The notes beneath the pieces are model-generated. The model searched no databases and had not been told where the DNA came from. It saw only the letters and a program-made list of their open reading frames with translations. Of a DNA stretch of 64,000 nucleotides, positions 1 through 64,000 are shown one piece after another (position 1 is the first letter of the stretch; each line of letters begins with the position of its first letter). The stretch is from Ulota crispa (lineage: Eukaryota > Streptophyta > Bryopsida > Orthotrichales > Orthotrichaceae), in the NCBI GenBank assembly GCA_963920765.1, contig OY987242.1, positions 25,940,002 through 26,004,001 on the forward strand. Direction: 5' to 3'. A program made the position numbers and the translations under genes.

Positions 1-695
1 AAAATAAAAGGAAAAGTAATTTTCTAAATTTTTAATCCATAAAAAACTTCAAAATTCAATAACTTTCTAATGGTAAGCCCAAATGCCACAAAACCAAGCA
101 TGCGTATTCCTCCTTGTCAAGAGCTTTTTGACAGTACCAAGCACGCAATGGGGGGACACAAGGTTTGAGAGATCTCATTGTGACAAACAAACATTCATCC
201 AAATAAACAAACTCATTTAAGGTATTGATTGTACAACCATGTTGTTTGGAATAAAGAAGTTTACAATAACATTGAACTTAGAGGCAAGGTCTTTTACCAA
301 TTGCAATTGCTCATCAATGTGCTTTGTCTTTGTTATTTGTTATTTGTTTTTTTTTTCAACTTTAAATTTTATAGTAGAATTTGTTGATTTGTAGAATTTG
401 TTGATTTACTAGTAGAAATATTAACTCTAAATGTCCACAATGATTGTAATTGAGCTTGTGGACATCCATATTGTTTGCAATGAGTTCATTTTAACATGCT
501 TTTCTACTAGGTTTTGATTTTCTAAAGACTCCAATATTTCATTAAGGGATTTGATATTTGGTATAAAATAATTTCATTCCATACATTAACCCAAAATTAA
601 TATAGCCATTGACATGCTTCAAGATAGTTGTGTTTGCTAACCAACTACTTTTATAAAACAATATTGAAACAACAATGTGTAAATTCTAAACTACA

Positions 696-860
696 CACTA
701 GAAGAAAAACATGCAATAAATGACTAGGTCACAACAACTAAACAATAATTGCATGACTCTAATTGAGTCATTTTGTAGTTGTTACATAATTATTGTACAG
801 TCGTTTGATTGTTGTGCAATTATTGTGACCTAGTCATTTATTGCATATTTTTCTTTTAAC
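696..860. mobile_element. CACTA-type MITE
   Basis: A palindromic element of about 165 bp beginning CACTAGAAGAAAAACATG, with arms GCAATAAATGACTAGGTCAC. The CACTA(G)AAGAAAA terminus is typical of plant CACTA elements. The copy at 32811 is a relative. Confidence 0.8.
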
Positions 861-1699
861 AATATGTAATTATTGGTCACTAAAAAGTTACAAAAAAACC
901 TAAAACAACTAGAATATTTGATTTATGCTTAGTGTCATCTAATGAATTTGATTTTTTTAAATTTTATCATTGTGTTTAACAAAAAAAATCCTCAAATTGT
1001 TGTTAGTTTATATCAAACATTCGCACACTTGTAAATTTTCAACATGTCTATAGGAATTTTGAGCTAAAAATAATATTTCACAATAGTAGATAAAATATGA
1101 AACTTTACATTTCATGTATTGTTCTCTTACTCTACAACTACATAATGTCATGTCATATTTTATGTATGATATTTCTCACATTTGGAGAGCCATATAAATA
1201 TCTACTTCCGACTGGCTTACTGTTTTACTTACTTTCACAAATATTTCATGGAACTTTGAAAAGAGTTGCAAACTGTGTTTTTTTTTTTTTTTTTTTTTTT
1301 AAGAGTTTCATCTGTTTCATGACTTTCATCTAAGATTGGTTCGTAATCGCGCCATCTTTTTCTTTCAAACTTAAAGAACTTTTCCTTGTTGATATTGGCC
1401 AAGTTTGAGTTAGGTGAAGAACATTCCTCTGGTGATTCCTTGAAAGACCCATGCATAGAATAGTCTTCTAGTATTGTTTGTAGTGGATTGCACCATCTTC
1501 TTCTTCGGATACTGTAGAGACATCCCTTATTGGAGTTCATGTTCATATTTGGTCCACAAATAAACTTACAAACTTTTTCCAACAAAATTTGGTTCTATCG
1601 TGTATTAAAAAATAACTTGATGACTTCTTGTGAAGATGGAAGTTGAAATAAAAACTCGGAAGAAAAATAACCTTGGAGTCCTAAATAGTTTTGCATTCC

Positions 1700-1955
1700 A
1701 AAAACACAATATTCATTAATTTGGGAAATGGCAATTTCCAATTTGTATGTCTCCTTAATTTGAAACTCTCATCTTAATCTTGTTTGGCACACTTGTGAGA
1801 AAACAACTAATACTTTACATATACTTTATAAATGACAGATGTCTAGATCCAAATTAGTCATGAAGAAGTGGAAATAAAATGGGCATGACATGAACTGAGA
1901 ATGTGGCCAGAAGTCCCAAAATGTGTTGGAATTCCCAAATTAATGAATATCAAGT
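1700..1955. mobile_element. MITE family G (copy 1)
   Basis: Inverted ends ACACAATATTCATTAATTTGG and its near complement AATTAATGAATATC. The copies at 40707 and 48144 share these ends. Confidence 0.65.
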
Positions 1956-3216
1956 TCAAAGTAAAAGAAATGGTAAATGCTAAAACCCAACTTAAAAGCA
2001 CTTTCTTATTGTAAAATAAAAGCTGCCTGTTCAAGTCAAAATATGGACAAGCTAATTGCAGTCACTTCATCCATCCGCCTTTTCCATTTGTCATCCAAAG
2101 TGAAATGGTTGCGCGTGTCCTGCAATCAAGGTTAGAGCACTTTTGTAATTTGGCTAGTGAGGTCCAGGGCCTCCAAGCAAATGCTTGCGTGACGGAGTTG
2201 AGAGGGATAAATTTAGCTTAGGTGAGAAGCCAAGTTCTATTAGTAACTCAATATGATGCCAGTAGTTGAGAAGTTAAGTTAATGTGTTCCGAAAAAATAA
2301 AATAAGAAGTTAAGTTAACCCCTAAAAGACCATGCAAAGTTTTCATCAAATTTTTTTCAAAATTATCATTTTTGGAGCATCAACCAAATTTGAAAACAAA
2401 CTTTTTTATGCATATGTGACCCATATGATCTTGTAGAAGAATGATTTTAGAAGACGTGGAAAAAATTTCAGAGTTTTTCACCATGTGGATTGGAAGTGAG
2501 AATGGTTTGAATATTCAAAAATGTCTTGTGAAAAAGCTAGCAGCTATCCTTCAAAAGGTGCAATTCCTAAGGAAAAAAGGCCATATGGGTAGTGCTTCTC
2601 TAAATTCCTTATTCCACCTAAGTAAAGCACATTTCAAAAAAATTTCAAATCATTTGGAATTGTATAACATATGGAAAAAAAGTAGTAAGTAAAAAGAAAT
2701 AGAGAATGATTCAAAACACTAAATTGTTAAGAATTTAATTATGGAAATGAAAAATGCCAATCCAAATGGTCATAATGTTGTCATAAACAATCTTCATCCT
2801 TTGGTTTTGTTTTTTTTCCAAAATGTTGAAAATTGAGTAAAATAAAAGACTTCAAAGTTTATTTTGGAGTAGAGAATCCATAATTGCCGGCAAACAAAAA
2901 ATCCTCATAACTTTCATCTCGTTGATCCAAATGAAATGATTCAAAGCTTCCTACATTCACATAAATCTCCTAAACAAATTTAAAATTTTTATTTTTGAAA
3001 AGGGTGATTTTTAAAAATCTACCTAGACTGCCCATGGAACGTAAAAAAGAACATATTAGGCCATAATTTTTAACTCATAATTCCAAATGTCATGAAATTT
3101 AGTGCATATGAAAGATAAACCTTGTCCCCACATTCTGATAAAATTTCGGCCTAAAATATGAAAATCCCCAATCACAGGTACCTGCCCAAAATTGCTATGT
3201 CTCTAAAAAAGGGGGT

Positions 3217-3388
3217 CACTACAAGAAAACTATGTTAGAATTCACTAAAAATGCAAGGTAGTTTATGTTGAGTTCCATGTTTCAAACGCAAAATTTTGTG
3301 TTGTTCAACAAAATTTTGTGTTGGAAACATGGAACTTAACATAAACTACCTTACATTTTTTAGTGAATTCTAATGCAGTTTTCTATCA
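3217..3388. mobile_element. CACTA-type MITE, second family
   Basis: The left end CACTACAAGAAAACTATG is the classic plant CACTA terminus. Nearly perfect arms hold GTAGTTTATGTTGAGTTCCA. The right end (GTTTTCTATCAGACTT) has drifted. The copy at 48473 shares the ends and part of the arms. Confidence 0.85.
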
Positions 3389-3557
3389 GACTTGGTCCTT
3401 TAGGGATTAATATAAGGAAGTTATGAAATGAATTGATAATGGCCTTGGTACGAAGTTCAAGGGTCACAAGTTTATGCTTCTTTGTTTTGGAGAGGTAGGC
3501 AATTGTTTATTCCATACCTATGTGTACTTGGGTCTTAATTGGTGATATCCATATTAA

Positions 3558-3971
3558 GGGGATCGATATGTTTACCACACCCTTCTAGCTATTCTACCAC
3601 ACTCCTGGGGTAAATTTTAGATTTTTACCATCAAATAGGTGAATTTGAGAATTTGAGATTTAGATTTGGACTTAGACACCTTGATTTTGACTAGAACCAT
3701 AAAAAGAAAGGTTGTAATTGAACAACACCCAATGAAAAAGCTAAACTTGAGGGAAAAGTATTACTTTTAATTTTGTTCATAAAAAAGGAAAAGCTTTTTC
3801 ATTGGGTATTGTTCAATTAGAACCTTTTTAAGATTCTAAACTAAATCACGGTCTCTAAGTCCAAATCTAAATTCCAAATTCTCAGATTCAGCTTTTTGAT
3901 GGTATAAATCTAAGATTTACCCCGGGGTGTGGTAGAATAGCTGAAAGGGTGTGGTAGACATATCAATCCCC
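3558..3971. mobile_element. Mutator-like MITE, family A (copy 1)
   Basis: A 414-bp inverted-repeat element with ends GGGGATCGATATGTTTACCA and its complement, and long arms throughout. Flanks CCATATTAA and ACATATTGA agree at 7 of 9 positions, suggesting a 9-bp target duplication. Non-coding, non-autonomous. Confidence 0.88.
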
Positions 3972-4959
3972 ACATATTGATTGTAGGCAATACCGAGGTA
4001 GAACTTGGCATTTGGTCTTTAACCCCAAAAGTTCTTTCCTATTTACATGGTCAAATGGCTCAAAATTGACATCTCTTAATAAAACGATTAGTAAATCAAA
4101 ATTTTGATTTTTTTTCAATAATTTAATCCTAAAATCTATTTTTTCACTTATTTATGTACATCCTCTCAAAAACTCAAACTTTGTGAGAGCCTACTTCATT
4201 AGATTATAACACTCAAAGTAGGGGCAAAACTTTTTTTAAAGCTACTCTTAGGTGTCATTTTTTTACTTTGGTCATTCAAAATGATATCTTCCACTTTATG
4301 ATTTTTTTGTGCAATTTAACTTTATTGTAGAGCATGATGTTGGAATTCTATAACACAAATTCAGTGGTCACATACCTAACTATCATTCTCAAGTTTAACT
4401 TATATTTTAATATTATATTTAAGTTTCAATTTTTCATTTTCCTTACATGAGACTATATGTAGTATATGGTGTAGAAAATATCAATTAATTTCAAGATGAA
4501 ATGTCATAGTTATAGTTTCATGACACACTACTTAAACAATTTGGTAAATGTGACAAAAAATAAAATAAATCATCTGACAATTGATAATAGTAATACATGT
4601 ACTGAATATCTTCAGAGCGCTGCTCCTAGGTGCGAAGTTTCAAGAAATGGTGTACAATGCCTACAAAGTTACTACAACATGAAACTGTAACGCTGGGGGG
4701 CTCCTTGTTCTCTGGGGAGCAAAAGGAAGCCCTCCAACATTGGTGAATAATGTTATGGAGGAGTCCTATGACAAACTAAAAAAGGTCAAGCCAATGTTGT
4801 GGGAAAAGTGGTATTTAGTGCATGGGTAGCGCGAGGGGTAGTGAGATTAGATTTTGTTTAGCAAAAAAATAGACTAGTGATAATTTGAATAATACAATTT
4901 TTTTCTTGTTGTACTGACAAGGTTTCCCATCACGCATCTCCACCACCCATGATATTAAA

Positions 4960-5135
4960 AAAATTACATCAAACTTGTACTTTACTCTATCTCTATTTTT
5001 AAGGGGACACTTGAATTTTACTTTAGTTAAGCTTGTGCTCTATTCTATTTTTACACAAAAAATGTCTTTGACCCATTGGGTAGAGGACTATGGGTTCCAA
5101 TAAAAGTTGATCAAATTCAATTACATAAGTAGATA
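4960..5135 (+). repeat. Dispersed repeat matching part of 33860-34027
   Basis: TTGTACTTTACTCTATCTCT, CACTTGAATTTTACTTTAG, TTGACCCATTGGGTAGAGGA and AAAAGTTGATCAAATT align in order with 33860-34027. Probably a piece of the same Helitron-like family without a recognisable end. Confidence 0.6.
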
Positions 5136-5395
5136 TTTTATCACATCAGTTTTTTTTACAGTAAAATATAAAGATTTCCAAGCTTTAGTGAACAAGTTCA
5201 AAGAGTATGTGATGACCCACAATAAAAATAATCTTCCTAATAACACCCAACTTTTGACAAAGATGTTCATACTCTCATCCATCGTATTACCATATTATTT
5301 GTATCTTTGACTTTGTGCAATATCTACCCTAAGCATGATTGAAAAAATACAAATTACAAAACTAAGCCATAATTTTCCATTATGGTACAATTATT

Positions 5396-5457
5396 ACACA
5401 AGCTAGTTTTAGATCCACAAGCTAGTTTTAGATCCACAAGCTAATTTTATATCCACT
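5396..5457 (+). repeat. Three tandem ~20-bp units
   Basis: CAAGCTAGTTTTAGATCCA twice, then a variant CAAGCTAATTTTATATCCA. Confidence 0.9.
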
Positions 5458-5874
5458 AGCTGTTGATAAAGCACAAGAAAACTTGCAATGGAATCAATAA
5501 TTTATTCAAACAATGAAATGCATAAAACAATGCCAATAATTCTCCATCACAAAATTCTAGTTACCTTTTTTATGATTACAACTAGTTTTTCCCACCAATA
5601 TAAAGAGCTTAATACGATTTGTTGTGCTTTAGAGATTGAGCATGATCTTGAAAAGGTGATAATAATTCTATTGAATTTATTATTTTTGCAAAAGGTCATT
5701 TATTATTATTAAATATTGATTTAAAATATAATAAAATAGTTCAACAAATGGCAAAAACAATCAATAGAGCTATTTATATATAATAGAATATTGTACGGTG
5801 GTGGTAGTAGTTGTGGTGGTGTTTGTTGCATTTGATGGTTCCATAGGTGAAGAAGACAATTTTGCAAAATCCAT

Positions 5875-6070
5875 CTTTAATCCCACTTAAAAATAGAGTA
5901 GAGTTTAAGTTTTATTAAAGTTATAAATGGAATAAAGTAAATTTGGAAGGCACGGAGATAGGAGTCATGGGGATAAATGAGCATGCACAGGGATAGGGGG
6001 CATGAGGATAGGGGCACAGGGAAAGGGGGTGGAGGCATAATCTCGTCGGTACGACAGGTACAAAAACTAG
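5875..6070 (+). mobile_element. Helitron-like fragment with 3' hairpin and CTAG end
   Basis: Ends in GTCGGTACGAC (stem GTCG/CGAC, 6045-6055), 11 nt, then CTAG at 6067-6070 followed by T, as in Helitron 3' ends. The body (AAATAGAGTAGAGTTTAAG, then a CCCCTAT/ATAGGGG-type purine-rich tract) is shared with 33749-34027 on the other strand. Confidence 0.45.
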
Positions 6071-6340
6071 TATTGATCATAAATGAATTGAAACATTTTT
6101 GACCAATTCCCAATATATGAAAAATGTGCAAAAACACTTTCAAAATATAATCGTGCATTCTAAATTTAAAAACGCCTCTATATTGTTGCCCTTTAATTTT
6201 TTTTGCATTTTACAAAGATGCAAAAATGTTTAGAAGGAATCGTGATACACAATATTCCAAATCGTTTAGTAGTAATAATTGCAAATAATAAACATTAAAA
6301 CCAAAATTTGCAAAGACATCCTTCTTATCACTTTGCATAA

Positions 6341-6410
6341 CAAAACTCTTCATAAAACTCTACCTTCTCTTTCAACAAAACTCTTCATAAAACTCTACCT
6401 TCTCTTTCAA
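6341..6410 (+). repeat. 35-bp direct tandem duplication
   Basis: Two identical copies of a unit that begins AACAAAACTCTTCATAAAAC and ends CTACCTTCTCTTTC. Confidence 0.93.
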
Positions 6411-7250
6411 TGCTGAACTCAATCCATTCAAATTTAGTCAAGTATCAATCCTCCCAAAGTTTTCTTGCCATTTGCATGGGTATACGTTGCATGTGGATTC
6501 TTTGCTACCATTCTCAGACTAGATGACAAATTTCTACTCCTACTTGTCAATTTTGTAAACAGCTTGATTATGAATGCATTTAAGAATCCGTTTTGCAAAT
6601 TTTATTGGCGCTTTGGCATAACTATCTACATGAGCTTAAATAAAACATAATAATGCAAGTGTGCTTTGGAAACTATTTTTTTTGAAAATACGCAAATTCA
6701 AAAAGCAACCACATACTGTACATTCTGCAATCTCATTGATCGAGGGAAATAGACAACAACAAGTACAAACTACCTCACTCATCCCACAATTGATTGAAAA
6801 TTTATGGAATAAACCAATAACAAAAGAAAAAAGGAGTGGATTAAGTGTGATGGAAAATGATTACAAGTTCAAAATCAAAATTTGTAGATCAAAATAGGAG
6901 ATGAGATGAAACGGTCAAGCAAACGCATATGTTTTAGATTATACTTGAAACTAGATTTGCGTTCATTATGGATTTGTTAGACCACATGTTGCAACAAGGA
7001 TCTTTGGTGATCTTAGTCTCCCCAATTGACAACCACATGAACAGGCCCATGGCAAACTTTGAGAAAAAAATGCTCGTCAATATGTCTCTAGGACAGATGA
7101 CTCTCTTTTGTGAGCATAAATTGGTGAGCCATGAGTAATGAACCAAGATTTTACGGGCTGAAACCAATTCTAAACTCAAAATCAATGAAAAAATTAAAAA
7201 TATGGCAAGTTTCTCAAAAGATGAAAGTTTAAAATGCACAATTATAAAGC

Positions 7251-7661
7251 GGAGATTGATATGTCTACCACACCCTTTGAGCTATTTTACCACCCCTTAG
7301 GTAAATTTTAGATTTCTACCATCAAATAAATGAATTTGAGAATTTGGAATTTAGATTTGGACTTAGAGATTGTGATTTAGTCTAGAATCACAAAAATGTT
7401 CTAATTGAACAACACCCAATGAAAAAACTTATCCTTTTTATAAACAAAAGTAAAAGTAATATTTTTCCTTTGAACTAAGCTTTTTCATTGGGTGTTGTTC
7501 AATTACAACCTTTTTTTTGTGGTTCTAAACAAAATCAAGGTCTCTTAGTCCAAATTTGAATTCCAAATTCTCAAATTCAACTATTTGATGGTAGAAATCT
7601 AAAATTTACCTTGAAAGTGTGGTAGAATAGCTGAAAAGGTATGGTAGACATATCAATTCCC
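7251..7661. mobile_element. Mutator-like MITE, family A (copy 2)
   Basis: A 411-bp copy with ends GGAGATTGATATGTCTACCA and its complement. Flanks TTATAAAGC (7242-7250) and TTATAAAAC (7662-7670) are a 9-bp target duplication with one mismatch, which supports the Mutator assignment. Confidence 0.9.
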
Positions 7662-8481
7662 TTATAAAACCCTATATACACAATTATAGGTGAAATTTAG
7701 TATTTTGACAAAAAACATCCAAACTCACAACTCACGACTCACAAATCTCCACTCATGATATCATTTTCCTCTCTAGAGCTCATCCTAAACTTTCTAAAGA
7801 CCATCATTGCTCTTCACCCTCAATCCTTACTAATATTAACAACACCAGTAACAAGTTCATGTCAAACGCCATTTTTGCAACTATCGCAACTCTTTCCTAC
7901 AACTAAGGTGCAATTTATTTCCTTGAAACAATCACTAAGCATAACAACATAATACAAGCAATCAAGCGCACTAATATAACAATGTAAAACAACAAATCAA
8001 GCGCAATAAGCATAACAATGCAAAACAATCAATCAACAATGCAAACGAATTAAGCGGTGTAGAAGATGAAATAGAGGCAAGTTGGAAATGTGAAATTTGG
8101 AGCTGAAACAAATGGCTAGCATAGGTTGGGTTGTCAAAACCTGGAACCTTAACCATTAAAATAGATGCCTAGATAAGATCTACTTTTAGGATACCTAAAC
8201 CATCACAAAAATGCCCATACGTTCTCATACAACTATACAAGAGCCTAATTTGCTCCCTAAATTCCACAGCTAGTTATAATGCTATTTACTTATTGGTCAA
8301 CTAAACAAATTCTTCAAAATGGTTATTTGCTTTAATTTTACCACCTACATTTCTCATGTTCAACCAAAATTTCTTTGGTTCCACCAGCTCATTTTGTTCT
8401 ATAAATTATGCTAGTTTATGTTGGTTTTCATTATTCATTGGACAAAGAGCCTTGGCATGCAAGTGCTTTGACTCAATTGTG

Positions 8482-8785
8482 GTGCCCTTGTAAGTGCCCT
8501 CATAGGTGCCTTTGTAAGTGCCCTCATAGGTGCCCTTGTAGGTGCCCTCATAGGTGCCCTTGTAAGTGCCCTCATAGGTGCCCTCATAGGTGCCCTCATA
8601 GGTGCCCTCATAGGTGCCCTCATAGGTGCCCTCATAGGTGCCCTCATAGGTGCCCTCATAGGTGCCCTCATAGGTGCCCTCATAGGTGCCCTTGTAAGTG
8701 CCCTCATAGGTGCCCTTGTAAATGCCCTCATAAGTACCCTTTTATGTGCCCTCATAGGTGCCTTTATAGGTGCACTCATAGTTTT
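8482..8785. repeat. 12-bp minisatellite, about 25 copies
   Basis: Unit GTGCCCTCATAG with variants CCCTTGTA and CCTTTATA; the central 12 or so copies are identical. The period is a multiple of three, so frames stay open on both strands (Pro-His-Arg-Cys or Arg-Ala-Pro-Met repeats); these are not genes. Confidence 0.97.
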
Positions 8786-8799
8786 CAAAACTCTAGTCT

Positions 8800-9778
8800 A
8801 GTATTACTTTGTGCACAACTCCAACCTAGTATTAGTGTAAACAAGGATCACTTTTAATTCACAAATAGCTCACCAACCTTACTAAGGGCATCTTTTGCAG
8901 CACGCTTTGCAAGACTTAGATAAATGAGATTTCACTAGGAGAATGACACGAACCTTCACAACAAGGCTTGAAGTTCTCCTGCAACCCTGAAATCTTTAGG
9001 GCCAGCACTTGCGTTACAACGAATTTTGCAGGTAAACCTGACTATGGAGTGGGGTTGTGCATGAATAGAGCTTGCCAGGGACATTGAAGGGGGCATGTTG
9101 AAAGTTGAAATTTGATAAGAATGTGGCTCAATATGAAGGCCCCGCAACATGCACAAGGATGTGTCAAGTACTATTGGGGATTGAAAACAAGGAAGCTGTT
9201 ATGGCTGGGGAGTGCGGGGCTTAGGTAACGTGCTACAAGAGATGCTCTAAGGGCCTCTTTCCATATGACAAAGTGGGGGCCAGGGGAAAGAGGGGGGAGT
9301 GGTTTCATAAAAGTAAGACCAATTGTGGGTGGAGGATCTCAAGTCAAAACTATTGATTTTTAGGTTTGACACTTCCCTGTGGAAGGAGGTGGTGCAAATA
9401 ACCCTCACCATTGATCAACAAAAAGAAAAAGAAAAACTCAAAGTGAGCAATGCATTGATGACTTTCTTGAATGTACTTAACACTTTACAGACCAAGCAAC
9501 TAGCAAGTGGTCGATTCCTAGTTTATTTTAAATACATTTGGGATTTTTAAAGGTTTAATCTTCCATGAACACCAAACAGAAGGATTGTCGTCGTTTAATG
9601 CTTCTCCGAGTCACCAATGCAATGTGTAAGGTCATCCTAAAGATGTAAGCCAGTATTGTACACCCTTTAATAAGAAAAAAGATAAATCTTTCTAAACGTA
9701 TAATCAATTATTAATTTTCACATTAAATGATGTAACGCATAATTTGAAGCATAATTCACTATTAACTCCCAAACTATT
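8800..9778. other. Unassigned sequence of mixed composition
   Basis: 8940-9560 is GC-richer than its surroundings and has short frames on both strands with no recognisable domain. Possibly a decayed element. Confidence 0.4.
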
Positions 9779-10100
9779 TAGGGAAAATTGTATAAATACG
9801 CTAGACGTTTGTCATATTTGTATAAACACCTAGGCTTTTTTGGAAATTGCACAAAGACCTTTGACCACAATTTTCAGGTGTTTGTTTTGTGATGCACGCT
9901 ACTTCTTTCATGATCAATGTTAAAATAAGGAGTGCAATAGAACAGAAAAGAAGCAGTCTGCGCACAAGGGAGAAAGAAGTGGCATGCACAATAGAACAAC
10001 TGCTTGAAATTTATGGTCCAAGAGTATTTGTGCAATTTCTGAAAAAGTATGTTATTTATAAAAATATGGCAAACTTCAAGGGTATCCACAAAATTATATT
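9779..10100. mobile_element. Foldback MITE, family C (copy 1)
   Basis: Inverted ends around AGGGAAAATT and CAAGGGTATCCACAAAATT. The centre contains ATGATCAATGTTAAAATAAG and GTGGCATGCACAATAGAACA, shared with the copy near 63150. Confidence 0.78.
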
Positions 10101-10523
10101 TATTTAGTATTAAGGCTATTTGAGGTTAAACGTAATTTAACCCCTAAACTCCCAAGGGGGTAAGGGCAAAACATATATGCGTTATAAAATGATGCTTTTG
10201 TAACTTTGATGAATTTTGCTTCAAAAGAGAAAACTAGAATCACAATATTTAGTAATTAACCATATGGTCAAACACTCAGAAAAGATTTTGAGATCATGTT
10301 TAAAGGAATTTAAAGCATTTACAGTTGAATATGATTTATCAAAATTGCAAATTTTATTCATGGAATTTAAAAATTACTAAAAAATATTTTCATTTTGAAG
10401 CCAAAAAAGTAAGTTTTATAACACTAGCAAATGTTGAAATGTTTGTCTTTGGAAAATTCTCCTTGTTGAAGTTTAACTTGGATCAATTGACATGATTCAA
10501 ATTGGGTTGGAAAGTAGAGTATC

Positions 10524-10920
10524 ACACCTTTACTAAATTTCAAATCAACAAAGAAATTGGAGAATAGATAAAAGCGATTCTAGTGAGCTACTCGAGATCC
10601 CAAATTAAAACTTCTTATTGGTAGCAAATGCCAATCATATGGCATCTTATGTACAATGCCCTATGGTCATTTAAGGATTAACCTCTAACCGTTTGAGCGT
10701 GCCACTGCGACCAATATAATACAAGGTTATTTTCTTGTATTTGGAATAGACCTTTACTACATTTCATACCAACAAAGAAATTGGAGAATAGATCAAAGCA
10801 ATTCTAGTGAGCTACTTGAGATCCCAAATTAAAACTACTTATTGGTAGCAAAAGCCAATTATACTGCAGCTTATATACTATGCCCTATGGTTATATAAGG
10901 GTTAAAACCGAACTCTAATG
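10524..10920 (+). repeat. Direct duplication of ~170 bp, two copies 223 bp apart
   Basis: The copies start ACCTTTACTAAATTTCA (10529) and ACCTTTACTACATTTCA (10751). They share AAGAAATTGGAGAATAGAT, GAGATCCCAAATTAAAAC and ATGCCCTATGGT, with scattered differences. Confidence 0.85.
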
Positions 10921-10951
10921 AGCTTCTTGCAGAAGTGGCTCAATGAAAAAT

Positions 10952-11726
10952 AGGGAAAATTTCATGGATACTCCCGAAATTTGCAATGTTTTCATAGAGA
11001 CCTATGCTTTTTTAGAAATATCACAAATACTCTTGGACCAATATATTTGGCCTTTGTTTTGTTATGCATGCCACTTCCCTCCTTTGTTTGTATGCATGCA
11101 CAACAAGAAAGAAGTAGTGTGCACACAAAGAAAGAAGGGGAGTGGCATGCACAACAAAACAAATGCCTAATTTTTTTGACAAACTTCAGGGGTATCTATG
11201 AAAATATCGCAGCTTCAGGGTATCTATGAAAATATTGCAGCTTCAGGGTATCTACAAAAATATTAGTGGTAGTCACCGTTGAGTTGAGATTGAGATTTCC
11301 GTGAAGATTGAGAAATGGTTGAGTGAGTGTAGGAGCCAATGGAAGCACTTCTTCATGGAAGGAGGTGTGACATCCCTTTTGTGAGTGATGGAGAATGAAG
11401 AATGAAGAATGGAGAATGTTTTACTTAGAGGAAGGCAACATGGCTACTGATTGGAAAAGCAAAAAAAGTAAAGGTGAAAAGCAATTCACAAGCAAGTAGC
11501 TAGGTGGATCATGATAAAAGTTCTCACGTAAATAATATTCTCAAGCCATTTCTGCACGCTTGGGGGAGGAGAATTTTTTTTTCTCAATCTTCACAAAACT
11601 GGCCTTGCACAAGTCACGGATAGCACAGCACGTCAGTTTTCCATGAAGATTGAGAATGCGCAAACTCAAACGTGACTACCCCTATTCCAATATTCCAAAC
11701 TTCAGGGGTTTCCATGAAATTTTCCC
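10952..11726. mobile_element. Foldback MITE, family C (copy 2), split by a nested inverted repeat
   Basis: The left end AGGGAAAATTTCATGGATAC and the right end CTTCAGGGGTTTCCATGAAA belong to one family C element. A second inverted repeat (about 11262-11687, ends AGTGGTAGTCACCGTTGAG and CTCAAACGTGACTACCCCT) is inserted near its right end. Three tandem CTTCAGGGTATCTATGAAAA units lie at the junction. Confidence 0.75.
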
Positions 11727-12037
11727 ATGAAAATAAGCCCTCCCCTTGAATTTGACACAACATGAACACGCTTTGCCGGGGTCCTCCATTCCTCTAACGC
11801 TTCCTCTAACGTTCACGTCACTCTCTTTTTCCTCGCTCTCCTTTTCCCTTGAGGTTCTCTCTCTCCGGCGCTGCTGCAATACAAAAACCTTCACTTCGCC
11901 ACTCCCCCGATTTGCCTTCCAAGCTCCATTACTTCCCTCTCCTCCTTGTTCCCCTCTTTGCTCACTCTTTCTATCTCACAATTGTTTTAGATTTGGTCAG
12001 ATTGTGCACTCGTAGATTGCCAGGTTTTGGTTGAGCC

Positions 12038-14522
12038 ATGGCGTACATGGACCATACGTTTTCCATTCGGGACGATGTCAGCGGCGGCACCTTCATCGTG
12101 CACAACGGCCCTCCCGTGAAGGAAATCGCGCTCGCCGTCACGCTCCTCGCTCTCGGCACGCTTGGCATCCTCTTCGGCGCTATCATGACTGTGTACAAGG
12201 TTGGCGGAGATTCAGGTCACGGTGAGTGCGACAATAGGCTTTTTATCTGCATGTGTCTATGTCTGGCGTCTGGTGTTTGTGTTTGTGTCTGTTTTAGGTT
12301 GTCGATGGTAAGGATTCGAGGAAAATTCTGATGCCGTGTAGGTACATTCTAGTTGTGCGTTACGAATTGTTGTTGTTGTTGTTGTTGTGATTCTTGTTGA
12401 ATTTGAGAGGCTGGATTATGTTTAGAAATGTTCGGTGGCGTGCATTTTGTAAAAGCTGAGATGCAATTAAGGTGGATCTTCTTGAGGTGTTGAAATAAGA
12501 AGCGCTGAGACTGAGCGGGCGAAAAGAATAAGTAGTTCACGGTGAGTGAGATGATGCGCTCTGTGTCTGTGGTCGGTTTTAGGTTGTCGATGGTAAGGAT
12601 TCGAGGGAAAATTCTGATGCCGTGTAGGTACATTCTAGTTGTGCGTTGCGAATTGTTGTTGTTGTTGTTGTTGCGGTCCTTGTTGAATTTGAGAGGCTGG
12701 ACCATGTTTAGAAATGTCCGGTGATGTGCATTCTGTATAAGCTGAGATGCAATTAAGGTGGATCTTCTGGAGGTGTTGAAATAAGAAGCGCTGAGACTGA
12801 GCAGGCGAAAAGAATAAGTAGTTCACGGTGAGTGCGATGATGTGCTCTGTCTGTCTGTTTTTTAGGTTATCGACGACGGTAAGGATTCGAGGGAAAATTC
12901 TGATGCCGTGTAGGTAGATTCTAGTGGTGCGTTGCGCATTGTTGTTGTTGTGATTTTTGTTGAATTTGAGAGGCTGGATCGTGTTTAGAATTGTTTGGTG
13001 ATGTGCATTTTGTACAAGCTGAGATGCAATTAAGGTGGATCTTCTTGAGGTGTTGAAATAAGCAGCGGTGAGATTGAGCGGATGAAATGAATAAGTAGTT
13101 TTTTGTGTGAAGGGAGTAAGAATATGAATCCTAATCAAAGCCGGTTCATAAGTTTTGGAACTATATTGAATTAGGCGTGATTTGTTTTTAAGATCATTAT
13201 AGTGCTTTTCCTAAAACTCTTTCAAGCATTTCTAATTCCTTAATGGCTACGAGTGAGCGTCACAGAAATCAATTAACATTGAGAGGCCTGTGATATGTGT
13301 TTTTTCTTATGTTTAGTAACATTGAGAAAGGTTGGTTGCATGTCCTACAATCTTTTAGTTTTTAAAATTTAAGGTTGTCGAAAAGGCCTCTGTAAGGTGT
13401 TAAATGTATGCTTCATGGTTTGGAGCGGACGGATTTAAGGTCTCAGGGTTTGGAGCGGACGGATTCAAAGTTTTAGGGTTTAGTCCTTCTGCATATGTTC
13501 TGCAAAAGCTAGTTTGTTCTGTAGAGGACCCGGAGAAGGGACTTAGGGAATATTAGGGTTTCTTACTCCAGATCTAATGCTTTTGAAGACCCGCACGAAA
13601 TCACAACCTTAATAAAGTAGATGGTGTAAAGAGCTTGACCGACTCCCAGGATGTTCAAGCTGCTCCGTCTAGGGTTTGATGATATTTTTCAAGATAAGGT
13701 AGACATACCATTCCCAAACGTTTAAGGGTTTAGCGTACCGGAAGGTCTAGGAAAATTCAGGAAATCCAGGAAAAAATCCGGAGGGTTAGTCTTTCAACAA
13801 GGTTTTGTGGAACGTCATTTTTGTGGTAAACAGTATTGTAGAATGTTTTATACTAAAGGGCAAGGTCACAGTTCAGAGGGTCTCTAAAAGCAACTCTAGA
13901 CTAACCTTGAAACTGCTTGGATGTGTTCCTATAATGGCACTTGACAGTCCCAATCCCAACCCTCCCAAACCAATTTAGCAACTAACATGTAGCAGGATTT
14001 GGATGTGCAAGTAGCTTTCATTGCTCCATTTTGGTTTCAGTAGTGTATGGTGAAACCCTCAAATCTAGGGTGCGGAATTGGGAACTGCTCAGGAATAGGT
14101 GTGTCTACTTTAAGAATCTTTTTAGGAATAGATCCCATTGACCTTTGGTTTTATAAACAGCCTATTTGGATAGGACTCAGTTAGACTTTTATATTGTATA
14201 GAACGCTAGGTCTGCACGTCGGGATCCTTTGTACTACCCCTGTCCCTCTCCAAGCTGCTGTTTTTTTGTTTTTTTTGTTTCTGTTCGTATCTTTTGTTTT
14301 GTTGTTTTCTTCCTTTGGTTTCATCATTGTGAATTGTACTTTTTAACTAAATTTTACATGTCAGTATGTTGATACTTCGCTTTACTATGGACCTTGACAG
14401 GCATCGCCTTTACCGTCCTTGGAGTGATTTTGTTCCTGCCCGGGTTCTACTATTCCAGAATCGCATACTACGCCTACAAAGGTTATAAAGGATTTTCCTT
14501 TTCTAACATTCCGGCTGTCTGA
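12038..14522 (+). CDS. TMEM230: TMEM230 family small membrane protein, 2 exons, 101 aa
   Basis: Exon 1 is 12038-12221 and exon 2 is 14401-14522. The intron is GT-AG with phase 1 on both sides, and the CDS totals 306 nt. The protein has two hydrophobic helices (about residues 30-53 and 63-79). Its C-terminal signature, residues 74-93 ([20 protein letters not shown]), is diagnostic of the TMEM230/DUF872 family, and the IALAV start of helix 1 also fits. The family is known from endosomal, Golgi and secretory vesicle membranes; the plant role is poorly defined. The start ATG is in good context (GCCATGG) after a pyrimidine-rich stretch at about 11770-12030, likely 5'UTR. Length matches plant homologues of about 100 aa. 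The 2.18-kb intron opens with a tandem repeat that copies the 5' splice site. The gene converges on the RlmH-type gene. Confidence 0.95.
12218..13110 (+). repeat. Three tandem ~290-bp units in TMEM230 intron 1, each starting with a copy of the 5' splice site
   Basis: Units begin at about 12218, 12537 and 12823, each with CACGGTGAGTG, the exact exon 1/intron junction. Each unit then has TTTTAGGTT, GGTAAGGATTCGAGG, a (GTT)n tract and a conserved tail ending near AATAAGTAGTT. The units are highly similar but differ in (GTT)n length and small indels, so they are recent duplications. Every unit carries donor-like and acceptor-like signals. Confidence 0.9.
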
Positions 14523-15294
14523 AGATCAGGCATATCTCATGGACTGCCTGTAACTCAAGCATCACATAGCTCAACTGCATCAAACGGTGTGTATAAATGA
14601 ACGAGGTCTTCGACACAAACGTCTTGGATTAACTTTAAATGATTTTTGGAATGCATGGAAACGTCAAGCGCCAGGGCTCATATCATTACTGCAACATTCT
14701 TAGGGTTTGAGGAAATCAGGCAGATACTGAGTTCTCAAGCTCGTTGTTCATCTCCTTTGCATTCGCTTGTACAGATTCTATTCATGTAGAACAAAGTTAT
14801 TGGAGAGTGTTTTTTTTTTGTTAGTATATCTTTCGTTGTGATGACTGTTGCTTGTGTCGTTACAATTCCATTGAGTATGTTGGGAGCGTGTTGAAACGTG
14901 ATTCTCCATCGCTGTTCTGCACTTTCTTGTGAGATTCTGCTTTTATAGGTGTTCTGTGGGTGAAGATGTTGCTTCTACTCCAGTGTGCGTCCCATGCTGC
15001 ATCCAAGTTCTGGTTTACTGTGGGCACTTGAACAAACCTGAAGCTTAGAGGCGGTTTACAATATGTCCGAAGTTCCACCGAATTCTCATTGTGAGGTTGA
15101 AAATTGGTCTTTACTTCTCCTTGAAGCAGCAGTTTTTTAAAAAGCTGGCTTCAAAAAAGTGGAGCTTCCTACAGTTACTGTATACAAAAAGAACTAATAA
15201 ATGAAAAGCAACCCCTTTGCCTACCTGAGTTGCTAAAGTCAAGCTGTTATATGTTGTAAATTTAGGCAATCCTTCAACCACCCTCTAAGGCTAA

Positions 15295-15448
15295 GGGCGT
15301 CCTTCTATGTGAGGTTGGTGGCTGGTAAAGGTCACTCTATATAGTTCATCAATAATTAGTGAAGTAGGAGTTGTTGTTTTTCTAAAATCTCATTTGACCA
15401 ATTATTGGTGAGCTTCACTAGTCACCAATCTCACATGGAAGGATGCCC
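15295..15448. mobile_element. Tourist-like (PIF/Harbinger) MITE
   Basis: A 154-bp element with inverted ends GGGCGTCCTTCTATGTGAG and CTCACATGGAAGGATGCCC, flanked on both sides by TAA (15292-15294, 15449-15451), the standard PIF/Harbinger target duplication. It lies in the 3' space between TMEM230 and RlmH. Confidence 0.88.
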
Positions 15449-15455
15449 TAACAAG

Positions 15456-15794
15456 TGGTTCACACTATGTTTACAAGTCCCATCGCAATACTAGATTCTA
15501 GCTTTTGTTTAGTTATTAAGGGCAAAAAAAGTATTAAAGAAGGCCATGAGTATTTTATGCAAAAATATTGGTGGAACTTGGGTTAAAAGTCAAATCTAGC
15601 AAAATGGTCAACCCACACATTGAGTGAAGTTCCACCTTCTTTGGTACCAAAACTTCCAAAAAGTACTCCTATGTAAACAACTATGATGTGGGACCTTGGA
15701 ACTTAGTGTGAAATACCAAGTCCCAACTTTTGACTTTACACCAATTAGATTCTTAGAATTGAATGGGACTTAATAGGACATAGTGTGAACCCCC
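15456..15794. mobile_element. Inverted-repeat MITE next to the Tourist-like element
   Basis: Ends GGTTCACACTATGTTTACAA and TAATAGGACATAGTGTGAACC face each other; inner arms include AAGTCCCAT and ATGGGACTT. About 339 bp, superfamily not clear. Confidence 0.7.
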
Positions 15795-17111
15795 TAAATG
15801 TACATGAATTTTTGTACTCAATCACACGTTTTGCTAGAATTTCCTTTCACATTCAAAATCAGATGAGATCCACTACATGGTGCCTGGTAGATACAATGAA
15901 GGTGATTGGGTCCAAATGGAATAAACTTGTACTATGACGGGGAATGTAGCGGGTTGGACAGAGGATGCTTGCACTTCTTCACTAATTTGCTGGGCTTCCT
16001 TGGACGTACAAGCACTGCATATATTGAACTCCCGTCGCAATTCAAAAGCTACCCGCTCTTCAAACCTTTGGCTACAAAAGATCTGGCGCCATCACTTGCT
16101 GTGGATTTGTCAATTGCGGCAATCACTTTGCTTTCCATTCAAAATGTTTGGTATGGAATATGATGATTTGTGCCCTTGCAAATTTAATCTATACTCTTGC
16201 AAGCTTGATTTATGTTCTTGCAAGGTTGATTTGTCCTAGTGTTTTAGACAAACTAGAGCTCAATTGCGAAGAATAAGGTAGGAGCAACCCCTCATTGTTA
16301 GTGCCCCATTCATGGTATCTATTTGTGTCAATGATGTCAATGATTGACAATTAAAAAAAATAGTTTATGGATGAAAAAGTGATGGTTATGGGTGACCAAG
16401 TGATGGTTTTGGGTGACAAAGTGATGATTTTGGGTGACAAAGTGATGGTTTAGGGTGAGTGGCATGATGGTTTTGAGTGCCCCATCTCACTATTTAAGAA
16501 CTCCTCAAGTTAGTATTATGAACGCGCGAGCACATTAAACTATTAAAGACATCTCCTACACACAACTATGCATTCCAGTGATTTAGGACTTTGAAAAATA
16601 TTTGTGAACAAATGCTTGCAATTGGAACTTTCAAATTGATGCCGATATTTTTAATTTCCTCTTCCTTACTTAACACTATTTTTTTCAAAGTCGATCAACT
16701 GATTTTCCTACCCCCAAAATCCCTGTCAAGTTCCACGTCAGCTTTCAGGGTTTCAAATGTTCTCAGAATTGCACACTTTGTGCTATACCGAAGGTAGTTA
16801 TCCTCTCAGTCTGGGAACCTTTCTAACAGCTCATTAGGTGATCAATTCATATTTCAGACTTCTAGCCAGGAAAGGCAGCTTTACTCTCCTAAACTCGTCA
16901 CATCATGACATAGAAAATGTCATATAATCAAAAAATTTAACCTTATACTATATCTTCCAATACTGATGAGAAACTTTGCTGGACAAGTATCTGTCAAGCA
17001 ACTCCAGGGTTATGAGATGCTATGCCGAGGTGGTTGTGCTCCTTTGCGTGCCAAGGACTCTATTGTTCTAGAACACAAGAGAAGCCGTTGACTACGGAGA
17101 ATGTGCAAGCA
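15795..17111. other. Intergenic region downstream of RlmH
   Basis: 15900-16240 has two overlapping plus-strand frames with no domain that I recognise; the rest is a dispersed repeat (16272-16680) and AT-rich DNA. Confidence 0.45.
16272..16680 (+). repeat. Dispersed repeat with a 21-bp internal minisatellite (copy 1)
   Basis: Starts GGTAGGAGCAACCC, carries about four units of GGGTGACAAAGTGATGGTTTT (16370-16460), then CATCTCCTACACACAAC and TTTGTGAACAAATGCTTGCA. The copy at 63690 matches in the same order. Confidence 0.75.
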
Positions 17112-20100
17112 TCAATGGTGGTATTTTTCACCACGAAGTATTGTCCATGCCCTGCATTAGCACCATCCCCACCGAACATTTAAGTGGAAACCTCAAGATA
17201 ACGGACCAAGGTATGAAATTCCTGCCACTTTTTTTTTTTATACAGCTTAAAGCATCGACAAAAGGTAGATGACACTAATATTGTTAGGGACCTGGTCCTG
17301 CCTCCTCTATTGACCTTTACTCCCAACAGCAAATTACCTTTTCCAATACTCTTAAATAGCAAGTGATGTAAGCACGACTTGGTTAAATGTATTTTGTCCA
17401 CTAAATTCTGAAATGAGGTTATCAAATGTTACAGTGGTCTACAATCTCCCAGTTTGAAACTGCATAAGGAATCCATAACATTAGTAAGCTATAGGAGCAA
17501 GGTGTCTTTCAGGATTCATGTAGAAAATGGGATATTTATTCACGAACATGGAGAAAGACTATTGAACTCATGTCAAACATTCTTTTGTTGTAAATTCTGA
17601 GTTACACTCACCAGTTTACTTGCTCAAGTTAAAACATTTGTGAACAACCAAGTATTCTACCTTAACCCCTACATGCCCAAGGCATCAGATTTTGGTGTGC
17701 AGAACACCAAAATTTGGTGCCTTGGGCATTTAGGGGTTAATCTCTTCATTCAAGGGAGGCTTTTGCTTTGTTGAATAATGTTTGTTAGGCATCAACAACT
17801 TGATCTCTACAAAATTTGGCATTTGTACCCAAAGTGATCTCGTTACAGCTCTATAGCAATCTTCCAGAACTTATTCTGTACAAATTGCTTAGAATGCTTA
17901 AATTGAGGCAACTTAGTAATCTTCTCAAGATTGTTTCTGATGTGGGAGACGCAGGTTCTGTATGGAATTCAAACCTGTAAATCTGTTCGAGGAGGACAAG
18001 AAATGCCACTTGATGATTCAACACCATGGTAGACAGCTTCACGCTCACATTTGCACGATCACGAACTTGAGGTCCATGCCCAAACGGCCCTCCAACGCAA
18101 AACACAACCGCACTAGCTCCCTGCAACAACAAAAAGCCATGAAAAAGGAGGCACCAATATGAAAGTCATGAAGTAGCAGAGGCATAAACATTCTGTAAAG
18201 AAGACCATGTGACACTTCGGAATTGGCAAGTAAGTCCATGCTTAATAGAAATATATAATTTAAAAAAAGGGAAACTTTGATAGATATCCTTATATTCAGT
18301 AATAATTTGATGGATGCCCTTGATTTTGTGGAAATTGTGGGATACCCTTGTAGGAGATTCTGGAGAGGGGACAATTACCAATGCTCCTATTTGCCACAAA
18401 ACAAGTTGCATGCGTGCAAGTGGTGCAATTGCAAGAGTTGCACAAGTTGCACTATTGTGTGGAAAAAACACAACTTTGACGCAGTGAGGCACATGTATCA
18501 ATGGCGATTGCTGCCAAGAAAAAAAAAAACACAATAACACTATGCCCAAAGATGTGATTGCCAAAACCGCAAGCATGTCATTTCCTAAGCTCTTTGCAAC
18601 CCCTATATTCTCAAGGGTTTTCAAAAAATCAAGGGTATCCATCAAAATATTGCAAAATACAGGGATATCCATCTAATTTTCCGTAGGGATTTCCAAAGAG
18701 ACTGATATTAGAATACATAAGCTTACACACGATTGCATACGAGTGGCTGTAGAATCAAGTACTTTGTAGGGGAATTTACTATAAAAAAGGGTGCAGTGCT
18801 TCAATGGCTAAAAAATGTTATGGAAACTAAACACAGTCCCAAGAGCAGAAAACAGTTTAGAAGAAAACTGCATAAAAGAAAGTGATAGACAAGCCCACCC
18901 ACAGTATCTCCTGCGTCGGCAATCAGATCGGCAAACTTCTCAGATGTCAGTTCTTTGCCACGCTCGTCTAATAGAACTACCTGCCAGGTACAACAAACAT
19001 TTAGAAATACTATTATTGATCGCAAAAATTATACATTCAAACCAAAACACTCGAAACTGATTCAATTTGCACATTGGCTTCCCATAGTGCATAACGTTGT
19101 AGAGAATCCTCGTTAACCCTTTGAATAAAGATGAGAAAGAATTTTTGACATTAAATCTGGAAAGTTGAAGCTCAATTTGAACAAGTGCGACCTCCTCAAG
19201 TCAATGAGCCACTATGTTCACAAGTACTAGCATGTTTGATTTTTGCTTGCAAAGCCAAAGTCATAGCTCTGATTTCATTGAGTTAATTACTGTGCTTTCA
19301 AGAGCTTGACAGTTGTGACTACTGTTTTCAAAAGTGAGGTTTAGGGTTTAAGGTTTCAGGGTGAGACCTCCCCAAATCAATGAGCCACTGTGCTCACAAG
19401 TGCCAGCATATGAAAGCTTTTAATTTTTGCTTGCAAAGCTAAAGTCATAGCTCTGATTTCATATCGTTAATTACTGTGCTTTCAAGATCTTCTCAGTTGT
19501 GACTACCGTTTTCAAAAGTTTGAGGTTTTAGGGTTTAGGGTGTAAGGTTTGTACCCAATCCTTGGTAGAGATGGAGCGCATTACACGTTCTCCCTCGCTA
19601 GACACCTGAGTACTGACATCACTGCCATACCATCACATCATCTTGAGCACAACAATGAGCAAAATCATTGCCATCTACACATACAAAAATTTCACCACTC
19701 TAGAACTACACTTCAGTTTAGGGTTTAGGGGTTATGAGTTGGAAAAGCATGCATGCCTGGAGTTTTTAGGGTTAGGCCGCAGCTGCACTTCCTCAAACGC
19801 ACAGTACCGTTGGATCTTCTTCACATACTCCAGAGCCACACTCTCCATAGCCATCCCCCTGTCTTTGCCCACTGTCACCAACTTCAACGGCAAAGCTCTC
19901 TGCATTCCAACAACAGAAAGTGCTTGTGTCAAGAGGCAGTGATCCCACATATGATTTTCACTTTTAGCTCAAGTGGCTAAAAACACTGCTAAAAAGTTAA
20001 AAGATTCAAATTTTACACTGTAAAGTTCACAAGTTTTTTAGCTGCATCAAATTTTTGGTAGCAATCCTGCGAAATTTAGCTACTTTAATGATCACGGGTC

Positions 20101-20537
20101 AAGACGGCTTTTCCAAGAACAGGGGCGATTTTCCCAATGCAATTTCAAATTTCTAAGAGATTCCTCCAATCTCTAATACAAGACCCCAGGGCTCCGGGAC
20201 GCCAGAAATCTGTGACAAACCCTAATTTTTCAAAATACACAGGTCAGGAGATGCTACTTACAGTAGCACGAGGTAATCGAGTTTGTTGGGTTTGCTGTAC
20301 ATGGTCTCTCTTTGCTGTTTCAGCTCAAAAACGTAAAGAAAATGTGTTTGAGCAATGAGGAATTACAGAAAAAATTCTGATAAAATCTTGTAGTGGAAAC
20401 AAGGAGATTCAAACGAAATGAGACCAAAGGCGAGAACTATTGGACGTGGAATAGCGAGAAACGTGATAAGCAAACGTCGAACACGTACCTGCAAACACAA
20501 GTATTCGCTGGGGACGCTGCTGGACAATCAAATCCAT
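17112..20537 (-). CDS. rlmH: RlmH-type 23S rRNA pseudouridine N3-methyltransferase (organelle, SPOUT), 7 exons, 188 aa
   Basis: Exons on the minus strand: 20537-20489, 20314-20262, 19899-19757, 19612-19555, 18980-18903, 18120-17975 and 17151-17112. They total 567 nt with consistent phases. Residues about 35-188 match the RlmH/YbeA family: a PLKLVTVGK strand near 36, VVLLDERGKELTSEKFA at 102-118, the SAM-binding knot with GGPFGHG at 137-143, LSTMVLNHQVA, and the typical C-terminus AWTILRGEKYHH. Bacterial RlmH is about 155 aa and methylates pseudouridine 1915 in helix 69 of 23S rRNA. The extra ~34 N-terminal residues are Gln/Arg-rich and probably an organelle transit peptide (inference). The intron after exon 3 appears to be GC-AG (AG/GCATGC); all others are GT-AG. 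Exon 1 is the least certain. Introns hold a MITE, a hairpin repeat and a tandem duplication. Confidence 0.9.
17662..17740. repeat. 79-bp hairpin repeat in RlmH intron 6
   Basis: TTAACCCCTACATGCCCAAGG pairs with CCTTGGGCATTTAGGGGTTAA, with inner arms GATTTTGGTGT and ACACCAAAATT. Similar arms (TTGTTAACCTTAATATGCC, CCTTGGGCATTGAGAGGTTAA) occur at about 63514-63593. Confidence 0.85.
18269..18682. mobile_element. Foldback MITE, family C-like, in RlmH intron 5
   Basis: Inverted ends GGGAAACTTTGATAGATATC and GGGATATCCATCTAATTTTCC, with inner arms GATGGATGCCCTTGATTTT. Related to family C ends but with a different centre. It lies between the exons at 18903-18980 and 17975-18120. Confidence 0.75.
19188..19545 (+). 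repeat. Tandem ~178-bp duplication in RlmH intron 4
   Basis: Two copies of a unit with CAATGAGCCACT, GTGCTCACAAGTGCCAGCAT, AAAGTCATAGCTCTGATTTC and GACTACTGTTTTCAAAAG, each ending in a TTTAGGGTTT-type tract. It lies between the exons at 19555 and 18980. Confidence 0.88.
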
Positions 20538-20704
20538 GCTTGTGGGAATCTCGACACAGGTTTTGGTGTTTTTTCTTCTCCTCTAGATTTCGAAGGAACC
20601 AAGATCTTATGAAGACAAGTTAAGAAGTTCGGTACCAGCTGAAGAGATTGGGAGTCGGTATGGTCAATCTAGCACAGGTAGGAGACCTCACTTCCTGATG
20701 AATG

Positions 20705-20855
20705 GTAGAAACCCCCCATGACATCCCCATGCTCCCATGTCATCTCCATATCCCCATGACATCCCCATACCCCCCATGATATCCCCATGCCGTTCCATGG
20801 CATCCCCATGGCGTCCCCATGCCCCCCATGGCATCCCCATGCCCCTGATCCCAGC
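20705..20855. repeat. CATCCCCATG-type degenerate minisatellite
   Basis: About ten imperfect units around CATCCCCATG or CCCCCATG. It lies between the 5' end of the RlmH gene and the left inverted arm. Similar CCCCATG-rich DNA occurs at 32335-32510 and 33780-33840. Confidence 0.85.
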
Positions 20856-20945
20856 CCCATTTCCAACTCCAATCCCTCAAACGCAGTCCCAATCCGAAGA
20901 GGTTATAAAATCAATTGCTAAATAGAAGGACTACCACCACAAACA

Positions 20946-21258
20946 CAATGTAATCATATTCCATTGGGAATTGCTAAATCCACCACACTTTCTGCTAAAT
21001 ACACCACAGGTCCCACCGCATGCCCCACCTCACACCACAGGCCCCACGCCACATCACAGGCCCCACCCCAAATTTTGAGCTTCTTGTACAAAATCCTACA
21101 GTTCTCATTTTCATCTTGTTTTTAATCCATATGCCAAAAATAAAAATAAAAATAGTATTTTAATCGGTTGATTAGTCTCACTAGATTTTTTTACATTTCA
21201 CTTGACCAACTTTCAATTGTTTTTTGGTTCTCTTCATATATTTAAAAGTTCCTCAATG
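20946..21258 (+). repeat. Left inverted arm flanking the retroelement
   Basis: This is the inverse complement of 31062-31443. Shared blocks include CTAAATCCACCACA, GCTAAATACACCACA, a CCCCACC-rich tract, TTGACCAACTTTCAATTG and GTTCCTCAA. The arms resemble the two halves of a foldback DNA element with the retroelement lying between them. Confidence 0.8.
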
Positions 21259-21689
21259 TCACGTGATGTGGCATTGTGGCTATGCCACATTGGATATATG
21301 TTGTTAGTGAATGATTTTTGTTTTTAGTAGTTTTGGAGAAGATTAGGACCTTTGGCACCTCATTTCATTTGGCACCTCATTTGAGGCTACTTAGGGTTTA
21401 GGGTTAGTTAAGGCAGGTTACTTTCTTGACTTGGCATTCTTTGCCAAGTCAAGTCTTGTGAGGTGTTTTTGAGAGAGAGTACGTTTGCTATGTATTTTTG
21501 AGTTTTATACTATTTTTCACGTTTCTCCTTGCACTCTTGGATTCTCCCGTGAGCGGAGTGAGAGGTAACTTGACTGAGGCTTAGGTGCTTAGATTTCGTA
21601 TCTTATCACTTGGCAAAGAATCCCGTTTTTGTTTTAGTTCTTGAGTCTTTGTGGTTTATAAGAATTTGGGTGTTTAGTTTATGGTTCCA

Positions 21690-22150
21690 AATTTATAGTT
21701 GAGTGAGTACGGACGCTTTGGTTTTGTTGAGAGTCGTGACGTGATCCGTACGGGAGCTGCGAGCTTGATTTGAGACAGAGTACGGAGGCTTGCCTTAGAT
21801 TCGGGAGCCGCGACTCAGGCAAGCGACGTCGGAGCAGGCCGCGCGACGAGAAGATTAGGGTTCGGGGAAGCGGCGCGGGTCTGGGTGGTACCGGCTGTGG
21901 GCGGGGACCAGCTGAGGTGACCGGAGCTGGGCGGCGTTCCAAGCACAGGTTTCGGGAGCCACGGCTAACAAAAATTAGGGTTTCGGAGGCGTTGCTGTAC
22001 CGAGCGGTGACGGCAGCGACGCCGAGAGCTGCGAGCGGAGCCGGAGCCGCGACCTAGTAGCGAACTTCGGAGGACGAAAAATTAGGGTTTCGAGAGAACG
22101 GTCGAGCAAGCGGAGCAGCTGCCGAAGCCGGTCAGAGCTGCGAGAGAGGA
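21690..22150 (+). other. GC- and CpG-rich leader of the retroelement
   Basis: A block dense in CG dinucleotides (runs such as GAGCCGGAGCCGCGACC), with repeated ATTAGGGTTTCG, in an otherwise AT-rich window. It precedes the gag-like region and probably belongs to the element's 5' end. Frames open across it are by-products of base composition. Confidence 0.7.
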
Positions 22151-23069
22151 ACTGGGGTTTCATCCGGCTTCACATCCGGTTTTTTTCAACCTTTTTGTTT
22201 ATTCCCATCCGGAGCTTTGACTTTTAAGACCGAAGCAATCTCTGTGTGGAAATTATTCCTCATCATACACTTGGTAAAATCTGAGCTAAATCTATCCCTC
22301 TGAAATTTCAGAAATCCACCATTTGAGTTACATTTCTAAAATCCGAAATCCAAAGAAAAGAGACATTTCTGAAATCTACAGGAATCCTAGATATTGCAGG
22401 AATTGCCAATGTTTCTTTGTGCAATTTTTGAGCATTGATTGTGGGGGCATTTTGGACTCCAAATCTTACATTTTATATATCAAAATGAGATAGAAGAAGC
22501 CAATGAACATTTTAGTATATTTTATTTTGGGTTTTGGTGAGATTTAGGTTATTCAATTGATAATTGAATTTCATACTTTTCCATACTTTCTTCTGATTCT
22601 TTTTTTTAATTTTCTTCTATTTTCATCTCTTCATCTTTATAGGTTTTTTTAGAGCAGTGAAGGCATTTAAATAAAGTTGGCATTAGCTTGCAGGTATTGC
22701 ACTTCACTTTCGCTACTTGCCAACAACCGCAGGTGAGTGTCGATTGCATTGATTTCATTTTTTTTCTACATATCTGTTGTTTGGAGAAGAGGATCCAAGA
22801 TTTGTGTTTTGGATTTTATTTTTGGTACCTTTCTTTGTTTGCAGACATTGTTCTATTTTGTGTTTGTGTTAGGGTAGGCGTATTGTGGAGGTGAGGCCGG
22901 ATTGATTATCAACAAGACCATTTTGTATGTGTTGGACTTGTGCTTACCGGATATCATTATCAAAAAATTACACAATTTGGTGGTGATTACGGATCAGATT
23001 GTCTTAAACCTTTAGATAGTTGCAGATTGCCTTGAACTTTTAGATAGTTGTAGGTATTCAGGTAGTTTG

Positions 23070-24420
23070 TTTATGGTGCAAACTAAGAGTCAATATTAAT
23101 GGTCTTCCTCACTAAACTACTTGGAGGGTGATCACATCAAGAACTTTAGGCCAGTGGTAGATACCAATGAGGTTTTTCAGTCTGAATCGGCGTTAGAGAC
23201 TACTAGTAGGTTTTGGATCTTAAATGTGGATATGTTTGACGAGATAGAAAACAATCACCGCATTTCAGTGCGTGATCGTTTTTTAGAACAAGCAGGAAGA
23301 TTTCTCTTCCTGATTGGAAGCTTTGCTTCCGCACATGAGTAAAAGAAAAGCGCCATAAGTTATTTAGTTTCAACGACGAGTTTGCTTTTGAGCTTCTGCC
23401 TTAGCATTTGGAGTTTGAGGCCCTTTAAATCTATAAGTAGTAGATTCATGCTTATCAGCTTGAGCTTCTTGAAGTGCAGTTTTATTATAAGACACAATTA
23501 AAGTTTATTTCAACTCTCAAAGATAGCGCAGTAGTTGCATTAACCTCCTCAACCGTGAACGTGGAGGAGAGACCTAGCAAGGGTGAGGTAGCAGTTTTTA
23601 AAAATCCTAAGGGCAAAACAAGAGCTTTGGGACCAAAGACAGAATGTGTCATATCATCCATCATGTTACTCATGGTTCAGGCTATTGCTAGCTATAGTTG
23701 GTCCCTTATTTTGATTCAATCTATTAGCGCAGTTCATTGCACATTTGAAGGTGGAGTATGGTGGATTCTGTCGTAATCAGATGCAACGTATTTAGAATTT
23801 TCAGAGGGAAAAAGGAGGATATGCCGCGCACCATGTACACTTGCTTGGCACGGTTTGCTGTCAAGTCTAGTGAAGTTTTCACTGAGAATCAACTTATGAA
23901 GATTTTTTTGTCAAAGATTGATAAGCAGTTGCTAGATTTAACATTCCCTTGGATTATCCTTAATTATGATGGTAAGGTACTTTAGTCCAAACTTTTGCTA
24001 TAGTTGAGAGATGTGGCTGGATTCTTTGTCATCATGATGCCACGAATATGGACACTTCCATGACAGATTCTTCCAAATTTGGGAAGACCTCTACTGTCAC
24101 TAGCAGCCTGGCGGACACTGAGCCAGAAAAGACCTTGCATTGTTGAAAATATAAGCAAGATGGACATGCTAAAAATAATTACTCAAAGAAACCATAAGAT
24201 TCTTTCTCAGCCATCCAAGGCTACTAAGAATGAAGAATTGAAAGGTGAAATTAAGGCTAAAAAGAATGCTTTGAAGTGCAACCATTGTGGTAATACTAAT
24301 TATAATGAGGATTACTGCTTTCTACTTCATCCAAAGATGAAGCCAGCTAGTTTTGTGGTTGTTAAGTCACAAAAAGAGAAGATCCTTGAGACCAAGGTAA
24401 TAGAATTAGAATAGAAGTTC
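23070..24420 (+). mobile_element. Retroelement part: gag-like region
   Basis: This segment precedes the protease and ends in a Lys-rich stretch with a zinc-knuckle-like Cys/His cluster (CNHCG near 24280), as expected for a Ty3/gypsy nucleocapsid. The capsid part shows no motif that I can name. Fossil. Confidence 0.6.
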
Positions 24421-24839
24421 AAGACTTTTGGATCATTGGCTTAAGCTTTTGATTCTAGAATATCTTTTAAAATGACAACTGGTTATTCTAGCTCTAAGCA
24501 TTATATATTTGGTGCATCTGGAGAGTTGGTAGCTGTAATTGTTACCTAATCTCAAACTATTAGAAAATCAGTTGATTCTCCAGTCTGAGACGTTACAGCT
24601 GTCTCACGTGCACGCTATAAGGGTCCTCCTAATTCCATTGGCCAGGCACGCCTACAATTATCTTTTAGTTTGGCTGATGTTGTAGTTACGGGTCAACGCT
24701 CAAATGTTTCACTTCCACATCTTGGAGGTTTTGCCTCATCTGATTTAGTGCAAAACATGGTTTCCAAAGTTATGCAAATGCAGATGTTTTCTAGCTCAAA
24801 GTTGATGGTAACTAGTTTTTAGATCTCTAAAATCTTTCA

Positions 24840-25300
24840 TATGGTAGGACGTATTTTAGAAGCGCAAGCGGACATGCCATCTCTTCAAGTTTTTCAGGCT
24901 ATTGCTAAGACCTCTTCAGTTCATAGTTCAAAGGCTCAAATAAAATTACGTACTAAGCTTGCAGCTGAAGCCATTGCAGCATTTAGCGAGCATGTAGATA
25001 GCCACACACCGCATCATTTTTCTATGGATGCGCCTTTAGCAGCAGGAGTAGCCTATTTTGCAGATGTTTTAGCAAGATTTGCTAGAGAGCAACAGACGAT
25101 ACATCCATGGGTTGTTTGTCTGATAAACAACAATGTGGTGTTTGTAATTTTACATAATAAAGAGTATGGTCATCAAGCTACTCCACTTAAAGTGATGATG
25201 GACTTAGGTGCCCAGCCAGTTATGATTGGCAAACATTTGGCAACAGAACTTGGCTTGACTGTTAAAAACTTGGTGCCTTGATTGTCACTTCAGTTAGGGG
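24840..25300 (+). mobile_element. Retroelement part: aspartic protease region
   Basis: A retropepsin-like segment centred on DLGAQPVMIG near 25200, followed by a typical helix (HLATELGL). It lies between the gag-like part and the methyltransferase. Fossil. Confidence 0.65.
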
Positions 25301-25849
25301 CACGGAACATGCTACAAGCTACATCAAAGAACCTTTACAGCTGATTTTTTGAATGGGTAGGAAACCTACTTATTCTCATTTTTCTTTGAGGTGCGCAATT
25401 GCCAATGCTATCAATTATAATATTTTAGTAGGTTAGCATGCGCTTTATCCTCTTGATTTTGATATAGATAACTAGACTAAAAAGGCGTGGATTAAACTGA
25501 GTTGGTCTTTTGGTGACAACTGAAAAGAACTGATTCCAGTGGCATTTGCAACATTGACTATGTCTATGATTGTTGACGCTATATTTGGATGCTCGACATC
25601 TCTAAAGTGGATTCCATTTGGCCCTTCACTTTTAGAAGAGACTTTGGCGTTTGCTGTTACATTTCCAAAAAACTGTCAAGGAATCATCAATTTTAGTAGT
25701 TACACCTCAACATCCCAAGTATATTTTGCCATCTTGGACTAGTCGTGAGGAATTGTCCCGACAATATATGGACGTTGCAGCTTCTGTACCTTTTAACTCT
25801 TTAGTTTCTAGCTCTATCAGCTCTATGTTTAGACAATCTATTCATTGGC

Positions 25850-26760
25850 GTCCTTCTTTAGACAGAATCACTTTTGTGGAGCTTTTTGGAGGCATTGGCA
25901 CCGGATTTGCAGCCATTTTAAAGGTTGGATTCATAATTAGGCGGTACATTCATGTTGACGACAGTTATGTACCTACTAGAGCAATCCGATATCATCTTCA
26001 GAGGTTGATGGCTCAATTTTCCAAGCAGTTGCCTCCATTATTCATTTATAAATGTTTTGACCACAATTCTAGAGACGTTACCCTTATCAGTGACGAGGAT
26101 TTGAGGAGGTTGGGCCACGTGAATTTGCTTGTGATAGGATGGCCTTGCTAAGATCACTCACGAGTATGCGTAGGTCAAGGGTTAAATAATCCCAGATCTA
26201 GCCTTTTTATAGAGTTAATGAGAATTACATAGTGTTGGTTTATCCACCAATCCACTCCACCTAGGTTTATTTTTGAGAATATACCTCCGTTGGGAAATGA
26301 TCAGCAAGAAGTGATGGAAAATAGCTATTATATTTGCTAAATTTTTTGCTATCCAACTTTTGTGGATGCCGCGGCATTAAAGACGCTTGCCCATCAACTA
26401 CGTTGGCTTTGAACCAACATGATGTCACATTATATATTGGCTAAGGCTTTTTCACAGATTATCAGATTTTCAAGACGTGTTGTGAGAGATATTTTGGATG
26501 ACCATAGGAAATCTTTGGCTGTGACCAAAGATGATTCACTTCCATTTGCTTTGGTCAACAAAGTTGGGAAGACTTACGAGGCATTACCGACCTTTGTTAC
26601 ATATCAAAAGTCTTTTGCATTCCGAGCACGTGGACCTGACATGGTGTGTGATTCTCACAGTCACACTTATAAGAAACTCAATGCAGAAAAGCAAAAGCGT
26701 GTCATGGGCTTTTCTACTGGCTTTACAGTAGCTCATGATTTTTCTGAAAGTCAATGATAC
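25850..26760 (+). mobile_element. Retroelement part: DNMT3-like C5-cytosine methyltransferase domain
   Basis: C5-methyltransferase motifs appear in canonical order: motif I FVELFGGIGTG near 25880, an acidic motif II after it, the motif IV Pro-Cys region near 26145, a motif VI ENIPP near 26275, a motif VIII-like segment near 26370, and a motif IX/X region with GF-S-TGF-T near 26710-26730. Plant DRM enzymes have rearranged motifs, so canonical order points to DNMT3 or a related type. The domain lies between protease and reverse transcriptase, so it belongs to the element and is not a host gene. Fossil. Confidence 0.8.
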
Positions 26761-27149
26761 TTTGTATTGGGTCAAACTATGAATCTTCATATCATAATTT
26801 GGATTATTGGTATTTGCCTTATTGTTCAGCAGCGACATGGCCATTTGTTTCCTCTGGGGGTAGAAAACAATGGTCAGAGGGCAATAAGAATGTCAATTGC
26901 TATTATTAGAAAGGATTTTGAGCATCATTTTATTTTCAGTGACAAGCTTTGAATGAGCTTCAAGCTCAAAAAACCTTTGCTACTTTAGCCTTAAATGGCA
27001 ATGCTGAGGCAGTGATACTGTCCGTTCCTCTTCTGATTAGCAATTACAGGTTGTGTCCACATCTAATAGTAGTTCTTTGACAAAAAAGACTAATACAGAG
27101 TTTGATGATTGACCTCTGAGTTTAGGTCATTTTCTCATAGATGTTGAAG

Positions 27150-28570
27150 CACATGGGATGCAAGCATTCATTCATTTGTACCGGAGTTGCTTTGTTATTA
27201 ACTTTTATGACTTTGAGGGTTACAAAGACAAGCTCATTTATATTCAGCTTGAAGATGAATATTATCAGACGTCCTTACAAGCTGAGTAATTTTGGGAGAA
27301 CTAGTATTTAAGCTCGATATCAGGAGCTTTTAGCTGCGATTTTTATTGAGCTATCCAATAGCAAGTACGTTTGTGCTATAGTGATGCTTTTTAGGAAGGA
27401 TATATTTGGTAACTAGACTAAGAAAAAGATGTGTAGAGATTACCGTCCGGTCAACAAAAAGACTAAATTAAACCAATATTCTATGCCGACGCCAGGAAAG
27501 TTATTTAATGTAGTGGGATTAGCTCAAATCTTCAGTACATTAGATTTGAGATCTAGATACCGCCAGTTGCTACTACGCTTAAAAGATTGTGTGAAGATTA
27601 CATTTTAGGGAGTGCATCATGATAGTAGAGATCTACTCTATCATTGGAAGTTTTTTCTTTTTGGTTTTAAAAACGCACCCACTGAATTTTAGAGGGTGAT
27701 GGATTGTATTTTGACTTGATTGCCATTCGCTTAGTGCTATATTGATGATGTTATTGTCTTTAATAATTCACCTCAGGAGTATGTGAGGCATTTGCAAGCC
27801 ATTTTTGAGCGGTTGTATGAGTGAAGATTGCGCTTGCATCATGGCAAGTGCAAATTTTTTCATGAGAAGTTATTACATTTGGGACACATGATAGTTCCAA
27901 AAGGACTTGGAATACAATAAGCAAAGGTAGATGCTTTTCAAAAGCTTCCAACACCTTATGATGTTCCAAAGTTGCGTGCATTTCTTGGCTTAGCGAATTA
28001 TTATCGCCATTTTGTCAAGAATTTTAATTTGATTGTCAACTCTTTGACTATGCTCACTGGCAAAGACCAAATTTAAACATGGAACCGTAAGCAATAGTTG
28101 GTTTTTGACATGTTGAAGCAGAAGTTGAGCTCAGCACCTGTGCTTTGACGTCTTGATGTTACGAGGCCTTTCCAATTGCACACGGATTAGAATGTAGTGG
28201 GATTAGGTGCAGTTTTGACTCAGAAAAATAATATAAGATGTGAATATATTATTGCTTTTGCTTCAAAAAGTAACAACTCAGCAAAGTCCAACTATTTGTC
28301 TTATGAGGGGGGAGCTTTAACCGAGGTATGGGTCATTTTACATTTTCAGCCTTACATGTATGGGCAGCAGTTTACATTGGTGACTGATCATCAACTTTTG
28401 AAGTGGCTTATGGAATCAGATAAACTCACTGGCAAGCTTGCTAGGTGGGTTCTACTGCTTCAAGAGTACGATTTTGAGATTGTTTATCAAGCTGGTATCA
28501 CTAACTTGGATGCGGATGGAATTTTTTGCAATCCAAGTCTTTTTGATGAGGATTTGACTGGTGCTAGATG
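27150..28570 (+). mobile_element. Retroelement part: reverse transcriptase and RNase H
   Basis: Ty3/gypsy reverse transcriptase motifs are visible: DYRPVNKKT near 27440, LDLRSRYRQL near 27545, FGFKNAP near 27662, and YIDDV near 27740. A C-terminal RNase H region follows (TDHQLLKWL near 28385). Fossil. Confidence 0.85.
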
Positions 28571-28889
28571 ACATGGGAATGCGACATGGAGGTAGTTTCA
28601 GGCTGGCACGCAGTTGCTTATTTGACTTTGATATCAAGCTCTGCTACTAAGGCGGCTGATTTATATTTGAATGGTGAGTCTGATAAATCTCAAGGTATTG
28701 GAGATGTGTGGAAAGAGTTAGTGGTCTTGTACAAACTTCAGCAGGGATCATTTCCTATGGGTATTTCTATCATAGAGCGAGACAAAATTTACCATCAAAT
28801 AGCAAGGTTCTATTGAGATAACGACTTGCTGATTTGAATTTGACAGAATGGAGGTAGACGTATGATTCCTTGATTGGATTAGAGAGCTT

Positions 28890-29960
28890 TTTTGATATGG
28901 CAAATGCATGAAGAGTTTATTCATTTTGGAGTATGCAAGACGCATTCTATATTGAGCAACCAGTATTGGTGGACTGACATGTATCAACAAGTTTCCACCT
29001 ATGTTTCTCAATGTGAGGTGTGTGATCAAGTGAAATCAAGTTTTAACACCTTATTGCCACAGTTGAGACTTTTACCAATCATGGATTTAGGTTATCGTTG
29101 GTCTTTGGACTTTGCCGGGCCGCTTGTTGTCACCCCACATGGAGCCAAATACGTATTGGTGATAGTAGTTCATTTCAAAAAATGATTTGAGCTGGTTACT
29201 TTGCTTCAGAACTCTTCGGAATTGACAACTATGACATTTCTTGACCGCGTACTGGCACGCTTTGAAGCACCGGCTGAAGTCTTGACAGATCAAGGCCAAG
29301 AGTTTCTAAAAGCTTTTGAGGTTTTATGCACCAAAATTTTGTTTGGTCACCGCACCACCTCTAGAAATTACATTGAGGCAAATGGTTTGGTTGAGCGGAT
29401 TGTTCAGACAGTCAAATGTGGTTTACGCAAGTATCGATTGTTTTGTGGAAACTATCGGGATTAGAATTTGATGTCGCCATGGATTGTCATGGGTTATTGT
29501 TTCAATAGCTAGGCTTCTTTGGCCTCTTACAACTTTTACTAGTTGCTTCGTGGACGGGAGCCTATTTTGTTTAGCTCCGTGCAGCAGAAGCTGACTTTAG
29601 TCGTGGACTTAGATAGTCTAGATGTTTAGGCTCAATGCCTACATGATCAGACTAAATTTTTCAAGAGGGCCATGCCTATGGCTTTGGAGAACTTGCACAT
29701 AGCCCAACATCGAGATTCTTTGCGTTATGTGCATATTTGTAGCAATGCTTATGGACTTTGGTTGCGAAGGTTCTCTCAAGGAGATTATGTGTATTTGCAG
29801 TGTGAGGCGCCCACCACATTGGATGTCAGAGCAGAGCGTACCATTCTTCGCGTGAAGAACGTATTGCCTAGTGGAATTTTCTTGTTGGAAGGCAAGGATG
29901 GACAAGAGTACAGGGAACATTCTAAAAATTGTGCCCCTTGTCACTTGCCCATTGATGGTA
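28890..29960 (+). mobile_element. Retroelement part: integrase
   Basis: An HHCC-type zinc-binding region (HEEFIHFG, CEVCDQVK) comes before the DDE core (SLDFAGPL near 29105, LTDQGQEF near 29280, and a Glu before NGLVER near 29375). A beta-rich C-terminal domain follows (GDYVYLQCEAPTTL near 29780), as in Ty3/gypsy integrases. Fossil. Confidence 0.82.
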
Positions 29961-29989
29961 CCGTGTAGCCGGAGGTGGCAGTGGTGCCA

Positions 29990-30145
29990 GAGGATTTACC
30001 TTATTTTGTTTGTGGTGAGAAGAAAGGCGCGGCTACTATGCTTTTGTGTGACCAGTGCCAACGTAGATAGCATATGGCATGCTTAGTTCCGTCCTTGTCG
30101 ACTCTGCCTCCAGGAGATTGGATTTGTCCTTGTTGTATGAGATCT
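29990..30145 (+). mobile_element. Retroelement part: C-terminal PHD-type zinc finger
   Basis: A Cys4-His-Cys3 pattern with the spacing of a PHD finger: CGEKK, then MLLCDQCQR, then HMACL, then PPGDWICPCC. It follows the integrase where chromoviruses carry a chromodomain. PHD fingers usually read histone H3 tails, so a targeting role is likely (inference). Fossil. Confidence 0.72.
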
Positions 30146-30645
30146 TCAAACTATGCTATGTCTCCGGACAAGCGCTGATAATCTTTTGAAGTCAAGACTC
30201 TTATGTTCAAAATGACAGCATTGCCACCTTTGCTGACGAGGCGTTAGATTTGCAATGTTCCAAATTGAACTCATGGGAAATTGAATAAGAAATTGGCACT
30301 AAAAATCTACTAAAAGCAATTAATAATAGGGCTCATTATTGAACTCGGCCTACAATCTTTTATACATTCTTTTCATCATGTTCACTTGTCATTCTTGGCT
30401 GCCAACAACCTCACCTTCAGTGTGGATAGATGTTGAAGACTTTTTATTCATCTTAACATTTGGATCTAGCTATATTGTTAGTATAGTCCTAGCTGACTTG
30501 CAGATCTCTATTGCTAGTTAGAGGGCAATTGAGAGCATATTTGTATGTATGTTTTTGGGTTACATTTTTGTTTTTATTTGCTTTTAGTGATAGTACACGA
30601 TGTGTTGTGTTTAGCGATCTCTATTTACATGACATTAAAAAAAAA

Positions 30646-31053
30646 GAATTGATATGTGCACACCCATGGTTTAATACATGCACACCTTTTGGGGGTAAAT
30701 TTTAGATTTTTACCATCAAAAAACAGAACTTGAAAATTTTGCATTCAAATTTAGATTTAGAGACCTTGATTTTGTCTAAAGCCATGAAGGATGTTACAAT
30801 TGAACATCACCCAATGAAAAAGCTTAATTTTTTTAAATAAACAAAAGTAAAAGTAATACTTTCCATCTTAGCCAAGCTTTTTCATTGAGTGTTATTCAAT
30901 TGTAATCTCCTTTATGGCTCTAGACAAAATCAAGGTCTCTAAGTCCAAATTTGAATTCAAAGTTTTCAATTTTCTCTTTTTGATGGTAGAAATCTAAAAT
31001 TTACCCCCAAGGGATGTGCATGTATCAAACTCCGAGTGTGCCCATATCAATTC
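30646..31053. mobile_element. Mutator-like MITE, family A (copy 3)
   Basis: An inverted-repeat element of about 408 bp sharing arms with the copies at 3558 and 7251 (TTACCATCAAAAA, CCAATGAAAAAGCTT, ACCTTGATTTTGTCTAAAG). Its ends, GAATTGATATGTGCACAC, are diverged. No target duplication is visible. It sits against the right inverted arm. Confidence 0.85.
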
Positions 31054-31061
31054 ATTTTTTT

Positions 31062-31443
31062 TTCTTTGAGGAACTTCTAAATGTATGAAAAGAACCGAGA
31101 AGCAATTGAAAGTTGGTCAAGTGAAATGTGAAAAAAATCTAGTGAAACAAAAATCAACCGGTTAAAATGCAATTTCATTTTTTAGTTTTTGGGATATGGA
31201 TTAAAAAGCCGGATGGAAATGAGAACTATAGGATTATGTACAAAAAGCTCAAAGTTTGGAGTGGGGCCTATAATGTGGGGTGGGGTCTGTGGTGTGTGGT
31301 GGGGCCTGTGGTGTGAAGTGGGACATGGGGTGGGCTATGGGGTGGGACATGGGGTGGGCTATGGGGTGGGACATGGGGTGGGACTTGTGGTGTATTTAGC
31401 AAAAAATGTGGTGGATTTAATAATTCCCTATTCTATTATAATG
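31062..31443 (-). repeat. Right inverted arm flanking the retroelement
   Basis: Counterpart of the left arm at 20946-21258, longer because a GGGGTGGGMYAT minisatellite has expanded at 31318-31384. It abuts a MITE on its inner side and a foldback element on its outer side. Confidence 0.8.
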
Positions 31444-32306
31444 TACAATACCAGTTAGTATTGATAGGTAGAACTTGTTTTGGCATTCCAAAGAAGTTTG
31501 TAAAACAAAAAATGTAAAGGTCATTTTAATCTCATATTTCTGGCATATGATTCTCATGCAATTCCAATTGAACATACCACATCTTGGTTATGAAAAATCA
31601 AAATCCTATTTTTGGTATATTATTTTGTGTCAAAACTGCAGTTTTACTAGAAAGTTGATCAAAATACGTTAGTGATGAATTTTTAAGATTTGATTGCATG
31701 GATGGATAGGAGACATCCAAACACACATCTTTCCTTTTAATAAACATCTTCAAAAAGTTCAAAATTTTGTCAATAGAGGTTCAAATGCTGGAGTGATCAT
31801 GACCAAATTTAGTAAAATAGATAATTATTTATGGTAATTAAATTGTGCTATTTGACTCATACATTACATTTATACCCTTAAACATGTGATATGTTTATTT
31901 TGCCAAAAGCTAATTAAAAATGGAGATATTTATTTTACTAAATTTGGTCATGATCACTCCAACATTTGAACCTCTATTGACAAAATTTTAAACTTTTTGA
32001 AGATGTTTATTAAAAGGAAAGATGTGTATTTAGATGTCTCCTACCTATCCATGCAATCAAATCTTAAAATTCATCACCAATGTGTTTTGATCAACTTTCT
32101 TGTAAAACTGCAATTTTGACACAAAACAATGTACCAAAAATCAGATTTTGATTTTTCATAACCAAGATGTGGTATGTTCAATTGGAATTGCATGAGGATC
32201 ATATGCCAAAAATATGAGATTAAAATGACCTTTATATTTTTTGTTTTACAAACTTCTTTGGAATGCCAAAACATGTTCTACCTATCAATACTAACTAGTA
32301 CTGTAC
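31443..32306. mobile_element. Foldback element, 864 bp
   Basis: Arms of about 370 bp are inverse complements from GTACAATACCAGTTAGTATT to AATACTAACTAGTACTGTAC. They include GGCATTCCAAAGAAGTTTGT and CATGACCAAATTTAGTAAAA; only a short centre (about 31830-31915) is unpaired. No transposase. Open frames on the two strands are the same arm read twice. Confidence 0.9.
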
Positions 32307-33676
32307 AAGTCTTCCTTTCTTGTTGGACTGATGGGATTATGTCTCTCATGCCGTAATTGGAGATGCCCATCTCATAGTCCCCATCCCCATGCATCTCCAT
32401 CCTCATGCATTCCTATGCTCCAAGGCCAACCCCCTCTAGCTCCATGCCCCCCTCCATCTTCCAATCCAAGCCCCTACCCGATCCCGTCCCTAGCCAAGCC
32501 CCTCGGGGAGTGCACTCTCCATTTTTTTTGGGTACAAGTGCAATCAAATGAAGGGTTATTTTAATTACCTTGATCCTAAATTTTTGACATGGCTTGGAAA
32601 TAAATAAGCTTCACTTTAATAGGCTTTGGGTCTTTATAAGCAATGAAGGGTAGTGTTTATTAATCAGTATTACATATTTTTTAGTTCTAAAATAGGGTTG
32701 TTAAAATAAGAAATAAAAAATCAATACTTTTATTAGTTGTAGGTCTAGTTTATTTTTCATGGTTATTACTTTTGCATGTATCTGAAGCAGGATCCAATGC
32801 CTTGTATTAACATTAGAAGAAAAATAGCAATAAATAACTAAGTCACTTAGTTGTAGTGCAGTTATTATGACCATGTAACAACTATGGAACCACTACATAT
32901 GATCACAATAACTGCACAACAACTTAGTGACTTAGTTGTTTATTGCCATTTTTCTTCTACTGTAAGCAACTTCTTCATGGTTATTTATGGGCAATTAGGA
33001 CATGCCATGTGTCGTTCAAGCACGCGGTTTAGAGACGGAATATTAAGGTAAGATGAAAATTAATTGATGCAAGCTTTATTGTTCAAGGATTAGTTGACGT
33101 TATCTTCCTGTGTGGGCAAAATTAGTATGTTTAGGTTACTTTTTAGCCACAATTGACAAGTGTTGTAAATGCATTCATGATGAATCAAGGGAACTCCGTG
33201 TTATCAACTTCAAGCCATAAGCCACTCTAATTGCAAGTTCAATTGTTGCATGCTTAAACCCTAACAATGAATGTCACTAATTCTCCAACTAGTGGGTGAA
33301 TTTCTTCCCATGTCATTATGTAATTATAATGAACATATGGTACAAAAAAAGATGAAAATAACCTTTTTAAAATGAAGTATAGGGTATATGAAATGCCTTC
33401 AATTTAGAAATTTAGGTAAAGATAGCCTTATGAAAATCCAAATAATTTACCTACATAGCCCCCCTCTTATAAGACCTTGCACGCACGTTATCCACAAAGA
33501 CCCTATATAGTGCACTCCTTGAGCCAAGCCCATAATGGATCCCCCAATCAAGCTAGGACCAAATCCCCTAACCAAGCCTCAACCAATGATCAATCCTCTA
33601 GCCAAATATAATTTAGTTAATTTAGAAGTTAATTTAGTTGACTGACCGTTAACATTATAACCAAAAGCTGCATTTA

Positions 33677-33680
<4 letters not shown>
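32307..33680. other. Intergenic DNA between transposon clusters
   Basis: A CCCCATG-rich tract (32335-32510), one CACTA-type MITE and AT-rich DNA; no gene seen. Confidence 0.5.
32811..32962. mobile_element. CACTA-type MITE, relative of 696-860
   Basis: A 152-bp palindrome with ends CATTAGAAGAAAAATAGC and GCCATTTTTCTTCTACTG and arms CAATAAATAACTAAGTCAC. Same design as the copy at 696. Confidence 0.8.

Positions 33681-33746
<66 letters not shown>
33681..33746. repeat. (AT)n microsatellite
   Basis: About 33 AT dinucleotides in a row. It directly abuts the CTAG end of the Helitron-like fragment, whose family inserts between A and T. Confidence 0.97.
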
Positions 33747-33748
<2 letters not shown>

Positions 33749-33749
<1 letters not shown>

Positions 33750-34027
33750 TAGTATATAGCTCATCGTACCAACGGGTTATGTCCCCCATGGTTCCCATGA
33801 CCGCATGCCCCCTCCTCCATGCCCCATGACCCATGCCGTACATACCATCTCTTTATGCCACTTGTGGTTAAACTTGAACTTTATTTCAGTTAAACTTATA
33901 CTCTACTCTATCTCTATTTTTAAGTAGACATCCAAATTTTACTTTAACTTGTGCTCTACCTTGTCTTTACACAAAGCTTGCCCTTGACCAATTGGGTGGA
34001 GGATTGAGCTTCAAAAGTTGATTAAAT
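33749..34027 (-). mobile_element. Helitron-like fragment (second copy)
   Basis: On the minus strand it ends CGTTGGTACG, then GAGCTATATA, then CTAG (33752-33749), directly against the (AT)n tract. The body shares CTACTCTATCTCTATTTTTAA and CAATTGGGTGGAGGA-type sequence with 4960-5135. A Stowaway element begins at its other side. Confidence 0.45.
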
Positions 34028-34029
34028 TA

Positions 34030-34353
34030 CTCCCTCTATCCCAAAATGATCTTCTTGTTGACCTTTATTTAGTGTTCCAAAATGATCTTCTTGTTGTAAA
34101 AAAAAAGGAGTTAGTGACACTTGCACATAGTCCAAAAATATGAGCATGCTAATCAATCCCATACCATCAAGTGAGTGGCCACCAATGCTCTTCAGAAATG
34201 CCTCAAAAATTCAATTTTCAAGCACTTTAAAACCACAATTTGAAAACGAATTTGAAACTCAATAATTTAAATATGGTTCTTTTCGAGCTTAATCTTTAAC
34301 ATTTTGTGTTTAACATTTTGTGTAACAAGAAGATCATTTTGGGACGGAGGGAG
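34030..34353. mobile_element. Stowaway MITE (Tc1/mariner)
   Basis: A 324-bp element with ends CTCCCTCTATCCCAAAATGATC and its complement (GGGACGGAGGGAG), flanked by TA on both sides. This is the classic Stowaway terminus. The right TA begins the TATATAAG upstream of the PMT gene. Confidence 0.95.
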
Positions 34354-35024
34354 TATATAAGTAGAAGATATAACGTCGGTGACAAAACCTCTCATTACGA
34401 ATATGCTTGATACTCTATCCAGTACCATAAAAAAACATAACGAGTCACATTAATAGCTGCTCTACACTAAATAACTAAACCGAAGAAGACGAAGCCTTCA
34501 GTCTCCGCCGGCGGGGTTGTCGTGAACTGCGCCACTGTTGAGGTAGCCTCGAGGACATGGTCATCGGGCTATGGCCGCTACACAAATCTCATACTATTGT
34601 CGCTCTTGACGATTTCCGAAACACTCCAGTTCAATCGTTGCATTGCACAACACTCGCAAAAAGCTTACATAAATTTTTATAGCCAGAGTTTGTCATTTTT
34701 GCTCGAGTATTGATTGTTTTATGAGCCTGCAATCAATCGCAATTTGCTATCTCTCAATACCTACATTTGTGATTGGAAGGAGTTTGCAGAGTTCAGGAAT
34801 CATATGAGAAGTATTGATTGCAGAGACATGTGGAGAATTGGAGTAGTAGGGGTTTGAGATAAAGAGTTTTTTGCTTTTTATGTAAATTTTCTTTCATCTT
34901 AAACTTTGGAAAGCGGAGTTTTGTGATTGCCGTCGCACGGGGATATGCTTGTCGTCAATTGTAATTTGCAAGCTGTCGGAATAGACTTGTGTTTGTTATT
35001 GTGATCGTTGTTGCGCTTTTTCTG
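34354..35024 (+). promoter_or_regulatory. Probable promoter and 5' leader of the PMT gene
   Basis: TATATAAG at 34354-34361 overlaps the right TA flank of the Stowaway element. Downstream the DNA becomes less AT-rich (CCGCCGGCGGGG near 34507) and free of long repeats up to the start at 35025. Inference from position and composition only. Confidence 0.35.
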
Positions 35025-38000
35025 ATGTCTGGTCGTCATAGTAGTTCGAGATCGCGAGGCGGCCGTAGTAGTAGCGATGGAATCGCCCGGAGTAGTAGGC
35101 GTCTGGTTTTGATCCTGGCGTGCACAATGGCGGGCATTGTGTTTCTGCTCTCGTTTCAGCGGAGCTCTTTCTTCCGCTGGCATCAGGATAAAACCCTGAC
35201 GCACGCTGATTGGACTGTGACGGAGGAGCCTTTGATTGTGAGCGTGGGAGATGCTGGTGGCGAAGATTTAAAAAAGGACGTGATTGAGAATAAAGGAGAT
35301 GGAAAAGAAGAGGAGAAAGAAGATGTAGAGGTTAAGGAAAGAATGGAAGAGGCAGAGGATAAAGAAGACGAGGGCGTTGGAGCACAGTTTGAAAGCTTGG
35401 CATTAGGCAATGAAGCAGCTGTTGGTCACGAAGAAGAGGCGCTTGAAGAGGAGGCACTAAGCGACCATGACATGCTCCAAGTAACGTTGAAATCATTTCC
35501 TGTAAGTTTGGTCGAAACCTGAGCTTCTTATTAATTAAAGCGCTGAGTATAATTTCTTTATTAGAATGGTTAGATTTTGAAATGTTCTTATCAAATCAAA
35601 GACGATTCAACGCACGATTTGGATACCGTGTGAAAAAATTATGATTGATCAAAGTAGCTGGTCTAAAACTGGCATGAATTCTAATGTTGCAGTGGTGTAC
35701 ATTTCCAATCAATACGTACTCCTTGTGTGCAAGATTTTGGAGTTTTGCATTGAGCTAGGTTTTGCAATTAGGTTAATTTCATTTGTTCGAGAAAGAATGA
35801 GACGTTGGAGTTCTTTGAAGCGCTTCCTGTAGTATTTTGAGTTCAATATTTGATAAAAGCTGCCTTTTTCACATACTACTCATCATGATTTTGAATTTTC
35901 AGCCTTCGCATACATGCCTCATGGTTCGAAAGTTGCAAAGTCTTGGGGCTCACATGAGTGTTGACATTGCTATTTCTCACATCACTTTTAGTGTTCTGAT
36001 TGACTTTGGTGCTACTGTGGAAAGTTTGCAAGCCGGGCACTACTCAAGGATTTGCTGTTGTGTTCACTTGCCTAAGTTTTGAAATTCTGAATTAGCTTCA
36101 GATGTTGGAACTGAGGCAAGAGTCTGCAGGTCTGTGATTCTCGATACACAGAATTGGTTCCCTGCTTGGACAGGAATCTAAACCATCGAATGAAATTGAA
36201 GCTGAATTTGTCATTGATGGAACACTATGAGCGACATTGTCCGTCGGCGGATCTCCGGCTCAATTGTCTCATTCCACCTCCTCCAAATTATAAGGTACTT
36301 TTATCCCGTCAGCGTTTATGCAATTTTCTCATTTTTGAAGGTCATTTTAATCTCCTTCTCTTTTTTTTGTTTATTTGTTTCCTTTTAGAACCTTTAGATT
36401 GTACTGTTACCAAATGAAGCGTGTTTTGGACGTTTTATTGTCAAATTGCATACTCTCCATATAATATGGAAGACAGCTGTGCACACTTCTTCTGAATTGA
36501 CTCATTGCTTACAACGGAGAGCAGGTGCCTATTACATGGCCGAAGAGCAGGGATGAAGTTTGGCAAGCGAACGTGCCACACACTTTCCTTGCTACTGAGA
36601 AGTCCGATCAACATTGGATGGTTGTCCAAGGAGAAAAAGTGAGCTTTCCAGGGGGTGGTACTCATTTTCCAGATGGTGCGGACAAGTACATTGCCCATAT
36701 TGCTAAGGTGATCGTCTACTTATACTTTCCTAGTAGTGGCTCCTTAGCATCAAAGGCGCAACATGGCCACACTCTCCTGAATTAGAGCTGAATGATCATG
36801 GTGTGCAATGCATTTAGTTAGAATGCATAATAACCATCAGGGAGGGACGTAATCCCATCCCCTATCAGTTGGTGTAATTGATGTAAGCATGATTTGGTTA
36901 AATGTCTGGGTCGCTCATCTTTGAATGGAAATGGGGTTGTCTATTGTCACTTGTCGTAATCTACAACCTGCCACTTTAAAGTTGCATAAGAAATTCATAT
37001 ACAAGGATAGAGATTTTATATCAACAGATTTAGCTCTTGTGCCCAAAGATCTGTCCACGGTTCTTTACATTATTGAAGATCGCAATCCACATATCTTGAA
37101 ATGGTTATAGTAGCAGATCCTCTACCTCACTTACTTCGAGTTGGAGCTGGTAATCATATGACGAGCAATATGCTGTGTAGGTTCTGCATAATTTTTGGAA
37201 TGTTCTGCTCTCATTGACTTTGAGAAACTGCCTTTATGTTCTTCTGAAAGTGTCCAAGGTGTAGCTACAGACATTTGAAAGACACCAAGTCTTTCAGTCA
37301 CAAATTTAGCACTCAATCTAATCTTAAACTTTTTGAAATAATGAAGGTTTGTACTGAGTTGTTTCTGAACAGATGCTCAAGAACAAGGATGGCAATCTGA
37401 GCAGTGGTGGCAAGATCAGGACGGTCTTCGACGTTGGATGTGGGGTGGCAAGTTTTGGGGCTTACCTATTGCCAATGGACATCCTAGCGATGTCTTTAGC
37501 CCCGAATGACGTTCATCAGAACCAAATACAATTTGCATTGGAGAGAGGTATCCCTGCAACATTGGGAGTCTTGGGCACGATGCGGCTTCCGTATCCAAGC
37601 AAAGCATTTGACCTGGCCCATTGTTCCCGTTGCCGAATCGACTGGAGAGAGCGGGATGGAATTCTGTTACTGGAAATTGACCGAATTCTGAGACCCGGAG
37701 GCTACTTTGTCTGGTCGTCTCCTGCCGTATATCGAGATGATCCGGCGGAGAAGCAGGAATGGACAGAGATGGTCGATCTCGTCAGCAGGATGTGTTGGAC
37801 GATTGCCGCCAAAAGGGATCAAACTGTCGTCTGGGCGAAGCCCGTCACTAATGAATGCTACGAGAAACGACCTCCTGGAACTTGGCCTCCGTTGTGTAGC
37901 ATCGCCAACGACGCGGACACCGGCTGGGAGGAGCCTATGAAGATCTGTATAACTCCTGTGACATCCCGTGAGCATTTGTAGCACCATTAATCCTTGTATG

Positions 38001-39465
38001 TTTTTTTCGATTGCGTTGTATGAATGGGAGTCCAGTGCATCTGACTACTTCATGCTCTGTTGCAGAAAGCAGACCTGAGAGAATTTTTTTGTCGCCGTGG
38101 CCACAACGCATGAACAGCCCTCCTTCCAGGCTGAAGGAGCTAGGATTCAACGACAAAACCTTCGTAGATGACACGGTACCGGCAACCATTCTTTTATGAG
38201 TTTCGTTCATGGTCATATTCGCTTGAATGGCATGTTTCAATTCACCGACATTGTAATATTTGAGCTCACAGAGCCCTTAAAACCATGACTTGGGATTTCC
38301 AAGTGATTGCCTGGAAACGCTCCAGTTTCTTGAAATCTCGTCATTTTTACGAATATAACAATGTTTCCTGTTGTCGTCACCCCCCTTGTTTTGTTTCTCC
38401 TTTTTCGGCCCCTGGGCTGTGGCAGTAGTTCGTGGCGTTGTGCAGTATCGGTATTTTTGTTATACCTTTTGCTTTTTATTTTACAAATAGGGTCAAGCTG
38501 TGAGGAAATCTTGAAATAAAATCATGGAATAATGCACAGTAAGTTTCCTGGCTGGTATTAGTAGCTAACTATGTCTTTTTATATCTGTGCCCTGTAGATT
38601 GCATGGAAGAAGAGAGTGGACCTTTACATGCAGAAGCTGAGAGCAGCCAACCAAGTGGAAGATGACAGTTTTCGGAACGTAATGGACATGAAAGCGAACT
38701 TCGGCGGGTTTGCCGCCGCGCTTCAAGAGATGGAACGGCCAGTGTGGGTCATGAACGTGGTTCCTATTTCTGGACCAAGCACTCTGAAAATCGTCTATGA
38801 CCGTGGTTTCATTGGTTCCTATCACGATTGGTATGGTTCCATCTAGTCTCGTTATTTCAAGTAGCCACTCACATCTCATTCGTTCTGTCATGAATTGATC
38901 TGGACATTCAGTTCTCTTATAGAGTCTTTTTATTTATTTTGTGACTCTGCAAGTGATTGCTGTATACTTGAGCAGGCCTCCGTGTGATCATTGTGACCTC
39001 CCCATGAATCATGGGAAAGATTTTCATCATGCTTTCTGAAGCAACACAGCTTTACTGAAACCCTGTTTTCAGCTGTATACACCTTGATTGAATAAGTCCT
39101 GCTGAATGCTAACCAAGCTAACAATCTTGTAATGATCCCATGTGACTTGCAGGTGCGAGGCATATTCAACATATCCACGGACATATGACTTGTTGCATGC
39201 CTGGAATGTGTTCTCCGATGTCTACAACCATGACTGCAGCCCAATAGATCTGCTCCTTGAGATGGACAGGCTCTTACGTCCACAGGGGGTTGTCATTATA
39301 CGTGACTTAGGCTCTCTTATCGATCAAGTCAGGACACACTTGAATGCATTGCACTGGAATTTGTGGTCTGTTGTCTTTGATGCTGAAAAAGATGCAATTT
39401 CAGATCGGGACGAGAAAATCTTAATTGCTCGGAAGCGGCTATGGCAACCGGAGGATATCTTATAG
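35025..39465 (+). CDS. PMT-type (DUF248) putative methyltransferase, PMT1/3/8-like, 7 exons, 691 aa
   Basis: Exons: 35025-35501, 36130-36294, 36525-36707, 37373-37967, 38066-38175, 38598-38830 and 39153-39465. All introns are GT-AG, phases agree and the CDS is 2076 nt. The N-terminus is basic, with one signal-anchor helix (about residues 27-45) and then an acidic Glu/Lys/Asp stalk (about 75-155): a type II Golgi membrane protein. The methyltransferase region follows: VCDSRYTELVPCLDRNL, HYERHCP, FPGGGTHFPDGADKYI, the SAM-binding motif FDVGCGVASFGAYL near 294, LAHCSRCRIDW, LRPGGYF and STYPRTYDLLHAW near 590. This pattern is closest to the Arabidopsis PMT1/PMT3/PMT8 group; relatives such as QUA2 act in pectin methylation, so a cell-wall polysaccharide substrate is likely but not shown. 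An in-frame ATG at 34989 would add 12 hydrophobic residues; 35025 (MSGRH) fits the family better. Confidence 0.93.
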
Positions 39466-40706
39466 ATCTGTCCACGCTTACATGCCTCCAAATCCGGCAA
39501 AGAATAGAATGATGGAGCTTGCAAGGCTTAGGTACATGTATTGACCAAATTTTTTTGATGTCTGCATGGCTGAATAGGTTGCTAGTTAGGAGGCGCATAC
39601 TTGGTCTTCTGTTTTTTAGGTTAATCCGTTCCGCAGTATGTCATTCCCTGCGAATAATGGACAGCTAGGTTGTCTATATGGTAAAGACTGGAGTTGCTAC
39701 ATTGATGTTCTTCATTGACAGAGCCATTCTGAAAGGGTATGTATGAAGTCCACTATGGATTGGTCCTCACGTGGAAGCTGATTTGATTTAATTAGCTGCT
39801 GATTTCCTCGTTCTGCTATATGTTAAGTGTTACCCTTTCTTTAAGGTCTTGATGTTCAGGAAATATAGACTGATTAACTCTCGGGACGATCTGTTTGAAA
39901 CTGGCTATAAGTTACAGATATCTTAATGTTGTCTTACGGAAGAAAATATGCTACGGAAGTCATTAATAAAAATACTAGATTACTGAACGTCATGGGCTTT
40001 TATAAGCAGCGCATTTTGCTTGTCTATATGTTCAGGAAAGACGAGGTTATCAGAGGAAGGTTGAGCTTATGACTTATACCCATGCTTAGGCAGAGCAAAT
40101 GCAAGATGCTACAGTTACAAAACCCTCTCCATTTGGCAGGATGAGTACCTTACATGGCTGTCGATTTTTGTGAAAGATTAATTCACTCACAATGCATTGT
40201 CTTCTGAGTGCCACCGAAATAGATGCCAATGGTTTAGAGTTTTATGTATGTTCATAGTATAAGGGATTGTTGAAATTATGATTTATGTTTAGATTTAATA
40301 ATTGATTGGTATTGTTAGTAGTTGTTAATATGGTAATTAACAGATATCAATGGTTTGTATAAATCATATTTCAAAGTATTATTTATCAAACTTTGAATGA
40401 GTTTATCTTTTTGGCATTCAAGCAATACATAACATGTCATATTTCCATGAGGGTTTCTTCTTTCAAATTGCTAGTAGAAACACAGGTTGCGCAAGTGTAA
40501 CATGTCACTTTTTGACGAGTTCCATCAAGTGTGGGTCTTAAGGCTTGGTCTATAAGGTTGAAAAACCTAAAACTAACACAAGTCTTTCTCCGACATCTAA
40601 ATAGAAACCTAAATGTAAGCAGTGCTGTACCCAAACATATACCCAAACCAGACATGCAGGCACCCATACTAGACATGCAAGTCAAAGTAAGGGAACACAA
40701 ATTGTG

Positions 40707-40966
40707 TAAAACATGATATTCATTAAATTAGGAAAATGCGATTCCCAAGTTGTACTTCACCTAAAACCAAAAAAGTCACCATAAACCAAATTTGAAAGTA
40801 TTAGATTTAGTTTGAGCCACTAAGATTTTTTCCCTCCTAAATTCCTCCTCTTAAGTGAGGGCACGTGTACCAAAAAAAGGCTGGAGCTCGGTTTAAGGTG
40901 ATCACTTTAAACCTTCAAAAGTCCCAAAATCTACTTTTTTTCCCAATTTAATGAATATCATGTTGT
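40707..40966. mobile_element. MITE family G (copy 2)
   Basis: Ends ACATGATATTCATTAAATTA and TTTAATGAATATCATGTTG. The centre has GAGCCACTAAGATT and GTGAGGGCACGTGTACCAAA, the inverse of the centre of the copy at 48144, so the two are inserted in opposite orientations. Confidence 0.82.
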
Positions 40967-43235
40967 AGGTGATGATTTAGGGTTGCATGTGACACAATCT
41001 TTTTGTTGTTGCTTTTTCGAGGGTCTAGTGTTGACAATGGATCAGTCTAGGGAGTTACCTTCAACAATTTGTAATTTATTCATACAATCTCAATAAATTC
41101 TAGAAACAGATTTGTTTGCATATGTGGCCATTTCCTAACAAGCACATGCCGAGATTCTCAAAAAACCCTCAAAATTACCACATCTAAAGTAAGTGTCAGT
41201 TTTAGGTTCTTCTACCTTACATGCCATGTTTTTATTAGTGAACCCTTTCTTCTAAACCCAATTATCACAAGTGTGGTAAAGACTCTATCCACTTTTAGAA
41301 CACATAATAATTGATTCACAGTTTGGATCCTTGTGTGTTTAGAATCCGCAAATGTGTGCTAAGGTAGGATGCTTGAATTCCGCTTGCAAATTTTGAATAG
41401 TCTGTAGCGTGTAGTGAATTGGTGGAGTGGGTGTTTCTTAAATTGGCCTCTTATAGTCATTAAATGCATGGAAGAAAATGTGTTTTTAATTACAAGAGCC
41501 AATCATTCCCCTTGCTTTTCCAAATCTCTTCACAACTTGCAAGTGAACTGTTCTTGGAAGGTATAGGGTCATAAATAGGGACCTATGACACATGCAGTTT
41601 GAAAATTCATAAAGAATTCAAAAATGCTTCAAAAAATATGAAACGACTTGCGTTACATTTCACATCTATTTTTCTTTGTTTGAAAAATGAAATGAAAATC
41701 CTCCCATTCACGGAAATCCATGAAAAAGGTGGATGAGCCCTTAGATGGGTGGATTTCAAGCCTCCTACCTTATTATAAGCTTTTGAGCACATGTCATGTT
41801 GGAACTCCTCACTATCCCTTGAAAAAGGCCAACCACTCAAATGTGAAAACTTAAAAAAAAAACCCAACCAGACCTTGTCCTGCCAATTTCCCACCCCCCT
41901 TGCAATAGGTTGACAAAAATTAAATAAATAAGGCCCCCTTGTAGTAGATATCATATATCCCACATCATTTGCAAACCAAGCGGATGTTACACAATTACAA
42001 GTAACTTATGGAGCATGCTAAGTTCCCTCCCGATTACCAATCTCAATTCCTTGAACCAATGAAACAATGCCACATGTACCCCTTTCAGTTTTGGTTAAAT
42101 GTGTACCCCTAGTTAATTTTTCTAGTGTACATAATTCTAATTGATTTCTCCTTTTACGCGTGCCCTCACTATGCACTCTATACAATCTAATCTTCCCATC
42201 AAGTCTCTTACAAGGCGTAGAGCGTCACAATTAGTATCCCTCTTGTTCACTAAAGTATCCTGAGCACTTAATTAAGAAGTTTTGTGACAATAAAGCAATC
42301 ATGAACATGTCATTTAGATGTCAGTATGTCACACAAATTGCAACAGAGAAAATCAAGTCTCTTAAAAAAATTAGAATATCAATTTTATGACCATCTAATC
42401 AAGTATGAGTCAATTTTTTTCTTCTAATATACAATGTTTCCTACAATGATACCCTAACTTCAATATAGATGTTTAAATATACAGTAACCATAAGCTAATT
42501 AATAAGTCTTTTATATTATTGTGGCAACAATCATTGTTTATTAGTATTTTATTATCAAATAGAAACTTTCAAACTTTGTAAAACTTTGCAATTTTGAGGA
42601 TGAACATATGGAAATCAAACCCTTCACCGAGGATTTACCAAAGTGACATGCTACATGTTATTAAGAAATACTTTATATAAAAACAAGAGCAAACAACCAC
42701 TTGATTTGTTAAAGCAACAAAAAATATACTCTATAGTTGAAGTATTTTCCATGGATTAGATATACACTTGAGATCCTATGTAGCCAAAATAGATAACATT
42801 TTCCTAATTGTTAGGTGCATTTTCTTTTGTACTTCTTTGAAGTAAATCTAACAAGACTTTGTAAAACCTCATAAACTTGAAAATCATAGAGATAACTTGG
42901 GTGATGTACTTATCTTGAGATTTACATTGTCAAATTTAAAAACAATTAATTATGCTCCCAATTATAATCATTCTTAGGTCCACACCAAAACCATATAAAG
43001 TATCATTATATTTTGTTGTGTTTGACTATGTTTCACATATCAATAGTTGTCTATGTTATAAAGAGTGGGTTGTCTGATTGTCTCATGATATAATTACTCA
43101 ACATGATTTGTTCATCTCATGATATATTTCTCTATTAACATCACAAGTTTTATTAGAGAGGGGAAGGGAGAAGAAAAGGCATCCAAAGGGAGGGTGAGAA
43201 GTCACTTGTATTTCTTTTCTAAAGTCTCTTTTATA

Positions 43236-43292
43236 ACATGAATAATCTCAAATATATGAATAATCTCAAATATATGAATAATCTCAAATATA
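43236..43292 (+). repeat. Three tandem 18-bp units
   Basis: ATGAATAATCTCAAATAT repeated three times. Confidence 0.95.
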
Positions 43293-45147
43293 TAGTATTG
43301 AGTGTCAAGCATTGGGTATCTCTCTATCACCCAAAATTTGAAATTCATGGTAGGTGGATGGAGAGGAAAGGCATGGAAGGTAATTTGAGAAGGAAAGGAA
43401 GAAGAAAAGGTAGAAAAAGGGAGGGTGAAAAGTCACATGAAAAGAGAGACACAAACGAAGCACGTGCAAGGTACACTCATTTCTTGTTTGTAACAAAATG
43501 GGAGCACACTTGACTTTTGAATGGTCACTCCCTTCAAACATTGGCGTAAATCACCAATCTTTTTTGATACAAGAAACTTGTCTTAAAACTCCTTACATTG
43601 ACCTAATGCGCTCTTACAGAATGTGCTCTTGCAAGATGTGTTCTTGCAGCACAATGCCATCGGCCTCCAAGGTTGTACAATATCAAGACAAGGACCTTTC
43701 CAGTTGGTGCTGAAGAGGTGCATTACTTTGAACGTCCGTTTTAACGTTCTGGCCTTGTCGTATCCATTGGGGGCGAGGAGTTGGCTGAGGAAAGGATGAT
43801 CGCTAAATAGGAGCAAGAGAGGCAGAGGACCACCGGAACCTGTGTTACTCAAATCTTTTGTCTCCCCTTGTAAATTGATTCTTGACGTCCTTGGTTCTTC
43901 AACATTAAACCTTGAAGGATATTGCCTACCAAAAGTGTTGTCTGTATTCATACGAGGACCATTTAGTATTTGAAGAAATGGCTCTATGACAAATGTCAAA
44001 AATTCTCCGAAGAATCATGATTGAGCGGTAGTATGTTTATGACTTGGCTTAAAATTTACACCTTTAATGGGGTTCATGTGCTACTCAAATACCCCATATG
44101 TATACAACAGAGGAGGTTATAAACAATACCAGCAACATCCTTTAAGGGTTAAGTTGCGTTTCCAGCAATCTTATGAAACCCGTCGTTTGATAATCAGGAG
44201 CTATGAGGAAAAAATTCTCCATCTTTAGATTTTGATGGATCCATCCTTTCCTAGGGCTCGTTGGAGGTGGGATAATTGAGTTCGTAGTGGTGGGTGGCAT
44301 TTTGCAGGTTGCTTAATATAAAATGTATCACATACGCGCAGAGCGGAGGTACCAGCGCTACTGTTTTTGGGGTACTTGTCCCTGTGCATTTGATTTCTCA
44401 GAGATTCTCCAGCATACAGGCAGGTCAATGTGTCCACGTTGAAAATGTTCAATCATGGGGAGCATGATATGCCCATGTCTTTTGTGTCGTACTATGATGT
44501 TGAAGTTTTTAGGTTTTTCTTCTTAAATAATGCTACTTTGATCCTACTCCCTCTCCATGATTCATCTTTGCATGAAAACTCCTTGAAAATGCAAATATAA
44601 AACATTTAGCGGCACTTAGATATGCCAAAGTAGATAGATAGATTGCTCACTAGAATGGACAATGAAGTGCTTGAAGTGTTCATACCTGCCAAAGAATTCT
44701 GTGTGTGTGACTTTGAAAGTATGAGAATTCTTTTCAGTCATCGTTGGAGATTGCTTGACGTGTGGAACTGGAAAACGCTGAACCCATTCTCGACTTTTAT
44801 GCTGAAGCATTATATTTGTTTGACGAAGCACGGTGGTGGATATGTGAAACTAGTCCTGGTCTCTTGTGCCATAATGGCGTCATTTATGCAGAAAGCCAGA
44901 GAACAGCAATCGCATTCCTTGGATCCTCCTATTATGGAGTGCTCACGAGTGTTAGATATGGAATCGACATTGGCCTTGTCAAGAATATGAAGCTTGCTGG
45001 ACAATCCCTAGGCTTGACCTCATTCGCCAGCAAAATAAAGCTTTCATTACTAGGAAACGCTATAATAATGTGTACAATCCTCCAGTGTGCTCTTGCACAT
45101 TCTCTAGTTTGACACAACTCAGGAACCAGTAAGACTGTTCTAGAGAA

Positions 45148-47985
45148 ATGGCTGATCCGCCAAAGGAGGTACTAGAAAGGAAATTTAGTGGGGAGAAGCT
45201 GGAAAGAAAGTCCTCCAGTGGGGAGAAGCTAGAAAGAAAGTCTAGTGGGGAGAAGCTGGAAAGAAAGTCCAGTGGGGAGAAGTTAGAAAGAAAATCCAGC
45301 AGAGAGCTGCCTAAAAGAGAGCCTGGAGAGAAACCTCACCTGCCTGTCTGCTACCTCTGTAAACGAGAATTCGGCAGCCAGAGGTAGTTATCCATCTTCA
45401 CATTGGAACTAGCTTGATAGAGCAACACTAATTTTAACAATGATTTCAATACGTTAGATTGTTTCAGGAACTTTTAGATATTATCATAAAGAGAAGTGTA
45501 CATTGGTGCATATGGAGGTGTCCTATGGGGCCTCCATGTCATTGTTCATTGGAAAACCTCATGGACTATTGATAAGATTCTCTTTATGACGTTGTCTAAA
45601 AGTTTTTGAAACAGCCTTAAAATACAACTGGCAAAGGTTAGAATACTAGCTCTAATACAAATAATGGGGAGCGCAGCATACCTATCCATATCAAACAGTG
45701 CCAGAGGAAATGGCTGCAGGAACAAGAGAAGCTGCCGGAGCACGAACGTCGTCCCTTGCCACAACCTCCTTATGATGAGGAGCCCATTAAGACTGGTGGT
45801 CCTCCACAAGAAGACAACTTCAGCTCCGAGTGAGTTTGAGTATGCCCTTGTATTGCATTACATAATCTGCCTACATGGTTTTTTCTAACAGATCAGGCAA
45901 CCATCTTATATGTTCTGAATAATAAAATTTTATTGATGCTATGCCAAATGATTAACCACAGTAAAAAGAAACATTAAAGAACTTCTCAACAAAACTGATA
46001 ACTGCTCTAATTATGCCAAGGTAGTCGCTCTAAAACCGTCACTTTAAGGGCTGTTCTGCATTTTCATGGGCTTTTCAAGACATGAAGATTTTCTGCCTAA
46101 TTTTCCGTCAAAGAGAAATGGATGCTAAATGTAACCCAATTTTTTCCATATTTTTTGAAGCATTATTGAATTGTTGATGAATTTTCAAAGTTTTTTATAG
46201 TAGGCACCTATCTGTGACCCTAGGTCTCCCATGAAGCGTTCCCTTGCAACTTGTAAAGAGATCAAGTGAATAGAGAAGTATGATTGGATCTTGTGATAAA
46301 ATACACCTTTTTTTTTAGACTAAGAAGGGTCCATTCAAGAACCATCTCGTATCCATTCTTAGATTAGCTATGGAACGCTTTAAAAGTGAGGGTCGCAGTA
46401 AGAGCCGGCTACCTTATTCTCCACTAAAAATGAAAAGAGCAAGACATAACCACTTGGCCAATTTGATGCAGAGCCCGATCTGCAACGGAGGCAAGTTTGA
46501 CACAATGCCCTCATTGCCAACGGCAATTTGTTCCCAGGGCCCTTCAACATCACTCTGGCTTTTGCACTGAGGCAAATCCTGGCAAGCCGGCTGGAAGTGG
46601 CCTCACTCCCATGTCCCTTACCAACAGGCTGGTTCCTGGTGAAATTGCAGGATCCCAGCACGGAAAAGCAAGTGGGTACATAACATTCTTTAGCCATTGA
46701 AGCACTGCACCGTTTTTTATATTCAAAGTATTGTCCCTACTTAGTTTACAGCCAGTCATGTGCAACTATGAGCATCTTTGCTTATGACATTTTCTTTTTG
46801 ACATCCTTCAATGTTCCTCTTATTATACTTATTTGCTCTCAATCCTCTATAATGACACATCTAATGTTTCCATATTCCGTATATGTTCTCATAATCTATC
46901 ATGTTATGTACATATCTCTTTGGATAACTTCCATATGTCAAATTGTGAACATGCATGAGTGTCAATGAAAGCCCATTTGTTCCTCATTATTGAGCATATT
47001 TCTAAGAGTCACAAGTCCTCCCAGCAGAATGTTATGTAACCAATCAGCTTCATTTTGGAATAGCTTTATTTCTCTTCTAATCCTGACAGTTGAGTTCTGC
47101 AAATCCATCTATATTGGACACTTGTGGCTGAGATTGATTGGCGACCATGTTCCTTCTCCTATTGAGCCCGCAACAAGTTATAAGCATGTAGTTTGTGAGG
47201 TTAATGAGTTCACGGAGCTCAATTTGGGGTGGCACAGGTGAAAAACCTCCAAAAATCACCAAGAAGATTGGTTTGTTCACTAATTGGAAGTTGCTGGAGA
47301 AACAAAGATCGGGTGATCTCTCACCTGGCCTCAAGGTGAGATCTCAGTTGTGTCCATTTCCATTCTTTCAAAAAATTGTTGTAAATGGGAGAAGAATAGC
47401 TTGTCCAAGGTGAACTAAGGCACGTGTTGAACCTTACAACTGCAGGATCATTCACAGGGTCAATGCTCAGAGTCAAGTGATGCTTGTGATTCTTGCGGGA
47501 CTTGTGATCGACCGGACTCCAATTTTTGTTCTTTATGTGGGAAAAAGAGATCAGGTACTGAAACTAAGAATCGCTTTACCTTGTATTTACCAAGAGTAAT
47601 CTCATATTCTATTGTAAAAGATTTTATCACCTAATCTTTGCATACTTTTTGACATGCATACTTTGCAATCTAGTTTTAGTGATCTAAGTAAAGAAAATAA
47701 ATCTTATGTAAATATCTTGCTATGTAATTCATTAACAGACCGATCGTTATCGTAGGAGCCCAGCTTTCACCAAGTAGCCCAAAAAATCCCAAGGCTGAAC
47801 CCCAAGATGTGGTCATTGCATGGGTTGGGAAAAGTCCGAACAGTACCAAGGAAGGAAAACCCCCAGTTGAGGCCATTGCGATGACAAATCAGGACAAAGT
47901 TATTGTCGATTGCAGCAATTCCCCTGTGGAAATTGTTATACAAGTGAAGCCAACGAGTGCTACTCCCAACAGAACAGCATCATAG
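45148..47985 (+). CDS. ZC2HC1 (FAM164)-like zinc-finger protein, 6 exons, 349 aa
   Basis: Exons: 45148-45383, 45677-45829, 46472-46675, 47218-47335, 47446-47554 and 47756-47985, with consistent phases and 1050 nt in total. There are two C2HC fingers: C68-x2-C71-x11-H83-x3-C87 with IPIHIKQCQRKW, and C142-x2-C145-x10-H156-x3-C160 (CPHCQRQFVPRALQHH). The linker PEHERRPLPQPP is typical of ZC2HC1A/FAM164 proteins. Exon 5 adds a Cys-rich knot (C244, C251, C254, C257, C265, C268), probably a small zinc ribbon. The N-terminus holds tandem copies of SGEKLERKS. The exon 4 acceptor (47217) was chosen because it keeps phase and is the weakest junction. Molecular function is unknown; the family is widespread in organisms with cilia or flagella, so a link to motile sperm is possible (inference). 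Confidence 0.85.
45170..45312 (+). repeat. In-frame 27-bp repeat coding SGEKLERKS
   Basis: Four near-identical copies of a 24-30 bp unit, each coding SGEKLERKS or SSGEKLERKS, plus a weaker first copy, lie in exon 1 of the zinc-finger gene. The peptide is charged and probably helical or disordered. Because the unit is a multiple of three, copy number could vary without breaking the frame. Confidence 0.9.
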
Positions 47986-48143
47986 GTTTATACTTAATGG
48001 TTGGCTTATTGCAATGAGTCTCATGAGTGTTATTCTGTTATACACCAACATCTCGATTTAGTTCAAATTAATGCAACCTCTAGTAGAACCTCTTTAGAAC
48101 CAAAGTTAGCTCAGTGCCACTAGGTAAGGCACGAGCAATATTC

Positions 48144-48407
48144 GGCAAAACGCGATATTCGTTAAATTGGGAAAAATAGTACATTTTGCGACTTTTGAAG
48201 ATTTTAGGTGATCGGCTAAAACTGAGCTCACGATGTTTTTTTGGTACACGTGCCCTCACTTGAGAGGAAGAATTTGCGAGGGAAAGAATCTTAGTGGCTC
48301 AGATTGAATCTGATACCTTCCAATTTGGTTTAAGATAATTGTTTGGGTTTAAGGTGGAGTACAAAATGGTACCTTTATTTTTCCCAATTTAATAAATATC
48401 ACGTTGC
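48144..48407. mobile_element. MITE family G (copy 3)
   Basis: Ends ACGCGATATTCGTTAAATTG and AATTTAATAAATATCACGTT. It lies about 160 bp past the zinc-finger gene stop and may supply its 3' end region. Confidence 0.82.
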
Positions 48408-48472
48408 AATCCTAGATAAATGTTCAATGCAAAAGGGGAAATTACAAAAACCTAAATGAGTAGCATTTCAAC

Positions 48473-48604
48473 CACTAGTAGAAAACTATGTTGAAATCAA
48501 CATAAACCACATGATGTTTTCATGCTTCTAATGCAGAAATTTGCGTCCGAAGCATGAAAACATCATGTAGTTTATGTTGGCTTCAACACAGTTTTCTAGC
48601 CATT
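48473..48604. mobile_element. CACTA-type MITE, second family
   Basis: About 132 bp, with ends CACTAGTAGAAAACTATG and CACAGTTTTCTAG and arms ACATGATGTTTTCATGCTTC. It lies between the convergent zinc-finger and QCR7 genes. Confidence 0.82.
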
Positions 48605-49031
48605 CACGGCTTCAGATCACTTCTGATTCTCCTGGATTCAACACCCTAGATCCGTACTACGCTCTCATCTGTGTCTGAGAGAACTCTTCATGCGCTTGGG
48701 GTGCTGAGAACAGTAGCAGTATATGACCATGGCAAAATAGGACAATAAAAGTAAGACACATGACACGCGTCAATGCTTGAGTCTATGCTATTGCCTACTT
48801 CTAAATGTGATTAGCACGTGATTTGTCGCCTAAATGTGGCACAATGACAACTAGAAAGTGAATCTAAATACAAGATTGTCCTATCGTGATATGCACTTGG
48901 TTTTTCTGCAATTGAAGTGAGAACATTTTCATGTTAATTTAGACCTATGTTGGACGCTCAATGGAAGGCCTAGTTGCAGGTGGTTTAGAATCCTTCAAGA
49001 GCATTTTGCTTCTTCATGTCACTTACTGTAA

Positions 49032-50730
49032 TCAAGGCATCTCACGTTCATATGGCATGTATGAGCCCTGTGCCTCTCGCTCTCTTCGCTCCATTGTCAC
49101 CTGTGCACACAAATATAACACGCGGATATTCTGAAATGTCTAAATCATATTTCACAAAACCAAAGGCTTCAATTTAGTAATTTGAATCTAATCACAAAAA
49201 ATAGAGGTTGTATATCTAATGTATCAGATATTTATGTTGTGAAGGTAAATTTTAAAGGGTGTGATTGGCATCAAATGATGGAAGGAATTGGGCACCTACC
49301 TGTGTCAACATATCTTGTAGGTAAAACTCATATGGAGTCTGCTTTGCCTGCATAAAACCAAATTTCAAGTTTTCACAAATTTTGAATCAAATGAACCCTA
49401 AATTCTTCATTTCGAACCGATTCCATGACATAAACAGGAATGGTAATCTGGTCACCGTTTACATGATACTTATGGCAACAACACTGCTTCCACATACTGC
49501 GGCCATTAAAATTCATGTTTGCCTTAAAAACTAGTTCATGCGTTTTACAAACCTGCATTTCTTTATCCAGATAATTGTGTTTGAATCCGCAATCCATTGC
49601 TCGTTTCAAACGTTGGTTACGAAGATCTTGAACGTGTATAGGCAAACGGTGTAACGCCTCCATTATATCAAAATCATACATCTCGTCATACAGATCATCA
49701 TAGCGTAAGCCTGTTTCCACCAAAAGACTCTGAAAAGTCGGTTATCAGAGCTTCAATGCTGGCGGTAAAATACATTGAACCCTAACCTAACAGATCTGGT
49801 GCCAGAGCATTGTGCATATATACATAACACTTCCGTCATAACTATCACACCAATAATATTGTCAGCCTAAGCAAATAAATTCCAGGAATACTGTCCTTGG
49901 TAACCAAGCAAAACTATCGGTAATCAAACAGTAGCACATTACTCATACACAACTTGTATAGCAGCCTTACGGTGAAAAAGAATTTTCCAAATTTTCCTAT
50001 TTCTAAACTCTTTGTCATTGCCTTTTGAGTGGATTTTTTCTTTCTTCTGCTTTTAAAAAGACTGTGCTCTTACATTGTTAGTGCACACAAATATTTTAAA
50101 AAAAAGGGAAAATTTCATGGATACCCTTGAAGTTTGCAATAATTTTTTAGATACCCCTGCTTTTTCAGAAATATCACAAATACCCTTGGACCAAAAAATT
50201 TAGGAGTTTGTTTTGTTACGCATATCACTTTCCTTCTCCCTTTGTGTGCACACTATTTCTTTCTTGATATGCATACGCACAAAGGAAGAAAACAAATGCC
50301 ATGCACATCAAAACAAACGCCTAAAATTTATGATCCAAGAGTATTTGTGATATTTCTGAAAAAGCAGGGGTACCTATGAAATTATTGCAAACTTCAGGGG
50401 TACCCATGAAATTTTTCCCTTAAAAATTTATTAAAAAGTTCAAGTTAATACGTAAACAAGATATCACAGAATGGAATAAAACGGTCTTTATTCCATTCTG
50501 CAGTAATAGAGTTGCAGAGACTAAATCCAAGAACATGATTCTACGTTGTTTGATTGAAATGAATGAGTCAAGAATAATAGCATGGGAAAAGAAAAGGATG
50601 ATTCTGTACCGTATTTCTTCAGCTCTTTGGAAACCTTGCCTCGATACCAATTGGAGCACCATCCGAAACTGTTTCCCATCGATTTCTGAATGGCAATTGC
50701 AGCTTTCTCTGCCCACATGAATTTCACCAT
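49032..50730 (-). CDS. QCR7: Cytochrome bc1 complex subunit 7 (QCR7, 14-kDa UQCRB family), 4 exons, 131 aa
   Basis: Exons on the minus strand: 50730-50610, 49710-49553, 49347-49300 and 49100-49032, 396 nt in total. All introns are GT-AG and phases agree. The core GLRYDDLYDEMYDFDIMEAL (from residue 41), then LPIHVQDLRNQRLKRAMD and the tail KQTPYEFYLQDMLTQVTMERREREA, match plant QCR7. This is a matrix-side subunit of mitochondrial respiratory complex III needed for cytochrome b assembly. The plant protein is about 122 aa, so this one is complete. An in-frame stop lies upstream of the ATG, supporting the start. The first 40 residues diverge from the angiosperm sequence. Intron 1 (899 bp) contains a MITE. 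The gene converges on the zinc-finger gene 1 kb away. Confidence 0.92.
50105..50420. mobile_element. Foldback MITE, family C (best copy), in QCR7 intron 1
   Basis: A 316-bp palindrome with ends AGGGAAAATTTCATGGATAC and GTACCCATGAAATTTTTCCCT and long arms (AAATATCACAAATACCCTTG, CAAACTTCAGGGGTACC). Best-preserved copy in the window. Confidence 0.88.
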
Positions 50731-50873
50731 AGCTTTAGGAAGTTCTGATGATTATGTCAAAATAATTCTTCCTGCTCACCGCGCTCACTGGAAATAATAT
50801 AGCAACACGGAATGCAAAAAAGCACCAAAAATTTGGAAACAAAGACGGTGTGTGAAAGAGATAAGGTAGGAGC

Positions 50874-51180
50874 ATCCATAAACGTCAAACTAAGGTTTTG
50901 AACATGATGATTATTAATAAACATTTAGCAAATTATAGGATCCTATTAGCAAGAGAAAAATGATGACAAGTTTGCACTTTTAAATGTATTATTTGGATAC
51001 TGTGAGAATAAGCTGTGAATTTTTAAAGAGCAAACTGCCATGGCACCCATAATCAACACCAAGGTTTCATGTTCACATGTTGTACATTCTTGTAATTACA
51101 TCTATTCATTTCCACAAATTTTCCAAGATTTCAAAGGTGACAATTATGGGGACATTGACGCTTATGGGTGTTCCTACCTT
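50874..51180. mobile_element. Inverted-repeat element with GGTAGGA ends
   Basis: Ends AGGTAGGAGCATCCATAAACG and CGCTTATGGGTGTTCCTACCT are inverse complements with mismatches, flanked by TA. The terminus resembles the starts of the repeats at 16272 and 63677. It lies about 150 bp upstream of the QCR7 start. Confidence 0.65.
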
Positions 51181-51288
51181 AATCCTTCAAGAACGTCAAT
51201 GTCCCTGTCCCTGTCAACTGAGAGATTGGGATGAAACTACATTCAGCAAAACAGAAGAGAATGAATGAATGAAGTCCATTCCAATCTA

Positions 51289-51789
51289 GGAAAATTTCAT
51301 GGATACAACTGAAGTTTGCAATAATTTCATAGATACCCTTGCTTTTTTGGAAATTTCACAAATACCCTTGGACCAAAGTTTTCAAGCTTTTTTTTGTTGT
51401 TGTGCATGTCACTTTCCTTCTTGCATTGCAAGGGAGCTATGTCAATTTGGACATTTTTTGTCAATTAGGTCATGATGATTTGGACACTAATCTATCAGTT
51501 TGGACATGTTTTTGTCAAAATTTTGTCAATTTGGACATTTTAGTCAATTTGGACATTTTAGTCAATTTGGACATGTTACTGTAGACAGCTTTTCTTGTAG
51601 TGCTCCCTTTGTGCGCACACTACTTTGTTCTTGTTATGTTATGTATGCGCACAAAAGAAAAAGGAAAGTGACATACACAACAAAAAAAACTTGAAAATTT
51701 TGGTCCAAGGGTATCTGTGAAATTTCTGAAAAAGCAAGGTATCTATGAAATTATTGTAAACTTCAGGGGTATCCATAAAATTTACCCTT
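51289..51789. mobile_element. Foldback MITE, family C, with an inserted 18-bp tandem repeat
   Basis: Family C arms at both ends (GGAAAATTTCATGGATAC, GGGTATCCATAAAATTTACC). The centre is interrupted at about 51433-51604 by a block with repeats of GTCAATTTGGACATTTTA, bounded by GGGAGC and GCTCCC. Confidence 0.8.
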
Positions 51790-53500
51790 CTAATCTCATG
51801 CCATGGACGAATGGTGGAAAGCCCTCATTTCTTTTGGCGTTATTGGTATCGTTTTGTAGTTGAAGCTTGACGAATGATGGTGAAGTGAATGAGAAATCAC
51901 TTGAGTAACTTAGAGGAAATTAAGCTTGGCAACAACAAATTGAGATCCTAGGAAAATTTTCTTTATTGCATCAATATAGGCCACGGTGAGTAACGTTTTC
52001 CGACTATGGAAAAATAGGATCTCCAAAAACATCATGATTGTTGCAAGAAGCGTGCTAGAACAGTATTTTTAATTTTTTAATTTTCAAACACGGTTATGTG
52101 CATGAATTTGTAGTTTCCTTGTTATTTTACAAAATTTTAATTACAATTCAATAATTTGCTTAAAAAAATGTTTTTTGGGCTATACCTTGCTATATAAAAA
52201 GAACATGACTTCCTACATTATTCATTTCCTTTGACTTTACTTCATGATATAAACACATGTCTGTCGCATATAATTTATCCATTTAGAATTAAATAAACTG
52301 ATAACACAAGCATTGTTGGAACTCTATGTTATAGCATGGGACATCCTAGGATTCACAACCGCAACACACGTTGGAATTTGAGACTTGGAAAATGCTTGTG
52401 GGATGTTTGGAGAGGTTCATGGATTAGTAGTTGCGTTTAGAAAAAGAAAACACATACAAAAAAACACCAAATTAAGAAAATTTGAAAATTTTGAGGAACC
52501 TTACAAGGACATGTCCAACATCTTAGGTCTAGGTCTACACTAAGAGCACGTGTGCAGGGCAAATGTTGTGATGTGATCACACCAAAGCTACTACACTAAA
52601 TATTGCATTTTAGTTGCCGGCCCACACTAATTTCTCAATAGTTTACACTATACAAGTACTTATTGATACTACAATAAATTTCATCAATACTTATTACAAT
52701 AAATAATTCTTTAAGGGGCTTGGCAACAACATAGAAGCTACAAAAAAATAGACTAACAACATCCAAGTTGTAAACCATGTGAAATCCTAATATCTAAAGA
52801 GTTGCATGCGCCTCCAAGTGGCCAAGCAATGAGTGAGCCCAAGTAAGGCAACCTAATTGTTACAACAATCTAAATGCAATATTTAGTGTATACACAACTC
52901 ACCTTGCTGCTTGGAGCTTTGCAATTAGTGTTTGGGAAATTTTTTGGACTTCACCAACTAAAATCCAACATTTTTGGAATACAACTAATTTTTTGTTGGA
53001 ATGTACGTGCCAAATATGTTTCTAATTTCACACTCTAATATAGTATTGTAGGTTGAGATAATCAACTACCAAATTAATTATTTTTTGAGAAATATCCAAT
53101 TTGGCATCATGTTTAGTAATTAGATCAAGATTAGGTATTTTCAAAAAAAAATGTTATTATATGACAATTAACTAACTTTTTTAGTAGAATCAAGCCTACA
53201 TCAAAGTATCTTTGACTTTCCAAAATTAGGCCTTAACACAAAGTTTGCAGCAAATTGAACCCCCCAAGAATTAGCCTTGACCTTCTAGAATTAGTTAGGT
53301 TTAATGACTTTTATAATATTAGACAATTCAAATTTTTATTTATTTGACATTGGGCATAATTTTGGAGAATAATTTACAAAATAATCTGACTAAATTTTGG
53401 AAAATTATTTTGTGCCAAATCTACTCTCAACCTACATTATATTTAGAGTTTGGTAAAACCTAACCAATTCTTTTTTGCTACCAATTTCAAAATGTAACTA
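51790..53500. other. AT-rich intergenic DNA
   Basis: No gene-like frame and no inverted repeat that I could pair. Confidence 0.55.
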
Positions 53501-53670
53501 GGTGTTTTTCAAATTTACTAGCCGCCTATTTTTCCCAACCACTCGCTTGTTTTTCCCGCACACTGTCCGCTACAAATGGAGCGCCGCCTCCTACTACAGT
53601 AGGTGTGTTGCTTTGCTCTTGTTTGTTTTGAAGAGATCATCTTTGAGTCATAGTTTTAATGATTGCTTCG

Positions 53671-53678
53671 TATAAATA
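53671..53678 (+). promoter_or_regulatory. TATA-like box upstream of the DUF4283-like ORF
   Basis: TATAAATA lies 30-40 bp before TTTAGGGTTTCTAGG, in a locally less AT-rich stretch (53500-53880) that resembles a plant promoter and leader. It is about 870 bp from the ORF start, so any transcript would be spliced or have a long leader. Confidence 0.35.
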
Positions 53679-53866
53679 CCTTCCATTTAGGGTTTCTAGG
53701 ACTTTCGCATATGTCCGAGACTACTTTCTCACAATTCTGGTGCAGCTACAGAGTAGAAGTGTTGTCTTTTCATGAACACTGTTAGGGTAAGTCTTTAGAA
53801 GAGAGACCGTTAGGGTTACAGTAGCTGTAGAGGATTGTAGCACCGTCTTACTTTCAGGCACTGCAT

Positions 53867-54540
53867 CTAGTTGTAGGAATAGCTTTTTCTTTGACAAGGA
53901 TAGAAGCTAAATGAATGACATAGGTTTCAAATTTGATTTCACATGGTAAGTGAGTACATTTGATGCAAGAAAATAGAAGCCAAAGATATCACTAATTAAG
54001 GTATTAGTACATGAACATTTGCTCAACCGTACAAGAATGCAGGTAAGTAGGTTTCGAATGCAAGTGTATTCAATACATAAGTACAATATCTAACGTTAGA
54101 ATTGATCGGATCATTAATTGAACAAATTGTTAGAAACCTGTGTTGCAGGAATAGTTTTTTCTTTGATGAGGATAGAAGCTAAATGAATGACATGGGTTTT
54201 AACTTTCATGTGTTAAGCCAGTACATATGATGCAAGGAAAAAGAAGCCAAGGATATCACAAGTTAGGGCATCAGTACATGAACATTTGATGAGGATAGAA
54301 GCTTAATGAATGACATAGGTTTTAACTTTAATTTCACTTATTACATGAGTACATTTGATGCAAGAAAATGAGAGCCAAGTATATCACTAGTTAGGGTATT
54401 AGTACATGAACATTTGTTCAATTGTATAGGAATGCAGGTAAATAGGTGTTGAATGCAAGTGTGTTCAATACATGAGTACAGTACCTAACATTAGAATTGA
54501 TCGGATCACTGATTGAACAAATTGTTAGAAATCTGTGTTT
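53867..54540 (+). repeat. ~265-bp tandem repeat, three copies (middle one shortened)
   Basis: Copies start near 53867, 54144 and 54289. Each has GGATAGAAGCTAAATGAATG, then GTACATTTGATGCAAG and TAGTACATGAACATTTG. The outer two also share GAATGCAGGTAARTAGG and GAATTGATCGGATCA; the middle copy lacks this second half. Copies contain donor-like and acceptor-like signals and lie directly before the DUF4283-like ORF. Confidence 0.85.
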
Positions 54541-54544
54541 TAGA

Positions 54545-55078
54545 ATGAAAACATTGAGGATGTTGATCACCGCCGCCATTGCAGCGGCAGCAGGAGTTGT
54601 GCACACCAGCATTACGGAGAGAAAAGACACCGCTGCTCTTTTGGACCTCAACATGAGCAAGGGCGTGGCAAAAGAAACAATACAAGAAGTAGCTCCAGTT
54701 TGTTACAAGACATTTGTTGATGCTAAAAGAAAAGTCAAGGTAGAGATCTCTATGGAGCAACTGAAAGAGCTTCAAGTTGTGCGCAAGGAGATGCTTCCAC
54801 GAATGATATTAGGACGCACACAAGGAGCTCCTCCAGGCTACGACAGGTTAGTTCAGCTATTAAAGACGCACTTAGATGATCACTCCTTCACCTTCCAGAA
54901 GCTCCCAAAAGGATTTTTTAGTTTGGAGTTTCCGGACAAAGAAGGAGCTTTGCGGTTCCTTGAGAAGGTGGATGTTGTATGGAATGGTCGTCCAGTACGC
55001 TTGCAAAAATGGCCAAATAGATTCTCAACAGAGAATCTAAAAGAGGAGTTACACTTGGGAAGGCTAGTCTGGGTGTAG
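54545..55078 (+). CDS. DUF4283-like ORF, 177 aa (retroelement ORF1/gag-like or derived from one)
   Basis: The first ATG of the open frame is at 54545, just after an acceptor-like TGTGTTTTAG. The C-terminal part (SFTFQKLPKGFFSLEF, then DVVWNGRPVRLQKWPNRFS, then WV) has the strand pattern and the Gly-Arg-Pro and Lys-Trp signatures of the DUF4283 domain, common in plant retroelement nucleic-acid-binding proteins. The N-terminus has an Ala-rich hydrophobic stretch (about residues 8-19). Upstream are a TATA-like box at 53671 and tandem repeats. Downstream a hAT-type MITE begins at 55172. I see no reverse transcriptase nearby, so this is an isolated relic or a captured domain; function unknown. Confidence 0.55.
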   Translation: MKTLRMLITAAIAAAAGVVHTSITERKDTAALLDLNMSKGVAKETIQEVAPVCYKTFVDAKRKVKVEISMEQLKELQVVRKEMLPRMILGRTQGAPPGYDRLVQLLKTHLDDHSFTFQKLPKGFFSLEFPDKEGALRFLEKVDVVWNGRPVRLQKWPNRFSTENLKEELHLGRLVWV

Positions 55079-55171
55079 TTTCATGATTTGGATCCGGCGT
55101 TCCAAGATGACAAATGGTTTCACACATTTGGAACCTTGATAAGAGAAATTGTAGCAATTGAAGGTTGTCAC

Positions 55172-55414
55172 AAGGGCTTTTTTTTTCATTTTTTAAGAAG
55201 TGCAAAAGTGGTGATTTAAAATTTTATAGTGGTGCTCCAAAGTTCAACATTCATCCACATATTGGATAGAGAATATCACATTAATACACACTACATGTCT
55301 ATAATTTGGTTCTCATTCACAATTTGGCAATTTCATCCAAGTTTTGTTTTTTAAATTGAAGCTTTTTGGTGATTTCTCCCAAGTTTTTGGCATTTCCACA
55401 AAAAAAAAGCCCTG
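55172..55414. mobile_element. hAT-type MITE (copy 1)
   Basis: A 243-bp element with ends AAGGGCTTTTTTTTTC and AAAAAAAAAGCCCTG. Flanks GTTGTCAC and GTCGTCAC form an 8-bp target duplication with one mismatch. It lies just past the DUF4283-like ORF. Body shared with 57851-58131. Confidence 0.88.
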
Positions 55415-55999
55415 GTCGTCACTATTGTGTGCAGCGGCTGGCTAGTCCAATCGTAAACGTTGGGGTTGAGAAGATAGACAACCGATCGGGAACCCTAATT
55501 CTCCTGGCTCTGTTTTAAGAAGCAAACAAGATGGACACTGTATAGCAGAAAATGCTACATTTTGGGTTGCCATGGCAAAGCAATTGTTGTTGTGTTTTGG
55601 TTATAAAGAGCAGAGACCATCATTTGTAGAGATTCCTAAAGGTAATTGACATTTGAGATTGAAGGCCAAGGTCAGCAACAACCAGCAGGAGAAAGCTCCA
55701 GACAAGGTATTCACTGAGGTGACCAACACCGCAAACTTTTTTAAATTTCCCTGAGTCATATCAGGAATTCTTTACATTTTCTCTGTGTGTTGTTAAACAT
55801 TTCTGTCTATTTATTCTCTGATTTTTCCTCTGATTTTTCCTGTCTCCCATTTCCCTGTTAAGACACATGGAATTCATGTGCAAATCTTTTGAATTTTTTT
55901 GATGTGCAACACTGAGGAACTTCTTGTAATATCCCTCTGTGAGTTTCAAAGATTCTCCATGTTTTTGCTGTTAGTATTCACGAATCTTGTTGTATTCTT

Positions 56000-56098
56000 T
56001 GCATTTTGCTGCTCATGTTTTTTGCTGCTCATGTTTTTTGCTACTCATGTTTTTTGCTACTCATGTTTTTTGCTACTCATGTTTTTTGCTGCTCAAGT
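56000..56098 (+). repeat. 16-bp minisatellite, about 6 copies
   Basis: Unit TTTGCTGCTCATGTTT with CTGCTC/CTACTC variants. Open frames here are artefacts of the repeat. Confidence 0.93.
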
Positions 56099-56649
56099 TT
56101 TCAAGGGATTGTTAAACATTTTTGTTGCAAGGAGACTATTGAGTTCTTTGTAGGAAACTTTACAATTTTTGTATCACTTTCAAATGTACATATGGATTTC
56201 CATTTGTTCTCAATGGGTGTTACCTCACACAGGGTATATGAACAAAAAAAACTTTCACTGGGAAACAAATAATTTTCATGTACATTTATTAAAGGAAACA
56301 TTTCATCAAACTATTATAGGTTGTCTTTCATTTACAAAAGAAAAAATATGAATTCTTCACAAAGAGGATAATAGCGAATCATTTCATCAAAAGTGAAGCA
56401 CATTAACAATAAAGATATAAACCAATCCACACATCTTCCCATGTAATGACAATTCTTTTCACAAACCTGCTCACAATTAATTTAGAATCACATACTTTCC
56501 TAAACAACCCCAAGAATATAGTAAAGTCTTGACAATACTTGTATATGGATCAGGTTTCCCTTCTTTCTTCTTTCCATACATTTGAACAAACCAACCCAAT
56601 GTAGAAATGATGCGGATTTCCTTCTAATTCATCATAGTCCACTCCCTAG

Positions 56650-56800
56650 CAAAGCTTTTCCATTGGGCATTGTTCAATTGTAACCTTTGTTGTGCTTCAA
56701 GGCTAAATCCAAATACCAAAATCCAAATTAGAATTCAAATTTCCCAAATTCAATTTTTTGATGGTTTATATCTAAAATGTACCTTCCCGTATGCATATAT
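56650..56800. mobile_element. Mutator-like MITE, family A (fragment)
   Basis: Only the right arm remains: AGCTTTTCCATTGGGCATTG, TTCAATTTTTTGATGG and ATCTAAAATGTACC correspond in order to the right half of family A. Confidence 0.7.
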
Positions 56801-57850
56801 TAATTTCCATAAATTAACATGCACAAAATTGTGGTCACCTTAGTTGCAAGGCCTACTTTTGATATATGATGAGCAACATTTAAATTCTTGACAAATTTTT
56901 GCCAAAATCTTACCTAAATTTGTGCTTAGCAACCATAACACTAAAATTTTTGGGTGAGAAATTGGATGAATTCACCATGTGCAGCCCAAGTGTGCACCAA
57001 ATTTGCCATAATATGGATGAAAGATACTAATGTTAGTACATTATATGGATGAATGTGTGCTTTTCATTGGTTCTACCCATCTCTATTCAATTTTTCCTTA
57101 CCTCCTGGCACTATTGGGTGCATGTTGCAAGATTAGGGAAAAAACAAAATTTAAAGGCTTGAGGCCTATTTTGGATATTTTGGATTTGTGAGGGTTACTT
57201 TTGAAATACAACCAATTGTCAGGGTCATTTTCAATATTTTCCCTTAACCCCTAAACGTTGGCACAAACAAAAATCGTTTGTTACCTCCAAAAGAAAACTC
57301 TATATCCCAGAAAAAATTGAATTTGATCTGATTTTTTTTTTAGAAGTGATCATAAAAGTGTAGTGCATCATAGAAGGCAAAAAATTTCCTCTTGAGATAC
57401 ATTCATTTTATTTTGTAACCCAAATTGTGATACATGGTGTTAGCTCCCAAGCTACCCTTCTTGCAATTTTCATGGGGGCACCATGCACTATTGACTTTTT
57501 CAACTTTTTAAAACAATACTACTAGTACCCATGTGCAAAACATTGTAAAATGCTACAGGCAGAGCAAGCCACAGTGATCCATCCGTCCTTTAAGGGTTAA
57601 GTTAAATGCCGTACCCTAATCCATTCCCAGAAAATGTACTGCAAAAGTGCTTTGAGGTTAAATGTTGTAGCAGGAACAAATGGAGAGATTCACTTATAAC
57701 TTGCATTGAAACGTGGAGTTGTTACGACCTACTCTGACAAAAATCACCGTGATTGCGGATTGACCGAGGTCACGCCCCTTTTGGTGGAGTAAACCCACTC
57801 ATTAGGATGTTTTCTAAATATTTCATTCACCTCTAAATGTACGTTTGCAC

Positions 57851-58131
57851 CAGGGCTTTTTTTTTCATTTTTTAAAAGTGTGAAGGTGGCGATTTAAAAT
57901 ATTATAGTGGTGCTCCAAATTTCAACATTCATCCACATATTAGATAGAAAATATCACATTAGTACATATTACATGTCTATAATTTATTTATAATTTGGTG
58001 ATTTCATCCAATTAAAAAAAAATTGAAGCCTTGTGGCAATTTCATCCAAATTTTTTGACATTTTTTTGATGTTTTTAGCCAAACTTTTTTGGGTGCAATC
58101 TGACACTAGAAAGTCAATAAAAAAAGTCCTG
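57851..58131. mobile_element. hAT-type MITE (copy 2)
   Basis: A 281-bp element with ends CAGGGCTTTTTTTTTC and AAAAAAAGTCCTG. Identical 8-bp duplications GTTTGCAC lie at 57843-57850 and 58132-58139. Shares ATAGTGGTGCTCC and ATTACATGTCTATAATTT with copy 1. Confidence 0.92.
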
Positions 58132-58176
58132 GTTTGCACAGGGTGCTACTATGATTTTAGGAGCAATTGTAAGTGA

Positions 58177-58502
58177 GGCCCGGTTCAAACTAGCAACTGG
58201 TTCAGGCACGGAAATCAACACCTCGTTTAGTATTTTGCCCGATATAAACTTTTCTGTGTAATTGCGTGTCATTCAAGAGTGTGCTTTTGCCGGACAAGTT
58301 TGGTACCACCCTTGGAGTAGGCCCCAAATCTTCACTATCTTGGCCGCTGACGTGGCTATGTAGGGTGATCCCCAAGGTGATGAAGATGGATGTAAAAATA
58401 CTAGACAAACCTGCACTCTAAACCCGCAATAGCGGAGAAAAACAAAATTTCAACCAATCACGTTTGAGAAATTTTTGGCTAGTCGCTAGTCTGACCCGGG
58501 CC
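58177..58502. mobile_element. Inverted-repeat element, PIF/Harbinger-like
   Basis: Ends GGCCCGGTTCAAACTAGC and GCTAGTCTGACCCGGGCC are inverse complements with few mismatches. TGA flanks both sides (58174-58176, 58503-58505), a possible 3-bp target duplication. GC-richer than its surroundings. It starts 46 bp after the hAT-type MITE ends. Confidence 0.7.
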
Positions 58503-61500
58503 TGAGTGTTCTAGATGATGCATTCAGACCAAGTGGGAATCTTACAGCCAAATCGACGTGAAGCTGACCTTAAGAGTGATATTTGCACAGTTTTGGCTCC
58601 GGGCCTAACGCAAGAAATACAAAGAGATCAGTCAAGTGTCAACTTGTAAATTCAAAATCAAGCAATTTCGATGATTTCCAACTTTGTCATGCGTTGTTTC
58701 GTAAAGTTCTAGATTGATAGCAAATACAAAAGAGTGGCACCTTCTTCCAGATGCAGCAACGTCTCACAACAAAAACAATTGAAACAAAAAATCACTGAGA
58801 AGCCGCAATTCCCAACAACCGGAACCCAACATCTACGTTGTGTGTGAAAAGCAAAACAGTACGCTTGGACTTATACGTGTAGTGGCTGGAAAAGACATCT
58901 ATTATGTGAACATGTCTTCTCTATTTGCTACCCTAAAGCGCTTACCAAGCCTCCCGTCCCCACATGGTGTGAAAAGAGCAATTTATATCACTATAGCCTC
59001 TTTTACATAATTATTGCACTGCCTTCATAAGAACCTGTGTGATCAACCCTTAAGAGCATCCGCACCGTTACATGTTCAAGGTTTAACACACTCAATGCTT
59101 AGATGATAAGTGCTCAAGTTCCTTAAAATATTCTCTTGACAATCAAATTGAGAGTGTCAAGTAATGATCCTTGAAATCACTATTCATCTTAACCACTAAA
59201 GCCTAACAGGTGTTACAACGAAAAATAAGACTAAAACTGCCATTTTTTGATGATTTATTTAAAATTCAAAATAAAAACTTATTTTTGAGTTTCAATTGTA
59301 CAAAAGTGTAATACATAAGTAAAGCAATGTGTACAAAAAAATTCAGCCCATTTGACTACGTGGATTGTAAGGTTACAATGTTTGAAGTGAGAAAAACATC
59401 TATTTTTTAATTCTTGCAAAACAAGGCTAGCACACTTCAAGCCCTCCTAAAGTAAAAATGTTGCTCTACACAAAAACAAATTTCTTGACCATTCACAATT
59501 ATATGATGTTAGGTTCACTCAAGAAAATTTTCAAAAGCAAATATAAAATACAGCTTATTCAAAATCACCATGTAATGCAAGAAGGTTCACTGAATTGGCA
59601 ATACACTAGTCATTTTTTCATGATTTCTTGTGCAATGAAAAAGTCTTTTATTTGAAATTTGAACAGGGAAAAATTAGAGGCAAGCATCAAAATTATGCAA
59701 AAAAAATTCAAGAGCTCTAGATTTATAAATTGAAAGATAATAGGGCCTAAAGTTAGAAGAAAATACATTTTCTTTGGATTGCCCAAACATAGTCAACAAA
59801 GTTTGACTAGGTGGATGCATGGTCAATTGATCCAAAAACAGCAGATAAAACCTCATAAAAAGTCCAAAATTTTGAGATTTCTGTGAGTATGGATCACAAA
59901 GTTTTTGTTTTCTTTTATACAAATACGTGCATTCTAAAAAAAAAGACCAAGCTCATGTAGCCATTAGGAAGCTTTTGCAAAAGAAAAAAGAAAAAACTAA
60001 AAAAATGTTAGAATCATTAAAATATTGCCGCCTAAACTTTTAGCCTTAATTTGGGCACTAAAAAGTCCATGGCTATTATTGTACGCCACTTGTTTAAAAT
60101 TATAGCACGTTTTTGAAATACTTAAAAGATGCTAAATCACATATGTAGTCCCTATGTATGTATTAAAGCTAAACTGATACATTATGTTTATCATTTTCAG
60201 AAGATGCTGTGAACAGGACAGTCCAAATATATGCATTGAAAAGTCTCTTATTTCTAATATTATCAATTTTAACAAACATTGATTATATATTTTGTTTTAT
60301 GAACAAGTATAGAACATATTCATTAATTTAGGATGCTTCCAAGCTCTTTCTTCTATAAGAAATAAGCCTTGCATCAAAACATGTTGTTGAAAACTGAATG
60401 GGACATGCATTTTGGATCAACCAACCATGCATCTACCCGACTCCTCTTAAAATGTGATGTGAGAGCTCTATTTTTTTTTCTTTCCAAAATTTTGTATCAC
60501 ATTTTATTAGTTACATACATGCCAAGTTTCAAAAGTTAATGATATTTTTACCATAAGATTCTACAAAGATGCCCAAATTGCCCAAGGTGCCCAAATTCTT
60601 TTGGGCAGCATAACTTTTTACTCAAGCATCCAATTGGAATTTTCTTGTTTTTTTCACACAAAGGTATTCATTGTGTGCACCTTGTCTCCAAATTTCAGAT
60701 ACATCCGCCAAAATTTAACTTCATAGGAACCCACCCAAACTTTCAACCAATTATTGAACAAACTTTTGTGGTTTAGGGGTTAAGATTAGTGAGCTTCATT
60801 CTATGTTCTATTGATGCTCAGGCACTTGACTATTTGTGTGGCATGTTTGAAGAGCAAGGGTGGAAGAAAAGAATTTTGAGGGCTTTTCAAAACTAGATGT
60901 AAACACATGGTGTGTAAGTGATTATGTGTAAAGGTGCGGATGATCCAAGGGTACACCCGTACATAGTTGATGAAAAAGTGGGGTACAATACATAATCTTG
61001 CTAGATATAGGACTTTAAAAATTTATCTATGTGAGGGTAACTTATCCACATTGTTAAGAGCTCATTCACAACTAATGGGAGAAATATAGCTTTCAAAGGG
61101 TGAGCATGGAACAAAAAAAATCCCACACTCCATGAGGGTTAAATACACTAATTATTTCCCCAACATCTAAATGTCTTGAAAACTGTAATCCCATGGGCGC
61201 AAATTACAACCCTTGCAACTTTAAGATCTAATTAAGATCTATCCACAAATCATGTCATATGGTACATTGGACTAGGGTTTAAATTATCAACATTGGTGCA
61301 AAGATAAAATAAGAGTTTGAAGTCTTAACCTTACTTGTTTGATATTTTCTCCTCTAGTGCAAATCTACCCTAGGAATTTAGATGTTCATAATGTGGACAA
61401 TGAATGATTCTAAACTCTAACCATACAAGTTATATGAAATGGATGAAGTATGTTTGAATATGCTTAGAAAGCTCTTTTTATGCTTTGAGAGTTGTTCAAT

Positions 61501-63129
61501 CATTGATTGCTTCATAATTTTTATGCAAAAATTTGAATCAATTCACATCAAGAAGGAAAAAGGAGAAAACTTGCAAAACTAAGAATTTTGTTTATGGATC
61601 CTCTTCAACCATAATCTATTTTACCTCAAAAGCTCCATATCTATGCTCAGCTCCCCTCACCCAATTAACAATATATGATACATAGTTCCTTTTGATTTGG
61701 GTCACGTCCCTCCAAACATTTATCTAATGAAATCAAGACAACAAAGGCTTAATGTTCTATATTTTTCTCACTTTTATTTCTAAGCACCCCACAATGCATG
61801 CACGCAAGGAATTTAGGCTGCACACTGAAAACACAAACACTTAAGAAATTAGATTATTTTTATATGTAAAATTGTCCTCTATCTTTCCCAAATCCATTTT
61901 TTTCCTTCTTTTTCTTCAAGTGGACCTAGGAGATTCAAAATTTTCAAAAATTTCTCATGGAAGAAAATGTTGAAATTTAGAAATGTATCACAATAAGCCA
62001 AATTTGGAAATTACAAATTTGTGTTTGTCTTCAAAGATCCTCAATTATTCTATTGGTTAAAATAGGTAAAAATGAACAATTGCAAACAAGGGGTAAATTT
62101 TTACTATATTCTTTAGAGGAAAAAAATGGGGTTTTCCATCTTGGGATCCACATAAAGGAAAACAAGAGATTTGGGGAAAGATGGAGACAAACCTTGCGTT
62201 TGCCAAAAAGCTCACCTCCGGATTGTATCTAGGGTGCAGCAAAATTTAGTGGTTAATGTCATCCACAAGAAATCATCTATAGTCACGTTCAGCCAAACAG
62301 TATCAAATCAAAAGTTTCTCTTAGTAGAAAAACTGGTAATTTCATCTATTTGTTCACCCAGTTTCATTTAAGTGTTAAGACTGCCATTGTCAAAATGTGG
62401 TAAGATTTTGACAATAAGTTGCCCCAGAAAATTAGCTGGCTCAAATGGCGAAAAAACATCGCTAGAGTGCTAAATGAAAACAAACAACTTTCACTATATA
62501 TATTTTTCTTTGTATAACTAATGTTGATTTCTGTTTATGGTGATACTCAAAAATAATTGATCATCATTGTCTTTTGAAGTTATTACATAATAATCAATTA
62601 TTGAATAAGAAGGTTAACTCTCAAGTTGAAACCAAAAAAACTATTAGAATTGCAAATTGTTTGCAAATGAGGGTTATGAAGACCTGTAGAAAACGATTTC
62701 TAAAACTTACAAAAAAATCCAATAGCATATGGATGAATGAAAACCAAAGTCCATCCACGTAAAGGATCTTACTACTTATATTAGCTAATTGTTCAAAACT
62801 TGCACTCTTGGATGTCAAAAATGATATTATTGGTTGATGCAATTGCAAAGATAAACTGTAAATCTAAAGGCATACAAAATCTATTCTTGCAACAAATTTA
62901 TAATGCTCTTTTGCGTTACATAGTATATAAAAGCTTTACATATCTTTACATATCTTCAAAAAATGGAGAAATCTTTGAATTTTTAGGTCCTAAGAGCATC
63001 CACAAAGTGGCACTTTTGTCACGGACATACGTGCTCCATTTGCAGAGTATTGGCACTTTTTTTTTTGCTACGAATTTCAATGGTAAAGTTTTCACAAAAA
63101 TCTTCAAATACATTCATTTGCAAAGTTTG
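58503..63129. other. AT-rich intergenic DNA without recognisable genes
   Basis: Only short frames. Nothing pairs with other repeats here except occasional A/T tracts. Confidence 0.55.
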
Positions 63130-63378
63130 AAAAAGGAAACCTTTCAAAGAGCATACCCTTGGACCACAATTTTCAAGCATTTGTTTTGTTGGGCATGTCA
63201 CTTCATGACCAATGTTGAAGTAAGGAGTGCAAGAAAAATAAAAAATAAACGACCTGCATAGAGATGGAGAAGGAAGTGGCATGCTCAATAGAACAAACAT
63301 CAATACAAACATTATAAATTACAAAGGTATATATACAAATATAGCAATTTTCAGGGATATCCATCAAATTTTCCCTTT
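63130..63378. mobile_element. Foldback MITE, family C (left end lost)
   Basis: The inner part CCCTTGGACCACAATTTTCA and the right end GGGATATCCATCAAATTTTC match family C; the left end is absent or unrecognisable. Confidence 0.7.
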
Positions 63379-63513
63379 CCTTAATTGCTTGCAGATTCGT
63401 ACTACAATACCTTTTATTATTATCATCTCTAATGTCCTAGTTATACTTACATCTTCTAGAGTACTACCATACTTTTGCAGTTTTCAATCCACTCACATCA
63501 TGAGGTCCTGTTT

Positions 63514-63593
63514 GTTAACCTTAATATGCCAAAAACACCAAGTTTTGATGGTTTTTACACTAGAATTTGATACCTTGGGCATTGAGAGGTTAA
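63514..63593. repeat. Relative of the 79-bp hairpin repeat
   Basis: GTTAACCTTAATATGCC, ACACCAAGTTTTGATG and CCTTGGGCATTGAGAGGTTAA match the hairpin at 17662-17740 with a diverged left arm. Confidence 0.6.
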
Positions 63594-63689
63594 TCACCTC
63601 ACTTGCATATCCTTGTCATGATTATTCCCCTTCCTTGACAATAAAATCTTTTGGGCTTTACTTTAGCTTGTCCACGTAGGAACACCCAT

Positions 63690-64000
63690 AAGCGTTAGTG
63701 TACTCATCCCCGCTGCCTACTAGTGCAGGGCGTGTCAGTGTCTAGTAAATACAAAAAAGAGTTGGTTATGGGTACTTCAAATATTGGTTATGGGTGACAA
63801 AGTGATGGTTGTAGGTGACTTGCATGACAGTTTTGAGAGCCCCATCCCGTTGTTTTTAGCATCTCCTACGCACAGCCATGATTTTTTTAGTGATTTTGGA
63901 CTTTGAAAAATCTTTGTGAACAAATACTTGCAATTGAAAATTTGAAATTGATGCCAATATTTTTCATTCCTTTTTACTAATCTATCAATATTATTGTCAA
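63690..64000 (+). repeat. Dispersed repeat (copy 2), runs to or past the window end
   Basis: Shares GGTTATGGGTGACAAAGTGA, CATCTCCTACGCACAGC and TTTGTGAACAAATACTTGCA with 16272-16680. Starts near GTAGGAACACCC (63677). Confidence 0.75.

What the first reader, a model, noticed from the sequence alone, without database searches (positions are those of the whole stretch)
25850..26760. A Ty3/gypsy fossil carrying a DNMT3-like DNA methyltransferase
Seen: a C5-methyltransferase domain with motifs I, IV, VI, VIII and IX/X in canonical order sits between a retropepsin and a Ty3/gypsy reverse transcriptase. Known: canonical order is DNMT3/DNMT1-like, whereas plant DRMs are rearranged; true DNMT3 persists in some early land plants. 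From memory, retrotransposon-borne methyltransferases were described in charophytes and dinoflagellates, where self-methylation of the new copy was proposed. Inference: such elements reached or persisted in a land plant and may have methylated their own DNA as camouflage or to limit host damage.
Basis: partly seen in the sequence, partly recalled or inferred. Interest (0 to 1): 0.92.

Follow-up and report, generated by a model that had tools for sequence, protein, structure and literature searches.

The report
Jumping gene family with own DNA-methylating enzyme
A long-dead mobile element in what is probably a moss genome carries a real DNA-methylating enzyme and belongs to a large family of such elements with relatives in a liverwort and green algae, which suggests that these elements may mark their own new copies.

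Summary
Confirmed and extended. The domain is a DNMT3-like C5-methyltransferase with canonical motif order, built into a decayed Ty3/gypsy element (window ~21257-30634, +). It is not a chance pseudogene insertion. The own genome gave 92 scored matches (84 merged loci), each with stops. Of 32 copies examined, 31 have the protease just upstream and 28 have RT within ~1.5 kb downstream. Intact relatives exist: a 9.3-kb contig (L001) and full-length proteins; related proteins occur in Marchantia.

New features:
(1) The enzyme lies on the Gag-protease side of a conserved stop. All 28 alignable own copies have it (25 UAG, 3 UAA), and 25 of 28 are followed by CARYYA, the TMV-type readthrough signal.
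(2) A PHD finger follows the integrase.
(3) The sequence after the 5' LTR pairs with the LTR interior, with compensatory change against L001, as in self-primed Tf1-type elements.
(4) Relatives with the order RNaseH-methyltransferase-integrase-PHD exist. In two volvocine proteins the domain has lost its catalytic residues.

Copies died by C-to-T decay: 808 of 1108 stops fall at Gln/Arg/Trp sites. Self-methylation of new cDNA is the best explanation but is not shown. Known kind (KnitGypsy-Dnmt3), new variant.

The parts
21257..21608 (+). 5' LTR (about 350 bp; TG...CA ends)
   Evidence: Matches the 3' LTR position of other copies; LTR pairs of about 340 bp in 3 other copies and a partial pair in a fourth, of 8 tested; ends read by eye
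21436..21449 (+). LTR-internal self-primer stretch, complementary over 14 nt to the site after the LTR; 3' half of a hairpin
   Evidence: same arrangement with compensatory change in L001 (7239-7251 against 7415-7427)
21608..21621 (+). putative primer-binding site directly after the 5' LTR
   Evidence: the one tRNA-Met-type pattern searched for was not found
23090..24399 (+). decayed gag (start approximate), with zinc knuckle at about 24277-24330
   Evidence: tblastn of L001 gag; knuckle read
25174..25541 (+). aspartic protease and following linker (active-site region MMDLGAQPVMIG)
   Evidence: tblastn 60-66% identity; Pfam Asp_protease_2 E 0.0076, below its cut-off
25849..26883 (+). DNMT3-like C5 cytosine methyltransferase, pseudogenised
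   Evidence: Pfam PF00145; 57% to P0001; 52% to L001
27038..27040 (+). conserved UAG stop between methyltransferase and RT, followed by CAATTA (CARYYA)
27261..28025 (+). reverse transcriptase, pseudogenised
   Evidence: 68% to L001
28077..28571 (+). RNase H
   Evidence: 73% to L001; Pfam RT_RNaseH E 1.3e-24
28805..29800 (+). integrase, pseudogenised (end approximate)
   Evidence: 68% to L001; Pfam rve E 2.7e-4, below its cut-off
29981..30154 (+). PHD finger at the C terminus of integrase, one stop inside
   Evidence: Pfam PHD E 2.4e-10; 74% to L001
30155..30634 (+). 3' untranslated part, to the end of homology in register with other copies; the 3' LTR was not found in the stretch searched (30001-42000)

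Best explanation
This is a fossil of a self-primed Ty3/gypsy LTR retrotransposon that made a Gag-protease-methyltransferase polyprotein ending at a leaky UAG. Occasional readthrough added RT, RNase H, integrase and a PHD finger. The DNMT3-like enzyme was thus made in Gag-like amounts and carried in the particle, where it most likely methylated the element's own newly made cDNA before or at integration. The PHD finger on the integrase would steer insertion through histone H3 tails. Shown: the domains, their order, their recurrence in many copies, the conserved stop and its context, the complementarity of the primer site, and constraint on the enzyme. Inferred: readthrough itself, particle packaging, cDNA as the substrate, and histone binding by the PHD finger.
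Against: No activity, expression or methylome data. The element shows no CpG depletion different from its surroundings (0.494 against 0.475). The third-position excess of the methyltransferase is the lowest of seven coding stretches in subfamily B and second lowest in A, so constraint on it is real but weaker than on RT or integrase. Two named volvocine relatives keep the domain in a long open frame without the catalytic Cys and Glu, so in some branch the domain was retained without catalysis. The enzyme could act on RNA or host DNA. Readthrough is predicted from context alone, and junction DNA comes only from L001 and this genome's subfamilies.
Confidence: 0.52

Rival explanations
1. The methyltransferase targets host chromatin or the insertion site, not the element's cDNA: together with the integrase PHD finger it silences the surroundings of the new copy or restrains transposition, which lowers harm to the host.
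For: A PHD finger is fused to the integrase in L001 and in 18 of 24 long own loci and in 118 of 119 further relatives, though that search used the PHD as part of its query; it resembles PHDs of CHD4, PHF12, UHRF1 and KDM5A/B. De Mendoza 2018 raises slower transposition as a possibility.
Against: The conserved stop puts the methyltransferase on the Gag side, apart from integrase-PHD, in this subgroup, although other relatives have methyltransferase, integrase and PHD in one frame. No methylome data.
Confidence: 0.2
2. The domain acts on RNA, or serves mainly as a structural or nucleic-acid-binding part whose catalysis is secondary or dispensable.
For: Volvox reticuliferus and Tetrabaena proteins keep the domain in open frames but lack the catalytic Cys, Glu and motif-VIII Arg. 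RNA methylation was suggested for the Symbiodinium LINE DNMT. Location beside Gag.
Against: 36 of 38 further relatives that span the sites keep Cys and Glu, as do the streptophyte-type proteins inspected; the nearest fold is DNMT3, a DNA enzyme.
Confidence: 0.18
3. A host methyltransferase pseudogene landed by chance inside one element.
For: Only that the plant has host methyltransferase genes (DRM exons; CMT-like and MET1-like exons, named by eye).
Against: Same position in 31 of 32 copies for protease and 28 of 32 for RT; intact relatives elsewhere; groups with element enzymes, not with host DRM.
Confidence: 0.01

Closest known systems
KnitGypsy-Dnmt3 of Klebsormidium nitens (de Mendoza et al. 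2018, PMC5890265)
   Same: Gypsy Pol polyprotein with a non-rearranged DNMT3-type methyltransferase under purifying selection; intron-less copies
   Different: The paper reports a DIRS-like repeat structure and its main text does not mention PHD (term count 0). Here there are direct LTRs, a UAG-CARYYA stop after the methyltransferase, a PHD finger and a self-primer site, in what is probably a moss. Sequences were not compared
SymbioDIRS-Dnmt3 and SymbioLINE-Dnmt of Symbiodinium (same paper)
   Same: A retrotransposon carrying a C5-methyltransferase
   Different: DIRS and LINE elements, an independent acquisition according to the paper
Tcn1 / Tf1-sushi chromoviruses (PMC6317226, passages)
   Same: Predicted self-priming of reverse transcription, found in non-seed plants
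   Different: No chromodomain match in L001 ORF2 (Pfam); a PHD finger and a methyltransferase instead
Plant host DNMT3 (DNMT3-DUF3444; PMC6453930, passages) and DRM
   Same: DNMT3-type catalytic core
   Different: No DUF3444 match in the L001 ORFs; not permuted as DRM is
Orchid Ty3/Gypsy elements with an m6A demethylase domain (PMC9289625, seen only in a search listing)
   Same: A plant Ty3/gypsy element that acquired a nucleic-acid-modification enzyme
   Different: RNA demethylase, not a DNA methyltransferase

Membership tests
Ty3/gypsy LTR retrotransposon | order protease-RT-RNaseH-integrase | tested here: met
Ty3/gypsy LTR retrotransposon | direct LTRs flanking the coding region | tested here: met
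   LTR pairs in 4 of 8 own copies tested, one of them partial; the window copy shows only its 5' LTR
KnitGypsy-Dnmt3 | DNMT3-type methyltransferase with canonical motif order in a gypsy polyprotein | tested here: met
KnitGypsy-Dnmt3 | DIRS-like repeat structure (as in the Fig. 4 legend) | tested here: not met
   Direct LTRs instead (legend read)
KnitGypsy-Dnmt3 | sequence grouping with the Klebsormidium elements | not tested
   No Klebsormidium sequence was identified in the calls; supplements not available
Chromovirus Tcn1 / Tf1-sushi | self-priming | tested here: met
   13-14 nt complementarity with compensatory change; prediction only
Chromovirus Tcn1 / Tf1-sushi | chromodomain after integrase | tested here: not met
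   Pfam lists PHD and no chromodomain for L001 ORF2 at E <= 0.1
Chromovirus Tcn1 / Tf1-sushi | RT phylogeny | not tested
   No reference RT set was built
DNMT3 catalytic family | nearest fold and sequence are DNMT3A/B | tested here: met
Plant host DNMT3 | C-terminal DUF3444 | tested here: not met
   No match in the L001 ORFs
DRM | permuted motif order | tested here: not met
   Element order is canonical; host DRM exons are permuted
UAG-CARYYA readthrough cassette | UAG followed by CARYYA, in frame between two ORFs | tested here: met
   In frame in L001; CARYYA in 25 of 28 own copies, UAG in 25 of 28
UAG-CARYYA readthrough cassette | measured readthrough | not testable with these tools
   Needs a reporter assay

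The most novel reading that the evidence does not exclude
A green-lineage-wide clade of Ty3/gypsy elements carries a split reader-writer kit: a DNMT3-like writer plus an integrase-borne PHD finger of the kind that reads unmodified H3. It recreates in parts the ADD-DNMT3 logic of host enzymes, so that each new copy is delivered into H3K4-unmethylated chromatin and arrives already methylated. In the streptophyte branch a leaky UAG sets writer production at Gag level, and in volvocine algae the writer has turned into a dead, DNMT3L-like partner.
Probability: 0.15. Interest if true: 0.9.

Novelty: new variant of a known kind. Interest (0 to 1): 0.73.

Why it matters
Retrotransposons with DNMTs were reported in one charophyte and in dinoflagellates. 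Here a large fossil family is shown in another genome (84 loci scored, probably a moss), with relatives in Marchantia and in chlorophyte algae, and with a PHD finger on the integrase in most members whose integrase end could be read. The position of the domain differs between branches (Gag side of a conserved leaky-type stop, or beside integrase), and two volvocine proteins have lost the catalytic residues. That makes the question of why an element keeps the kind of enzyme used to silence it open to comparison, with intact enzymes at hand for biochemistry.

Tried and rejected
Chance insertion of a host pseudogene: rejected by recurrence. Stop at the methyltransferase/RT junction as decay: rejected, since stops average 1108 per 54462 aligned codons but occur in 28 of 28 alignable copies at this site and in the intact L001. 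tRNA-Met-type primer site: the one pattern searched for was not found; other tRNAs were not searched. A CpG signature of self-methylation: none against the window background. Viral contigs gave no relative in four scans. Host DNMT3: of 7 DUF3444 matches two neighbourhoods were read and I saw no methyltransferase in them; not settled. BFVD matches were only distant phage, giant-virus and herpesvirus enzymes; foldseek 'pdb' was not run; DRM was not among the 50 fold rows shown, which excludes nothing. My first wording that volvocine algae carry the enzyme was corrected: the match in Pleodorina is 83 aa, and in Volvox reticuliferus and Tetrabaena the catalytic residues are gone; confidence in the main mechanism was lowered from 0.55 to 0.52 for this. 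Limits: the tree has only three non-element rows, and the window's own partner fork is weak (81/54). Taxonomy of the host is inferred, not tested. L006 and L007 are near-identical and not independent. LTR divergences (K2P 0.11-0.17) were not turned into years because no rate was at hand.

Full report
What is there. The window (37.2% GC) holds a decayed element on the + strand. Frame 1 at 25850-26760 reads RITFVELFGGIGTG...GWPC*...ENIPP...RWL*TNM...MGFSTGFT, that is motifs I, IV, VI, VIII and X of a C5-methyltransferase (motif names recalled). With X at the stops it passes the Pfam DNA_methylase cut-off. It finds 24 proteins at E <= 1e-3 among 641 candidates, the best 57% identical over all 297 residues. 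P0013 and P0020 show protease-tail sequence fused to the enzyme (read by eye).

An intact relative. One scan of genome contigs gave one locus, L001 (9285 bp, filed under a Synechococcales cyanobacterium MAG). I read it as eukaryotic contamination, which is inference. Its ends repeat 127 bp exactly, as when an assembler closes a circle on a repeated element. It has one open frame for gag-protease-methyltransferase and, after an in-frame TAG, a second one for RT-RNaseH-integrase-PHD. A search with the first frame found 33 relatives at E <= 1e-3 (7985 candidates scored, a capped set): among them unnamed full-length proteins of 1228-1451 aa and five Marchantia polymorpha proteins such as Mp_4g09160.

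Copies in the same genome. The window lies in a 274.8-Mb assembly of 157 contigs. A search with intact P0001 gave 92 scored matches out of 166 candidates (lower bound), each with at least one stop inside, merging to 84 loci on contigs C1-C11. I obtained 31 of the other 83 loci, 23 of them at 9.9 kb and 8 at about 4.2 kb. Of these 31 plus the window, 31 of 32 have protease upstream and 28 of 32 have RT within about 1.5 kb downstream. Exceptions: L024 (neither), L012 and L019 (no RT), L013 (RT at +4.7 kb, behind extra sequence). The spacing is near constant and separates two main subfamilies (RT offset about 1362, near the window's type, and about 1437, the copies closest to L001); a few copies are more divergent (L010, L032). 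The PHD stretch was found in 18 of 24 long loci (not in L012, L013, L019, L024, L028, L031). LTR pairs were found in 4 of 8 copies tested, one partial, with K2P 0.11-0.17 and 118 transitions to 24 transversions.

The conserved stop. In an alignment of the methyltransferase/RT junction, 28 own copies align (L019, L022, L024 and L032 dropped, because the junction is missing or does not align). All 28 have a stop at the same column, 25 TAG and 3 TAA, never CAG. The next six bases match CARYYA in 25 of 28 own copies and in L001. The two subfamilies and L001 use different synonyms of the motif (mostly CAACCA or CAACTA in one, CAATCA in the other and L001; the window has CAATTA). Ordinary decay cannot explain this: stops elsewhere average 1108 per 54462 aligned codons. 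CAR YYA 3' of UAG is essential for TMV readthrough, and gypsy readthrough candidates were noted in rice (PMC2754532, passages). So the methyltransferase is on the Gag side, and RT, integrase and PHD need readthrough. The readthrough itself is not shown.

Self-priming. Directly after the window's 5' LTR stands ACTTGGCAAAGAAT (21608-21621), the exact complement of ATTCTTTGCCAAGT inside the LTR (21436-21449). L001 has ACTTGACAAAGAT and ATCTTTGTCAAGT at corresponding places (its LTR ends were not mapped), a compensatory change, and the adjoining hairpin arm changes with them. Of eight further copies, two keep 14 nt (L034, L037), three keep 10 nt (L033, L036, L040), one has a different 10-nt match at the same spacing (L039), and two show none at 10 nt or more. 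In plants the survey PMC6317226 predicts self-priming for the Tcn1 and TAR lineages; its main text mentions neither methyltransferase nor PHD (passages and term counts).

Constraint and death. Against L001, differences in the methyltransferase are 2.0 times (subfamily A) and 2.2 times (subfamily B) commoner at the third codon position than at the mean of the first two, which indicates purifying selection while the lineages were active. The excess is weaker than in integrase (3.4 and 3.2) and RT (2.6 and 2.4); it is the lowest of the seven stretches in B, and in A only gag is lower. Of 1108 stops in 32 copies, 808 (73%) sit where L001 has Gln, Arg or Trp, which are 13.4% of sites. This is the mark of C-to-T change on both strands, as in methylated DNA. 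It says how the copies died, not that their own enzyme methylated them. CpG observed/expected in the element (0.494) is close to that of the window (0.475).

A wider clade. A search with the integrase tail and PHD of L001 found 214 proteins at E <= 1e-3, of which 120 were listed. Of the 119 not already held, 118 have the PHD, which the query itself contained; 52 have a methyltransferase-like stretch by a local profile, while 15 of the 119 carry PF00145 in the precomputed Pfam list (my count). In 19 the order is RT-RNaseH-methyltransferase-integrase-PHD, in 4 RNaseH-methyltransferase-integrase-PHD, in 26 methyltransferase-integrase-PHD, in 2 the domain stands before RT in one frame, and in a Marchantia protein (Mp_7g09570) a methyltransferase remnant of 77 residues lies between protease and integrase. 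The 19 RT-RNaseH-integrase-PHD frames without it may be second ORFs like that of L001. Of the 52, 38 span the catalytic site: 36 keep Cys and Glu, and the two that do not are the named proteins of Volvox reticuliferus and Tetrabaena socialis. Their domain lies in frames of about 1100 aa and has also lost the motif-VIII Arg, so it looks catalytically dead. The Pleodorina match is only 83 residues. The PHD resembles those of CHD4, PHF12, UHRF1, KDM5A/B and PHF21A. That several of these bind H3 unmodified at K4 is recalled.

How it works, and what is known. My reading is a self-primed element that packages a DNMT3-like enzyme made at Gag level and methylates its cDNA, with PHD-guided integration (confidence 0.52 for the whole; about 0.97 for identity and order, 0.85 for the leaky stop, 0.5 for cDNA methylation). 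De Mendoza 2018 (abstract, results section on charophytes and discussion read) described KnitGypsy-Dnmt3, reported de novo CG methylation by retrotransposon DNMTs and proposed self-methylation. A 2025 paper, in the passages seen, cites DNMT3 in retrotransposons of streptophytes and dinoflagellates (PMC12344493). Ten searches of the open-access library, several with capped listings, listed no paper that by title or opening of abstract reports the PHD link, the leaky stop, or bryophyte and volvocine members. I opened seven papers, six of them only by term search. Subscription papers and preprints were not searched. It is a new variant of a known kind.

Noticed in passing
P0087 (Volvox reticuliferus) 1-233; P0103 (Tetrabaena socialis) 3-290: The methyltransferase domain is kept in open frames with integrase and PHD but lacks the catalytic Cys, the EN of motif VI and the motif-VIII Arg: a possible DNMT3L-like dead partner.
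   Followed up: partly
G000 C3:32753133-32754350(-) / 32773812-32775029(+); C4:9402358(-) / 9413189(+): Two pairs of copies stand as inverted, equal-scoring partners 11-20 kb apart; L006 and reverse-complemented L007 agree at 4217 of 4218 bases. Recent inverted duplication (a possible hairpin-RNA source) or assembly artefact.
   Followed up: partly
G000 contig C11 (6.3 Mb): 8 of the 84 merged loci lie on this small contig where 1.9 are expected (Poisson P 9e-4, not corrected for choosing the contig); a sex chromosome or heterochromatic contig is possible.
   Followed up: partly
L001; protein P0002: Plant-type retroelement sequence is filed under bacterial MAGs (Synechococcales; Obscuribacterales), probably contamination.
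   Followed up: no
window 31442-32307 and 30637-31062: Long inverted repeats (242-nt arms, 94% complementary; 189-nt arms, 86%) next to the element; foldback elements that may have displaced the 3' LTR.
   Followed up: no
window 21265-21291: A second inverted repeat near the LTR start (GATGTGGCAT...ATGCCACATC in L033/L011 and L034/L014; imperfect in the window) besides the self-primer hairpin.
   Followed up: no
own copies, both ORFs: Stops at Gln sites are TAG 207 against TAA 86, which might reflect CHG methylation (CAG) but was not corrected for codon use.
   Followed up: no
window 8405-8857: Minisatellite-like open frame of repeated Cys-Pro-His-Arg units on +, with an open frame on the other strand.
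   Followed up: no
window 37358-37981: Host exon resembling a pectin-methyltransferase-type (QUA2-like) protein; name recalled, not searched.
   Followed up: no
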